Below, piece after piece: positions 1 to 43,594 of a stretch of 43,594 nt of DNA; position 1 is the first letter of the stretch, and each line of letters starts with the position of its first letter. Origin of the DNA: Thermoplasmata archaeon (GTDB taxonomy: Archaea > Thermoplasmatota > Thermoplasmata > Sysuiplasmatales > Sysuiplasmataceae); assembly GCA_021817225.1 (NCBI GenBank), contig JAKAVR010000012.1, forward strand, positions 1 to 43,594, given 5' to 3'. The notes under the pieces were generated by a model. It was given only the letters and a program-made list of their open reading frames with translations, searched no databases and was not told the DNA's origin. The position numbers were made by a program, and so were the translations under genes.

Positions 1-919
1 GATTGAGCCACGATGCGTTTGTCGGTGTGGGTGCGAAGGAGACGCTGTTCTTCTTCGCCCATTTCACTATGTCCTCTGTTACATGTGCTGACAGATTGTC
101 CATTACGATGTAGATGCGCTGTTCCGCAGGATAGTGGCGGCGCAGCTCGATGAAGAACGAGAGCATGTTCTTCGAAAGCTTCCTTCTCCTCAGCCTTCCG
201 AAGAATGTACCGTGATGGTAGTTAAAAGCACATAGAAATTGCCTTGTACCGTTCTTCCTTGTGTATGTGGCAGGGACAGAGGCAGGGTGTCCCTGCATTC
301 GCCAGCCCCTTCCACCCTTCGGCCTCAGCTCTATTGGACCCATCTCGTCGAATGATATCACAACAGGCGGATTGTGCCTCTTCCTTGTCAGTCCGTCTAT
401 GCGCCTCTTCCTGCTCCCGAAATCGGGATCCCTGCTGTCCTTCCATGTGTGCACTGCCTGGAAGGACAGTGCCTCTGAAGTCAGTACCTTCTGAAGGTTT
501 GAAACGCTGATGTCCGCAACTATCTCCTTCTCGATGAGTGCAGCCCTCAGCTTCCTCAGCGACCACTGGGTGAAGGGGTAGCCGAGTTTAGGCGGGGGTG
601 TCAGCGCCATGTTCACTATCTCAAGCCTTATCTCGTCGTCGAATGTCCTCGGCCTGCCGCCGGCGGCAGGCTTCGGCCTGAGTGAATCGAAGCCGCTGGC
701 GTTGAATGCGTTTATTATGTGCCTGACCCATTCCACCGTCAGGCCAAGCAGCTCTGCTATCTTGGGAGGGGTGAACCCCTGTGCCGAGTGAAGGAGCACC
801 TGAGCCCTTCTGAGCGTCACTACATTGTCTGTTCTCTTTGCAAGCCTGGAGAGGCGCTGCCCCTCCTCGTTTGCCAGTTCACGGACATGCAATACCATGG
901 ACGGGGTATTGCTGTCCAT
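1..919 (-). CDS. IS630-family transposase, 3' end cut by window edge
   Basis: This minus-strand frame is open without interruption from the ATG at 919 to the window edge (306 codons). The N-terminal part is a helix-turn-helix region (about residues 35-75, with KIAELLG and VEWVRHIINAF) followed by a GRPRTFDDEIR linker. The DDE RNase H-like domain follows, with SFDEMG carrying the first Asp and IVMDNLSAHVTEDI carrying the second. The PTNASWLN stretch is the usual lead-in to the motif with the third acidic residue, which lies outside the window. This architecture and motif set are those of IS630/Tc1-type transposases, usually about 340 residues. No frameshift or stop is seen in the visible part, so the element may be active. 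An alternative TTG start at 940 is in frame. The insertion lies directly beside a broken IS110 gene. Confidence 0.88.
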   Translation of the reverse strand, partial: MDSNTPSMVLHVRELANEEGQRLSRLAKRTDNVVTLRRAQVLLHSAQGFTPPKIAELLGLTVEWVRHIINAFNASGFDSLRPKPAAGGRPRTFDDEIRLEIVNMALTPPPKLGYPFTQWSLRKLRAALIEKEIVADISVSNLQKVLTSEALSFQAVHTWKDSRDPDFGSRKRRIDGLTRKRHNPPVVISFDEMGPIELRPKGGRGWRMQGHPASVPATYTRKNGTRQFLCAFNYHHGTFFGRLRRRKLSKNMLSFFIELRRHYPAEQRIYIVMDNLSAHVTEDIVKWAKKNSVSFAPTPTNASWLN

Positions 920-962
920 GGATTCGAATCTTTCGGTCAAAAAGGCAGAAGAGGGTTTTGAA

Positions 963-1340
963 TCACGTCACTAGCGCGTGTATCTGATTCTTCACAAGCG
1001 ACAGCTTGTGACCCATGTCCCTGCGCTGTCTGACGATAAGCCGGAGCATCTCTGCATCTCTCCTGTCAGTCTTAACCTGAGCCCTCGCAATCATTGCCAG
1101 CTTGTTTGGCTCAGCCATGTGCAGCTCCCTTCCCTCCGATATGAGAAGGGATGCAACTGCCTTGCCGGTTGTGCTCGCCTCAAGCACAACGGGAATATTG
1201 CCGTATTGTTTCAGCTCCTTCACAATCTTTTCCCTTGTTGTGGGAAATTTCCATGTCTTTGTATCACTGCCGACATGGGAGGCAGTGATTGTTCTCTTGT
1301 GCACGTCCAGCGCTATGCATTCGGTTGCTACTCCGTTCAT
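963..1340 (-). pseudogene. IS110-family transposase, N-terminal fragment
   Basis: The 125-residue frame from the ATG at 1340 has the start of an IS110-family DEDD transposase: ECIALDVHKRTITAS (first acidic residue), PVVLEASTTG (Glu), and the hallmark HMAEPNKLAMIARAQVKTDRRDAE. It then runs into LVKNQIHALV and stops at 963-965. Intact family members continue for another 200 or more residues, including the C-terminal transposase_20 domain with its catalytic serine, so this is a truncated copy. The break falls at the upstream edge of the IS630 gene, with a TA dinucleotide at 972-973 that could be the IS630 target. The missing C-terminal half might lie beyond the left edge of the window. The frame stays open upstream to 1460, but that part does not resemble IS110. 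Confidence 0.8.
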
Positions 1341-1519
1341 TTCGTTCCTTCTGCAAACCTGCCCGGATCTCAACATTCTCCCGTACGTCCTTGATGGACA
1401 GATGGACCCGTCGTTAGGGCGGTCAGACTGCCAGGCGCACACTGAGTGCAAATGTGCCAACGGCCGCCCAGGCTCGGTCTTGCAAACCCCGGATGAGGTT
1501 TTGTGGTAAAGGAGGTTTT

Positions 1520-1732
1520 CACGTCCACTGCCATCTGGGAGGAGAGTTTGAATTTCTCCCTTACATCATGGTAGACGAATGTGTGCAGCTGATATGTGCT
1601 GAAGCACTTCTCCCTGAAGGCGACTGCAGCAATGTGGTTGCATGCACTGTTGAACACATCGACAGTTTTGAGCAGCATCGCACGCTGCTCCCCGTCAGGG
1701 ACAAGCCTGACCATAAGGGTCTGGAGCATCAT
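1520..1732 (-). pseudogene. tnpB: IS200/IS605 TnpB (OrfB) N-terminal fragment
   Basis: From the ATG pair at 1732/1729 the frame reads LQTLMVRLVPDGEQRAMLL, then FNSACNHIAAVAFREK, YQLHTFVYHDVREKF and KLSSQMAV. This is the typical N-terminal wedge/helical region of TnpB (LKVRLYPT..Q..LL...FN.AC, LRE.F.LSAQMA). After about position 1520 the similarity stops, and there is no RuvC domain or zinc finger anywhere nearby. Only about 70 of roughly 400 residues remain, so the gene is dead. A perfect 8-base inverted repeat at 1776-1793, just upstream, matches the position of a left-end hairpin of this IS family. The downstream junction leads into the IS110 fragment. Confidence 0.75.
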
Positions 1733-1775
1733 TCCATGGAAGTAAACAATCACTATAAGGGATTCGATGCTCCTT

Positions 1776-1793
1776 CACCGTTTGAAAACGGTG
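1776..1793. repeat. Palindromic hairpin, candidate IS200/IS605 left end
   Basis: The arms CACCGTTT and AAACGGTG form a perfect 8-base inverted repeat around a two-base centre. It lies about 45-60 bases upstream of the TnpB fragment start. IS200/IS605 elements carry subterminal imperfect palindromes of this kind that are bound by TnpA. It also lies next to where similarity to the neighbouring RNA-ligase-like gene ends (about 1830), as expected for an element boundary. Confidence 0.5.
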
Positions 1794-1829
1794 GTATCCG
1801 CGCCGGGGTGGAATCATGAAGCTCTTTTG

Positions 1830-2011
1830 CATTTTGCAGACCTCTTTGACGGGTCCTTCCCATTTCATACTCTCGTCAAGCCCGGTCTGAGACTTGACTG
1901 TAATGTGAGGCTCAATGATGTCGGGAAACCTGTTACCCTCCCATCTCCTCTGGAATTCGGTGATTTTGGACAGGTACACCGGGGAGGCACAACGCCAATC
2001 ACGAATTGCAT
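1830..2011 (-). pseudogene. 2'-5' RNA ligase-like (LigT/YjcG type) N-terminal fragment, frameshifted
   Basis: Two minus-strand frames together give an N-terminus of the 2H phosphoesterase (2'-5' RNA ligase-like) kind. The first, from the ATG at 2011, reads MQFVIGVVPP. After a frameshift near 1980 the second continues VYLSKITEFQRRWEGNRFPDI and then IEPHITVKSQTGL, which contains the first HxT motif (HIT). The second HxT motif and the rest of the fold (normally about 170-180 residues in total) are missing. Similarity ends near 1830, beside the TnpB element, which probably interrupted the gene. Assignment rests on the PPHITVK-like motif and the hydrophobic N-terminal strand, so it is moderately sure. 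Confidence 0.55.
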
Positions 2012-2277
2012 ATTTTCATTTCCTTGAGTTCAAGCTGTTTGGTGCTTTTCTTCCCTGTCGCATGCAGTTGATGCCTGCGTGGTCGCTGTGGACGGGGATC
2101 TGAGTTCTACGGTTCATGTTGATAGCCGGATTCAATAATAGAAAGTTACCATGCAGCTTAACGCGGGGCATCCGGAATCTGGCCTGTTCGTCGCAGCTGG
2201 ACACTCAGCTGCATCAAGCGCCAGCAAGTGCATGCCTCGTGAGAATGGAACTTTGTTCGAAACTTATCAAAAAACCC

Positions 2278-2284
2278 TTTTATA
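2278..2284 (+). promoter_or_regulatory. TATA box for the small Ala/Gly-rich gene
   Basis: TTTTATA is centred about 28 bases before the ATG at 2309. In archaea this spacing places the transcription start at or next to the start codon, which implies a leaderless mRNA and supports the small gene being real. Confidence 0.6.
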
Positions 2285-2308
2285 CCCTGTAGCTGAAATT
2301 GTGTGCTC

Positions 2309-2554
2309 ATGACAGGAATAGCAATTGCAAGTGCGGTAGGAACGGCATTGGCCGCAGCCGGCATCGGAGTGGCATCCCTTGCAGCGGGCCATCCCGGAGG
2401 GCTTGCAACAGCACTCCAGCATATTCCGGCAATGGCACCCGGCGGTTCGGTTGTGTCGGCTGTCCAGAACGCACTTCAGGGCGCGGCTTCCAGCATAGGA
2501 TCGGCCGTTTCTGCAGCCGCGAAGGACATAGTCAAGGCATTCAGGAGCATCTGA
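2309..2554 (+). CDS. Small Ala/Gly/Ser-rich hydrophobic protein, unknown function
   Basis: An 81-residue protein that I do not recognise. The first ~28 residues are a very hydrophobic Ala/Gly/Ile/Val stretch with small-residue spacing (GTALAAAGIGVASLAAG), long enough to cross a membrane. They end in GHPGG. The second half (about residues 30-81) contains SVVSAVQNALQGAASSIGSA and ends in the basic, amphipathic KDIVKAFRSI. A GTG at 2303 is in frame, but the ATG at 2309 fits the TATA box at 2278-2284 better. It has its own promoter and no operon partner. The double glycine and amphipathic tail recall pore-forming or bacteriocin-like peptides and some viral coat proteins; this is only a resemblance in composition. 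Confidence 0.55.
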   Translation: MTGIAIASAVGTALAAAGIGVASLAAGHPGGLATALQHIPAMAPGGSVVSAVQNALQGAASSIGSAVSAAAKDIVKAFRSI

Positions 2555-2733
2555 ACTACTGGCCTGCCTTGCATGTGATCTCTGCTTCTTCATGAAACAC
2601 ACGCAACGTCCGGAATGAAGAGGCAGCGGATCACACTCTTTTCTGGCACCGGTTTTCCAGGCAGGGAGCATTTTCATCAAAAGCTGTCTTCTGCCAGATG
2701 GATGCAGTCACCCGGGCACCGCGGCGGCTGGTT

Positions 2734-3192
2734 TCATTTCTTGTTTTCCCTGTTGTACGTGCCTGCGGTGACGCCGCAGGATATGTTGAGCCTGTTCCAG
2801 CAGTTGATTGTATTGATACACATGAGCAGCTTCACGAACTCTGCTTCCGTGAAATGCTTCATCACATTCTCGAAGATGCTGTCCGGAACACCAGAGTCCG
2901 ATATCCTTGTGACAGCCTCCGACAGCTCCAGCGCGGCCCTTTCTGCATCGGCGTAGAAGGGGGAATCCCTCCAGGCAGGCAATGTGAATATTCTCCTCGG
3001 CTCCTCGCCGAGGGCCAGTGCGTCCTGGGTATGCATGTCAAGGCAATGGGCGCATCCGTTGATCTGTGAGCATCTTATCTTGATCAGTTCCATCAGTTTA
3101 CTGTCCAGTCCGGAATTGCTGACATAGTCCTGCATGCTGCGCATTGCATTGTATGCCTCCGGCTCGGCTTTGGCATAGCGGATCCTGACCAT
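2734..3192 (-). CDS. Carboxymuconolactone decarboxylase / AhpD-like protein
   Basis: A 152-residue cytosolic protein of the AhpD-like superfamily. The redox/proton-relay motif CAHCLDMHTQDA (CxxC followed by H three residues on) sits at about residues 48-59, preceded by ELIKIRCSQINGC as in the family. Members act as thiol-dependent peroxidase components or decarboxylases. With CxxC and His present, a peroxidase/thiol-reductase-like role is more likely than muconolactone decarboxylation (inference). The C-terminal helix region (FENVMKHFTEAEFVKLLMCINTINCWNRLNI) is also typical. A TATA box (TTATACT on the minus strand, 3215-3221) lies about 26 bases before the ATG, so the mRNA is probably leaderless and the gene monocistronic. 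Confidence 0.88.
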   Translation of the reverse strand: MVRIRYAKAEPEAYNAMRSMQDYVSNSGLDSKLMELIKIRCSQINGCAHCLDMHTQDALALGEEPRRIFTLPAWRDSPFYADAERAALELSEAVTRISDSGVPDSIFENVMKHFTEAEFVKLLMCINTINCWNRLNISCGVTAGTYNRENKK

Positions 3193-3214
3193 CTGACGGG
3201 GAAAGTGGTGCAGA

Positions 3215-3221
3215 GTATAAG
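3215..3221 (-). promoter_or_regulatory. TATA box of the AhpD-like gene
   Basis: Reading on the minus strand, GCTTATACTC is centred about 26 bases before the ATG at 3192, the canonical archaeal distance for a leaderless transcript. Confidence 0.6.
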
Positions 3222-3368
3222 CAGCTATTCCTGATGCTGGGCACCATGCTTTCGACAGGGAGCGAGAGATTGCGCATTCGATGCCTGTAAAATAACTGAC
3301 TTATACCCGCTGCGTAAGAATAGTCGGGTCCAGAGGGCCAGGGCTAATAACTCGGAGTTCAGTTACAA

Positions 3369-5051
3369 ATGGCGGCAGAGAAAAATCAGTCATCTCACTT
3401 ATCAACGCGAACCACAGGCGTTCTCCACGTTCGATTGTTCTTTTACTCGGTGTTTGCAGCCATCTACGTTGCCACGGAAGTAGCCCTCGGCTGGTTCGTG
3501 ATCAAATGGACTCATGCTCCCTCGGTTGCCCTGTTCGCCATTCTTTCAGTCCTCTTCTTTGGCGGCTCCTACGGCTTGGCCAGGCAGCTTGTCGCCCTCC
3601 TCGTGCGTTACAGGCCGCTGCGGTCCCTGGACCATTCACCCAGGGACAGGAGAGTCGCTCTTCTTTATGCCACAATGAACGACGTGGTTCCCGAATGCCT
3701 GCACTCAATATCGCAGGACTACCCGTGCGACGTGTTCGTGCTCGATGACTCGACTTCTCAAGAGGCTAGAAACACCGTGGACAGCATCTCGGCCGAAAAG
3801 CATTTCACAGTAATCAGGAGGGACAAGAGGAGGGGGTTCAAGGCAGGTGCCATAAACGACTGGCTTATTTCGCATGGCGCAGGATATGACTACATAGTCC
3901 TGCTTGATGCAGACTCCTACCTTCCATTCGACTGGGTCGGGGAGACGCTGAAATACGCCGAACACCCCGACAACAGCGATGTTGCCATTTTCCAGGGACT
4001 CATTAACATATGGAATCTGGACACAAGGTTCGTCCAGACGCTTGCCTCGATGTCCCGCATAGGGCAGTTCGTGTGGGAGCAGCAGCTGGCCAACGCACTC
4101 GATGCTGTCTTCTGCTACGGCCACAACGTAATGTTGAGAGTTGATGCACTCAATCACATCGGGGGTTTCGTGGAGGGCTATGTGTCGGAGGATTTCGCAA
4201 CAGCTGTCGCGCTAGCGGACATAGGATGGCATTCGAGGTTTGTTCCTCTGCACACATACGAGGCGATGCCCGAAAACGTCCGCGGCTTCATCAGAAGGCA
4301 GAACAAGTGGACGCGCGGTTCAATGGAGTTTTTCGGTTTCTCGATGGAATCGAAAATAAGCAGTGGCCGCAAGCTTCACCTGATGCAGATACCAGTGGGC
4401 CATATCACAAACCTGCTCCTCCCGATTGGCATGATTCTCACCGTCTACGGGTTTGCATCAACGCCCGCGGGGGCGGCTGCATTCCTGTACTCACTTCTGC
4501 TGAATCCGCCCGGTGTAATATGGTCGGTGCCAATACTCAGGTTCATGATAGTGTTTGGAGTGCTTGCCTTCATTCCAACCCTGGCCGTCAGGGTCAAGTG
4601 CGGAATAAAATGGGAGGCGGTCATAAGGCACAGGTGGTTGAGCTCGGCGATAAGCACCTTATCGATGCCTTATGAGTTCAAGAGCATGCTCTCATACTTC
4701 ATAACAGGGCTGAAGACCATTCCTGTAACGCCGAAGAACGAGAAGCCCCTCTCCGTGCACGAGGTTCTCGGCCTGTCTGTGTATTCATTCATGCTTGAAG
4801 GCATTCTAATCTCAGGCATATTCTTATTCAACCCGCTTGCCTCAGTGTTCAACTCACCATGGCTAATCCCGATGGTCATCTCTCCCCTGATCATAATGAG
4901 ATTCGGCGGGAAGTCCAGCTACTTCTCAGTGGCAAACAACGAAATGCTTGAGAAGGTCGGGGCATCATGCCTCTTCCCCAACCCTATTGGGGTCAACGCG
5001 CTTCTGAAAAACGCGTTGTCACGACACAGGCAGGCAACCCTTTCAGAATGA
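3369..5051 (+). CDS. Membrane family-2 glycosyltransferase, cellulose-synthase-like
   Basis: A 560-residue polytopic membrane enzyme. Two transmembrane helices at about residues 20-70 precede a cytosolic GT-A domain. That domain has VFVLDDS (about residue 125), LLDADSY (the metal-binding DxD, about 180), VSEDFATA (catalytic base region, about 274) and RRQNKWTRG (about 307-315), the counterpart of the Q/RxxRW motif of processive synthases. Several more helices follow from about residue 340. It should transfer sugar from a nucleotide-sugar to a growing surface polysaccharide or glycolipid; the substrate cannot be read from sequence. No partner gene for polysaccharide export adjoins it. A TATA-like CTAATAA lies at 3344-3350, and another (TTATACC) at 3301-3307. 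Confidence 0.88.
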   Translation: MAAEKNQSSHLSTRTTGVLHVRLFFYSVFAAIYVATEVALGWFVIKWTHAPSVALFAILSVLFFGGSYGLARQLVALLVRYRPLRSLDHSPRDRRVALLYATMNDVVPECLHSISQDYPCDVFVLDDSTSQEARNTVDSISAEKHFTVIRRDKRRGFKAGAINDWLISHGAGYDYIVLLDADSYLPFDWVGETLKYAEHPDNSDVAIFQGLINIWNLDTRFVQTLASMSRIGQFVWEQQLANALDAVFCYGHNVMLRVDALNHIGGFVEGYVSEDFATAVALADIGWHSRFVPLHTYEAMPENVRGFIRRQNKWTRGSMEFFGFSMESKISSGRKLHLMQIPVGHITNLLLPIGMILTVYGFASTPAGAAAFLYSLLLNPPGVIWSVPILRFMIVFGVLAFIPTLAVRVKCGIKWEAVIRHRWLSSAISTLSMPYEFKSMLSYFITGLKTIPVTPKNEKPLSVHEVLGLSVYSFMLEGILISGIFLFNPLASVFNSPWLIPMVISPLIIMRFGGKSSYFSVANNEMLEKVGASCLFPNPIGVNALLKNALSRHRQATLSE

Positions 5052-5134
5052 GTCGCTGCCATGCGCCTGCGCCCGTCGGTTCGCATTGCCTGCGTTGTGT
5101 TTAAGTGCATTAAGGTGAATCAAGTCTCGATAAA

Positions 5135-5599
5135 ATGCCCTTAGAGCATCCGATGGGTCTGAACTCCATACTGGTGGCCGTGGATCCCTCCAAGAAGTCG
5201 GTAAAGGCGCTTGAATTCTCTTTCAAGCTGCTGAGGGGCAACAAGAACGCCAGGCTGTACATACTGAACGCGGTGAACCCGATGCTTCTCAGAGTCAGCG
5301 GTGATGCCCCCCAGGCAGGCATTATGGTTGTGGAAAGGCAGGAAGAGGAGCTCGAGGAGGCAAAAAAGCTTGTCAAGAAGGCAGTTGCACACGCGAAGGC
5401 AAACGGCATACTGAATGTCGAGGGAATAGTGAGGGAACAGGATCCTGTCAAGGCGATAATCCAGGCAGCAGACAGGATAAAGCCGGATCTCATTATCCTT
5501 GGCAACCGCGGAAGGTCGTTCAGAAGAGGCATATTCTTCGGATCTGTTTCGCAGCGGGTGTCTGCCGATTCGCCCGTCTCCGTGCTCATCGTCAAGTGA
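5135..5599 (+). CDS. Universal stress protein, UspA family
   Basis: A 154-residue cytosolic protein with the Usp fold. It has an N-terminal strand SILVAVDPSKKS with the ATP-contacting Asp, a long charged helix (ERQEEELEEAKKLVKKAV), LIILGNRGRSFRRGIFFGS (the GxxGx9GS ATP-binding loop) and a C-terminal SPVSVLIVK strand. The complete loop suggests the ATP-binding subclass. A TTTAAG TATA-like box at 5100-5105 lies about 32 bases upstream, favouring the ATG at 5135, though an in-frame ATG at 5153 would also give a normal-length family member. Its 3' end overlaps the convergent alcohol dehydrogenase gene by 8 bases. Confidence 0.92.
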   Translation: MPLEHPMGLNSILVAVDPSKKSVKALEFSFKLLRGNKNARLYILNAVNPMLLRVSGDAPQAGIMVVERQEEELEEAKKLVKKAVAHAKANGILNVEGIVREQDPVKAIIQAADRIKPDLIILGNRGRSFRRGIFFGSVSQRVSADSPVSVLIVK

Positions 5600-6599
5600 T
5601 TTTCAGGACTGCTGCCCCGTTTATCTTCCCTTTTTTCAGCTTCCGTAGGACACTGTTTGCATGGCCCAGATCCTCCACAACAACTTCGCTCCTGACACCC
5701 AGCCTGAAAGCCATGCCGATGAACTCGATCGCATCCGCCCTCGTGTTTGCTTCGACACTGAAGAGCCTTCTCTCATTGAAAAGGTGAGTCTTGTAGTCCA
5801 TTTCCGGGACATGGTCCAGATGGACCGCCGGGACGGCGACACTTCCACCTGGTCTTATGCATTCCAGAGCAAGTTTGGCGACATCTCCTGCGGGCGCGAA
5901 CACTATTGCGGAGTCAAATTTCCTGCCTATCTCCTTCGGTGTATCCTGCCCCGAAATCCACGTTTCCGCCGCACCGAGCCTCCTGGCGAGCTTCAGGTGC
6001 TCTTCGCTCCTTGAAACAACACACACATCAATCCCCATCTTTGATGCCACCTGGGTCGTTATATGGGCAGAGCCCCCGAAGCCGAATATGCCCAGCCTCC
6101 CTCCGGGCGGAGGCATGGCAAGCTTCAGCGCCCTGTATCCGATTATGCCGGAGCAGAGCAGCGGTGCCGTCTTTTCCGGGTCTGCTCCCTCGGGCAGTTT
6201 CAGCACATATCCCTCCATTCCGGTCGCATATTCCGCATATCCGCCATTCACCGAGTAGCCTGTGAACTCCTTTTCAGCGCACAGATTCTCCATGCCGTGA
6301 ATGCAGTATTCACATGTCCCGCAGGCGCCGTGCAGCCACATCATACCCACTGTCTGGCCCACGGACACGCTTCCGACCATGCTGCCTGTCTTCTCCACCG
6401 TTCCAACTATCTCATGGCCCGGTATGATGCCTGGCACGACAGCAGGAAGGTCGCCCTCTACTATGTGAAGGTCGGTCCTGCAGACACCGCACGCCTTCAC
6501 CCTGACGAGCACTTCATAGGCCTCTGGTTCCTTCCTCTCCACCTCCTCCTGTTCAAGCCATTTCCCCTCGGTCAAGTTCCTGTGAACCATCGCCATCAT
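5592..6599 (-). CDS. Zinc-dependent alcohol dehydrogenase
   Basis: A 335-residue medium-chain dehydrogenase/reductase of the zinc alcohol dehydrogenase family. The catalytic zinc ligands are visible in CGVCRTDLH (Cys) and PGHEIVGTV (His-Glu). The structural zinc loop is HGACGTCEYCIHGMENLC with four cysteines. The Rossmann dinucleotide loop is LGIFGFGGSAH, and the following strand VCVVSRS has no acidic end, which would fit NADP(H) preference (inference). The closest grouping I would expect is the CAD2-like/AdhP-type alcohol dehydrogenases, which interconvert alcohols and aldehydes. ATG codons at 6599 and 6590 and a TTG at 6611 are possible starts. Promoters of this gene and the divergent acetyltransferase share 6612-6686. 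Confidence 0.92.
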   Translation of the reverse strand: MMAMVHRNLTEGKWLEQEEVERKEPEAYEVLVRVKACGVCRTDLHIVEGDLPAVVPGIIPGHEIVGTVEKTGSMVGSVSVGQTVGMMWLHGACGTCEYCIHGMENLCAEKEFTGYSVNGGYAEYATGMEGYVLKLPEGADPEKTAPLLCSGIIGYRALKLAMPPPGGRLGIFGFGGSAHITTQVASKMGIDVCVVSRSEEHLKLARRLGAAETWISGQDTPKEIGRKFDSAIVFAPAGDVAKLALECIRPGGSVAVPAVHLDHVPEMDYKTHLFNERRLFSVEANTRADAIEFIGMAFRLGVRSEVVVEDLGHANSVLRKLKKGKINGAAVLKIT

Positions 6600-6686
6600 G
6601 TGAGATACCAACCTCTGCCTGTCCGATATCCAGTTGACCGGACGTACCCCAATTATTTTCTATCATAATTGATTATTACGCCCAAA

Positions 6687-7595
6687 ATGATGCAGGTAAT
6701 CGACACAACCACCTCCGAATTTGATATCAGGCCATTTGTGGAGGAATACAGCTCCGCTGTCAGGGCGTTCGGCGAGTCGATATCACCCACCTGGGTGGAC
6801 GACAAACTAAGCAGAATAGCCAACGGGCAGGAATTCTGCATTGGAGCCGTCGAAGAGGGAGCGCTGAAAGGCATACTGAGCTACGGCTACAGGGACATGA
6901 GAGGGGACTCGTTTGTGACATGGGGAGCCGGTGAAGCGGACAGGGAAGGATTGCTGCTCCTGATAAGGGAATACGTGAACAGGTCTCCAAGGGAGTTCAA
7001 GCTCAGGATCAGCGGAATGCATCCGAACATTCGGCAGGAGCTCATGTCCACTGTCTCGGAGAGCCTTGGATTCGTCACCAGGAGTAGATTTGAGATGGTA
7101 TGCCCTCTGGGAGAAGCCTCTTCTTTGCCTGATGAGACAATCAATTACACAACTTCGTCTATAATCAATTATGACGAAACAGTTCTTTCAAGGCTGGACT
7201 GGGAGGCATTCAGCGGCACCACTGACCAGAGGCTCTTCTTCGATACGGAGGAACAGAACAGGAAGATGCTCAAGTCGCTCCTGTCCGGAGACTACGGGCC
7301 GGTGATTTCCGATGCCTCCATTTGCGTGCTGCTCGATGACAGGCCCGAGGCAATGATTGCGGTCACGGATGTCGGCGACAGCGCATTCATAGCCGACATA
7401 GCTGTTTCCAGCAGGCTGAGGCGGAAGGGTGTGGGCAGGTACCTCCTGACCAATGCACTGAAGGCGGCAGGAAGACTGAAGAAGGACAAGATGGTCCTCT
7501 GGGTCTCGGAAGACAACATACCCGCAATATCGCTCTACAAGTCAATGGGTTTCACTGTTTCCAGGACGGGCGTCTACCACATCAAAGCAGAATGA
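6687..7595 (+). CDS. GNAT-family N-acetyltransferase, probable tandem-GNAT
   Basis: The 302-residue protein has a clear GNAT domain at its C-terminus: AFIADIAVSSRLRRKGVGRYLL with the acetyl-CoA pyrophosphate loop (R-R-K-G-V-G), followed by LWVSEDNIPAISLYKSMGF, the usual motif B. The N-terminal half (about residues 1-140) also looks like a degenerate GNAT fold, with FCIGAVEEGALKGILSYGYR, so the protein is probably a pseudo-dimer of two GNAT units. The substrate is unknown. The start at 6687 (ATG ATG) is chosen over an upstream in-frame TTG at 6669 because a TATA-like TTCTATCATAAT lies about 26 bases upstream. Confidence 0.8.
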   Translation: MMQVIDTTTSEFDIRPFVEEYSSAVRAFGESISPTWVDDKLSRIANGQEFCIGAVEEGALKGILSYGYRDMRGDSFVTWGAGEADREGLLLLIREYVNRSPREFKLRISGMHPNIRQELMSTVSESLGFVTRSRFEMVCPLGEASSLPDETINYTTSSIINYDETVLSRLDWEAFSGTTDQRLFFDTEEQNRKMLKSLLSGDYGPVISDASICVLLDDRPEAMIAVTDVGDSAFIADIAVSSRLRRKGVGRYLLTNALKAAGRLKKDKMVLWVSEDNIPAISLYKSMGFTVSRTGVYHIKAE

Positions 7596-9819
<2,224 letters not shown>

Positions 9820-9829
9820 GTGTTGAGCA

Positions 9830-12472
9830 ATGGCATCAGACGAAACACCCCAGCCGGCGCAGAAGATTGTCAACAGGCCAATTGAAATTGAGATGCGCAA
9901 GTCGTACATCGACTATGCCATGAGCGTCATAGTGGGCCGTGCCCTCCCTGATGTCAGGGACGGACTCAAACCGGCCCACAGGCGAATACTCTTCGGAATG
10001 AACGAGCTTGGAGCCAATTCCAACAGGGCATACAAGAAGTGCGCGAGGGTCGTCGGGGACGTGCTCGGTAAGTTCCACCCTCACGGGGATCAGGCTGTTT
10101 ACGATACACTTGTAAGGATGGCACAGCCATTTTCGATGCGCTACACCCTTGTCGACGGCCAGGGCAACTTCGGCAGTGTTGACGGCGACGCCGCAGCCGC
10201 CATGCGATACACCGAATGCAGGCTATCACGAATTGCGGAGGAGATGCTGCAGGACCTGGACAAGGAAACGGTCGTCATGAATGACAATTTCGACGCTACA
10301 CTCAAGGAGCCTGAGGTACTGCCGTCAAAGTTTCCGAATCTTCTCGCCAATGGTTCAAACGGCATAGCAGTGGGCATGGCAACGAACATGCCTCCTCACA
10401 ACCTGAATGAAGTTGTCGACGGCCTTAATTATCTTATCGAAAACCCGGATGCAGACATGGCCCAGCTGATGGAACGCATCAGGGGACCGGACTTCCCGAC
10501 GGGTGGAATCGTTTACGGGCTGAAGGGGCTAGTGGAGGCCTACAGCACTGGAAGGGGAAAGATCACCGTCAGGGCCAGGACGGAGGTGGAGGAGGAAGGC
10601 GGAAAGAGGCGGATAATAGTCACTGAGATACCGTATCAGGTTAACAAGTCCGCCCTGCTGGAAGACATTGCCAGACTGGTCAAGGAAAAGAAGATCGAGG
10701 GTATAACGGACCTCAGGGACGAATCGGACAGGGAAGGGATGAGGATAGTCATCGAGCTCAGGAGGGACTCGATGGAGGACATAGTCCTCAACCAGCTCTA
10801 CACGCATTCGCAGATGGAGGTCACATTCGGTATAATCAACATTGCGCTTGTTGACAACCAGCCGAAGGTCCTTTCGCTCAAGGAGCTGATGCGCAGTTTC
10901 ATCGACTTCAGGAGGAACATTGTCAGGAAGAGGGCGGAGCATGACATGGCCCAGGCGAAGAAGCGCATGCACATTGTCGAGGGCCTGATGATAGCAGTCG
11001 ACAACATCGACAGGATGATAGAACTCATTCGCTCATCCACATCGGGCGAAGAGGCAAAAGAAAAGCTGGTGGCTGTCGACGACTGGGGAAAGCTCCCATC
11101 CATTTTGCGGGCTGCGGAAGCGGGGCAGCCGCCTTTCACTCTGTCGGAGGAACAGGCCAGGGCAATACTCGACATGCGCCTGCAGAAGCTCACGGGCCTG
11201 GAAATGGAAGGTGTCCACAGCGAATACACTCAGCTCCTTGCCACAATAGAAGACCTGGAGAAGACGCTTGCGGACGAGGAAAGGATCCTTGCAATAATCA
11301 AGAGCGAACTGGCAGAGATAAAGGACAGGTACGGCGACGCACGGCGCACCGAGATAAATTCCGAGGGGCTTGAGATGACAATCGAGGATCTCATACCGGA
11401 GGAGGAGGTAATCGTCACCGTCACAAGCAGGGGCTACGTCAAGAGGGTCCCGCTTGCCACCTACGAGAAACAGCACAGGGGCGGGAAGGGGCTCACAGGA
11501 GTGGAGACGCACGAGGAGGACTACCTCGTCGACATGTTCGTCACGTCCACCCACAGCTACATCCTCTTCTTCACCAACAAGGGCAGGGCGTACTGGCTGA
11601 AGGCGTATCAGATACCTGCCGGCTCAAGGCACAGCGCTGGAAGGGCAATAGTGAACCTCCTCCCCAAACTGGAGGAGGGGGAGCGCATCATAGACAACAT
11701 ACCGCTTAAGGAATTCCAGCTCGAGAAATACCTCTTCTTCGCAACCAAGATGGGCAAGGTGAAGAAAACATCACTCATGGCCTATTCCCATGTCAGGATG
11801 AACGGCATAATAGCAATCGGGCTTGAACCCGGAGACGAGGTCATTGGCACCGTGGTCACCGACGGGAAGATGGACATCATGCTTGCCACGAGGGACGGCT
11901 TTGTAATAAGGTTCGAGGAGACGGATGTCAGGCCCATGGGGAGGCAGGCAACAGGTGTCCGTGGCATTGGACTCAGGAAGGGAGACGAGGTCGTAAGCAT
12001 GGAAGCTTCCTCCTCCGAGGGGAACGTGCTGCTGACTATAACCGAGAACGGCTACGGCAAGCCGTCGTGGGTCGGCGAATACAGGAAGACGCGCCGCGGC
12101 GGGAAAGGCGTGATTACAATCAAGACAACCGAGAGAAACGGGAAGGTCATGTCTGTCAGGGAATTCCTCCCCGGAGATGAAGTGCTGGTGACATCCGAGC
12201 AGGGTATGATGATCCGCATTCCAATAGATGACATAAGGGTGATGGGAAGGAATACGCAGGGTGTGGCGATCATGCGCCTTGAGCAGGGTGACATGGTTAC
12301 CGCGACAGCAAGGCTCGTCGGTTCGGAGACCGAGGAGAACGTCATCAGGGAAGGGGAGAAGGAGGAGCAGGTCCGATCCCAGGCGGCGATCCAGCCACCC
12401 GCTGCACCCGAAACGCCAGGGAAGGACGAAAAAATGATATTCCCGAGGGAAGAGCCTGAGGACGAAGAGTAG
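9830..12472 (+). CDS. gyrA: DNA gyrase subunit A
   Basis: The 880-residue breakage-reunion subunit. The winged-helix domain has [20 protein letters not shown] and [19 protein letters not shown]. The catalytic tyrosine is Tyr127 in MRYTECRLS. The coiled-coil/tower region is followed by a C-terminal beta-pinwheel of six blades (repeats such as [66 protein letters not shown]). The GyrA-box that makes the enzyme a gyrase rather than topoisomerase IV is present as KQHRGGKG instead of QRRGGKG, with a second RGGKG in the fifth blade. A charged tail of about 40 residues rich in E and P ends the protein. The residue equivalent to E. coli Ser83 is Gln88. Confidence 0.97.
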
Positions 12473-12565
12473 TGTTTCGTGTCCAGCTCCCCCGCTCATG
12501 CTTCGCGTCATCCGGTTGCATCGGTCCACCGCATTAGTTAGGGCAGATGCAAATCATCAGGCAAT

Positions 12566-12575
12566 CTTTATATTG
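12566..12575 (+). promoter_or_regulatory. TATA box of the KaiC/RAD55-like gene
   Basis: CTTTATATTG is centred about 30 bases upstream of the GTG at 12601, so transcription would begin within a few bases of the start codon. It shows that the gene is transcribed separately from gyrBA. Confidence 0.6.
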
Positions 12576-12600
12576 AATCGGTGAAAATCTTGAAGCAGGT

Positions 12601-13311
12601 GTGTGCATTTTGCTGAGAGACACCATTTCGGGGCTCGACAAGATACTCAGGACGGACGTGGATGTTCCAAAGGTGGTGCTGGTCATAGGACCGCCTGGAT
12701 CGATGAAGACGTCATTCTGCTTTTCTGTGATGGCAAAGCATCTCGCCGCCGCCAACCAGATTGGAATGTACCTCACGCTCGAGGAGAGTGCCGAAAGCCA
12801 CGTGAGAAACATGAGAAGCATCGGCATACCTTTCACCAACAACGTTGTCATCGCCGATTTCACAGACATAAGGGAACTGGAGGCAATAGGGAATGACGAC
12901 TCTCCAGACTACATTTCAACGGTTGAAAAGATGGTGAAGAAGTTCAAGGAGAAGCACGGCAAGGCGTTCACAATGCTGACAGTGGATTCCCTCGGCGCGC
13001 TGTATTCGCTGATGGATGACGACGCATCTGTCAGGAAGAGCATGTACCACTTTTTCAAGAGCATGAGAGATCTCGGGCTGTTCACGATGCTTATAATGGA
13101 AGGGAGCGTCACCGAAGGAAGATTCTATTCAGGCTCGGAGGCGTTCCTGAGCGACGGTGTCGTCTACCTCGGCATGGACAGCACGAAAGGGAAGGTGACG
13201 CGTTTTGTGCAGGTCGGCAAGATGAGGGCATGCGAGCACAGCATGGAAAGGCACGCCGTTGAAGTAGGCAAGGGCGGCCTGCAGGTCCTGGGTCCGCTTC
13301 TTTCCAATTAA
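12601..13311 (+). CDS. RecA-fold ATPase, KaiC/RAD55-like single domain
   Basis: A 236-residue protein with one RecA-type core. The N-terminal ISGLDKIL, Walker A VIGPPGSMKTSF (about residues 28-39, with Met where Gly is usual before the Lys), YLTLEES (catalytic Glu region) and FTMLTVDSLGAL (Walker B, about 120-131) are all as in archaeal KaiC-like/RAD55-like proteins such as ArlH and GvpD relatives. The DNA-repair N-terminal domain of RadA is absent. Such small KaiC-like ATPases often act in signalling or as regulators of archaellum or pilus assembly. The neighbouring surface-protein and secretion genes make that plausible here, but it is inference. A T-rich stretch follows the stop codon. Confidence 0.85.
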   Translation: MCILLRDTISGLDKILRTDVDVPKVVLVIGPPGSMKTSFCFSVMAKHLAAANQIGMYLTLEESAESHVRNMRSIGIPFTNNVVIADFTDIRELEAIGNDDSPDYISTVEKMVKKFKEKHGKAFTMLTVDSLGALYSLMDDDASVRKSMYHFFKSMRDLGLFTMLIMEGSVTEGRFYSGSEAFLSDGVVYLGMDSTKGKVTRFVQVGKMRACEHSMERHAVEVGKGGLQVLGPLLSN

Positions 13312-13315
13312 TTCA

Positions 13316-13332
13316 AATTTTTTAATATTTTG
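13316..13332 (+). terminator. T-rich transcription terminator
   Basis: The stretch from 13316 to 13332 is almost only A and T with two oligo-T runs (TTTTTT and TTTT), immediately after the stop codon of the KaiC-like gene. Oligo-T runs end archaeal transcription without needing a hairpin. Confidence 0.5.
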
Positions 13333-13398
13333 CCATGATAATTTTGGCGAAGCAGGGAAGGGCCGTTTGTTTACCAAACGATAAGCAGAACAAAAATG

Positions 13399-13407
13399 CT
13401 TAATATA
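13399..13407 (+). promoter_or_regulatory. Promoter of the coiled-coil zinc-ribbon gene, with leader
   Basis: CTTAATATA would start transcription near 13430, leaving about 75 bases of untranslated leader. Unlike most genes here, the start codon at 13506 has a strong ribosome-binding site, GGAGGA at 13495-13500, consistent with a leadered mRNA. Confidence 0.5.
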
Positions 13408-13505
13408 GTCAGAAAGAGTATTTACCGGAAACGAGAAAACGATGTGCGGTTCCTGGAACGCGTGGCCGGGCCGCATGAACTGGCCCCGTTTTCCGGAGGA
13501 ATTCA

Positions 13506-14423
13506 ATGACTTCTGAAACGCCTATATGGCAGGTAATCGAGGAAACAGCGTCCAAGCTCAAGAAGAAACATGAGGAAATGGACGCCAGAAGCGCGGATCT
13601 CGACAAAAGGGATCACGAGCTAGCATCCAGGCAGTCGATCCTCGACGAGAAAGAAAGAAACATGAACACCAAGGAGACGAGCCTCAACGAGCTTCAGTCT
13701 GTCCTGACCGAGAGGGAGAAAAAGATAAGCGAGAAGGAATCTGACATTCATTCTGCCGAGACAGCACTCAACAACAAGATCGCCCAGGCGCAGTCCAAGG
13801 AGATAGAACTCAACAACAAGGATAAACTGCTGAACTTCAGGGAGCAGAATCTCGAATCGAAGGCCGAAGAGCTGAACAAGCTCGAGACAGAGATAAAAGA
13901 TCAGCAGAAGAACCTCTCTGACAAGGAAAGCGAACTCCTGAGGCAGGAGCAGGAGCTGAGGCAGGTCATCGATCAGGTCGTCGGACGGAGGCAGGCTGTG
14001 GTTGCGCTCGAGGACACGCTGCGCAAGCAGCTGAGCATGATGAAGGCAGCTGATCCGACTGTCCAGAAGGCGCCACCCGCAAAGCAGCAGCAGTATGACC
14101 AGACTGTGGAGCATGACGAGCCTGCCCAGCATGATGCTGGACAGAGGCAGCCGGCAGAGGATGAGATGTTCTGCAGCAACTGCAATGCGATCATAAGCAA
14201 GGATGCGGTCATATGCTATTCCTGCGGATCAAAGGTCGGCGAAAGCGCTTCCCATGGGGAGCTTGCAGAGGATGAGATGTACTGCAGCAACTGCAATGCG
14301 ATCATAAGCAAGGATGCAGTCATATGCTATTCATGCGGCCAGAAGGTCAGCCAGGAAGGCTCCTCGCAAGAAGGGGCGGGGGCGGAAATGGCAAGGAAGG
14401 TAATAAAGAAGAAGATTGCCTGA
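13506..14423 (+). CDS. Coiled-coil protein with two C-terminal zinc ribbons
   Basis: A 305-residue, probably cytosolic protein with no signal peptide or membrane helix. Residues about 15-180 are one long, highly charged coiled coil made of loosely repeating units (LxxREqxLxxKexEL patterns such as LDKRDHELASRQSIL and KESDIHSAETALNN). A Gln/Pro/His-rich linker follows. Then come two almost identical zinc ribbons: C223-x2-C226-x10-C237-x2-C240 and C260-x2-C263-x10-C274-x2-C277, each CSNCNAIISKDAVICYSCG. The tail is basic (ARKVIKKKIA). I do not recognise the family. The ribbons resemble those at the cytosolic end of the giant surface protein encoded next, which suggests the two proteins work together or bind a common partner (inference). 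Confidence 0.8.
   Translation: MTSETPIWQVIEETASKLKKKHEEMDARSADLDKRDHELASRQSILDEKERNMNTKETSLNELQSVLTEREKKISEKESDIHSAETALNNKIAQAQSKEIELNNKDKLLNFREQNLESKAEELNKLETEIKDQQKNLSDKESELLRQEQELRQVIDQVVGRRQAVVALEDTLRKQLSMMKAADPTVQKAPPAKQQQYDQTVEHDEPAQHDAGQRQPAEDEMFCSNCNAIISKDAVICYSCGSKVGESASHGELAEDEMYCSNCNAIISKDAVICYSCGQKVSQEGSSQEGAGAEMARKVIKKKIA
14154..14227 (+). repeat. Tandem intragenic repeat, copy 1 (zinc ribbon)
   Basis: A 74-base unit, repeated at 14265-14338 with only three base differences, two of them synonymous and one changing Phe to Tyr. The period is 111 bases (37 codons), so the reading frame is kept. Confidence 0.9.
14265..14338 (+). repeat. Tandem intragenic repeat, copy 2 (zinc ribbon)
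   Basis: Second copy of the unit at 14154-14227. The near identity at DNA level, including wobble positions, points to a recent duplication or ongoing gene conversion. Confidence 0.9.
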
Positions 14424-14547
14424 TACGGGCAGTGTGATTTCCGGGCCTCAAACCAATTACATTCTTCATTCCAACTCTGCAAATTATCGCAGATATATTT
14501 TTTGAAACCGTGGTGTCGCAAACTACCTTGATAATCAGGGAAAAGCC

Positions 14548-14556
14548 TTTTTATAT
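14548..14556 (+). promoter_or_regulatory. TATA box of the giant surface-protein gene
   Basis: TTTTTATAT would start transcription near 14580, about 30 bases before the ATG at 14611. AAAGGT at 14599-14604 is a plausible ribosome-binding site. Confidence 0.5.
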
Positions 14557-14610
14557 CGTAGGATAACTCAAAATTTTCGCTTATTCACAGACCTCTCAAA
14601 AGGTAGAATC

Positions 14611-17600
14611 ATGAAGAAAACAAGTGAAAATAGGGGACGGCTTGCAGGTCTCTTGATAGTGCTTCTCTTTGTTGCAACGGCGCTCGCCGGTGCAGTAAAT
14701 GCCGGAGTCCAGCAAGTGCACTCACCGTCTGCCGCGCCAGCCGCAACCACGATAAGCGGTGACATCACCGTTGGGACAGGTTACAGCCTGACGACCTGGA
14801 CGCTCAGTGGCGGAAGCCAGATTCTCGAGGGCAACCTGACAGTTGCGTCCGGGGGTGTCGTGATCCTCTCGAACGAGAGCCTTGTTTTCGACGAATTTTC
14901 GGCTGTCAATTCACTGGCCGGATATGAATCCGCTCCGATATACCACATAACGGTGCAGGATGGCGGAAAGCTTGTCATGTACCACTCGACAATAACGACC
15001 AACATCTACAGGCTGAATGCAATTCCAGTGCTTGGCATAATTGTCCAGGACAATGGAACCTTCAATGTGTTTGATGGCTCTTCACTCGTCTTCCCGGGAC
15101 AGCTTGTTGTATCCAGCGCCAGCATGAATATAATGGACTCATCCGTCAGCGGTTTCCCTGCCTCCTCGTTCAGTTCAAACTACATCAATGAGACTGTCTT
15201 CCCCGTTGGCATATTCGACAACCCGCCTGTTGTCTCGATGTTTGGTGCAAATGTGCTTGTCGAGAGATCAAGCATAGCCATTTACCAGAACAACACCACC
15301 GGCACACAGGCAAACCCGGCAAATGTATTTCATGAGACTTACCCGTTTGCCGCAGACTCTGGAAGCAAGAACAATGTCCTGTACAGGCTTGAAGGCACTC
15401 CCACAACCGTGAACACGGCCGCCCCTCTTTCAGACAGCACGAAATTCCAGAACATTGCAAATCTGTCGGCCTACGACGGCGAAAACTATGTGATACAGGC
15501 TAACCAGGTCATGGCTGTTACCGGATTCAACACTGCAGGTGTCAGCTCTCCGCTCATATCTGCGAGCCTTCACATTTCATACCTGACGCAGGGAACAGCC
15601 GGTGCAGTGCTGCACTGGACCTATGGCAATGATTCGGTCCCTGCAGTCAATATCACCCTGCCCGCATCTTCATCGAATGCGAATGTCTCTGGAGCGCTTC
15701 CTGCCGGCCTGACGGTGAATGACCTTTCACGGGGCCTGGCGTGGCTTAACGCAACAGCGACCACAGGAACCATCCTGGTGAACAAGCTCTGGGTAGAATT
15801 CACATTCACCTCTGCTGCGTACAAGAACATGACTGTCGGTGGTTCATCCAGTTTCACCGCAATAGACAGCTTCATAGGTGCCAACTTCAACCCGTCTCCA
15901 GCTCATCACACTGCAGTGGTAATGACGGACACCGGCCATGCATACTTCTACAATGTTCACATTGACCTGAGTTCAGCTGCCAAAAGCACAGGCATGTACT
16001 CATCTGCTCTCTTCGGAGAGTTCTCCACAATGACTGCGAAACCGCTCGAATTCGGTCCGAAGAACACTGCGACCGCACAGAGCCTTTCGCCTGTGGATTC
16101 AAACGGCGCAACCTATTATGCCATACCTGCCAGCGGTGTGTTCCAGACGTACGGGATGAATGTTACAACTGACGCAAACATGAACACCAGGCTGGCATCT
16201 GCGATATTCTCAATTTCCAGCGATACGACCTCCGGTGCAGTCGTTTATGTCGGCGAAATCGGGCAGTCTGGCTTGATTAACACCGGTATATCACTTTCAA
16301 ATGGAATCGGCTCCATTTACACCGTAAATCTCTACAATCTGGGCTTCAACTCGCTTGCTGACATAAGCAAGCTTGTCGTGTACATTCCAAATGGAGCGAG
16401 CATTACAGACGTCAAGAATGTGAACGTCCAGGTCCAGCTGCTTCCGCAGCTTTATCTCTACAGGTTCGCCAATGTAACGGTCTACAGCAGTCAGCACCTG
16501 CCCGTCTCGGGAAGCTCTGTCGCTCTTTACTACACCGGTTCAACACCAAACAACCTGACGACCGGTTCACTCGCCGGCTACTTTGTTGGTCCGGGCAACA
16601 CATACCAGACAGTTCCGCCTGCTTCGGTGCTTTCCTACCTCGGCAAGTCGCCCTCCAATTACAATGTTACCAACCAGTTCGGCAACGCGCTCATACCTCT
16701 TCTCAGCGATGTGATAGATGCTTCCACTTACCCTGACTCGATGTTCACGGGCAACTATTCTGCGGTCGTCAGCTACAACGGAAGCTCATTTGGAAACTCA
16801 ATATCATTCACTCCATACCCGATAATCACCGGACAGTCGCTTGTTCTCAGTGTGAACATCACAATCGGCATCACGCTCCCGCTCCCACTGATACAGGTGG
16901 GAAGGCCATACGTTGTGCCATCATTCCTGTATGTCAACCAGTCAGGGACAGTCATATTCAACGTGACGGACAGCGGCCAGACAGGCATCAGCTCGTTGCC
17001 TATCAACGTGACCGACGGGGCCAACGGGAAGTTTGTCTCAGACCACCAGACAAACATATCTGTCGGACCCAGGTCCACTGTCACAGTCAGCATAAGCTGG
17101 CATTTCACAGCCCCGGGCAACAATTCAATATCAGTCTTTGCAAACCAGTTCAGGACAATCCCCGAATCAAGCTACGCAGGTGACACAAACTCGACAATAT
17201 TCTACGTTGAGCCAAACCTGCCCGAGCTTGTCATTCTCTCCTCCGGCATAACATTCAATCCATCACCCGCCTACAGCGGCAAATCAGTGGCAATTACTGC
17301 CGCTGTCCAGAACTTCCTGGGAAGGGCGGGAGCAGTAAATGTCACTGTTGGATTCTATTACGGCAACCCATTGACGGGCGGCAGCCTGATAGGCAAGAGC
17401 AGGGTCAACGTCTCGGCCGCAGGCTCGAACACAACAACAATCTCGTGGACGCCAAATACAATTGGACAGGTTCCGATTTACGTATACATTGACCCGTTCC
17501 ACCTTGTGCAGCAGTACAGCACCGCGGGCAACATCAATTCAAGCGTGCTGACAGTCTACCTGTCAATCGGCGGGCAGGATCTGGTTGTTAATAACTCCAA

Positions 17601-20181
17601 CTCGAATCCGATTTCGCCGTTCACAATACCCGCACAGCTCAACCTCTCTTCGAATGTCATTGTAACGCAGAGCGGTTACCTCGCAGTGGTCAATGGCGGA
17701 CTGAATTTCATTGAGACCTACGGCGGGCAGTATTCCTTCCTTGTCAACCAGACAGGCAAGCTGCTGATAGAGAATTCAAACATCACATCCACACAGCTGC
17801 TCAACCTGTATGTATACGGCAGCTCGAGACTCATAATAGTTAACTCGGTGATCGGTGCAAATGTCAACATAATACTTGGCGGAGGCTCCGTCGCCTGGAT
17901 AAACTCGAGCAAGATTGAGGGCACAGTGTCCACTGCCGCGTTCTCCTCCTCCTCGCTTAACACATACAACTCATCATACTCAAACCAGCTGACCGTCGGT
18001 TACAACGAGATAGCCAGACTGTACAACGTGGCGGTTCCGTATGTCGCCCAGCAGTCAAACGCAGTCATTTACATCTACAGGTGGCTGTCTGTGACGGTCT
18101 ACGGCCCGTCGGGAACCACAATATCGGGAGCCAATGTCACCCTGTATACATTCTCGAACCTGACTAATCCTCACGGCAGCAAGTATGCAATGGTCGTAAC
18201 CAATTCATCAGGCGTTGCCCTGTTTGCCGGCCTTTCCGACACGATGATATCAGGCAGCGACGTCTACACGGGCAACTACGTTGCCAACACATCCTATTAT
18301 GACGCCGGAACTTGGTACGCCCCGCAGCTTACAGTTTCCCTTGCTCACTACACGGCCCCCCTGCTGCAGACGAACAGCTACATAAACGCCGAACTCAACA
18401 TCAAGCTGCCAGACCTTGTTCTCACTTCAGGAGACATTGTTTTCTCGACCAACCCGGTTGTCGAGGCATCACATATCACAGTGGATGCACTCGTCTACAA
18501 CCTCGGTTACGGCTCGGTACACAACAACTTCACAGTGACATTCTACCTGCCAGGCTCATCGCCTGTGAACGTAACCACGAGCCTGCTTGCTCCGCTTACA
18601 GTCAACAGCGCGGTCCCAGTGGCCGCAACATGGAATGTGCCAATGTCGTACGGCAACATGACTGTCAGCGCCGCAGTGAACCTTAACAGGAACGTAACCG
18701 AAATCAGCTACGGCAACAACTACGCATCAACCTCGGTTGATGTTCTGAGTCTCCCCGATCTTTCACCCGTGCGCATGAACGCAACAGGCAATTTCCAGGA
18801 ATTCAGCAACATCACATTCAATGTCGTTGTAGGCAACTCGGGACAGACTCCGGCCTCAAACGTGCCTGTCCAGATACTTGACGGCAACTCAAGCCAGAAC
18901 ACGACTCACCCGATCGCCAACGGCACAATGCCGTACATTGGTGCAAACGCCAACGCGGCGATAAGCATAATCTGGACTGTCCCGCAGCTCCCTGCCGGCG
19001 TCACCTCAGAGCATCTGTACTTCGCCGCTGTTGTCAATCCAAACCAGACTGTCAAGGAGTCGAACTACACTCAGAGCACCATTGCACAGGCTATACAGCT
19101 CAACATAACACGCGCCCAGGTCACTGCATCGGTCTACCTGTCCCAGACTTCACTGACAGCCGGGACATACATCTCCGTCACTGTCAGCGTGGTTTCAAAG
19201 GTGACTGGAAAGCCAATGGCCGGTTACCCGCTTACAGTCACGCTTTACAACCTCAGGGGAATACCGCAGACCAACGTCAACTACCAGGTCACCACCGGTG
19301 CGAACGGCGTGGCCACCGAAAGGATATCAATACCCTCGTCGGAGTCTCAGGGCTCGTACCACTTCGTCGTCTTCTCTGAGGGACAGTTCGTCAGCCAATC
19401 CCAGTCGTTCAATGTTCTTTCGAACGGAACTGGAACAGGCATACCGCTGCTCTACTGGCTGCTCATACTCGTTGTCGCAGTAGGCGCTTTCGCAGGCTTC
19501 TCAGCTTACCTCTACAGGTACGGGCTTGCGAGAGTTGTCGAGTGTGGAAACTGTGGTGCCTTCATACCGGAGACATCAAAGAAGTGCCCCTACTGCAGCG
19601 TCGAATTCGAGCCTGGCACTGCAAAGTGCAGCAACTGCAGTTCCTGGATTCCTGCCTCCTCCAAGGAGTGCCCGATTTGTGGCGTCAAGTTCGCCGATGA
19701 GGGCGAGAGCGACAGGGAGGAGGATACCACTGCGGAACTGAGGAAGCAGTATTCCGTCTTCGCGGACAAGTTCAAGGCACAGGCGAAGGTGGAACTCGGC
19801 AACAAGTACACGGACAAGGCATTCCTGTCATGGTGGAAGAGACAGTCAACATACACCACATTTGAAGACTGGCTTTCGAAGCAGCAGGAAGCAAGGAAGG
19901 CAAGAATGATCACATGCCCTGTCTGCGGCGAGCCAAACACTGCCGCATCAAAGGAATGCATGAAGTGCGGTTCTCAGCTGTCACAGGCGGAAGCACAGAA
20001 GAAGGATGACCAACCGCCCGGGCCCCCGACTCAGCCGGAAGGCAAGGCGCCGCCGCAGGAGCCCAGGAAGATAGTCGTTCCGAAGCGTGTAATCAGGAAG
20101 ATAGAAGACAAGCCCCAGCAGCAGCCGCCCGCTGACAGCTCCGGAAACAAAACAGGCGAGGATGGAAACAACGCTCAGTAG
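14611..20181 (+). CDS. Giant membrane-anchored surface protein with CARDB domains and cytosolic zinc ribbons
   Basis: A 1856-residue protein. A basic N-terminus and hydrophobic segment (about residues 10-32, ending ALAGAVNA) form a signal peptide. The ectodomain is Ser/Thr/Asn-rich with many N-glycosylation sequons. It includes beta-helix-like stretches (about 50-130 and 990-1110, with SGYLAVVNGG and TGKLLIENSNI) and at least four CARDB/Ig-like adhesion repeats (about 760-870, 870-980, 1264-1375 and 1380-1500, the last three starting LPELV, LPDLV, LPDLS). One transmembrane helix (about 1612-1636) precedes a cytosolic tail with three zinc ribbons: C1645/C1648/C1659/C1662, C1673/C1676/C1687/C1690 and C1769/C1772/C1783/C1786. 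Between ribbons two and three is a charged helical stretch with a Trp pair (AFLSWWKRQS). The end is Pro/Gln-rich and basic. It probably acts as an S-layer-like or adhesion component that signals or docks inside the cell (inference). Confidence 0.82.
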   Translation: MKKTSENRGRLAGLLIVLLFVATALAGAVNAGVQQVHSPSAAPAATTISGDITVGTGYSLTTWTLSGGSQILEGNLTVASGGVVILSNESLVFDEFSAVNSLAGYESAPIYHITVQDGGKLVMYHSTITTNIYRLNAIPVLGIIVQDNGTFNVFDGSSLVFPGQLVVSSASMNIMDSSVSGFPASSFSSNYINETVFPVGIFDNPPVVSMFGANVLVERSSIAIYQNNTTGTQANPANVFHETYPFAADSGSKNNVLYRLEGTPTTVNTAAPLSDSTKFQNIANLSAYDGENYVIQANQVMAVTGFNTAGVSSPLISASLHISYLTQGTAGAVLHWTYGNDSVPAVNITLPASSSNANVSGALPAGLTVNDLSRGLAWLNATATTGTILVNKLWVEFTFTSAAYKNMTVGGSSSFTAIDSFIGANFNPSPAHHTAVVMTDTGHAYFYNVHIDLSSAAKSTGMYSSALFGEFSTMTAKPLEFGPKNTATAQSLSPVDSNGATYYAIPASGVFQTYGMNVTTDANMNTRLASAIFSISSDTTSGAVVYVGEIGQSGLINTGISLSNGIGSIYTVNLYNLGFNSLADISKLVVYIPNGASITDVKNVNVQVQLLPQLYLYRFANVTVYSSQHLPVSGSSVALYYTGSTPNNLTTGSLAGYFVGPGNTYQTVPPASVLSYLGKSPSNYNVTNQFGNALIPLLSDVIDASTYPDSMFTGNYSAVVSYNGSSFGNSISFTPYPIITGQSLVLSVNITIGITLPLPLIQVGRPYVVPSFLYVNQSGTVIFNVTDSGQTGISSLPINVTDGANGKFVSDHQTNISVGPRSTVTVSISWHFTAPGNNSISVFANQFRTIPESSYAGDTNSTIFYVEPNLPELVILSSGITFNPSPAYSGKSVAITAAVQNFLGRAGAVNVTVGFYYGNPLTGGSLIGKSRVNVSAAGSNTTTISWTPNTIGQVPIYVYIDPFHLVQQYSTAGNINSSVLTVYLSIGGQDLVVNNSNSNPISPFTIPAQLNLSSNVIVTQSGYLAVVNGGLNFIETYGGQYSFLVNQTGKLLIENSNITSTQLLNLYVYGSSRLIIVNSVIGANVNIILGGGSVAWINSSKIEGTVSTAAFSSSSLNTYNSSYSNQLTVGYNEIARLYNVAVPYVAQQSNAVIYIYRWLSVTVYGPSGTTISGANVTLYTFSNLTNPHGSKYAMVVTNSSGVALFAGLSDTMISGSDVYTGNYVANTSYYDAGTWYAPQLTVSLAHYTAPLLQTNSYINAELNIKLPDLVLTSGDIVFSTNPVVEASHITVDALVYNLGYGSVHNNFTVTFYLPGSSPVNVTTSLLAPLTVNSAVPVAATWNVPMSYGNMTVSAAVNLNRNVTEISYGNNYASTSVDVLSLPDLSPVRMNATGNFQEFSNITFNVVVGNSGQTPASNVPVQILDGNSSQNTTHPIANGTMPYIGANANAAISIIWTVPQLPAGVTSEHLYFAAVVNPNQTVKESNYTQSTIAQAIQLNITRAQVTASVYLSQTSLTAGTYISVTVSVVSKVTGKPMAGYPLTVTLYNLRGIPQTNVNYQVTTGANGVATERISIPSSESQGSYHFVVFSEGQFVSQSQSFNVLSNGTGTGIPLLYWLLILVVAVGAFAGFSAYLYRYGLARVVECGNCGAFIPETSKKCPYCSVEFEPGTAKCSNCSSWIPASSKECPICGVKFADEGESDREEDTTAELRKQYSVFADKFKAQAKVELGNKYTDKAFLSWWKRQSTYTTFEDWLSKQQEARKARMITCPVCGEPNTAASKECMKCGSQLSQAEAQKKDDQPPGPPTQPEGKAPPQEPRKIVVPKRVIRKIEDKPQQQPPADSSGNKTGEDGNNAQ

Positions 20182-20942
20182 GCGCTCCATCCGCCATCTA
20201 TACTGACTGCTGTTCCGGTGACGAAGGACGCATCTTCGGATGACAGGTAGACTATCAGCTTTGCGACTTCGACTGCCTTGCCGAACCTTCCAAGGGGGTG
20301 CAGCGCCTTGTCCTTCTCCACAGCCAGGCTCCTGTCCTCGACCCTGTTGAGAGCTTCCCACATCATCGGCGTCTCAACATCGCCCGGGCAGACGGCGTTG
20401 ACCCTTATGCCGTCGCTGGCATAGTCCAGGGCCATAGCCTTTGTGAGCTGTATCACACCACCCTTGGATGCGCAGTAGGCCGCCTCGTTCCTGACGCCCA
20501 CCAAGCCGCTCACGGATGCAACGTTGACAATGCATCCCCTGCTCTCCCTGAGCAGCTGAATCGCAAATCTGCTTGCGGTGTACACACCCTTCAGGTTTGT
20601 GTTCATTATCCAGTCCCACTCCTCCTCAGACGTTTCGTCGATCTTCTTTGAAAGATAAACACCAGCATTGTTTACAAGCACATCGAGCCCCCCGTGCTTC
20701 TTCCTTACGATTTCCATCAGTTTCTCGGTTTCCTGGTAGCTTGCAACATTTCCCTTGAAGAACTCGACATCCCCCTTTCCCTTCATCTGGGCGAGCGCCT
20801 TCTTTCCCTTTTCCCTGTTCTTTCCGGTGATTATGACATTTGCACCCCTGGAAAAGAACAGCTGGGCTGTTGCAAGCCCTATGCCAGAGGTACCTCCCGT
20901 GACAACGACGGATTTGCCTCTGAACTCATTGCTGGTGGGCAT
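20175..20942 (-). CDS. Short-chain dehydrogenase/reductase (SDR), classical type
   Basis: A 255-residue NAD(P)-dependent oxidoreductase. It has the TGGTSGIG cofactor loop near the start, NNAGV, and the catalytic Ser in VNVASVSGLVG. The YCASKGG motif carries the catalytic Tyr and Lys (YxxxK), and CPGDVETPM follows. The closing GTAVSIDGGWSAY is typical of FabG-like SDRs. After the second strand, TGKNREKG has a basic residue where NADP-binding enzymes do, so NADP is likely. The substrate cannot be told. The ATG at 20942 is preferred over an upstream TTG because a TATA box lies 28 bases before it. The 3' end overlaps the giant surface-protein gene by 7 bases; the gene interrupts the run of plus-strand surface genes. 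Confidence 0.93.
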   Translation of the reverse strand: MPTSNEFRGKSVVVTGGTSGIGLATAQLFFSRGANVIITGKNREKGKKALAQMKGKGDVEFFKGNVASYQETEKLMEIVRKKHGGLDVLVNNAGVYLSKKIDETSEEEWDWIMNTNLKGVYTASRFAIQLLRESRGCIVNVASVSGLVGVRNEAAYCASKGGVIQLTKAMALDYASDGIRVNAVCPGDVETPMMWEALNRVEDRSLAVEKDKALHPLGRFGKAVEVAKLIVYLSSEDASFVTGTAVSIDGGWSAY

Positions 20943-20965
20943 AAAGTGGGGTAGGTGCAACTCAC

Positions 20966-20973
20966 TAAAATAT
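20966..20973 (-). promoter_or_regulatory. TATA box of the SDR gene
   Basis: On the minus strand CATATTTTAG is centred about 28 bases before the ATG at 20942, giving a leaderless transcript. Confidence 0.55.
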
Positions 20974-21032
20974 GTTGCTGGAATTGGCTGCCCGCTGCAT
21001 CGAGAACGGCGATGATAACCAGAGCATCATGA

Positions 21033-21040
21033 TTAAATAA
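21033..21040 (+). promoter_or_regulatory. TATA box of the pilus/secretion operon
   Basis: TTAAATAA lies 35-45 bases before the possible starts of the pilin gene (GTG 21070, ATG 21079). No other promoter-like site is obvious before the following four overlapping genes. Confidence 0.5.
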
Positions 21041-21078
21041 GGAAAAACAAGCTCATTCCGGTTGGACGTGTGCTCCGG

Positions 21079-22032
21079 ATGCAATTGTCCCAGAGGAAGC
21101 AATCAATATTGAAGCCTTCGAAAATCAGAAAGGATGACGAAGGTGTGGCTTCTGTAGTGGGAACTATACTGGCTCTGATAGTCTTTCTTTCAATCCTCGG
21201 CCTATTTACCAACCATTATGTGCCGGCCATGATGGCCGCAAACGAGCATCAGCATGACAACAATGTCGTATCACAGTTCTCTGAACTCAAGCAGAGCGTG
21301 GACAACCTTATGATGTACTCATCCTCCTCCCAGATAACAACTCTTTCAGCCTACAGCCCTGTAACTTTGGGCTCATCAGGTGTTCCAATGTTCGCCGTCG
21401 GAACACAGGGCCAGATGAACGTGATCCCGCAGGACGGAAACACAATTCCGTACTTCACCGTCTCATTCAACTACCAGCTCACAAATCTGGGTGTGAATGC
21501 TGTTTACCACCTGACATCCTCTTCGGGCGGCGGTGTGGTTGTCAACATACCCAACAGATACTATGTCCCTCAGACTGTGCTCTATGAAAACGATGCTGTG
21601 ATACTCGGCCAGAGCAACGGCCAGGTCATGGTTGCAGCACCCGGATTCAGTGTAAGCACTCTCGGCGGCATACATCTCAATCTCCTCGAGCTTTCCGTGG
21701 CTACCCCTACAACTACAAACCTGAGCTATGCGGGGACAAACACATTATCACTCAGTTCCCACCTGCTCAGTTTCTCAAAGAACACCTATACACTTGTCCA
21801 GTCGGGGCAGTCGACACCCAACGTGAACATAGCAATCGGCACCCCCTACCCGCTCGCATGGCTGGACTTCTTCAACAGCACTTTCTCTCAGGCGGGCGTG
21901 CTATACGGCACTGGCTACACTGCCACGGTGCAGTCAGCAGGCAACCAGCTCTACGTGCTGGATATCAGCATAAACGGTGTCAGCTCCATGACATTGACTA
22001 ACGCTGCACTGGCAGTATCACCGGAGGAATGA
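21079..22032 (+). CDS. Archaeal type IV pilin-like protein
   Basis: A 317-residue exported protein with a basic N-terminus, then KDDEGVASVVGTILALIVFL. This is an archaeal pilin processing site (cleavage expected after the Gly by a prepilin peptidase, not encoded here) followed by a single hydrophobic assembly helix (about residues 25-45). The remainder (FTNHYVPAMMAANE, SQFSELKQSVDNLMMY) matches large Thermoplasmata pilin-like proteins whose Ser/Thr/Asn-rich C-terminal domain is outside the cell. The gene heads the operon. Its stop overlaps the start of the first ATPase gene (ATGA), so subunit and motor are co-expressed. A GTG at 21070 is an alternative start. Confidence 0.8.
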   Translation: MQLSQRKQSILKPSKIRKDDEGVASVVGTILALIVFLSILGLFTNHYVPAMMAANEHQHDNNVVSQFSELKQSVDNLMMYSSSSQITTLSAYSPVTLGSSGVPMFAVGTQGQMNVIPQDGNTIPYFTVSFNYQLTNLGVNAVYHLTSSSGGGVVVNIPNRYYVPQTVLYENDAVILGQSNGQVMVAAPGFSVSTLGGIHLNLLELSVATPTTTNLSYAGTNTLSLSSHLLSFSKNTYTLVQSGQSTPNVNIAIGTPYPLAWLDFFNSTFSQAGVLYGTGYTATVQSAGNQLYVLDISINGVSSMTLTNAALAVSPEE

Positions 22033-23759
22033 AAATGGCAACAAGCGCCAATGATGACCAGCAGGAGATAAACAGGAAGGCACTGCCCAAGCTCTTATCT
22101 GAAGGATACAAGCGATTCCTTTCAAAGAGGGGAAACAAGAAGGTCAAGATAATGATGCCCAGGGACGAAGTCGAGCGCAAGATCGACTGGGCCGAGGGAA
22201 AAGGGTCTGTCTATACCGTGATACCGCCTCTTCTGTCCGCATCAATGGAAGTGCTTGAAATCTACCCTGTTGTTGAACCTTACTCCTACATCCGGGCAAC
22301 GTACAACAACGAGACAAGCGAATACCTGCTTGAGGCAATTGAACCGCAGCTCACGGAAGCTGAAGCGAAGCTTCTTCATCTGCTCAAGGACACGCTGCAG
22401 AGGACGCTTGATTACGAATACAAGCATCTGAACAAAATGGACAGGAAAGAGTATCTCAAGAGAAGCATCGCAAGCTTCCTGAGCACCAGAGGGCTTTCGG
22501 CGTCACACGTCACAAAGGACAAGCTCGCATACTACATCGTGAGGGATTTCATAGGCTACGGGCCGGTTGACATATTCATACGGGACCCGAACAGCGAAGA
22601 TGTCTCCTGCGACGGCGTCGGCGTCCCGATATTCATTTTCCACAGGAAGTACGAAAGCGTTCGGACGAATATCACCTTTGCGAACGAGGAGATTCTTGAT
22701 TCCTTTGTCGTTTACCTTGGCCAGAAGTGCGGAAAGCAGATCAGTGTTTCAACACCAATACTTGACGGCACAACTCCCGAGGGGCACAGGCTTCAGGCAA
22801 CCTATGCAAGGGAAGTCACCAGCAGGGGGTCGTCGTTCACAGTCAGGCTGTTCAAGGAAAGACCGTTCACCCCCGTCGACATGATCAACTACGGCACTGC
22901 ATCTGAGGAGATGATGGCCTACTTCTGGATGAGCGTCGAAGCAGGAGAGTCTGCAATGATCATCGGCGGAACGGGAAATGGAAAGACATCCACGCTGAAT
23001 GCGATCTCACTGTTCATTCCTCCAAGCGCCAAGATAGTCACAATGGAGGATACAAGGGAAATAAACCTGCCTCACGAAAACTGGATCCCGGGCACAACAA
23101 GGTCCGGCGTCGGCGAAAAGGGTATCGACGGAAAGACAGCAGGTGAGATTGACATGTTCGACCTTGTAAGGGCTGCGTTGAGACAAAGGCCCAACTACAT
23201 CATTGTAGGTGAGGTCAGGGGTAAGGAGGCCTACACGATGTTCCAGGCTATGGCCACTGGCCACACAACCTACTCCACCATGCACGCAGACAGCGTCAAG
23301 CTCATGATCAACAGGCTTGAGAATCCTCCAATCAACATACCGCGTATACTGCTTACCGCCCTGAGGACTGTCGTCGTCCAGCAGCAGGTGAGGATCGGCA
23401 AGCAGCATGCAAGGCGTATAAAGAACGTGGTCGAACTCATCGGTTTCGAGCCCGGGACAAATGAGATAATCACAAATGTTGTCTTCGAATGGGACCAGGT
23501 CAAGGACATATTCGTGTTCAAGGGGCACAGCGCACTGTTCGACAAGCTAAGGGACCTGAAGAACTGGACCTATGAGGAATTCAATGAGGAATTCAACAGG
23601 CGGATTGACGTCGTCAGGTACATGGCGAAGAAAAATATGACAAACCACTTTGATATCTGGTCTCTGATAAACAAGTATTACAGGGAACAGGAAGAAACGA
23701 TGAAGATGGTCCGCGAATACATAGGTGATGCGGACAAGGAGGATGTTATAGTTGTCTGA
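22029..23759 (+). CDS. Type II/IV secretion ATPase 1 (ArlI/TadA-like)
   Basis: A 576-residue cytosolic hexameric motor ATPase for pilus assembly or secretion. The N-terminal domain (about residues 1-200) is followed by YYIVRDFIGYGPVDIFIRDPNSEDVSCDGV, as in archaeal family members. The C-terminal ATPase core has Walker A IIGGTGNGKTST (about 311-322), the Asp box TMEDTREINLPHENW, Walker B PNYIIVGEVRGKEA and the His box MATGHTTYSTMHAD. All nucleotide-site motifs are intact. The start has a good ribosome-binding site (GGAGG, 22022-22026) inside the end of the pilin gene. A second, divergent copy lies at the end of the same operon. Confidence 0.93.
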   Translation: MKMATSANDDQQEINRKALPKLLSEGYKRFLSKRGNKKVKIMMPRDEVERKIDWAEGKGSVYTVIPPLLSASMEVLEIYPVVEPYSYIRATYNNETSEYLLEAIEPQLTEAEAKLLHLLKDTLQRTLDYEYKHLNKMDRKEYLKRSIASFLSTRGLSASHVTKDKLAYYIVRDFIGYGPVDIFIRDPNSEDVSCDGVGVPIFIFHRKYESVRTNITFANEEILDSFVVYLGQKCGKQISVSTPILDGTTPEGHRLQATYAREVTSRGSSFTVRLFKERPFTPVDMINYGTASEEMMAYFWMSVEAGESAMIIGGTGNGKTSTLNAISLFIPPSAKIVTMEDTREINLPHENWIPGTTRSGVGEKGIDGKTAGEIDMFDLVRAALRQRPNYIIVGEVRGKEAYTMFQAMATGHTTYSTMHADSVKLMINRLENPPINIPRILLTALRTVVVQQQVRIGKQHARRIKNVVELIGFEPGTNEIITNVVFEWDQVKDIFVFKGHSALFDKLRDLKNWTYEEFNEEFNRRIDVVRYMAKKNMTNHFDIWSLINKYYREQEETMKMVREYIGDADKEDVIVV

Positions 23760-24819
23760 AGGAGAGTCAAACCTGTTCTCGAAGTTCGAGGACATGGACA
23801 GGTCATTTCTCGGCACCAAGACGGTCAAGTCAAAGAGGATGGTCGAGGGGCCTCACCCGATCAAGCTGCCTGCCGGCACTGTGCCTGACTACGTCAAGCT
23901 CTCACCCTACCAGCAGTTCTGCTGGAGGACAATGCACAGGCTGGTGGAGGCAAGGTTCAAGGTCAACCAGGAGCTGGAGGACAACCTCATAAAGGCTCAT
24001 ATGAAAATCAGGCCCGAGGAGTATACAGCAGTCACATGGATGACCAGCCTGATCGCCGGCATTGCAGGCCTTGTAATCGGAGTGGTCTTCGGAGGAGTCA
24101 TACTGACGCTGCTCCATTCGGTCATTGCGTTGAGACTGGTCGTCATTTTCCTCACCACATTCATCCCTCCCGGAGCCATATACCTCGTGCTGAAGGCAAT
24201 ACCCTCGTCCAAGGCATCCTCCCGCGCAAGGGACATAAACAAGCACATAGGCAGCGCAATGAGCTTCATCTCCGCCCTTGCCTCGGCAGATGTGAATGTT
24301 GATGTGATATTCAGCGAACTTGCAAAGCAGCCCATTTACGGGGAAGTTCAGAAGGAGGCAGAGTGGATAACAAGGGACACAACGCTGCTGGGAGTCGACA
24401 TACTCACCGCGATAAGAAACGCGGCTGCAAGGACTCCTTCGCCAAAGTTCCAGGATTTCCTCCAGGGTGTTGTTACGACAGCGACATCCGGCGGGCACCT
24501 CAAGCCATACTTCCTTCTCAAGGCGGAGCAATACGAGAAGGAGGAAAAACTGAACACAAAGCAGGATATGGAGACGCTTGGGCTGTTCGCGGAGACCTTT
24601 GTGACGGTCGTGGTTGCGTTTCCGCTTTTCCTCGTAGTCATAATGGCAATTATGTCTGTTGTGAGCGGCGGTGGCAGCCAGGCTACCTCAGTTGTGTTCG
24701 GCGTAACGATGCCGTTTAACGTTCTCCTGCTCTATGTCGTAGTGCTTCTGATGATTCCCGCATCCCAGGGAGGATTCATATTCTTTGTCTGGAACATGGG
24801 CAAGGAGGCTTCACAATGA
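23752..24819 (+). CDS. Type II secretion F / TadC-like membrane protein 1
   Basis: A 355-residue polytopic platform protein. A cytosolic N-terminus of about 85 residues precedes two helices (about 95-150). A cytosolic T2SSF helical domain follows (IGSAMSFISALASADVNVDVIFSELAKQPIYGEVQKEAEWI, then FQDFLQGVVTTATSGGHLKPYF), with two C-terminal helices (about 280-350). It belongs to the ArlJ/TadC class, which sits in the membrane above the ATPase. It starts at a TTG (23752) within the ATPase gene, preceded by AAGGAGG, the strongest ribosome-binding site in the operon, which supports that rare start codon. Confidence 0.88.
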   Translation: MSEGESNLFSKFEDMDRSFLGTKTVKSKRMVEGPHPIKLPAGTVPDYVKLSPYQQFCWRTMHRLVEARFKVNQELEDNLIKAHMKIRPEEYTAVTWMTSLIAGIAGLVIGVVFGGVILTLLHSVIALRLVVIFLTTFIPPGAIYLVLKAIPSSKASSRARDINKHIGSAMSFISALASADVNVDVIFSELAKQPIYGEVQKEAEWITRDTTLLGVDILTAIRNAAARTPSPKFQDFLQGVVTTATSGGHLKPYFLLKAEQYEKEEKLNTKQDMETLGLFAETFVTVVVAFPLFLVVIMAIMSVVSGGGSQATSVVFGVTMPFNVLLLYVVVLLMIPASQGGFIFFVWNMGKEASQ

Positions 24820-25736
24820 ACGTGAATGCCACACAGATCGTGGATGTCAAAAGGCTCTCTTCGGCTAAGAAGAACATCGAGAAGCAGGTCACGGCTATCT
24901 CGGTCATGGCGATGGCTCTGCTTCTGCTTGTCGGAATAGTGGGGCTTCTCAACAACACGCAGTACTTCGGCATGTCCATACTGGACTGGATCGTCCTTGC
25001 GATGGCTGCATTCATGGGACCCTACGGATCGTATTCAAGCACGCAGGTCAGGAAAATCAAGCAGATAGAGGACAGAGTCCCTGATTTCCTGCGTGATGTG
25101 GCGGAAGCAGGCAGGTTCGGAATGACTCTCGCGGAGTCTGTCATCGTCGCTTCGGCAGGCAAATACGGCAAGCTCACGCCCGAGATAAGGCGGATGGCAT
25201 CCCAGATTGACTGGGGAGTCCCTGCAACCGAGGCGTTCAGGCTTTTCGCCGAGAGGATGAATTCACCCCTAGTCACCAGGATTTCAAATATTATCATAAA
25301 GGCAAGCGATGCAGGCGGGGCGGTCTCGGATGTGCTCAACATGGTCGCCCATGATGCAAGGGAGCGCATACTGAACAGGAAGGAGAGGGGAATAGCCATG
25401 AGCACATACATGGTCGTGATATACATCGCGTTCGCCGTCTTCCTCGCAACCATATTCATACTCGAGGCAACGTTCATACCACAGATCGAGAAGGCAGGCA
25501 ACCAGCTCCAGAGTTCGACGGGAGTCCTCGCCGGTGGCGGGGCGGTGACGACAATCAATGTGCTTGCCATAGGTCCGGTTGTGACTGCTTTCTACTTGGC
25601 TGTCATAGTGCACGCCGCGGGCGACGGCATCATGGCCGGCGTCATTCAGGACGGCAGAATTACGAACGGGATGAGACACAGCGCACTCATGCTCGTGATT
25701 GGCTTCATATTCATGCGCATACTCCTTGGTGTTTAA
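24816..25736 (+). CDS. Type II secretion F / TadC-like membrane protein 2
   Basis: A 306-residue second platform protein with the same T2SSF fold. Two N-terminal helices (about residues 25-70) are followed by the cytosolic domain (IEDRVPDFLRDVAEAGRFGMTLAESV and ASQIDWGVPATEAFRLFAERM, then IIKASDAGGAVSDVL) and three C-terminal helices (about 195-305). It is more typical of the family than the first copy, having the full PDFLRD...G.TL and GG...VL signatures. Its ATG overlaps the stop of TadC-like 1 (ATGA). ArlJ can be regarded as a fusion of two such units, so the two proteins probably form one heteromeric platform (inference). Confidence 0.9.
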   Translation: MNVNATQIVDVKRLSSAKKNIEKQVTAISVMAMALLLLVGIVGLLNNTQYFGMSILDWIVLAMAAFMGPYGSYSSTQVRKIKQIEDRVPDFLRDVAEAGRFGMTLAESVIVASAGKYGKLTPEIRRMASQIDWGVPATEAFRLFAERMNSPLVTRISNIIIKASDAGGAVSDVLNMVAHDARERILNRKERGIAMSTYMVVIYIAFAVFLATIFILEATFIPQIEKAGNQLQSSTGVLAGGGAVTTINVLAIGPVVTAFYLAVIVHAAGDGIMAGVIQDGRITNGMRHSALMLVIGFIFMRILLGV

Positions 25737-25738
25737 GA

Positions 25739-27478
25739 ATGGCGACTGAAGCCGAAAGACCTGATGGAACGGAGAAGACGAAAGAACGAAAAAAGAGGCT
25801 GAGCCTGAAATCGAAATACCTCCGGTTCATGAACTCGGTCGGAAGCAAGCCGTTCCGTGTCATGATCCCAGAGCAGGAGTTCAGGCTCGGATCAAGCGTG
25901 AAAGTCACTCCAATACCGCTCATAAACGAGAAAGGGCAGGAGGAGGTGGAGCTCACACCGCTCAATGAGCCGTACTCATATGCCAGGATAAAGTACGACA
26001 CGCTGCTGAACGAGTACCTCTACGAGCTCATCGAACCGCCGCTTTCAATGGACGAGCGGAATGTCCTGAGGACGCTCAAGGAGGCGCTGATAGCATCCCT
26101 CAACATGTCGGAGGACGAAGACAAGGAGGCGAAGGAGAAGAGCCTGAAGAAGGCCACAAGGGATGTCATGAACTCACTCGACGTATCGCTCAACCCGGTT
26201 TCAATGGAGAGGGTCTTCTACTACCTGAAAAGGGATCTTGTCGGCCTGGGCATAATCGAGGGCGTGATGCTTGACAGCAATGTCGAGGACGTATCCTGCG
26301 ACGGTGTCAACATACCCATTTTCATATTCCACAGGAAGTACGGCTCAATTCGCTCAAACCTCAAGTTCGAAAGGGAGGAGGAGCTGGACGCCTTCGTTGT
26401 ATGGCTTGCCCAGCGCTCCGGGAAACAGATTTCAGTCGCGAACCCGATGCTTGATGCCACTCTCCCCGGCGGCTCAAGGCTGAATGCAACGCTTGGGAAG
26501 CATGTCACAAAGAAGGGCTCGTCGTTCACAATCAGGCGGTTCAAGGACGATCCTTTCACGCCGATAGATCTCGTCCGCTTCAAGACAATGAGCGTCGACA
26601 TGATGGCCTACCTGTGGCTCTGCATCGAATACGGCAGTTCGATGATGGTGTGCGGCGGCACCGCAAGCGGAAAGACAACGACTCTGAACGCCGTGCTTCT
26701 TTTCATTCCTCCCCAGATGAAGATCATAAGCATCGAGGACACAAGGGAACTGAACCTTCCGCACGAAAACTGGATAGCATCTGTCACGCGCGAGGGGTTT
26801 GGAGGCAGGTCGGCAAACATGGCGGGCGCCGTGGACATGTTCGACCTGCTCACCGCTGCGATGAGGCAGAGGCCGCAGTACCTGATGGTCGGTGAAGTCA
26901 GGGGCAAGGAGGCTTATGTCGTCTTCCAGGCAATGGCCACGGGCACAATAGCCTACTCAACGTTCCATGCAGACGACCTTGGCGCAATGATACACAGGAT
27001 GGAAAGCGAGCCGATCAAGCTGCCCCGTTCGCTGATGACCGCATTGAACATAATGCTCCTGCAGGGACAGGTTAAGGTCGGAACAAAGATGACGAGGCGT
27101 GTCAAATCACTCACCGAGATAGTCGGCCTCGACCCGGAGACGAACGAAATCATATACAATTCAGTGTTTACATGGAACCCGGCAGACGACCGTTTCCACT
27201 ACTCCGGCCACAGCTACATTTTCGAAAAGATAAGGCTGAGCAAGGGATGGTCCCCCAGGGAGATGGAGGCTGAGATGAGACGCAGGGTCCTTCTGCTCGA
27301 ATACATGCGCAGGAAGAACGTAAACAACTACATGTCAGTGGCCGCACTCATCTCGGCCTACTACAGGGATGCCGAGAAGACTGTGGCGAAGGTGGAGAGG
27401 GAAATGAGCGACCTTGGCGCGTCTGCTCAGCAGAAAGACCAGCAGGCGGTTGCGCCGGCCGCTGGCGCGAGCCCGTGA
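25739..27478 (+). CDS. Type II/IV secretion ATPase 2 (ArlI/TadA-like)
   Basis: A 579-residue paralogue of the first ATPase, similar along its whole length. It has YYLKRDLVGLGIIEGVMLDSNVEDVSCDGV before the core. The core has Walker A VCGGTASGKTTT (about residues 304-315), the Asp box SIEDTRELNLPHENW and Walker B PQYLMVGEVRGKEA. The His-box segment reads MATGTIAYSTFHAD: the His of the usual TGH is Thr, while the later His is kept. The C-terminal tail is Ala/Gln-rich. It begins two bases after TadC-like 2 and is the last gene of the operon. Whether it powers assembly, disassembly or another substrate than ATPase 1 is not shown by sequence. Confidence 0.93.
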   Translation: MATEAERPDGTEKTKERKKRLSLKSKYLRFMNSVGSKPFRVMIPEQEFRLGSSVKVTPIPLINEKGQEEVELTPLNEPYSYARIKYDTLLNEYLYELIEPPLSMDERNVLRTLKEALIASLNMSEDEDKEAKEKSLKKATRDVMNSLDVSLNPVSMERVFYYLKRDLVGLGIIEGVMLDSNVEDVSCDGVNIPIFIFHRKYGSIRSNLKFEREEELDAFVVWLAQRSGKQISVANPMLDATLPGGSRLNATLGKHVTKKGSSFTIRRFKDDPFTPIDLVRFKTMSVDMMAYLWLCIEYGSSMMVCGGTASGKTTTLNAVLLFIPPQMKIISIEDTRELNLPHENWIASVTREGFGGRSANMAGAVDMFDLLTAAMRQRPQYLMVGEVRGKEAYVVFQAMATGTIAYSTFHADDLGAMIHRMESEPIKLPRSLMTALNIMLLQGQVKVGTKMTRRVKSLTEIVGLDPETNEIIYNSVFTWNPADDRFHYSGHSYIFEKIRLSKGWSPREMEAEMRRRVLLLEYMRRKNVNNYMSVAALISAYYRDAEKTVAKVEREMSDLGASAQQKDQQAVAPAAGASP

Positions 27479-27593
27479 ATCCGTAACTGCCCGTTGAGTC
27501 TTCGCATCATTTCCCGATTCCACCTCATTGCCGCCTTCGAAACTTGTACAATCATACTTAAAAGCGATTCACAGGGCTTTCCTCCTGATCAAA

Positions 27594-29804
27594 ATGATCA
27601 GGCAGTCCTCCCCGGCCAGAACAGTGCTCCTGGTATTGATGCTGATTGTTGCATCCTTTGTAGGCTTGCAGAGTGCGTTAACGGTTGTATCGGCTACCCC
27701 CTATAGCGGCAGTCCCCCGGGGCCGACAAACTTGACCGTGTATTACCACAACCTGACAACACCGGTCACAATTGGAGGGCAGTATCACCTGAAGATTGCA
27801 AACACATTGAATGATACAAATAAGGCTTACTCTGCAACGGGGGGCAACATATCTGCAGTTCACTATCTTACAGTGGAGTTTACAGTCTATCCCCAGCTCT
27901 CGGGTCCCCTTGTGCTTAACGGGACGATTTACAGCTGGATGTACTTCTCGCAGAGCGGTTCGGCTCCCACCTCCGGGCACATCACATTTGGTGTGTCCGA
28001 AGTCTCACCCGCCGGAACGCTGACATCGCTCGGAGCGGGTCCGGCAGTTACCACCAGCAGCACCGCACCAGGCTCTTCTGCAACATCCATAATGCTTACG
28101 GGCCCTACGCTGAACCAGGTGGTTCCGGCGAATGACAGCCTCATGTTCAATATATCTGTGAATGGGGGCACGAGCCAGGTGTATAACGCATACTGGGGCA
28201 ATGTCAACGGAACATATTTCTATTCCAGGGCATCGGTCTCAGCATCTTCGTACCTCGAAGTGAGCAACATGTCCGCGGTTGACAGCAAAGGGCAGCCGGC
28301 CTACTCGCTTTCCCAGTCTGCATCGGACAAGAACATAACTGTTTACGTCAACCTGACAGATCCTTTCGGGCAGTACGATTTTGCATCATGGCCCGTCGAC
28401 TATGCAATCCAGAACGCGACGGGGACCGTTATCGCGTCAGGTGTCATGACACCCGTTGGAGCATACAGTGCTTTTGCACTCATGCGCCAGTATGAATTCA
28501 ACTTCAATTACAGCACCTCTGCCTCTGGTTCCCTTACAGTAACTGCAAACGGCACCGACAACACAATGCACAACTACCTCACCTCAAACGGCGTGACCTA
28601 TGGCAGGAATGCCTACGGCACCCTGCAACTGTATGTCGGAACGCCGCCGATTTCGGTAAGCTTCACGGTAACGGACGCGGCCGGGAATGCCGTATCTGGT
28701 GCGCAGGTCAGGATCATGCAGCTTTCCTACTTTGTGGGCTACAACACAACCGGCGCCTCCGGTCTGGCCACGATGCTGCTTTCCCAGGGCAACTATTCAG
28801 CGGTTGTCTACTGGCAGTCAGTCAAAGTGGGTTCCTTCCCAGTTTCCGTCAACAGCACAAGCTCGCAGTTCACACTGAAGGCAGGCATCTATTCCACGCT
28901 CCTTGTCTTCGAGGATCAGTCCGGAACGGCACTCTCTTTTGCCCAGGTGCAGCTCGTATCTCCGGCCGGAATAGGCATCCCGCTGATGTCCAGCACTTCC
29001 AACGGTTCGATTTCGCTCAGCGAGGTGGCCAGCGGTGAATACACGGCAACAGTCTTCTGGCATGGCACCATGGTGTTCAACGGCACAATCCCGATAGATG
29101 CAAACGGTGTCCTCGCGGTCAACGTTGCCGCCTACAGGCAGACTTTCGAGGTCGTAACAGCAACCGGAAGCCCAGTGGCAACAGCCAATGTCGTGGTTGT
29201 CAACTCCACTACAGGCATTTACGCCGGCTTCAATACAACGAACGCAAGCGGACTGGCTGCGTCTGTCCTCCCCTACGGTGTTTACAACATACAGGTCTAC
29301 TGGAAAGGCATCATGGTCTACAATGCAGCAGCACAGCGGCTCGGCAACTCCGCTCCCGGAACTATGGTTCTCAAAGCTTCGATTTACGACGTCACTGTAA
29401 TCGCCGTGTCTTCAGGAGGTTCTCCGCTGGCAAATGTGGAGATAAGCCTTTACAGCAACGCAACAGGAACAGTGCTGTCAGGCGTTACCGGCAACAACGG
29501 GCAGGCAACCTTCACGGTCGCAACGGGCAACTATACACTCACATCATTCTTCTCCACGACCTATGATCTCACGCCTGTGGTGCAGAAAATCACCCAGACT
29601 CTCAGTGTCTCAAATTCCACCTCGCAGACCGTGAAGTTTACAAATGTATACCCGCCGCTCACATCCACCAACCTGTTCTACGTTGTCCTTGCTGTGGTTG
29701 TTGCGATCATCGCCGTGGCCGCAGGTGTTGCAATCTATGGATTGAGAAAGGCAGGGTCTTCCGCAAGACATGAAGAGGAGCAGAAGGGGAAGCAGGGGAA
29801 CTGA
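27594..29804 (+). CDS. Membrane-anchored surface protein with Cna-B / carboxypeptidase-regulatory-like repeats
   Basis: A 736-residue exported protein. Residues about 8-33 are a signal peptide (RTVLLVLMLIVASFVGL). The first ~330 residues are a beta-rich domain with many N-glycosylation sequons. From about residue 345 to 680 there are four repeats of the Cna-B/regulatory type, recognisable by VTDAAGNAVSGAQVRI, VFEDQSGTALSFAQVQL, VVTATGSPVATANVVVV and VSSGGSPLANVEISLY, each followed by a TTxxSGxAxxxLxxGxY-like turn. One C-terminal helix (FYVVLAVVVAIIAVAAGVAIYG) and a short charged tail anchor it with the bulk outside. The ATG at 27594 lies about 36 bases after a TTAAAA box; an in-frame TTG at 27528 is unlikely. 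It follows the secretion operon and may be a cargo or pilus-associated adhesin (inference). Confidence 0.8.
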   Translation: MIRQSSPARTVLLVLMLIVASFVGLQSALTVVSATPYSGSPPGPTNLTVYYHNLTTPVTIGGQYHLKIANTLNDTNKAYSATGGNISAVHYLTVEFTVYPQLSGPLVLNGTIYSWMYFSQSGSAPTSGHITFGVSEVSPAGTLTSLGAGPAVTTSSTAPGSSATSIMLTGPTLNQVVPANDSLMFNISVNGGTSQVYNAYWGNVNGTYFYSRASVSASSYLEVSNMSAVDSKGQPAYSLSQSASDKNITVYVNLTDPFGQYDFASWPVDYAIQNATGTVIASGVMTPVGAYSAFALMRQYEFNFNYSTSASGSLTVTANGTDNTMHNYLTSNGVTYGRNAYGTLQLYVGTPPISVSFTVTDAAGNAVSGAQVRIMQLSYFVGYNTTGASGLATMLLSQGNYSAVVYWQSVKVGSFPVSVNSTSSQFTLKAGIYSTLLVFEDQSGTALSFAQVQLVSPAGIGIPLMSSTSNGSISLSEVASGEYTATVFWHGTMVFNGTIPIDANGVLAVNVAAYRQTFEVVTATGSPVATANVVVVNSTTGIYAGFNTTNASGLAASVLPYGVYNIQVYWKGIMVYNAAAQRLGNSAPGTMVLKASIYDVTVIAVSSGGSPLANVEISLYSNATGTVLSGVTGNNGQATFTVATGNYTLTSFFSTTYDLTPVVQKITQTLSVSNSTSQTVKFTNVYPPLTSTNLFYVVLAVVVAIIAVAAGVAIYGLRKAGSSARHEEEQKGKQGN

Positions 29805-29869
29805 AAACCAGGCTCTCACAGCATACCGTGCATCCTTCGTACGAATGTCCCTGCATTCAGATATCTGAA

Positions 29870-31000
29870 TCATGAGCTGTGTGGGATGTAGGCGCAGCCC
29901 GGATCCTCCGCAAGGACATCGCCTGAATGTGAGAATGCACGGGAGCGGGAACCGCCGCACACATCCCTGTATTCACACACGCCGCACCTGCCTCTGAACT
30001 CGCCATTCCTTATGGAGATTAGAGTGCGGCTGTTCCTGTAAATATCCGTGATGCTCTTTGACCTCACGCTCCCTACCGAATAGGGAAGGAAGCCTGAAGG
30101 GTATACTTCCCCATTCTGTGAGACGAATATTATCCCCTTGCCGTCCCTTGTGGGCACATTGGATGATACCACATCCCTCTGAGGCAGCCCCAGAAGAAGC
30201 GATGCTCTTTCCATCAGCCTTCTGTACAGCTCACCATGCGCTTCGCCATCAGCCTCATGTGCCATTGGGGCACCCCTTGCCCGTTTTGCCAGGATTCGCC
30301 TGAAAAAGGGAGCCTCCACGGTCCTGACAGTAAAACCGTGGCGCGTCATTTCGGCAAGGAAATTGCAGACGTCCTCGTTCTGTTCAGGAGACAGTTCTTT
30401 GAGCTGCTCACCTCTGCCTACTGTCACCAGGAAGAAAACCTCCCAGATCTTGATGCCCAGCTGCCTGAGTATCAGCGCTATATCTGCCAGCTGTTCTACA
30501 TTATCAGGCATGACAGTGGTGTTTATCTGGACTGAGAATCCCATGGCCACGAGCCTGGATGCCGCCTTGAGCGTCTCCCCAAAGTGGCCCTCTATCCCTC
30601 TTATCCTGTCATGAGTCTCCGCCGTGGAACCGTCAAGGCTCAGTGAAAGGGACCGGATGCCCAGGGATCTGAGCTCCGCCAGTTTCCGTGTCTCAAGAAG
30701 GCTGCTTGCCGCGGGTGAGAGCGCAATGCTCAACTGCCTGTTTCTGCCTTCCCTGACAAGCTCAACAAGGTCGCTTCGCATCATGCAATCCCCTCCGGTC
30801 ATTATGACAACCGGCCTGGGCTGCCCAAATGCTGCTATTCCCTCCATCAGATCGATGCCTTCCTCGTGTGACAATTCATCCTCCAGAGGATGAGATATTG
30901 CGGAGGCCCTGCAGTGCCTGCAGGAAAGCGGGCAGGCCCTGGTGGTCTCCCAAAAGACGAGTAGCGGGTTTTTCGAAAAGTCAGACCCGTTGCCGATCAT
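29870..31000 (-). CDS. Radical SAM/SPASM protein, TIGR04053-like
   Basis: From the ATG at 31000 the protein has 376 residues. The radical SAM cluster motif is CPLSCRHC (CxxxCxxC) in NPLLVFWETTRACPLSCRHCRA, followed by VIMTGGDCMMR (the GGD/GGE-type SAM-contact motif) and LSLSLDGSTAETHDRIRG. A C-terminal SPASM-type region (CGVCEYRDVCGG plus the Cys of DPGCAYI) would bind one or more auxiliary 4Fe-4S clusters. The FWETTRAC opening is characteristic of the TIGR04053 family, whose reaction is not established; some relatives take part in haem or peptide modification. Frames remain open to 31210, with ATGs at 31090, 31045 and 31015; the shorter form fits family length best. Confidence 0.83.
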   Translation of the reverse strand: MIGNGSDFSKNPLLVFWETTRACPLSCRHCRASAISHPLEDELSHEEGIDLMEGIAAFGQPRPVVIMTGGDCMMRSDLVELVREGRNRQLSIALSPAASSLLETRKLAELRSLGIRSLSLSLDGSTAETHDRIRGIEGHFGETLKAASRLVAMGFSVQINTTVMPDNVEQLADIALILRQLGIKIWEVFFLVTVGRGEQLKELSPEQNEDVCNFLAEMTRHGFTVRTVEAPFFRRILAKRARGAPMAHEADGEAHGELYRRLMERASLLLGLPQRDVVSSNVPTRDGKGIIFVSQNGEVYPSGFLPYSVGSVRSKSITDIYRNSRTLISIRNGEFRGRCGVCEYRDVCGGSRSRAFSHSGDVLAEDPGCAYIPHSS

Positions 31001-31210
31001 GGCACAGCATTGCATCAACGCATTCAAGTAGTCTGCGCTTGACATGTGCGGCCGAACATGCGGGTGGCTGGATGCGCATTGAAAGTCCATCCAATGACGC
31101 TTCCATTGCCTGCATCTGCAGCTCTTGGTTATGATAGGAACAGCAATAACCGGCACTTTGGGCGCAGTAGCTGAAACTGTGGCTTCCGATGCAAAAGGAA
31201 TAGGTAACAT

Positions 31211-31411
31211 GATGTGCTACATCTGATAGGATCGGCCCTCATGCTCCGGGACGGTTCTTTGCTCTTTCGTTCGTTATCTGAATTTGTTGTGCCTGGCTCC
31301 GCTGGAGGTGCTAATGCGCTCCCTCTACATGGCAAGCCAGCCAAGCAGATCGATGCGCAATATTGTGGTCAAGTGGAATGTTGACAGGCTGAGACAGCTC
31401 GTTCGGCAGCT
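31211..31411. other. Intergenic region between radical SAM and large pilin genes
   Basis: Both flanking genes run on the minus strand, so this stretch should contain promoter sequence for the radical SAM gene; CTATCATAAC on the minus strand (31131-31140) inside the open frame is one candidate. A short plus-strand frame of 36 codons (31314-31424) exists, but I cannot support it as a gene. No RNA gene was recognised. Confidence 0.4.
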
Positions 31412-33118
31412 TCAGTACCAGTAAATGCCTGTGAATGGTATTGCCTGTCCATATTGTGAAATTAAAGCTCCCGTAGAGCTGTTGGTCAGGGTCCCGAAAA
31501 GCATAATCGAATTGAAGCTCAGTTCGCCAGATGCGGGGTAATCTGTGCCGCTGACTTTGATACTCATGAATGAGTTGGTTCCACTGTTGGTTAACGGTAT
31601 CCCGCCGTTTCCAGCGGTGCCGAACGTAACATTCACCGGCACATTGGCGGGCAGGCTTATGGTCGAGGTCCCAAGTACTCTGTATGTCGTGCTGTTAAGA
31701 ATGAATGCATCACTGAAAGCGAATTTGCCCGGATTCCCTGCCTGATTGAACAGGAAATAGATATCGGATATGTAATTTAAATTTATGGCTATGCTTGAGT
31801 TGTGGTTTTCAAGCACAATGTGGAAGTAAATACCTGGACCACCATCGACGTAACTCGCGGGAATTTCATACCCTGTGTGGTAAATGGAACTTCCCGACTC
31901 ATTCCATGAAAACTGAGAATAAGTCATGCTCGTCGGGCCAAGGTAGGTTGAAGGATAACTGGAATTCAGGTTCGGGTTCAGGGCGCTAATGACAACAATG
32001 GTAATATAGAAGCTAACTGAGTTTCCCTGTATATCGGTCGCATTGACAGCGAATGTCTCGAACCCGTAATTATTCGGATTGACGCGCCCGGGATATGTGA
32101 AAATGCCAGTGTAGGCGCTCGGAACCATGTGTACAGTGCTGCCCTTTGTTATGTTTGTGAGAATCGGTGTTCCGTAGGGTGCCACTGTCACGCTGCCGAA
32201 GCCCGATGCAGGATTGAACTGCGATATGTTGCTGTCAACGACATATGCTGTGATGTTGAAGTACGAATTCGGGGTGGAGGGATTGGGGTTGATGCTTGCT
32301 GTAATTATGTCTGGTCCATTGTTTGCCACGAGAGTCGAGAACGTGTAGTTCGTCTCTTGTCCGTTATGTGAGGTTGCGTTTATCTGTATGGGGTAGTATT
32401 GGCCGCTTACAAGTGTCTTCAAAGTGTAGAAGTAGCCTGTGTATATGCCTCCAGACAGACCAAGGGGGAGGTTTCCAACCGTGCTGTTGAGGTAATAGAC
32501 GGACGCGTTGACATATTTCACATTGCCAAGAACGACCGCTGTGACAGTGAGCTTCTTGCCTGGCGTGACGGGGCTGGGTGAAGCATAGGCTCTCTGTATT
32601 ACAACTGTTGCTATGTTCGACTTGCCCGTGAGAACAGCACTCCAGACAACATAGTTGGAAGCAGTGTTAATTATTGAAATGGCTACCACCGCACCACTCG
32701 TGATGTTAGTCTGGTTGACGCTCCAGACCTGGTTTGTTTCCCATTGCGACTGGGTCCACGGGCCAAGTATACCCGTTGTTCCCACTGAGTTGCCCTCTGG
32801 CAGCTGGTAAACAAAAGTTGTCTGGTTAATCTGGACCACAATCGAGGTTGTCCCGGAATTCAGATTCTGCCCTCCCAGGTGAGTTATGTTCAGAATCTCC
32901 TGGAAAGTCAATCCGTGTGCCACAGGCTGTGTGACGGTTGCCTGGAAATCCGCATATGTCTGTGCGGTGGGTGTCGGAATTGCATTTACGTAGAAGAATA
33001 TGCTCGTGAAGAGAACAACCGTAATGCCAAGTATCAGTATGTCCCCTATGATTTCGGATACACCAGAATCCTTCCTGCCGTGAGCAGTGCTATTTTTGCC
33101 TCTTTTATCATTGATCAT
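31412..33118 (-). CDS. Large pilin-like surface protein with Ig-like domains
   Basis: A 568-residue exported protein beginning with a basic leader and RKDSGVSEIIGDILILGITVV. This is the archaeal pilin N-terminal signature (G followed by VSxIIG), giving expected cleavage after the Gly and a single assembly helix (about residues 20-45). Most pilins are far shorter. Here the helix carries a long Ser/Thr/Asn/Tyr-rich ectodomain with beta-sandwich-like repeats, such as VIQRAYASPSPVTPGKKLTVTAVV and ITASINPNPSTPNSYFNITAYVV, and many sequons. The gene looks more AT-rich than its neighbours, with more ATT/TAT/AAT codons. It is not in an operon. It may be a minor or tip pilin for the secretion system upstream (inference). 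Confidence 0.78.
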   Translation of the reverse strand: MINDKRGKNSTAHGRKDSGVSEIIGDILILGITVVLFTSIFFYVNAIPTPTAQTYADFQATVTQPVAHGLTFQEILNITHLGGQNLNSGTTSIVVQINQTTFVYQLPEGNSVGTTGILGPWTQSQWETNQVWSVNQTNITSGAVVAISIINTASNYVVWSAVLTGKSNIATVVIQRAYASPSPVTPGKKLTVTAVVLGNVKYVNASVYYLNSTVGNLPLGLSGGIYTGYFYTLKTLVSGQYYPIQINATSHNGQETNYTFSTLVANNGPDIITASINPNPSTPNSYFNITAYVVDSNISQFNPASGFGSVTVAPYGTPILTNITKGSTVHMVPSAYTGIFTYPGRVNPNNYGFETFAVNATDIQGNSVSFYITIVVISALNPNLNSSYPSTYLGPTSMTYSQFSWNESGSSIYHTGYEIPASYVDGGPGIYFHIVLENHNSSIAINLNYISDIYFLFNQAGNPGKFAFSDAFILNSTTYRVLGTSTISLPANVPVNVTFGTAGNGGIPLTNSGTNSFMSIKVSGTDYPASGELSFNSIMLFGTLTNSSTGALISQYGQAIPFTGIYWY

Positions 33119-33257
33119 AATAGCGCCTGGCGCCTAGGTTACGGATGTAAGTCCTCCCGCATGGTACTAAAAGGTGATCTCCAGATTATCACTCTTTGAT
33201 AGTGTCCAACGAAGCATGTCCGGGCGTCCAGAACACTAACTTGATGGCCCAGCGAGG

Positions 33258-33267
33258 TTCTTAATAC
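33258..33267 (+). promoter_or_regulatory. TATA-like box of the DUF47-PiT operon
   Basis: TTCTTAATAC lies about 37 bases before the GTG at 33302, leaving a leader of roughly ten bases. Confidence 0.4.
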
Positions 33268-33301
33268 AGTTTCCATTCTACTCAGGCGGGACATAACCGG
33301 A

Positions 33302-33988
33302 GTGAGCTCATTGAACAGGAAGCGCTTCAGTGGAATGTTCATCATAGGCGAAAAGAGGATATTCCAGGGACTGGCGGAGATAATTCAGCTCGGGCTTGAC
33401 GCAAAAAAGATAATAAAGGAAATGCTGAACGCGGAAACTGTTTCTTCAGTCGGCAAGCTCAATGCCACCGTGATAGCGCTTGAAAAGGAATCTGACAAGG
33501 TGGCTTTCAGGATGTCAGGCGAAATAACAAACGGCGCGATCAGCTCGAACATACTGGACACTCTTCTGGAGTGCGTCGATATGGCGGACAACATACTGGA
33601 CAGTTTCCATTACATGGGGCGCGAGATCAAGCGAACAGGCAATCTTCGGTTCGAGGCAAAGGAACTTGGCAATTTGCTTGCCTTCCAGTCACAGCTGAAT
33701 GAGCTGCTTGATCTGTCGGAGGACGCAATGAAGGCACTGAAGAGACTTCTGTCAACAAGCAGCCTTGAAGATATGCAGTCGATACGCGTGGAGATAGAGG
33801 CGATTGAGGAAAAGGGGGACAATGTGAAGGATGCATCCTTTGACAAACTATACTTCATGGCGCCAGAGATGCACTACCTTCAGTTCATGCATATAACCGA
33901 GCTTGTGCACAAGCTGGATGACATACTTGACAGCTGCGAGGACATTTCCGATCTGATACTAGCCGTCTCAAACTCGATTTCAAAGTGA
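33302..33988 (+). CDS. DUF47 (PhoU-like) protein, putative phosphate-transport regulator
   Basis: A 228-residue all-helical cytosolic protein of the DUF47/PhoU-like family (TIGR00153). It has the N-terminal FSGMFIIGEKRIFQGLAEII, the repeated acidic metal-binding helices IALEKESDKVAFRM and VEIEAIEEKGDNVKDASF (the ExxxD patterns typical of PhoU-type proteins), and ELVHKLDDILDSCEDISDLI. Members are usually encoded directly before a PiT phosphate transporter and are thought to control it. That is exactly the arrangement here, with the stop codon overlapping the next start (TGATG). It starts at a GTG. It may also substitute for the PhoU that is missing from the pst operon 7 kb downstream (inference). 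Confidence 0.9.
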   Translation: MSSLNRKRFSGMFIIGEKRIFQGLAEIIQLGLDAKKIIKEMLNAETVSSVGKLNATVIALEKESDKVAFRMSGEITNGAISSNILDTLLECVDMADNILDSFHYMGREIKRTGNLRFEAKELGNLLAFQSQLNELLDLSEDAMKALKRLLSTSSLEDMQSIRVEIEAIEEKGDNVKDASFDKLYFMAPEMHYLQFMHITELVHKLDDILDSCEDISDLILAVSNSISK

Positions 33989-34896
33989 TGCCTACGCTTG
34001 AACTCGTCGCAATTGAAGTCACCCTTTTCATCACCGTTTCACTTGTATCGGGAAACAACCTTCCCGCCTGTGTAGGAACACTGATAGGTTCAGGAGTTGC
34101 CAGAAAGAGGACAGGTATACTGATTGGCATTGCGGGCTACATCGCGGGACTGCTTCTGCAGGGAAGTGCGATGGTGAGAGTGTCCAGCCTTCTTTTCCCT
34201 TCCGCATCGCCGCTCCTTGTGGCAGAGGCGCTTTCAGTCACAATTGTAGTCTTCCTCTCAGGCATCTATCTCAGGGTGCCGCTGTCGTTGACAATGTCCC
34301 TCGTCGGCCTGATAGCCGGAATTTCGGTCTCGAGGCACATGCCGATCGACACGGCGTACGCAACCACTGTGATTGGGACATGGTTCGCCGCCCCTCTGAT
34401 TGCAATCGCAACCTCTGTAATGTCGACCCGGCTGCTGGGCAGGTCAAGGCCAAGGGACATATGGCGAAGGGCTTCGACCTACAAGCTGATGCTTCTTCTG
34501 TCATCCTTTCTTGCCGCATACGTGCTCGGTGCAAACACAATGGGAGTGATCGTGGCTGTTGCAGGTTTTTCAGTGCAGAACGTCGCTGTGGCTGTTCTCG
34601 CTGTACCTGTCGGTAGCTTCTTCCTGAGCAGAGGGGGGCTGCAGAGGATCGGAAGGGATATTTTCTCCCTCAGGTACTCCAACGCACTCGTCGCCCTGCT
34701 TGATTCGGTGATACTTGTTGAAACAGCAACTTTCTTTGGCCTGCCGCTGAGCAACACACAGACCCTTTCCGCTGCGCTCTTCGGGACAGGCATATCCTAC
34801 AAGGAGAGGTTTTTGTCGGCAAAGCCGTTTATCCTTATCGTGAGCGGCTGGATACTTGCCGCACTGATCAGTTTTACCATCGGGCTAGTAATCTGA
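33988..34896 (+). CDS. PiT-family inorganic phosphate transporter
   Basis: A 302-residue, low-affinity phosphate:cation symporter with about nine hydrophobic segments. The two inverted PiT signature repeats are present: SLVSGNNLPACVGTLIGSGV near residue 20 (usual GANDxANAxGT, here GNNLPACVGT) and YVLGANTMGVIVAVAG near residue 175 (GANxxG). The large cytoplasmic loop of bacterial and eukaryotic PiT proteins is reduced to a short basic segment (LLGRSRPRDIWRRAS). The first repeat has Asn where many transporters have Asp. The start is the ATG at 33988, overlapping the DUF47 stop; a GTG one codon upstream is also in frame. The A-rich end of the intergenic region follows. Confidence 0.88.
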   Translation: MPTLELVAIEVTLFITVSLVSGNNLPACVGTLIGSGVARKRTGILIGIAGYIAGLLLQGSAMVRVSSLLFPSASPLLVAEALSVTIVVFLSGIYLRVPLSLTMSLVGLIAGISVSRHMPIDTAYATTVIGTWFAAPLIAIATSVMSTRLLGRSRPRDIWRRASTYKLMLLLSSFLAAYVLGANTMGVIVAVAGFSVQNVAVAVLAVPVGSFFLSRGGLQRIGRDIFSLRYSNALVALLDSVILVETATFFGLPLSNTQTLSAALFGTGISYKERFLSAKPFILIVSGWILAALISFTIGLVI

Positions 34897-34949
34897 TGAC
34901 CATAGTGAGCAGGCAGCCGGGCAGTAAATAAAAAATAAAGATTACAAAA

Positions 34950-34958
34950 CTTATTAAT
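34950..34958 (+). promoter_or_regulatory. TATA box of the SufR-like regulator gene
   Basis: CTTATTAAT would start transcription near 34980, about 22 bases before the ATG at 35002; an in-frame TTG at 34984 is closer to the expected start site. Confidence 0.5.
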
Positions 34959-35001
34959 CCCGGACCATCTTTCCCTCCCTCGTTTGCAGACAGGTGCTGA
35001 A

Positions 35002-35712
35002 ATGAGAAGGAATAATGGTGAAGACAATGAGCTGGTCCACACAGATCTTCTGGACAAGGCCAACCATTCCACCAGAAATGCGATTATCGCACTCATCAAG
35101 CAGAAGGGTGAGGCTGGCATGAAGGATATTTCCTCTTCCATGGGCATAAGCAAGATGGCCGTCAGCAAGCATCTATCCAACCTGGAACGTGACCAGCTTG
35201 TCCAGAAGAGGGTCATCCGTTCAGGCGTAGGAAGGCCCGAATACAGGTACTCTCTCACACCCGATGCACATTACCTTTTCCCGACATCATACCCCTACAT
35301 CGCACTCTCGGCTCTCTCCTTCATTGAGGACAGGATAGGAGAGTCTGGCGTGAAGGACTTCTTCGAGAAAAGGCGGCAGGAGCTGAAACAGCGGTACTCC
35401 TCCAGGATGAATGGCATTCCTCACGATGAGAGAGTCGAGGAACTTGCGAGAATACGGGAAGAGGAGGGGTTTCTCGCCGAGACGAACAGGCTTTCGGACG
35501 GCTCCATGGTACTGCTTGAACACAATTGTCCACTTATGACTGTTGCAAGCAAATACAGGCTTGCCTGCTCCTCAGAGCTCGATCTTTTCAGGGAACTTCT
35601 TGGCCAGGACGTCGAGAGGACTCACTGGATGGTCAACGGCGAGCACATGTGCAGGTACATTGTCCGCAAGCCACACGACAAAATCCGCCAGCCTTCCGAG
35701 GCGTCGCAGTAG
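35002..35712 (+). CDS. Winged-helix regulator with SufR-like iron-sulfur cysteines
   Basis: A 236-residue DNA-binding protein. Residues about 15-90 form an ArsR/SufR-like winged helix (NHSTRNAIIALIKQKGEAGM, DISSSMGISKMAVSKHLSNLERDQLV as recognition region, and SGVGRPEYRYSLT as the wing). A helical central part is followed by a domain with three cysteines in EHNCPLM, RLACSSELDLFRELLG and NGEHMCRYIV. These positions match the three cluster-ligating cysteines of cyanobacterial SufR (the NCP...LCxSE...RCxY pattern). So the protein probably senses Fe-S cluster status, iron or redox state. No suf genes are nearby; the nearest genes concern phosphate uptake and may be its targets (inference). GGTG before the ATG may act as ribosome-binding site. 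Confidence 0.85.
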   Translation: MRRNNGEDNELVHTDLLDKANHSTRNAIIALIKQKGEAGMKDISSSMGISKMAVSKHLSNLERDQLVQKRVIRSGVGRPEYRYSLTPDAHYLFPTSYPYIALSALSFIEDRIGESGVKDFFEKRRQELKQRYSSRMNGIPHDERVEELARIREEEGFLAETNRLSDGSMVLLEHNCPLMTVASKYRLACSSELDLFRELLGQDVERTHWMVNGEHMCRYIVRKPHDKIRQPSEASQ

Positions 35713-35800
35713 CCGTATTTTCCTGTCTCCGGCTGCAATCCGCTGTCCCATGGCGGGAAGTTCGTTCGACAGCTACTGGTCAGCTACTCTTTCCTAGCAG

Positions 35801-36060
35801 GTCAGGTCCTTGCTCCCTGCCTGCATTGAGCTCAGGAGACACCTCCATTCAAATCCCGAACTGTCAAACCATGAGATGGAGACGGCACGCGAAATTTCAT
35901 CCTTCCTCATGCTGCATGGTCTTAAGCCCTGCAACTGCGATTTCCCGTAGTGATATGCGACACCTGTCCAAACCACACCATGGGCGGCGAGGATTTCCGG
36001 TATTATATCGAAAAGGTCGGAGGGGCGTTTGCCTTTCCTGGCACGGGTGGAAGTGCTGAA
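35801..36060 (+). pseudogene. M20 amidohydrolase/peptidase remnant with large internal deletion
   Basis: Two pieces of one M20-family gene lie side by side. The first frame (about 35801-35947) reads LLPACIELRRHLHSNPELSNHEM, then ETAREISSFLMLHGLKP. This is the N-terminus of IAA-amino-acid-hydrolase-like M20 enzymes. It ends in TAG at 35948. From 35950 another frame reads HTMGGEDFRYYIEKVGGAFAF and PGTG, the C-terminal metal-binding segment (GGEDF plus GAFxFLG). The whole middle, with the other zinc ligands and the dimerisation domain (about 250 residues), is missing, and the pieces are out of frame. It cannot make an enzyme. The stretch 36061-36209 has no recognisable content. Confidence 0.75.
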
Positions 36061-36209
36061 GCAAGGCGGTCAAAGCAAAGTTCCGCCTTCAGGCCTGATG
36101 GAGCTTCCTTTCATTACGGCATCATGGGGCACATGTGCTCGCAGGTGAAAGTCTTTAGCCCGCCGCCTTATGCCTACAGCAGGCGCTTGAAAGAGCCGGT
36201 GCAGCAAGG

Positions 36210-37040
36210 ATGATTGAGATCAGAGAAGTCCGTTCCCCGGAGGGTATGAAGGAAATCTTTCCGGTTGCCCGCAGCGCATGGGGCATGGAGGAACCGGAGT
36301 CTTTTATCGCGGATATGCTGAACGCGCTGAGGTACCACGGAGGTCTTGTGCTCGGTGCATACGACGGCGGTGAAATGGTTGGTTTCCAGTATTCGTTCAT
36401 TGGGCGGAGGGGGGAACTGTTCTACCTCTATTCCCACATGACAGGAGTCCTCGAGGAGAGGAAACACGAGGGCATCGGGTATGAACTCAAGACCGCCCAG
36501 AAGAAATGGGCAATCGATAACGGGTTTGCTCTTGTTGCATGGACCTTCGATCCGCTCATGGGCCTGAACGCAAATTTCAACCTGAGGAAGCTAGGCGTCA
36601 TTGGAAGAGCATACCGTCCCAATTTCTACGGCGTGATGCGTGACAGGCTGAACAGGGGTGTGGAGACCGACAGGCTTCTTGCCGAATGGTGGGTGGGAGT
36701 CGACAGAAAGGCTGAAGATTTTGACCCTTTTTCACTTCCCGTCGTGAACACCACCGAACAGATGAAACATGGTGCCAGGAGGATCACGGGCATAACATTT
36801 CCTGACGAGGAGATGCTGGTGGTCGAGATTCCGTACAGCTTCAGCGAAATCAAGTCGTTGGATATCGGCCTGGCCGTGGATTGGAGGAGAAAGACAAGAG
36901 AGGTGTTCACCACGCTATTTGCCCGTGGCTTTACTGCCGTGTCCTCGGCTTCGGTCCGGGACAGGCGTTTCTACCTTCTGAGACGAAATTTCACGGTTAC
37001 CGGAATACCTCCATCGAGCCCCTTTGCCTCTGACCATTGA
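36210..37040 (+). CDS. GNAT-family acetyltransferase, COG3375-like
   Basis: A 276-residue cytosolic protein resembling the COG3375 group of predicted acetyltransferases. It has an N-terminal GNAT-type region with VLGAYDGGEMVGFQYSFIG and LYSHMTGVLEERKHEGIGYELKTAQKKWA (acetyl-CoA loop around RKHEGIG). Next come the group's typical VAWTFDPLMGLNANFNLRKLG and NFYGVMRD. A C-terminal half holds an EMLVVEIPYSF segment and a conserved arginine-rich end. The substrate is not known. The ATG at 36210 follows AGCAAGG. It stands alone between the M20 remnant and pstS. Confidence 0.85.
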   Translation: MIEIREVRSPEGMKEIFPVARSAWGMEEPESFIADMLNALRYHGGLVLGAYDGGEMVGFQYSFIGRRGELFYLYSHMTGVLEERKHEGIGYELKTAQKKWAIDNGFALVAWTFDPLMGLNANFNLRKLGVIGRAYRPNFYGVMRDRLNRGVETDRLLAEWWVGVDRKAEDFDPFSLPVVNTTEQMKHGARRITGITFPDEEMLVVEIPYSFSEIKSLDIGLAVDWRRKTREVFTTLFARGFTAVSSASVRDRRFYLLRRNFTVTGIPPSSPFASDH

Positions 37041-37237
37041 TATGACCCGGTTCTTCGAAAATGAGCCGTTGCAAGGACAAAACGAAATCGCGTAATTCCC
37101 GGCAACCGCGTTTTGGATCATTTTCCGGCGGCAGTACTAAAGGCATGTCTACGTGGAAAATATAGGCAACGTTGGTACCATCATTTTACATCGGGATCCT
37201 TGATGCGCAGGGCCATTTTTTGTACTACAGGTAACAA
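37041..37237 (+). promoter_or_regulatory. Upstream region of the pst operon
   Basis: This 197-base gap should contain the phosphate-responsive promoter. AAAATATAGG around 37156-37165 is a TATA candidate, implying a leader of about 50 bases before the pstS ATG, which has AGGT just upstream. I could not recognise an operator repeat with confidence. Confidence 0.35.
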
Positions 37238-38320
37238 ATGAACAAGAACACTGGCATTGCAATAATAGTGGCAATAGTCGTTGTCGTTGCTGCTGTGGGA
37301 GTGTACATGGCCTACGGAAACCAGGCCAAACCTTCCTCGTCAGGCGTGACGCTGACTGAGACCGGATCAACACTGCTCTACCCCGTCTTCAACATATGGT
37401 CGGGTAATTACTCGGCCAACAAGATCACGACCGCCGGGACAGGAAGCGGTGCAGGCATCTCGGGCGCGATAGCCGGGACGGTTGTAATAGGCGCCTCCGA
37501 TGCATTCATGACGAACACTCAGGTTTCACAGAACCCGGGCATACTCAACATACCTATACTGATTTCATCACAGTATGTTTCATACAACCTGCCGGGGCTC
37601 AACGGAAAGACACTCAACTTCAGCGGCCCGATCCTTGCAGGCATATACAACGGCTCAATAAGCAACTGGAACAATTCCCAGATTGCCGCGCTGAATCCAG
37701 GTGTTGCTTTCCCGTCTCATACAATAGTCCCTGTCCACAGGTCAGATGGAAGCGGTGATACCAACATGTTCACCGAATTCCTGAGCAAGTCGGACAGCTG
37801 GTGGAACAGCAACGTAGGCTTCGGGACGAATGTGAACTGGCCAGGTGTTTCCGCAGCACTTACGGGCAACGGCAACTCGGGCATAATAAGCCAGATGAAG
37901 TCGACGCCCTACAGTATCGGTTACATAGCAACCACCTACCAGGCACAGATACAATCTGCCGGGTTTGGCATAGCAGCGCTGCAGAACCAGGCAGGCAAGT
38001 TTGTTACAATGAGCCAGTCGACCGTCATGGCCGCGGCAAACCAGTATCTCAGCCAGATACCTTCCGATGGAAGGCTGGCCATACAGTACGCTCCTGGCAA
38101 CACATCATACCCAATCGTCGACCTTGAGTATCTGATAGTCAAGCAGGTTCAGCCAAATGCGGCCACTGCAACAGCCCTCGTCAACTTCCTGAAATGGGCG
38201 GTCAACTCAACTTCTGGAGGGAGCCAGAGCACATACATCTCATCGCTCAACCTGTCTCCTCTTCCAACCGCTGTGGTCAACCAGATTGTCACTCCGCTGA
38301 TAAACAAGATATCAAGTTGA
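37238..38320 (+). CDS. pstS: Phosphate ABC transporter substrate-binding protein PstS
   Basis: A 360-residue extracellular phosphate receptor anchored by its N-terminal hydrophobic segment (residues 6-26, IAIIVAIVVVVAAVGVYMAY). It has the PstS phosphate-binding motifs: TETGSTLLYPVFNIW near residue 45, AGTGSGAGISGAIAG, IGASDAFM, and VPVHRSDGSGDTNMFTEFL near 165-185, in which Arg, Ser, Asp and Ser/Gly hydrogen-bond the anion. Then come SIGYIATTY and YPIVDLEYLIVK. No lipobox cysteine follows the helix, so the signal may be kept as an anchor. The stop overlaps the pstC start. It is the first gene of pstSCAB. Confidence 0.95.
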   Translation: MNKNTGIAIIVAIVVVVAAVGVYMAYGNQAKPSSSGVTLTETGSTLLYPVFNIWSGNYSANKITTAGTGSGAGISGAIAGTVVIGASDAFMTNTQVSQNPGILNIPILISSQYVSYNLPGLNGKTLNFSGPILAGIYNGSISNWNNSQIAALNPGVAFPSHTIVPVHRSDGSGDTNMFTEFLSKSDSWWNSNVGFGTNVNWPGVSAALTGNGNSGIISQMKSTPYSIGYIATTYQAQIQSAGFGIAALQNQAGKFVTMSQSTVMAAANQYLSQIPSDGRLAIQYAPGNTSYPIVDLEYLIVKQVQPNAATATALVNFLKWAVNSTSGGSQSTYISSLNLSPLPTAVVNQIVTPLINKISS

Positions 38321-39318
38321 TAGACTTGGCATGGAACGAACGAAAACCTTTGGAAAACCTCTTCTTTCTTTTCACCTTAGCGATGGCTCTTGTCCCTTTC
38401 GCAATCATGGTTATTCTCTTTTCATTTCTCATCTATAATGCAATTCCTTCGATGAGGTACTCGGGCTTCGGCTTCTTTACATCGTACATATGGAATCCGG
38501 GCATGCTCTATGAAAACCCTGTCCTGGTCCACGGTGTGCTTGCCCCCTACAGGTCATCATTCGGGATGCTTGGCTTTTTTCTGGGGACCATGATTACCAC
38601 CGCTCTTGCTCTCGTCATCGCCTTCCCCGTCAGCATCTTCCTCTCCCTGTCACTGAACCTTTATACGCCACAGAAGCTGAGAAAACCTTTCTCAGTTCTG
38701 GTCGAACTGTTTGCAGGAATACCAAGCGTTGTCTACGGCCTGTGGGGCATCATTGTGCTGGAGCCCGTGCTTCTCCACTCAATAGAGCCTTGGATGAAGG
38801 CCAACCTTTCATTCCTTCCGGGCTTCTCCGGGGAGATTTTTTCCGGCGCAGGAATCATCGCCGCGGGCCTCATCCTCGGCATTATGATAATACCGATAGT
38901 GACGGCTGTGATATCCGAATCTATGGCTTCACAGCCACGCGAGCTGAAAGAAGGCGTGTACGCCCTGGGCGGGACAAGGTGGGAGGTGGGAAAAAGCGTG
39001 CTGCTTCGGAACACGAAACGGCAGATAGTCGGCGGCACTCTGCTGGGGACAGGAAGGGCGCTTGGAGAAACCATGGCAGTTCTCATGGTAAGCGGCGCAG
39101 TCGTGAACGTGCTTCCGTCAGGCATCTTCTCCCTGACAAATACAATGTCGGCCCAGATTGCCGCCGCCCTCGACAGCGCATTCATCGATGCCACGGGGAT
39201 GAATATTTCCGCGCTCGTTGAGCTCGGCGTGATACTCGTCATTATTTCGCTCATAGCAAACCTCGCGGGAAGAGCGATAGTCGGCAGGGCGGCCTTAAGG
39301 GGGTATGAGCATGACTGA
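38317..39318 (+). CDS. pstC: Phosphate ABC transporter permease PstC
   Basis: A 333-residue inner-channel subunit. There are six hydrophobic segments: one near the N-terminus (LFTLAMALVPFAIMVILFSFLI), a periplasm-like loop with PVLVHGVLAPYRSSFG, then the binding-protein-dependent transport core. The EAA loop for docking on PstB is ELKEGVYALGGTRWEVGKSVLLRN, and GRALGETMAVLMVSG is the PstC signature. The TTG at 38317 overlaps the pstS stop (TTGA) and gives the usual length. An open frame extends upstream into pstS but is not PstC-like. The 3' end overlaps pstA by 14 bases. Confidence 0.93.
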   Translation: MIDLAWNERKPLENLFFLFTLAMALVPFAIMVILFSFLIYNAIPSMRYSGFGFFTSYIWNPGMLYENPVLVHGVLAPYRSSFGMLGFFLGTMITTALALVIAFPVSIFLSLSLNLYTPQKLRKPFSVLVELFAGIPSVVYGLWGIIVLEPVLLHSIEPWMKANLSFLPGFSGEIFSGAGIIAAGLILGIMIIPIVTAVISESMASQPRELKEGVYALGGTRWEVGKSVLLRNTKRQIVGGTLLGTGRALGETMAVLMVSGAVVNVLPSGIFSLTNTMSAQIAAALDSAFIDATGMNISALVELGVILVIISLIANLAGRAIVGRAALRGYEHD

Positions 39319-40186
39319 AACTGCGGCCGCGGCCTTTGTCAGGTCGAGAGGAAAAATGGAGTCAAGATACCGCAGAAGGGTATTCTCGGATCTTGTTGTC
39401 AGGGTTATCGGTTACGCCGTTTTTGCATTCATGATCGGTCTTCTGCTACTCATTGTCGGTGATGTTGCACTGCGGGGCCTTGCCGGCATTTCGTTTGGTA
39501 TGTTCGTGACTGTCGGCAACACCTCCTCGGGAGGACTTGCGAATGCCATAGCGGGTACCTGGGAATTGGTGGGAACGGGTCTTGTCTTCGCACTGCCCGT
39601 TGGCGTGTTCGGCGCTCTCTACCTCTCGGAGTACAGCACAAGAAACACGGGAGGCGTGTTAAGACTCTTTGTCGACATACTTACAAGCATACCATCAATC
39701 GTCCTTGGCCTGTTCGGCTATCTGGTGCTCGTCATTGAGCTGAATATGGGATACTCTCTTCTTGCTGGGGGCCTGACGCTCGGCGTCATGATGATACCAT
39801 ACATAATGAGGATTTCCGAGATTTCATATTCGAATGTCCCGCGTGAAATGAGGGAGGCTGCATTCGCGCTGGGAGCCAACAGCATGCAGCTTTCATTCAG
39901 CCTGCTTCTCAGGCAGGCAAGAACCGGTATAATGACGGCGGTGCTTCTGGCCGTGAGCATTGCCGCAGGCGAGACGGCTCAGCTGATGTACACTGCTCTT
40001 TTCAACAATGACTATACCAGCTCCCTTACGCATCAGCCCGTCGCATATCTCACTTATGTGATTTGGTACAGTCTCAACCAGCCCACACAGTATGCACATG
40101 CGCTTGCATATTCTGCCGCCCTGATACTTGTCGCATCGATTTTCTTCCTTTTACTCCTATCAAAATACGTCGAAAGAGGCAGGTGA
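39305..40186 (+). CDS. pstA: Phosphate ABC transporter permease PstA
   Basis: A 293-residue second permease subunit pairing with PstC. A hydrophobic N-terminal helix (VIGYAVFAFMIGLLLLIVGDVAL) precedes GLANAIAGTWELVGTGLVFALPVGVFGALYLSEY and ILTSIPSIVLGLFGYLVLV, both typical of PstA. The EAA loop is VPREMREAAFALGANSMQLSFSLLLRQA. GETAQLMYTALFNN corresponds to the GETAPLLFTA motif of the family. Six transmembrane helices are apparent. It starts inside the end of pstC and is followed after five bases by pstB. Confidence 0.94.
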   Translation: MSMTETAAAAFVRSRGKMESRYRRRVFSDLVVRVIGYAVFAFMIGLLLLIVGDVALRGLAGISFGMFVTVGNTSSGGLANAIAGTWELVGTGLVFALPVGVFGALYLSEYSTRNTGGVLRLFVDILTSIPSIVLGLFGYLVLVIELNMGYSLLAGGLTLGVMMIPYIMRISEISYSNVPREMREAAFALGANSMQLSFSLLLRQARTGIMTAVLLAVSIAAGETAQLMYTALFNNDYTSSLTHQPVAYLTYVIWYSLNQPTQYAHALAYSAALILVASIFFLLLLSKYVERGR

Positions 40187-40191
40187 ACGCC

Positions 40192-40938
40192 ATGTCAGTT
40201 GTAATTGAAACAAGGAATCTGAATGTGAACTCAGGCAGTCAGCAGATACTAAGCAATGTCAGTCTGGCAGTTGCCGGAAGTGCCATCAACACAATCGTTG
40301 GTCCTTCAGGAAGCGGAAAGAGCACCCTGATCAGGACATTCAACCGTCTCACAGACCTCTATCCAAGGCTCAGGGTGGGAGGAGAGGTGCTCTTTCACGG
40401 AAAGAGCGTGCGCGACTACAACGTGATGGAACTCAGGCGCAGAATAGGACTCGTATTTCAGAAACCTAATCCATTTCCAATGTCAGTGTACGACAACGTT
40501 GCATTCGGTCCCAGGCTTCACCTCTCTCTCAAGAAAGCAGAGATCGACACTCTCGTGGAGGAGAGCCTCAGGCATGCAGGCCTGTACGACGAGATGAGCG
40601 GAAATCTGGATAAGAACGCGCTGGAACTCTCCGGAGGACAGCAGCAAAGGCTATGCATTGCCAGAGCACTGGCGGTTCAGCCCGAAGTGCTGATGATGGA
40701 TGAGCCTACCTCGTCCCTTGACCCAATAGCCAAGTCAAAGATTGAGGATTTGATGCTCCTCCTCAAGGAAGAATACACTGTTGTGCTTGTCACACACGAT
40801 ATAGATCAGGCGAACAGGGTATCCGACACGGTCAAGCTGCTTTACAACGGGCGCATGGTCGAATACGAAAGTCCGGAAGTGCTGAGGATGCCTGAATACG
40901 AGCATGCAAGGCAGTTTGTCATGAAGCTTGCCAGGTGA
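40192..40938 (+). CDS. pstB: Phosphate ABC transporter ATP-binding protein PstB
   Basis: A 248-residue ATPase that drives phosphate import through PstCA. It has Walker A GPSGSGKST (about residues 37-45), the Q-loop FQKPNPFPMSVYDNVAFG (the NPFP motif is typical of PstB), the signature ELSGGQQQRLCIARAL (about 145) and Walker B VLMMDEPTSSLDP. The switch histidine is in VLVTHDIDQA. The ATG at 40192 is the family start, although the frame is open far upstream. AGGTG before it can serve as ribosome-binding site. No phoU follows, unlike most bacterial pst operons. Confidence 0.96.
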   Translation: MSVVIETRNLNVNSGSQQILSNVSLAVAGSAINTIVGPSGSGKSTLIRTFNRLTDLYPRLRVGGEVLFHGKSVRDYNVMELRRRIGLVFQKPNPFPMSVYDNVAFGPRLHLSLKKAEIDTLVEESLRHAGLYDEMSGNLDKNALELSGGQQQRLCIARALAVQPEVLMMDEPTSSLDPIAKSKIEDLMLLLKEEYTVVLVTHDIDQANRVSDTVKLLYNGRMVEYESPEVLRMPEYEHARQFVMKLAR

Positions 40939-41039
40939 CATTTCGCAATGAACGGCACCGTTCCTGCTCTCCTGGCTGCTTAAAAAGCGCACGCTTCATA
41001 TGTTAAGCTGTTTCTTCTTGTAATTTCCATATAATCAAT

Positions 41040-41408
41040 ATGCTGATAGGGATGCTGATCGAAGAGCCCTCCTCGAGTATACGGGACGTAAGGGCAAAGG
41101 CGGCGCTCCTCGTCGGTTCGGCGGAGCTGGAAGCGATGCGAATCAGGCTGACCGCGAAAAACGAATCCGCGAGGCTTATTGACAAAGCGACAGATGAAAT
41201 AAAGGAGTCAAACAGGCTCCTGCTCGCCGACATCGGGAAGGACCTTGACAGATGCTTTTCAAGAAAGGTTTCCGAGGGCCACAGAAGGTCCGCCGAACTT
41301 CGTGAAAGGGCCCTCAGGAGAACAGACGCAACCGGCTCCTATCTCTTCAACGGCTTCGGCAAGTACATCGCTGATATCTCCATGGCGGCAAAGAAGCAGG
41401 TCGTGTAG
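41040..41408 (+). CDS. Small helical protein, possible ATP-synthase peripheral-stalk (subunit H-like) partner
   Basis: A 122-residue, almost entirely helical, highly charged protein. Residues about 15-95 have the spaced Ala/Leu and Lys/Glu/Arg pattern of a long amphipathic helix or coiled coil (KAALLVGSAELEAMRIRL, NESARLIDKATDEIKESNRL, HRRSAELRERALRR). There is no signal peptide or membrane helix. I do not recognise it on its own. It precedes a subunit-E-like gene by six bases, and in archaeal A-type ATP synthases subunit E pairs with a coiled-coil subunit H of about this size, so an H-like role is possible (inference). AT-rich sequence upstream (CATATG 40999-41004, CATATAATC 41029-41037) includes the likely promoter. 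Confidence 0.6.
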   Translation: MLIGMLIEEPSSSIRDVRAKAALLVGSAELEAMRIRLTAKNESARLIDKATDEIKESNRLLLADIGKDLDRCFSRKVSEGHRRSAELRERALRRTDATGSYLFNGFGKYIADISMAAKKQVV

Positions 41409-41414
41409 GGTGGA

Positions 41415-41999
41415 ATGCAATTGACCAATATCCAGATGGAACGGCCAGCAAGGAGGAAGATAGACGAAATAGCCGAAAATGCGGCGTCCCTGGCCGAAAG
41501 GATAGTCAAAGAGGCAACCGCCGACAGGCTTGCTTCAGAGTCTGCTACAAGAGAACGCATTGAGATAATGAGGGCGGAGTACGGCAGGAAGCTCTATGAT
41601 GAAGTGGACAGGATGAGAAGGGCTTCGGAGAGAAAGTCGGATATCACGGTAGCCTCCGAGATGGAAAAAGTTCATACGGAGAGTCTGTCTGTTCTGAAAG
41701 AGAAATTCATTTCCATGGTGAAAAATTCTGACGACTCGAAAAAAAAGGAGTGGGCCACAATGCTGATTGAAGGCGCCGTATCTGACCTCGGAGTGGGAAT
41801 ACTGCACATCAGGAAGGAGGATGAGGAAGTCGCATCCTCTGTCAGCGGTTTTGAGACAGTGAGTGATCTCAGGGCGTCGGGCGGAATTATAGCCGAATCA
41901 GGGGACGGAACCGTGCTCCTCGATTATACACTTGAATCACTGGCTGAATGCTACTGGAATTCAACGGCAGGCCGCATACTTGAATTGCTCTTCGGGTGA
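41415..41999 (+). CDS. A/V-type ATP synthase subunit E-like protein
   Basis: A 194-residue cytosolic protein with the layout of A/V-ATPase subunit E. The N-terminal helix (residues 1-90, RKIDEIAENAASLAERIVKEATADR, then ATRERIEIMRAEYGRKLYDEVDRM) leads to a C-terminal globular domain ending SGGIIAESGDGTVLLDYTLESLAECY and GRILELLFG. That ending matches the GGVIVES.DG.I.vDNT.E.RLE...iLFG end of the family. It would be part of a peripheral stalk linking the catalytic head to the membrane part. No other ATPase subunit genes are next to it: the following gene is malic enzyme. It could be a second copy, a dispersed subunit, or a relative with another role. Confidence 0.7.
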   Translation: MQLTNIQMERPARRKIDEIAENAASLAERIVKEATADRLASESATRERIEIMRAEYGRKLYDEVDRMRRASERKSDITVASEMEKVHTESLSVLKEKFISMVKNSDDSKKKEWATMLIEGAVSDLGVGILHIRKEDEEVASSVSGFETVSDLRASGGIIAESGDGTVLLDYTLESLAECYWNSTAGRILELLFG

Positions 42000-42087
42000 T
42001 ATGCCATGAACCTGTCAGCTTTGTGCGATCAATTGCGCCGCGGATCTGACGCCGCATCAAAAGAGTCAGGAATCTTGGTGATGAGAA

Positions 42088-43455
42088 ATGCTTGATCACG
42101 AAAAGGAAGATGAGGAAAGCGAAACACAGAGGACCGACCGGTTCAAGAAGCTGGCACTCAGGTATTCCCGCTACTTCAAGGGGAAGATCAACACCATCCC
42201 GAAGGTGCCGATCAGGGAACTGAATGATTTCTCCATATGGTACACGCCGGGGGTCGCGGCGGTGTCTCTTGAGATAGCAAAGGAAAGGGACCTTTCATTC
42301 GAGCTCACGGGCAGGTGGAACAGCGCTGCAATACTCACTGACGGGACGCGCGTCCTTGGTCTTGGAAACGTCGGGCCGGAGGCCGCCATGGCCGTGATGG
42401 AAGGCAAAGCGCTCATCTTCAACTATCTGGGAGCTGTAAATGCAATACCTATTCCAATCCGCGTGTCGGACAGGGACCAGTTTATCTCAGTGGCTCAGTC
42501 ACTTGAACCTTCGTTTGGCGGTTTCAACCTCGAGGACATAGAATCGCCAAAATGTTTCTACATACAGGAAAAGCTCCAGCAGTCTCTTACTATTCCTGCC
42601 TGGCACGACGACCAGCTTGGCACCGCCTGCATAACGCTGGCCGGAGTGATAAATTCGCTCCGGGTCGTCGGGAAGAAGATTTCCGATTCCAGGATTGTGC
42701 TCATGGGCTCCGGGGCAGCAAACATTGCCACCGCCAGGCTCATTATTGCAGCTGGCGCAAAAGCTGGAAACATATTGATGGTCGACTCAAGAGGCGTAAT
42801 AGACAGCGAGAGAAAGGATCTGGACAGCATGATGATTAACAACCCGTGGAAGTACGAGCTGGCCCTCTCAACCAATTCTGAAAGGGTGAAGGGGGAGGCT
42901 GCCAATGCCTTCAAAGGGTCCGACGTTGTCCTTTCAGCCTCCAGGCAGGGTCCGGGAACCATCAAGGAAGAATGGGTCTCATCCATGAACAAGGATGCAA
43001 TTGTCTTCGCGCTTGCAAACCCGGTGCCTGAAATCTGGCCGCGGCAGGCTGCCGATGCTGGAGCCGCCGTCGTTGCGACGGGCAGGAGCGACTTCCCCAA
43101 CCAGATAAACAACAGCCTTGTCTTTCCGGGAGTCTTCAGGGGCGCGCTGGACGCAAGGGCCACCGGTGTCAGCATTGATATAATGATAGCCGCATCCACG
43201 CAGATAGCTGATTTTGTCAGGGAGCCTGGTGCTGAAAAGATAGTCCCCACAATGGAGGAATGGGAACTGTATCCGAGCGTTGCTTCCGCAGTCGCCTCCA
43301 AGGCTTCCGAGCTTGGAATGGCAAGGAAGCACGGGTCAAGGGAAAGTTTCTACAAGAGCGCTCATGAATTGATAGAAGAGAACAGGAACATGTACAGGCG
43401 GATGCTTGAGGAAAAATACATAAAGAATTTGCCGGGAGGCGGGGAAAATGAGTGA
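42088..43455 (+). CDS. Malic enzyme (malate dehydrogenase, oxaloacetate-decarboxylating)
   Basis: A 455-residue cytosolic enzyme converting malate to pyruvate and CO2 with reduction of NAD(P). Motifs: FSIWYTPGVAAVSLEIAK (catalytic Tyr region), RVLGLGNVGPEAAMAVMEGKALIF (catalytic Lys), WHDDQLGTACITLAGVINSL (divalent-metal Asp residues), the Rossmann loop IVLMGSGAANIATARLI, and VFALANPVPEIWP. The length fits the short prokaryotic form without a phosphotransacetylase domain. After the Rossmann loop strand ILMVDSRG ends in Asp, which suggests NAD rather than NADP (inference). GGTGATG precedes the ATG. The stop lies within the start region of the next gene, so the two are probably co-transcribed. 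Confidence 0.93.
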   Translation: MLDHEKEDEESETQRTDRFKKLALRYSRYFKGKINTIPKVPIRELNDFSIWYTPGVAAVSLEIAKERDLSFELTGRWNSAAILTDGTRVLGLGNVGPEAAMAVMEGKALIFNYLGAVNAIPIPIRVSDRDQFISVAQSLEPSFGGFNLEDIESPKCFYIQEKLQQSLTIPAWHDDQLGTACITLAGVINSLRVVGKKISDSRIVLMGSGAANIATARLIIAAGAKAGNILMVDSRGVIDSERKDLDSMMINNPWKYELALSTNSERVKGEAANAFKGSDVVLSASRQGPGTIKEEWVSSMNKDAIVFALANPVPEIWPRQAADAGAAVVATGRSDFPNQINNSLVFPGVFRGALDARATGVSIDIMIAASTQIADFVREPGAEKIVPTMEEWELYPSVASAVASKASELGMARKHGSRESFYKSAHELIEENRNMYRRMLEEKYIKNLPGGGENE

Positions 43456-43594
43456 CGAAATAGAAGTAAGGAAGATGAAGGACAGCGACGTGGGACAGGT
43501 TATAGACATGATGCACAGGCTCAAGAGGCTCAATCAGGAATTCGACCCTACTTTCCAGGTTTCCGATCCGCCGGCGGAGGAGGTAAGGGAATCG
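43448..43594 (+). CDS. GNAT-family acetyltransferase, N-terminal part only
   Basis: An ATG at 43448, inside the end of the malic enzyme gene (overlap of eight bases), opens a frame that stays open to the window edge (49 codons). It begins MSDEIEVRKMKDSDVGQVID and continues with MMHRLKRLNQEFDPTFQV. The IEVRKMKDSDVxxVIxM opening is the usual first strand and helix of GNAT acetyltransferases. The acetyl-CoA-binding part lies outside the window, so the assignment is tentative. Confidence 0.6.
   Translation, partial: MSDEIEVRKMKDSDVGQVIDMMHRLKRLNQEFDPTFQVSDPPAEEVRES

Follow-up and report, generated by a model that had tools for sequence, protein, structure and literature searches.

Ancient paralogous ATPases flank a split platform in type IV pilus operons of the class Thermoplasmata and may share one motor ring

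The window analysed here, a stretch of 43,594 nucleotides from a Thermoplasmata archaeon (contig JAKAVR010000012.1), harbours a five-gene operon in which ORFs and Pfam matches define the order pilin, ATPase E1, platform N-half, platform C-half and ATPase E2 (Table 1). The genes are tightly packed, as a sequence-only reading had described, with junctions that are successively a 4-base overlap, an 8-base overlap, a 4-base overlap and a 2-base gap. The Pfam scores are to be read against cut-offs near 25 bits for T2SSE and T2SSF, and the platform N-half, which starts with a TTG at 23752, was scanned with hmmscan from 23764, its domain match lying well inside. Genome-wide, PF00437 matches the two window genes, a fragment on contig C68 and nothing else; that contig was considered as a second operon and discarded, because the ATPase it carries is almost the same as one from another genus, and it probably represents contamination. 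A prepilin peptidase is encoded on contig C20 of the same genome, while arlF, arlG and arlH were not found among the operon genes or the direct neighbours scanned. A KaiC-family gene (PF06745) lies approximately 8 kb upstream of the operon.

Table 1. Genes and active-site motifs of the operon, in window coordinates.
Feature	Position	Strand	Basis or remark
Type IV pilin, 320 aa	21070-22032	+	Ortholog alignment, AlphaFold model, weak DUF7289 match
ATPase E1, 576 aa	22029-23759	+	PF00437 117.7 bits; PilB3_C 28.3 bits; E1 clade 100/100
E1 'EGHR', residues 251-254	22779-22790	+	Next to an N2D arginine; His in E1 where most relatives have Ser
E1 Walker A GGTGNGKT, residues 313-320	22965-22988	+	GKT invariant in 51/51 class E1
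E1 RQRP...TGH, residues 385-412	23181-23264	+	Mapped via CpaF R347 and PilB T411/H413
Platform N-half (CdiPFa/TadC-like), one T2SSF domain	23752-24819	+	T2SSF 52.3 bits; ArlJ model 5-248/555
Platform C-half (CdiPFb/TadB-like), one T2SSF domain	24816-25736	+	T2SSF 67.0 bits; ArlJ model 263-543/555
ATPase E2, 579 aa	25739-27478	+	PF00437 100.7 bits; PilB3_C 40.1 bits; class E2 clade 100/100
E2 'TGT', residues 401-403	26939-26947	+	His of family-wide TGH lost

The N-terminal hydrophobic helix of the pilin opens with GVAS..G, and G25, V26, A27, S28 and G31 are invariant in an alignment of nine orthologs. Its AlphaFold model (mean pLDDT 82) consists of a helix spanning residues 20-87 followed by beta strands, the C-terminal domain being beta-rich. 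The match to DUF7289 is weak (27.7 bits, for a cut-off of 27), and a Foldseek search of the model against the PDB returned no match at E<=0.001. As for the platform, the two TadC-like proteins match complementary portions of the ArlJ model NF004704 (Table 1), and they are therefore the N- and C-halves of one two-domain ArlJ-type platform. Two T2SSF genes do lie between the ATPases, as previously noted, but these are halves of one platform and not two platforms. Since this pair is the only one in the genome and serves both ATPases, the earlier suggestion of two machines with shared parts is unlikely.

Both ATPases are full length, share 46% identity over 567 aligned positions, and neither is PilT. 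E1 and E2 score 46.0 and 42.8 bits, respectively, against the PilT model TIGR01420 (cut-off 319), likewise low against the PilB model, 139 and 145 bits against the TadA model TIGR03819 (cut-off 373), and 393 and 446 bits against the archaeal FlaI (ArlI) model NF058587, below its 550-bit cut-off. The nearest solved structure to E2 is the Archaeoglobus GspE-type ATPase 2oap (443 bits). In the main tree (69 rows), ArlI forms a clade apart from E1/E2 (100/99), and E1 and class E2 form ancient, separate clades with 100/100 support each, which disposes of the concern that the pair might be a very recent duplication. The duplication is best explained as having occurred in an ancestor of the class Thermoplasmata.

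The arrangement is not confined to the window genome, since all 42 whole two-ATPase loci found in 60 relatives read E1-Fa-Fb-E2, as do 20/20 loci in Thermoplasmataceae-like genomes. Overall, approximately 110 full-length loci were examined; the table of pairs comprises 78 loci with an upstream E1 and a downstream E2. Two full-length paralogous ATPases flanking a split platform, the feature that the sequence-only reading had singled out, are thus conserved in this order across the class (in most of the 78 loci), which is new here. Locus L169, which is probably that of Cuniculiplasma divulgatum, also reads E1-Fa-Fb-E2 and has the same motif marks as the window pair; its E1 falls inside the E1 clade (100/100), and the E2 of its family is long-branched, a grouping with class E2 being compatible with the data (p-AU 0.26). 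The window E1 would be the ortholog of CdiPE1 by position and clade, and the window E2 probably that of CdiPE2 by position. At the divergent locus L083, FastTree pairs the two ATPases with each other; the marks they carry (EGHR/TGH and NGAR/TGQ) would instead point to an E1 and an E2 orthologous to those of other loci.

Where E1 and E2 differ can be read against published structures. In PilB, Walker A and the Asp-box Glu bind in one packing unit and T411/H413 are supplied by the adjacent one, while the CpaF active site is built from the CTD and N2D of subunit n together with the CTD of n+1, with R347 acting in trans. The Arg and T/H equivalent to those of the RQRP...TGH segment hence act on the neighbour's nucleotide in these structures. 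The window E1 and E2 both retain all the cis residues and the trans arginine, the histidine being the sole difference among these. TGH is found in 78/78 E1 of flanking pairs and in 27/27 single-ATPase relatives; the 77 E2 of flanking pairs that were scored have at the histidine position K (40), R (22), T (10), H (4, in L041, L042, L229 and L230) or Q (1). The differences within pairs therefore appear to fall at residues that act in trans on the neighbouring subunit, which is also new here. A second mark is position 253, which is His in 51/51 class E1 and Ser in 50/50 class E2. This EGHR His also occurs in 3/27 single ATPases (L199, L221 and L222) and is thus not specific to pairs; since these three carry EGHR together with TGH, a 'histidine swap', in which the E1 His would compensate for the one lost from E2, was rejected.

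Loss of the histidine is seen outside the class as well, in two further duplications (L205-207 and L210-211) where one copy has TGH and the other TGK, and the data reject one common origin for all the copies compared that lack the His (p-AU 0.017). In another class, both copies retain TGH after two duplications (L192 and L196). On the tree, the association between a second copy and histidine loss has a consistent direction but too few independent events (3 pairs for, 0 against and 2 uninformative; sign test p ~0.25).

The asymmetry is most pronounced in five Thermoplasma-type genomes, where orthology comes from gene order and motif pattern, E1 and E2 being too divergent there for good tree placement. 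In all five, E1 no longer has the P-loop Gly and Thr, E340, E395, R397 and H419, losses that take out its cis catalytic set (P-loop, Asp-box Glu, Walker B Glu and second His), but it retains the trans set (R385, Q386, R387 and P388, and T410, G411 and H412). Conversely, E2 retains GKT, E340, E395, R397 and H419, but has a Tyr at 385 in place of the trans arginine and has lost H412, although in 4/5 an Arg one residue away could replace R385. Of the E1-invariant CTD positions, 19/57 are retained in Thermoplasma-type E1, among them 9/10 within the two trans segments, which were chosen with guidance from the structure papers (hypergeometric 8e-5). Decay of one ATPase in relatives, which had been expected to count against a functional pair, is hence real as far as catalysis is concerned, but the degenerate E1 evolves under purifying selection, with omega at 0.04-0.09 wherever it could be measured.

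The best explanation, and one that we consider probable, is that E1 and E2 form a mixed hexamer with shared active sites, in which E2 alone would be catalytic in Thermoplasma. Among the three options offered by the sequence-only reading, a hetero-hexamer fits best, judging from the complementary residues. There would be a single type IV pilus machine, assembling pilins on one two-chain platform (Fa+Fb) and driven by a ring that in its simplest form alternates as (E1E2)3. Each nucleotide would be held on its cis side by the CTD and N2D of its own subunit (P-loop, Asp-box Glu, Walker B Glu and second His) and on its trans side by the CTD of the next (LRxRP arginine and TG-H). After duplication, E2 would have kept the cis set and lost the trans histidine and E1 would have kept the trans set, so that E2 sites would depend on an E1 neighbour. 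In Thermoplasma-type genomes this division would be complete, with a catalytic E2 and a trans-activating pseudo-ATPase E1. From these patterns we infer the mixed ring, its stoichiometry and the direction in which it would drive the pilus; retraction, if there is any, would use this motor as well, in the manner of Aap and Tad pili. Since both window ATPases still look able to hydrolyse ATP, a heteromer in that organism is inferred, and homohexamers could form there because only the histidine differs. Whether the whole class has an obligate hetero-hexameric motor, with alternating E1 and E2, interdigitated sites and, in Thermoplasma, an F1-like ring with one catalytic and one pseudo-ATPase subunit, seems to us evenly poised.

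Another possibility, which we regard as unlikely, is that E1 and E2 each form a homohexamer and that these take turns on the shared platform, with extension of the pilus due to one and retraction to the other, much like PilB/PilT. Two ATPases on one platform is indeed the plan of bacterial T4aP, where PilB/PilT/PilU are several paralogs on a single platform. PilT and PilU, the nearest bacterial pair to have been studied, assemble into homohexamers of their own (PMC6821130), which speaks against a mixed ring; both window paralogs have all the cis catalytic residues, and the option is raised by the authors of the C. divulgatum paper (PMC12448462). However, E1 and E2 score far higher against FlaI than against PilT, a catalytically degenerate E1 cannot be a motor alone, the Aap pili of Sulfolobus are retracted although no PilT homolog is present (PMC11178785), and C. 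divulgatum, which has both ATPases, adheres with no twitching seen, according to that paper. The dedicated second motor initially proposed is thus unsupported, given the lack of PilT likeness and the catalytic loss in Thermoplasma-type E1. Quite unlikely too is a stacked or regulatory partner, that is, one working ring with the other ATPase bound as a cofactor or adaptor ring without site sharing; it accounts for E1 catalytic loss with continued conservation, and PilU is described as a PilT-dependent retraction ATPase (PMC6762196), but it does not lead one to expect that what E1 retains are the residues reaching into the site of a neighbour, or that these very residues are the ones lost from E2. 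Neutral duplication, with redundant or condition-specific ATPases whose differences are drift, is very improbable, for although archaeal T4P loci show lineage-specific duplications (PMC4858521) and L192 and L196 lack asymmetry, both copies and their order persist across the class, 136 (E1) and 162 (E2) positions are near-invariant, and the same His was lost repeatedly, in one copy only.

A mixed ring would have a parallel in F1/V-type ATPases, whose alpha/beta rings combine catalytic and non-catalytic paralogs that share active sites, although this is only an analogy, the proteins not being homologous at the family level. Among type IV filaments, the closest system is C. divulgatum CdiP, in which two T2SSE ATPases surround a platform encoded by separate N- and C-half genes, published as CdiPE1/Fa/Fb/E2 in 2025 (PMC12448462). 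One ATPase per archaeal system, taken as established in the sequence-only reading, was the published view until that paper, which calls two ATPases unique and the second one enigmatic, and in the accessible portion of which neither class-wide conservation nor complementary active-site residues were found. In C. divulgatum the pilins lie approximately 500 kb away, whereas in the window a pilin opens the operon. Makarova clade 2 T4P (PilB3/PilC3, PMC4858521) are also similar, since E1/E2 match PilB3_C with 2oap as nearest solved structure and two tadC genes occur, but published descriptions give each of these loci a single ATPase. Likewise, Tad/Epd platforms consist of two single-T2SSF proteins, TadB/TadC (PMC6668835), N- and C-half, but with one ATPase (CpaF/TadA), whose model E1/E2 match well below cut-off.

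The motors of type IV filaments are generally depicted as homohexamers; that duplicated ATPases might share one ring is an open suggestion (PMC6711533). If true, the mixed ring would be, within the literature searched, the first in the type IV filament superfamily with catalytic and pseudo-ATPase subunits, and would explain why non-twitching C. divulgatum has a second ATPase. Nature provides the material, namely an ancient pair, further one-sided residue losses and an end state without catalytic residues in one subunit, which brings the shared-ring question within reach of direct tests in cultures of Thermoplasma, Aciduliprofundum and Cuniculiplasma.

The five genes that the sequence-only reading had ordered as pilin, ATPase, TadC-like, TadC-like and ATPase are confirmed by ORF coordinates and Pfam (see the table), with consecutive junctions that overlap by 4, 8 and 4 bases before a final 2-base gap. 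The two platform proteins are not, however, two platforms: they cover complementary spans of the ArlJ model and are thus halves of a single split platform (Fa and Fb). Such fission into two genes is known from TadB/TadC and Epd pili, in which the platform is likewise divided (PMC6668835). In the pilin, an invariant GVAS..G start precedes what is modelled as a 68-residue helix followed by beta strands. One prepilin peptidase and another short pilin are encoded elsewhere in the genome. Among named records, the closest to the window are Thermoplasmata MAGs and Candidatus Sysuiplasma superficiale (class Thermoplasmata, order Sysuiplasmatales).

Genes of the pilus operon in the window, and Thermoplasma-type pseudo-ATPases at loci (L) of relatives
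Feature	Position	Description
Pilin	21070-22032	First gene of operon
ATPase E1	22029-23759	Pfam T2SSE above cut-off
Platform N-half (Fa)	23752-24819	Pfam T2SSF above cut-off; ArlJ model 5-248 of 555
Platform C-half (Fb)	24816-25736	Pfam T2SSF above cut-off; ArlJ model 263-543 of 555
ATPase E2	25739-27478	Pfam T2SSE above cut-off
Thermoplasma-type pseudo-ATPase E1	L165:639-1916, L166:1269-2519, L167:5405-6673, L168:3187-4440, L100:1379-2644	PF00437 relative without P-loop, Asp-box Glu and Walker B Glu

The gene order is conserved in Thermoplasmata, as the sequence-only reading had proposed to check. E1-Fa-Fb-E2 was found in all 42 whole two-ATPase loci read from 60 relatives (presumably including A. 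boonei), with the pilin usually upstream (downstream in one family), and in 20/20 loci fetched from Thermoplasmataceae-like genomes, which we take to include T. acidophilum, T. volcanium and C. divulgatum S5. The machine is absent in some lineages (most of family f6, parts of f17). The platform C-half is present in 186 of the 244 genomes of the phylum, and most loci read outside the class consist of a single ATPase followed by a split platform (27 loci), which we take as the older state. A very divergent pilin-E1-Fa-Fb-E2 operon was also seen (L083:3628-9690, genome G052), its E1 marked by EGHR/TGH and its E2 by TGQ and no His.

In a tree built without the alignment columns of the compared traits, class E1 and class E2 form two clades (100/100 each), and archaellum ATPases form their own (100/99); the pair is therefore no recent duplication, and neither is ArlI. 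C. divulgatum-type E1 is nested in the E1 clade; the corresponding E2 is long-branched and falls outside class E2, although their union is not rejected by the AU test (p-AU 0.26). By profile, neither ATPase is PilT (46 and 43 bits for E1 and E2, cut-off 319), which leaves a PilT-like second motor without support.

The two-ATPase, split-platform arrangement is already known in one organism. In a 2025 paper on Cuniculiplasma divulgatum, whose cells adhere but do not twitch, ATPases CdiPE1 and CdiPE2 accompany a platform divided into CdiPFa and CdiPFb, as in the window, the two ATPases being considered unique among archaeal operons so far reported; no statement on wider conservation or active-site complementarity was found in the text consulted (PMC12448462).

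In PilB structures, nucleotide is bound by Walker A and the Asp-box Glu of one packing unit, with T411, which H413 flanks, supplied by the adjacent one; the authors propose that inter-chain cooperativity is mediated by the His box (PMC5424180). The CpaF active site combines N2D and CTD of subunit n with the CTD of subunit n+1, R347 acting in trans (PMC11300603). These trans residues map by alignment onto R385 and T410/H412 (E1 numbering). Class E1 and E2 alike retain the P-loop GKT, Asp-box Glu and Walker B Glu, and diverge at the His box: among flanking pairs, all 78 E1 carry H412, compared with only four of 77 scored E2 (otherwise K in 40, R in 22, T in 10 and Q in one), some of the 83 pair loci possibly being the same species under two handles. 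TGH is found in all 27 single-ATPase relatives, and C. divulgatum-type E2 have usually lost T410 too. Since the window's own pair differs, among residues compared, only at the trans histidine, the strongest evidence comes from relatives.

The extreme is the Thermoplasma-type E1 (five genomes), in which the Gly and Thr of the P-loop, the Glu of the Asp box, the Glu of Walker B with the Arg that follows it, and the second His are gone, while RQRP and TGH are retained in 5/5. Its partner E2 retains the cis set, with Tyr replacing R385 and without TGH. Only 19 of 57 E1-invariant CTD positions survive in all five, against 9/10 in the two trans segments (hypergeometric 8e-5, the segments having been picked from papers but after part of the pattern was seen). 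Decay of one ATPase in relatives, which would have spoken against the sequence-only reading, is thus seen only in part: this E1 is catalytically degenerate, but omega (0.04-0.09 where measurable, comparable to E2 and platform) shows that it is under constraint rather than decaying. Such pseudo-ATPases are easily overlooked in annotation, as they can fall below the Pfam cut-off (22.4 bits for that of L166 against PF00437, cut-off 24.9). In these species, a complete site would exist only where an E2 site adjoins an E1 subunit.

The hetero-hexamer option of the sequence-only reading is on balance the most likely. What the data show, namely the order of the genes, an old duplication, the residue patterns and the selection on them, fits a mixed E1/E2 ring that would share active sites between subunits and be carried by a two-chain platform (Fa plus Fb); the ring itself, its 3:3 stoichiometry and the direction in which it drives the pilus are inferred. 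Duplicated filament ATPases have been suggested to co-assemble by default until their interfaces diverge (PMC6711533), although paralogs need not do so since Vibrio PilT and PilU are homohexamers (PMC6821130). A PilB/PilT-like division of labour between E1 and E2 is unlikely, as it finds no support and fails for the Thermoplasma-type E1. No second pilus machine was found in the window's genome, the third ATPase match being on contig C68. This contig (G000:C68:1-3356, L093) carries a piece of a second platform-ATPase operon, whose ATPase shows near-identity to that of G004, a genome of another genus; it is probably contamination of the MAG.

Histidine loss is seen after other duplications. Outside the class, L205-L207 (E1-Fa-Fb-E2) and L210-L211 (E1-E2-Fa-Fb) each pair a TGH copy with a TGK copy, in clades of their own (87/82 and 100/98, respectively), and a single origin of the compared His-less copies is rejected (AU test, p-AU 0.017). 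Counting against the pattern, in two loci from another class within the phylum (L192:7054-10946, G200; L196:6683-10458, G128) the two adjoining ATPases upstream of the split platform both have TGH; these are separate duplications without the asymmetry. The number of independent events is too small to reach significance. Published archaella are described as having a single ATPase; two archaellum operons (L102:4525-7986, G040:C22; L226:1-2972, G032:C7) have two tandem ArlI each, and in L102 one ArlJ-like platform comes after them. In both operons it is the first ArlI that lacks the His-box His (IGN in L102, TGI in L226), and the second of L102 retains TGH.

Several neighbours of the operon deserve mention. 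The gene immediately downstream of E2, in the same orientation (27528-29804), encodes a secreted-looking 758-aa protein that contains carboxypeptidase-regulatory-like repeats and ends in a C-terminal membrane segment, a possible adhesin also found in same-genus loci L047 and L092. Nearby, a gene convergent to the operon (31412-33118, minus strand) encodes a large protein of 568 aa that carries an archaeal Pilin_N domain, and relatives of this protein occur in other loci of the family. Upstream of the operon (12601-20181) are genes for a KaiC-family ATPase, a double-zinc-ribbon protein with a coiled coil and a giant membrane protein of CARDB/zinc-ribbon type, an order shared with three more genomes of the family (L232, L233, L234), and CARDB proteins adjoin the pilus operon in many other families.
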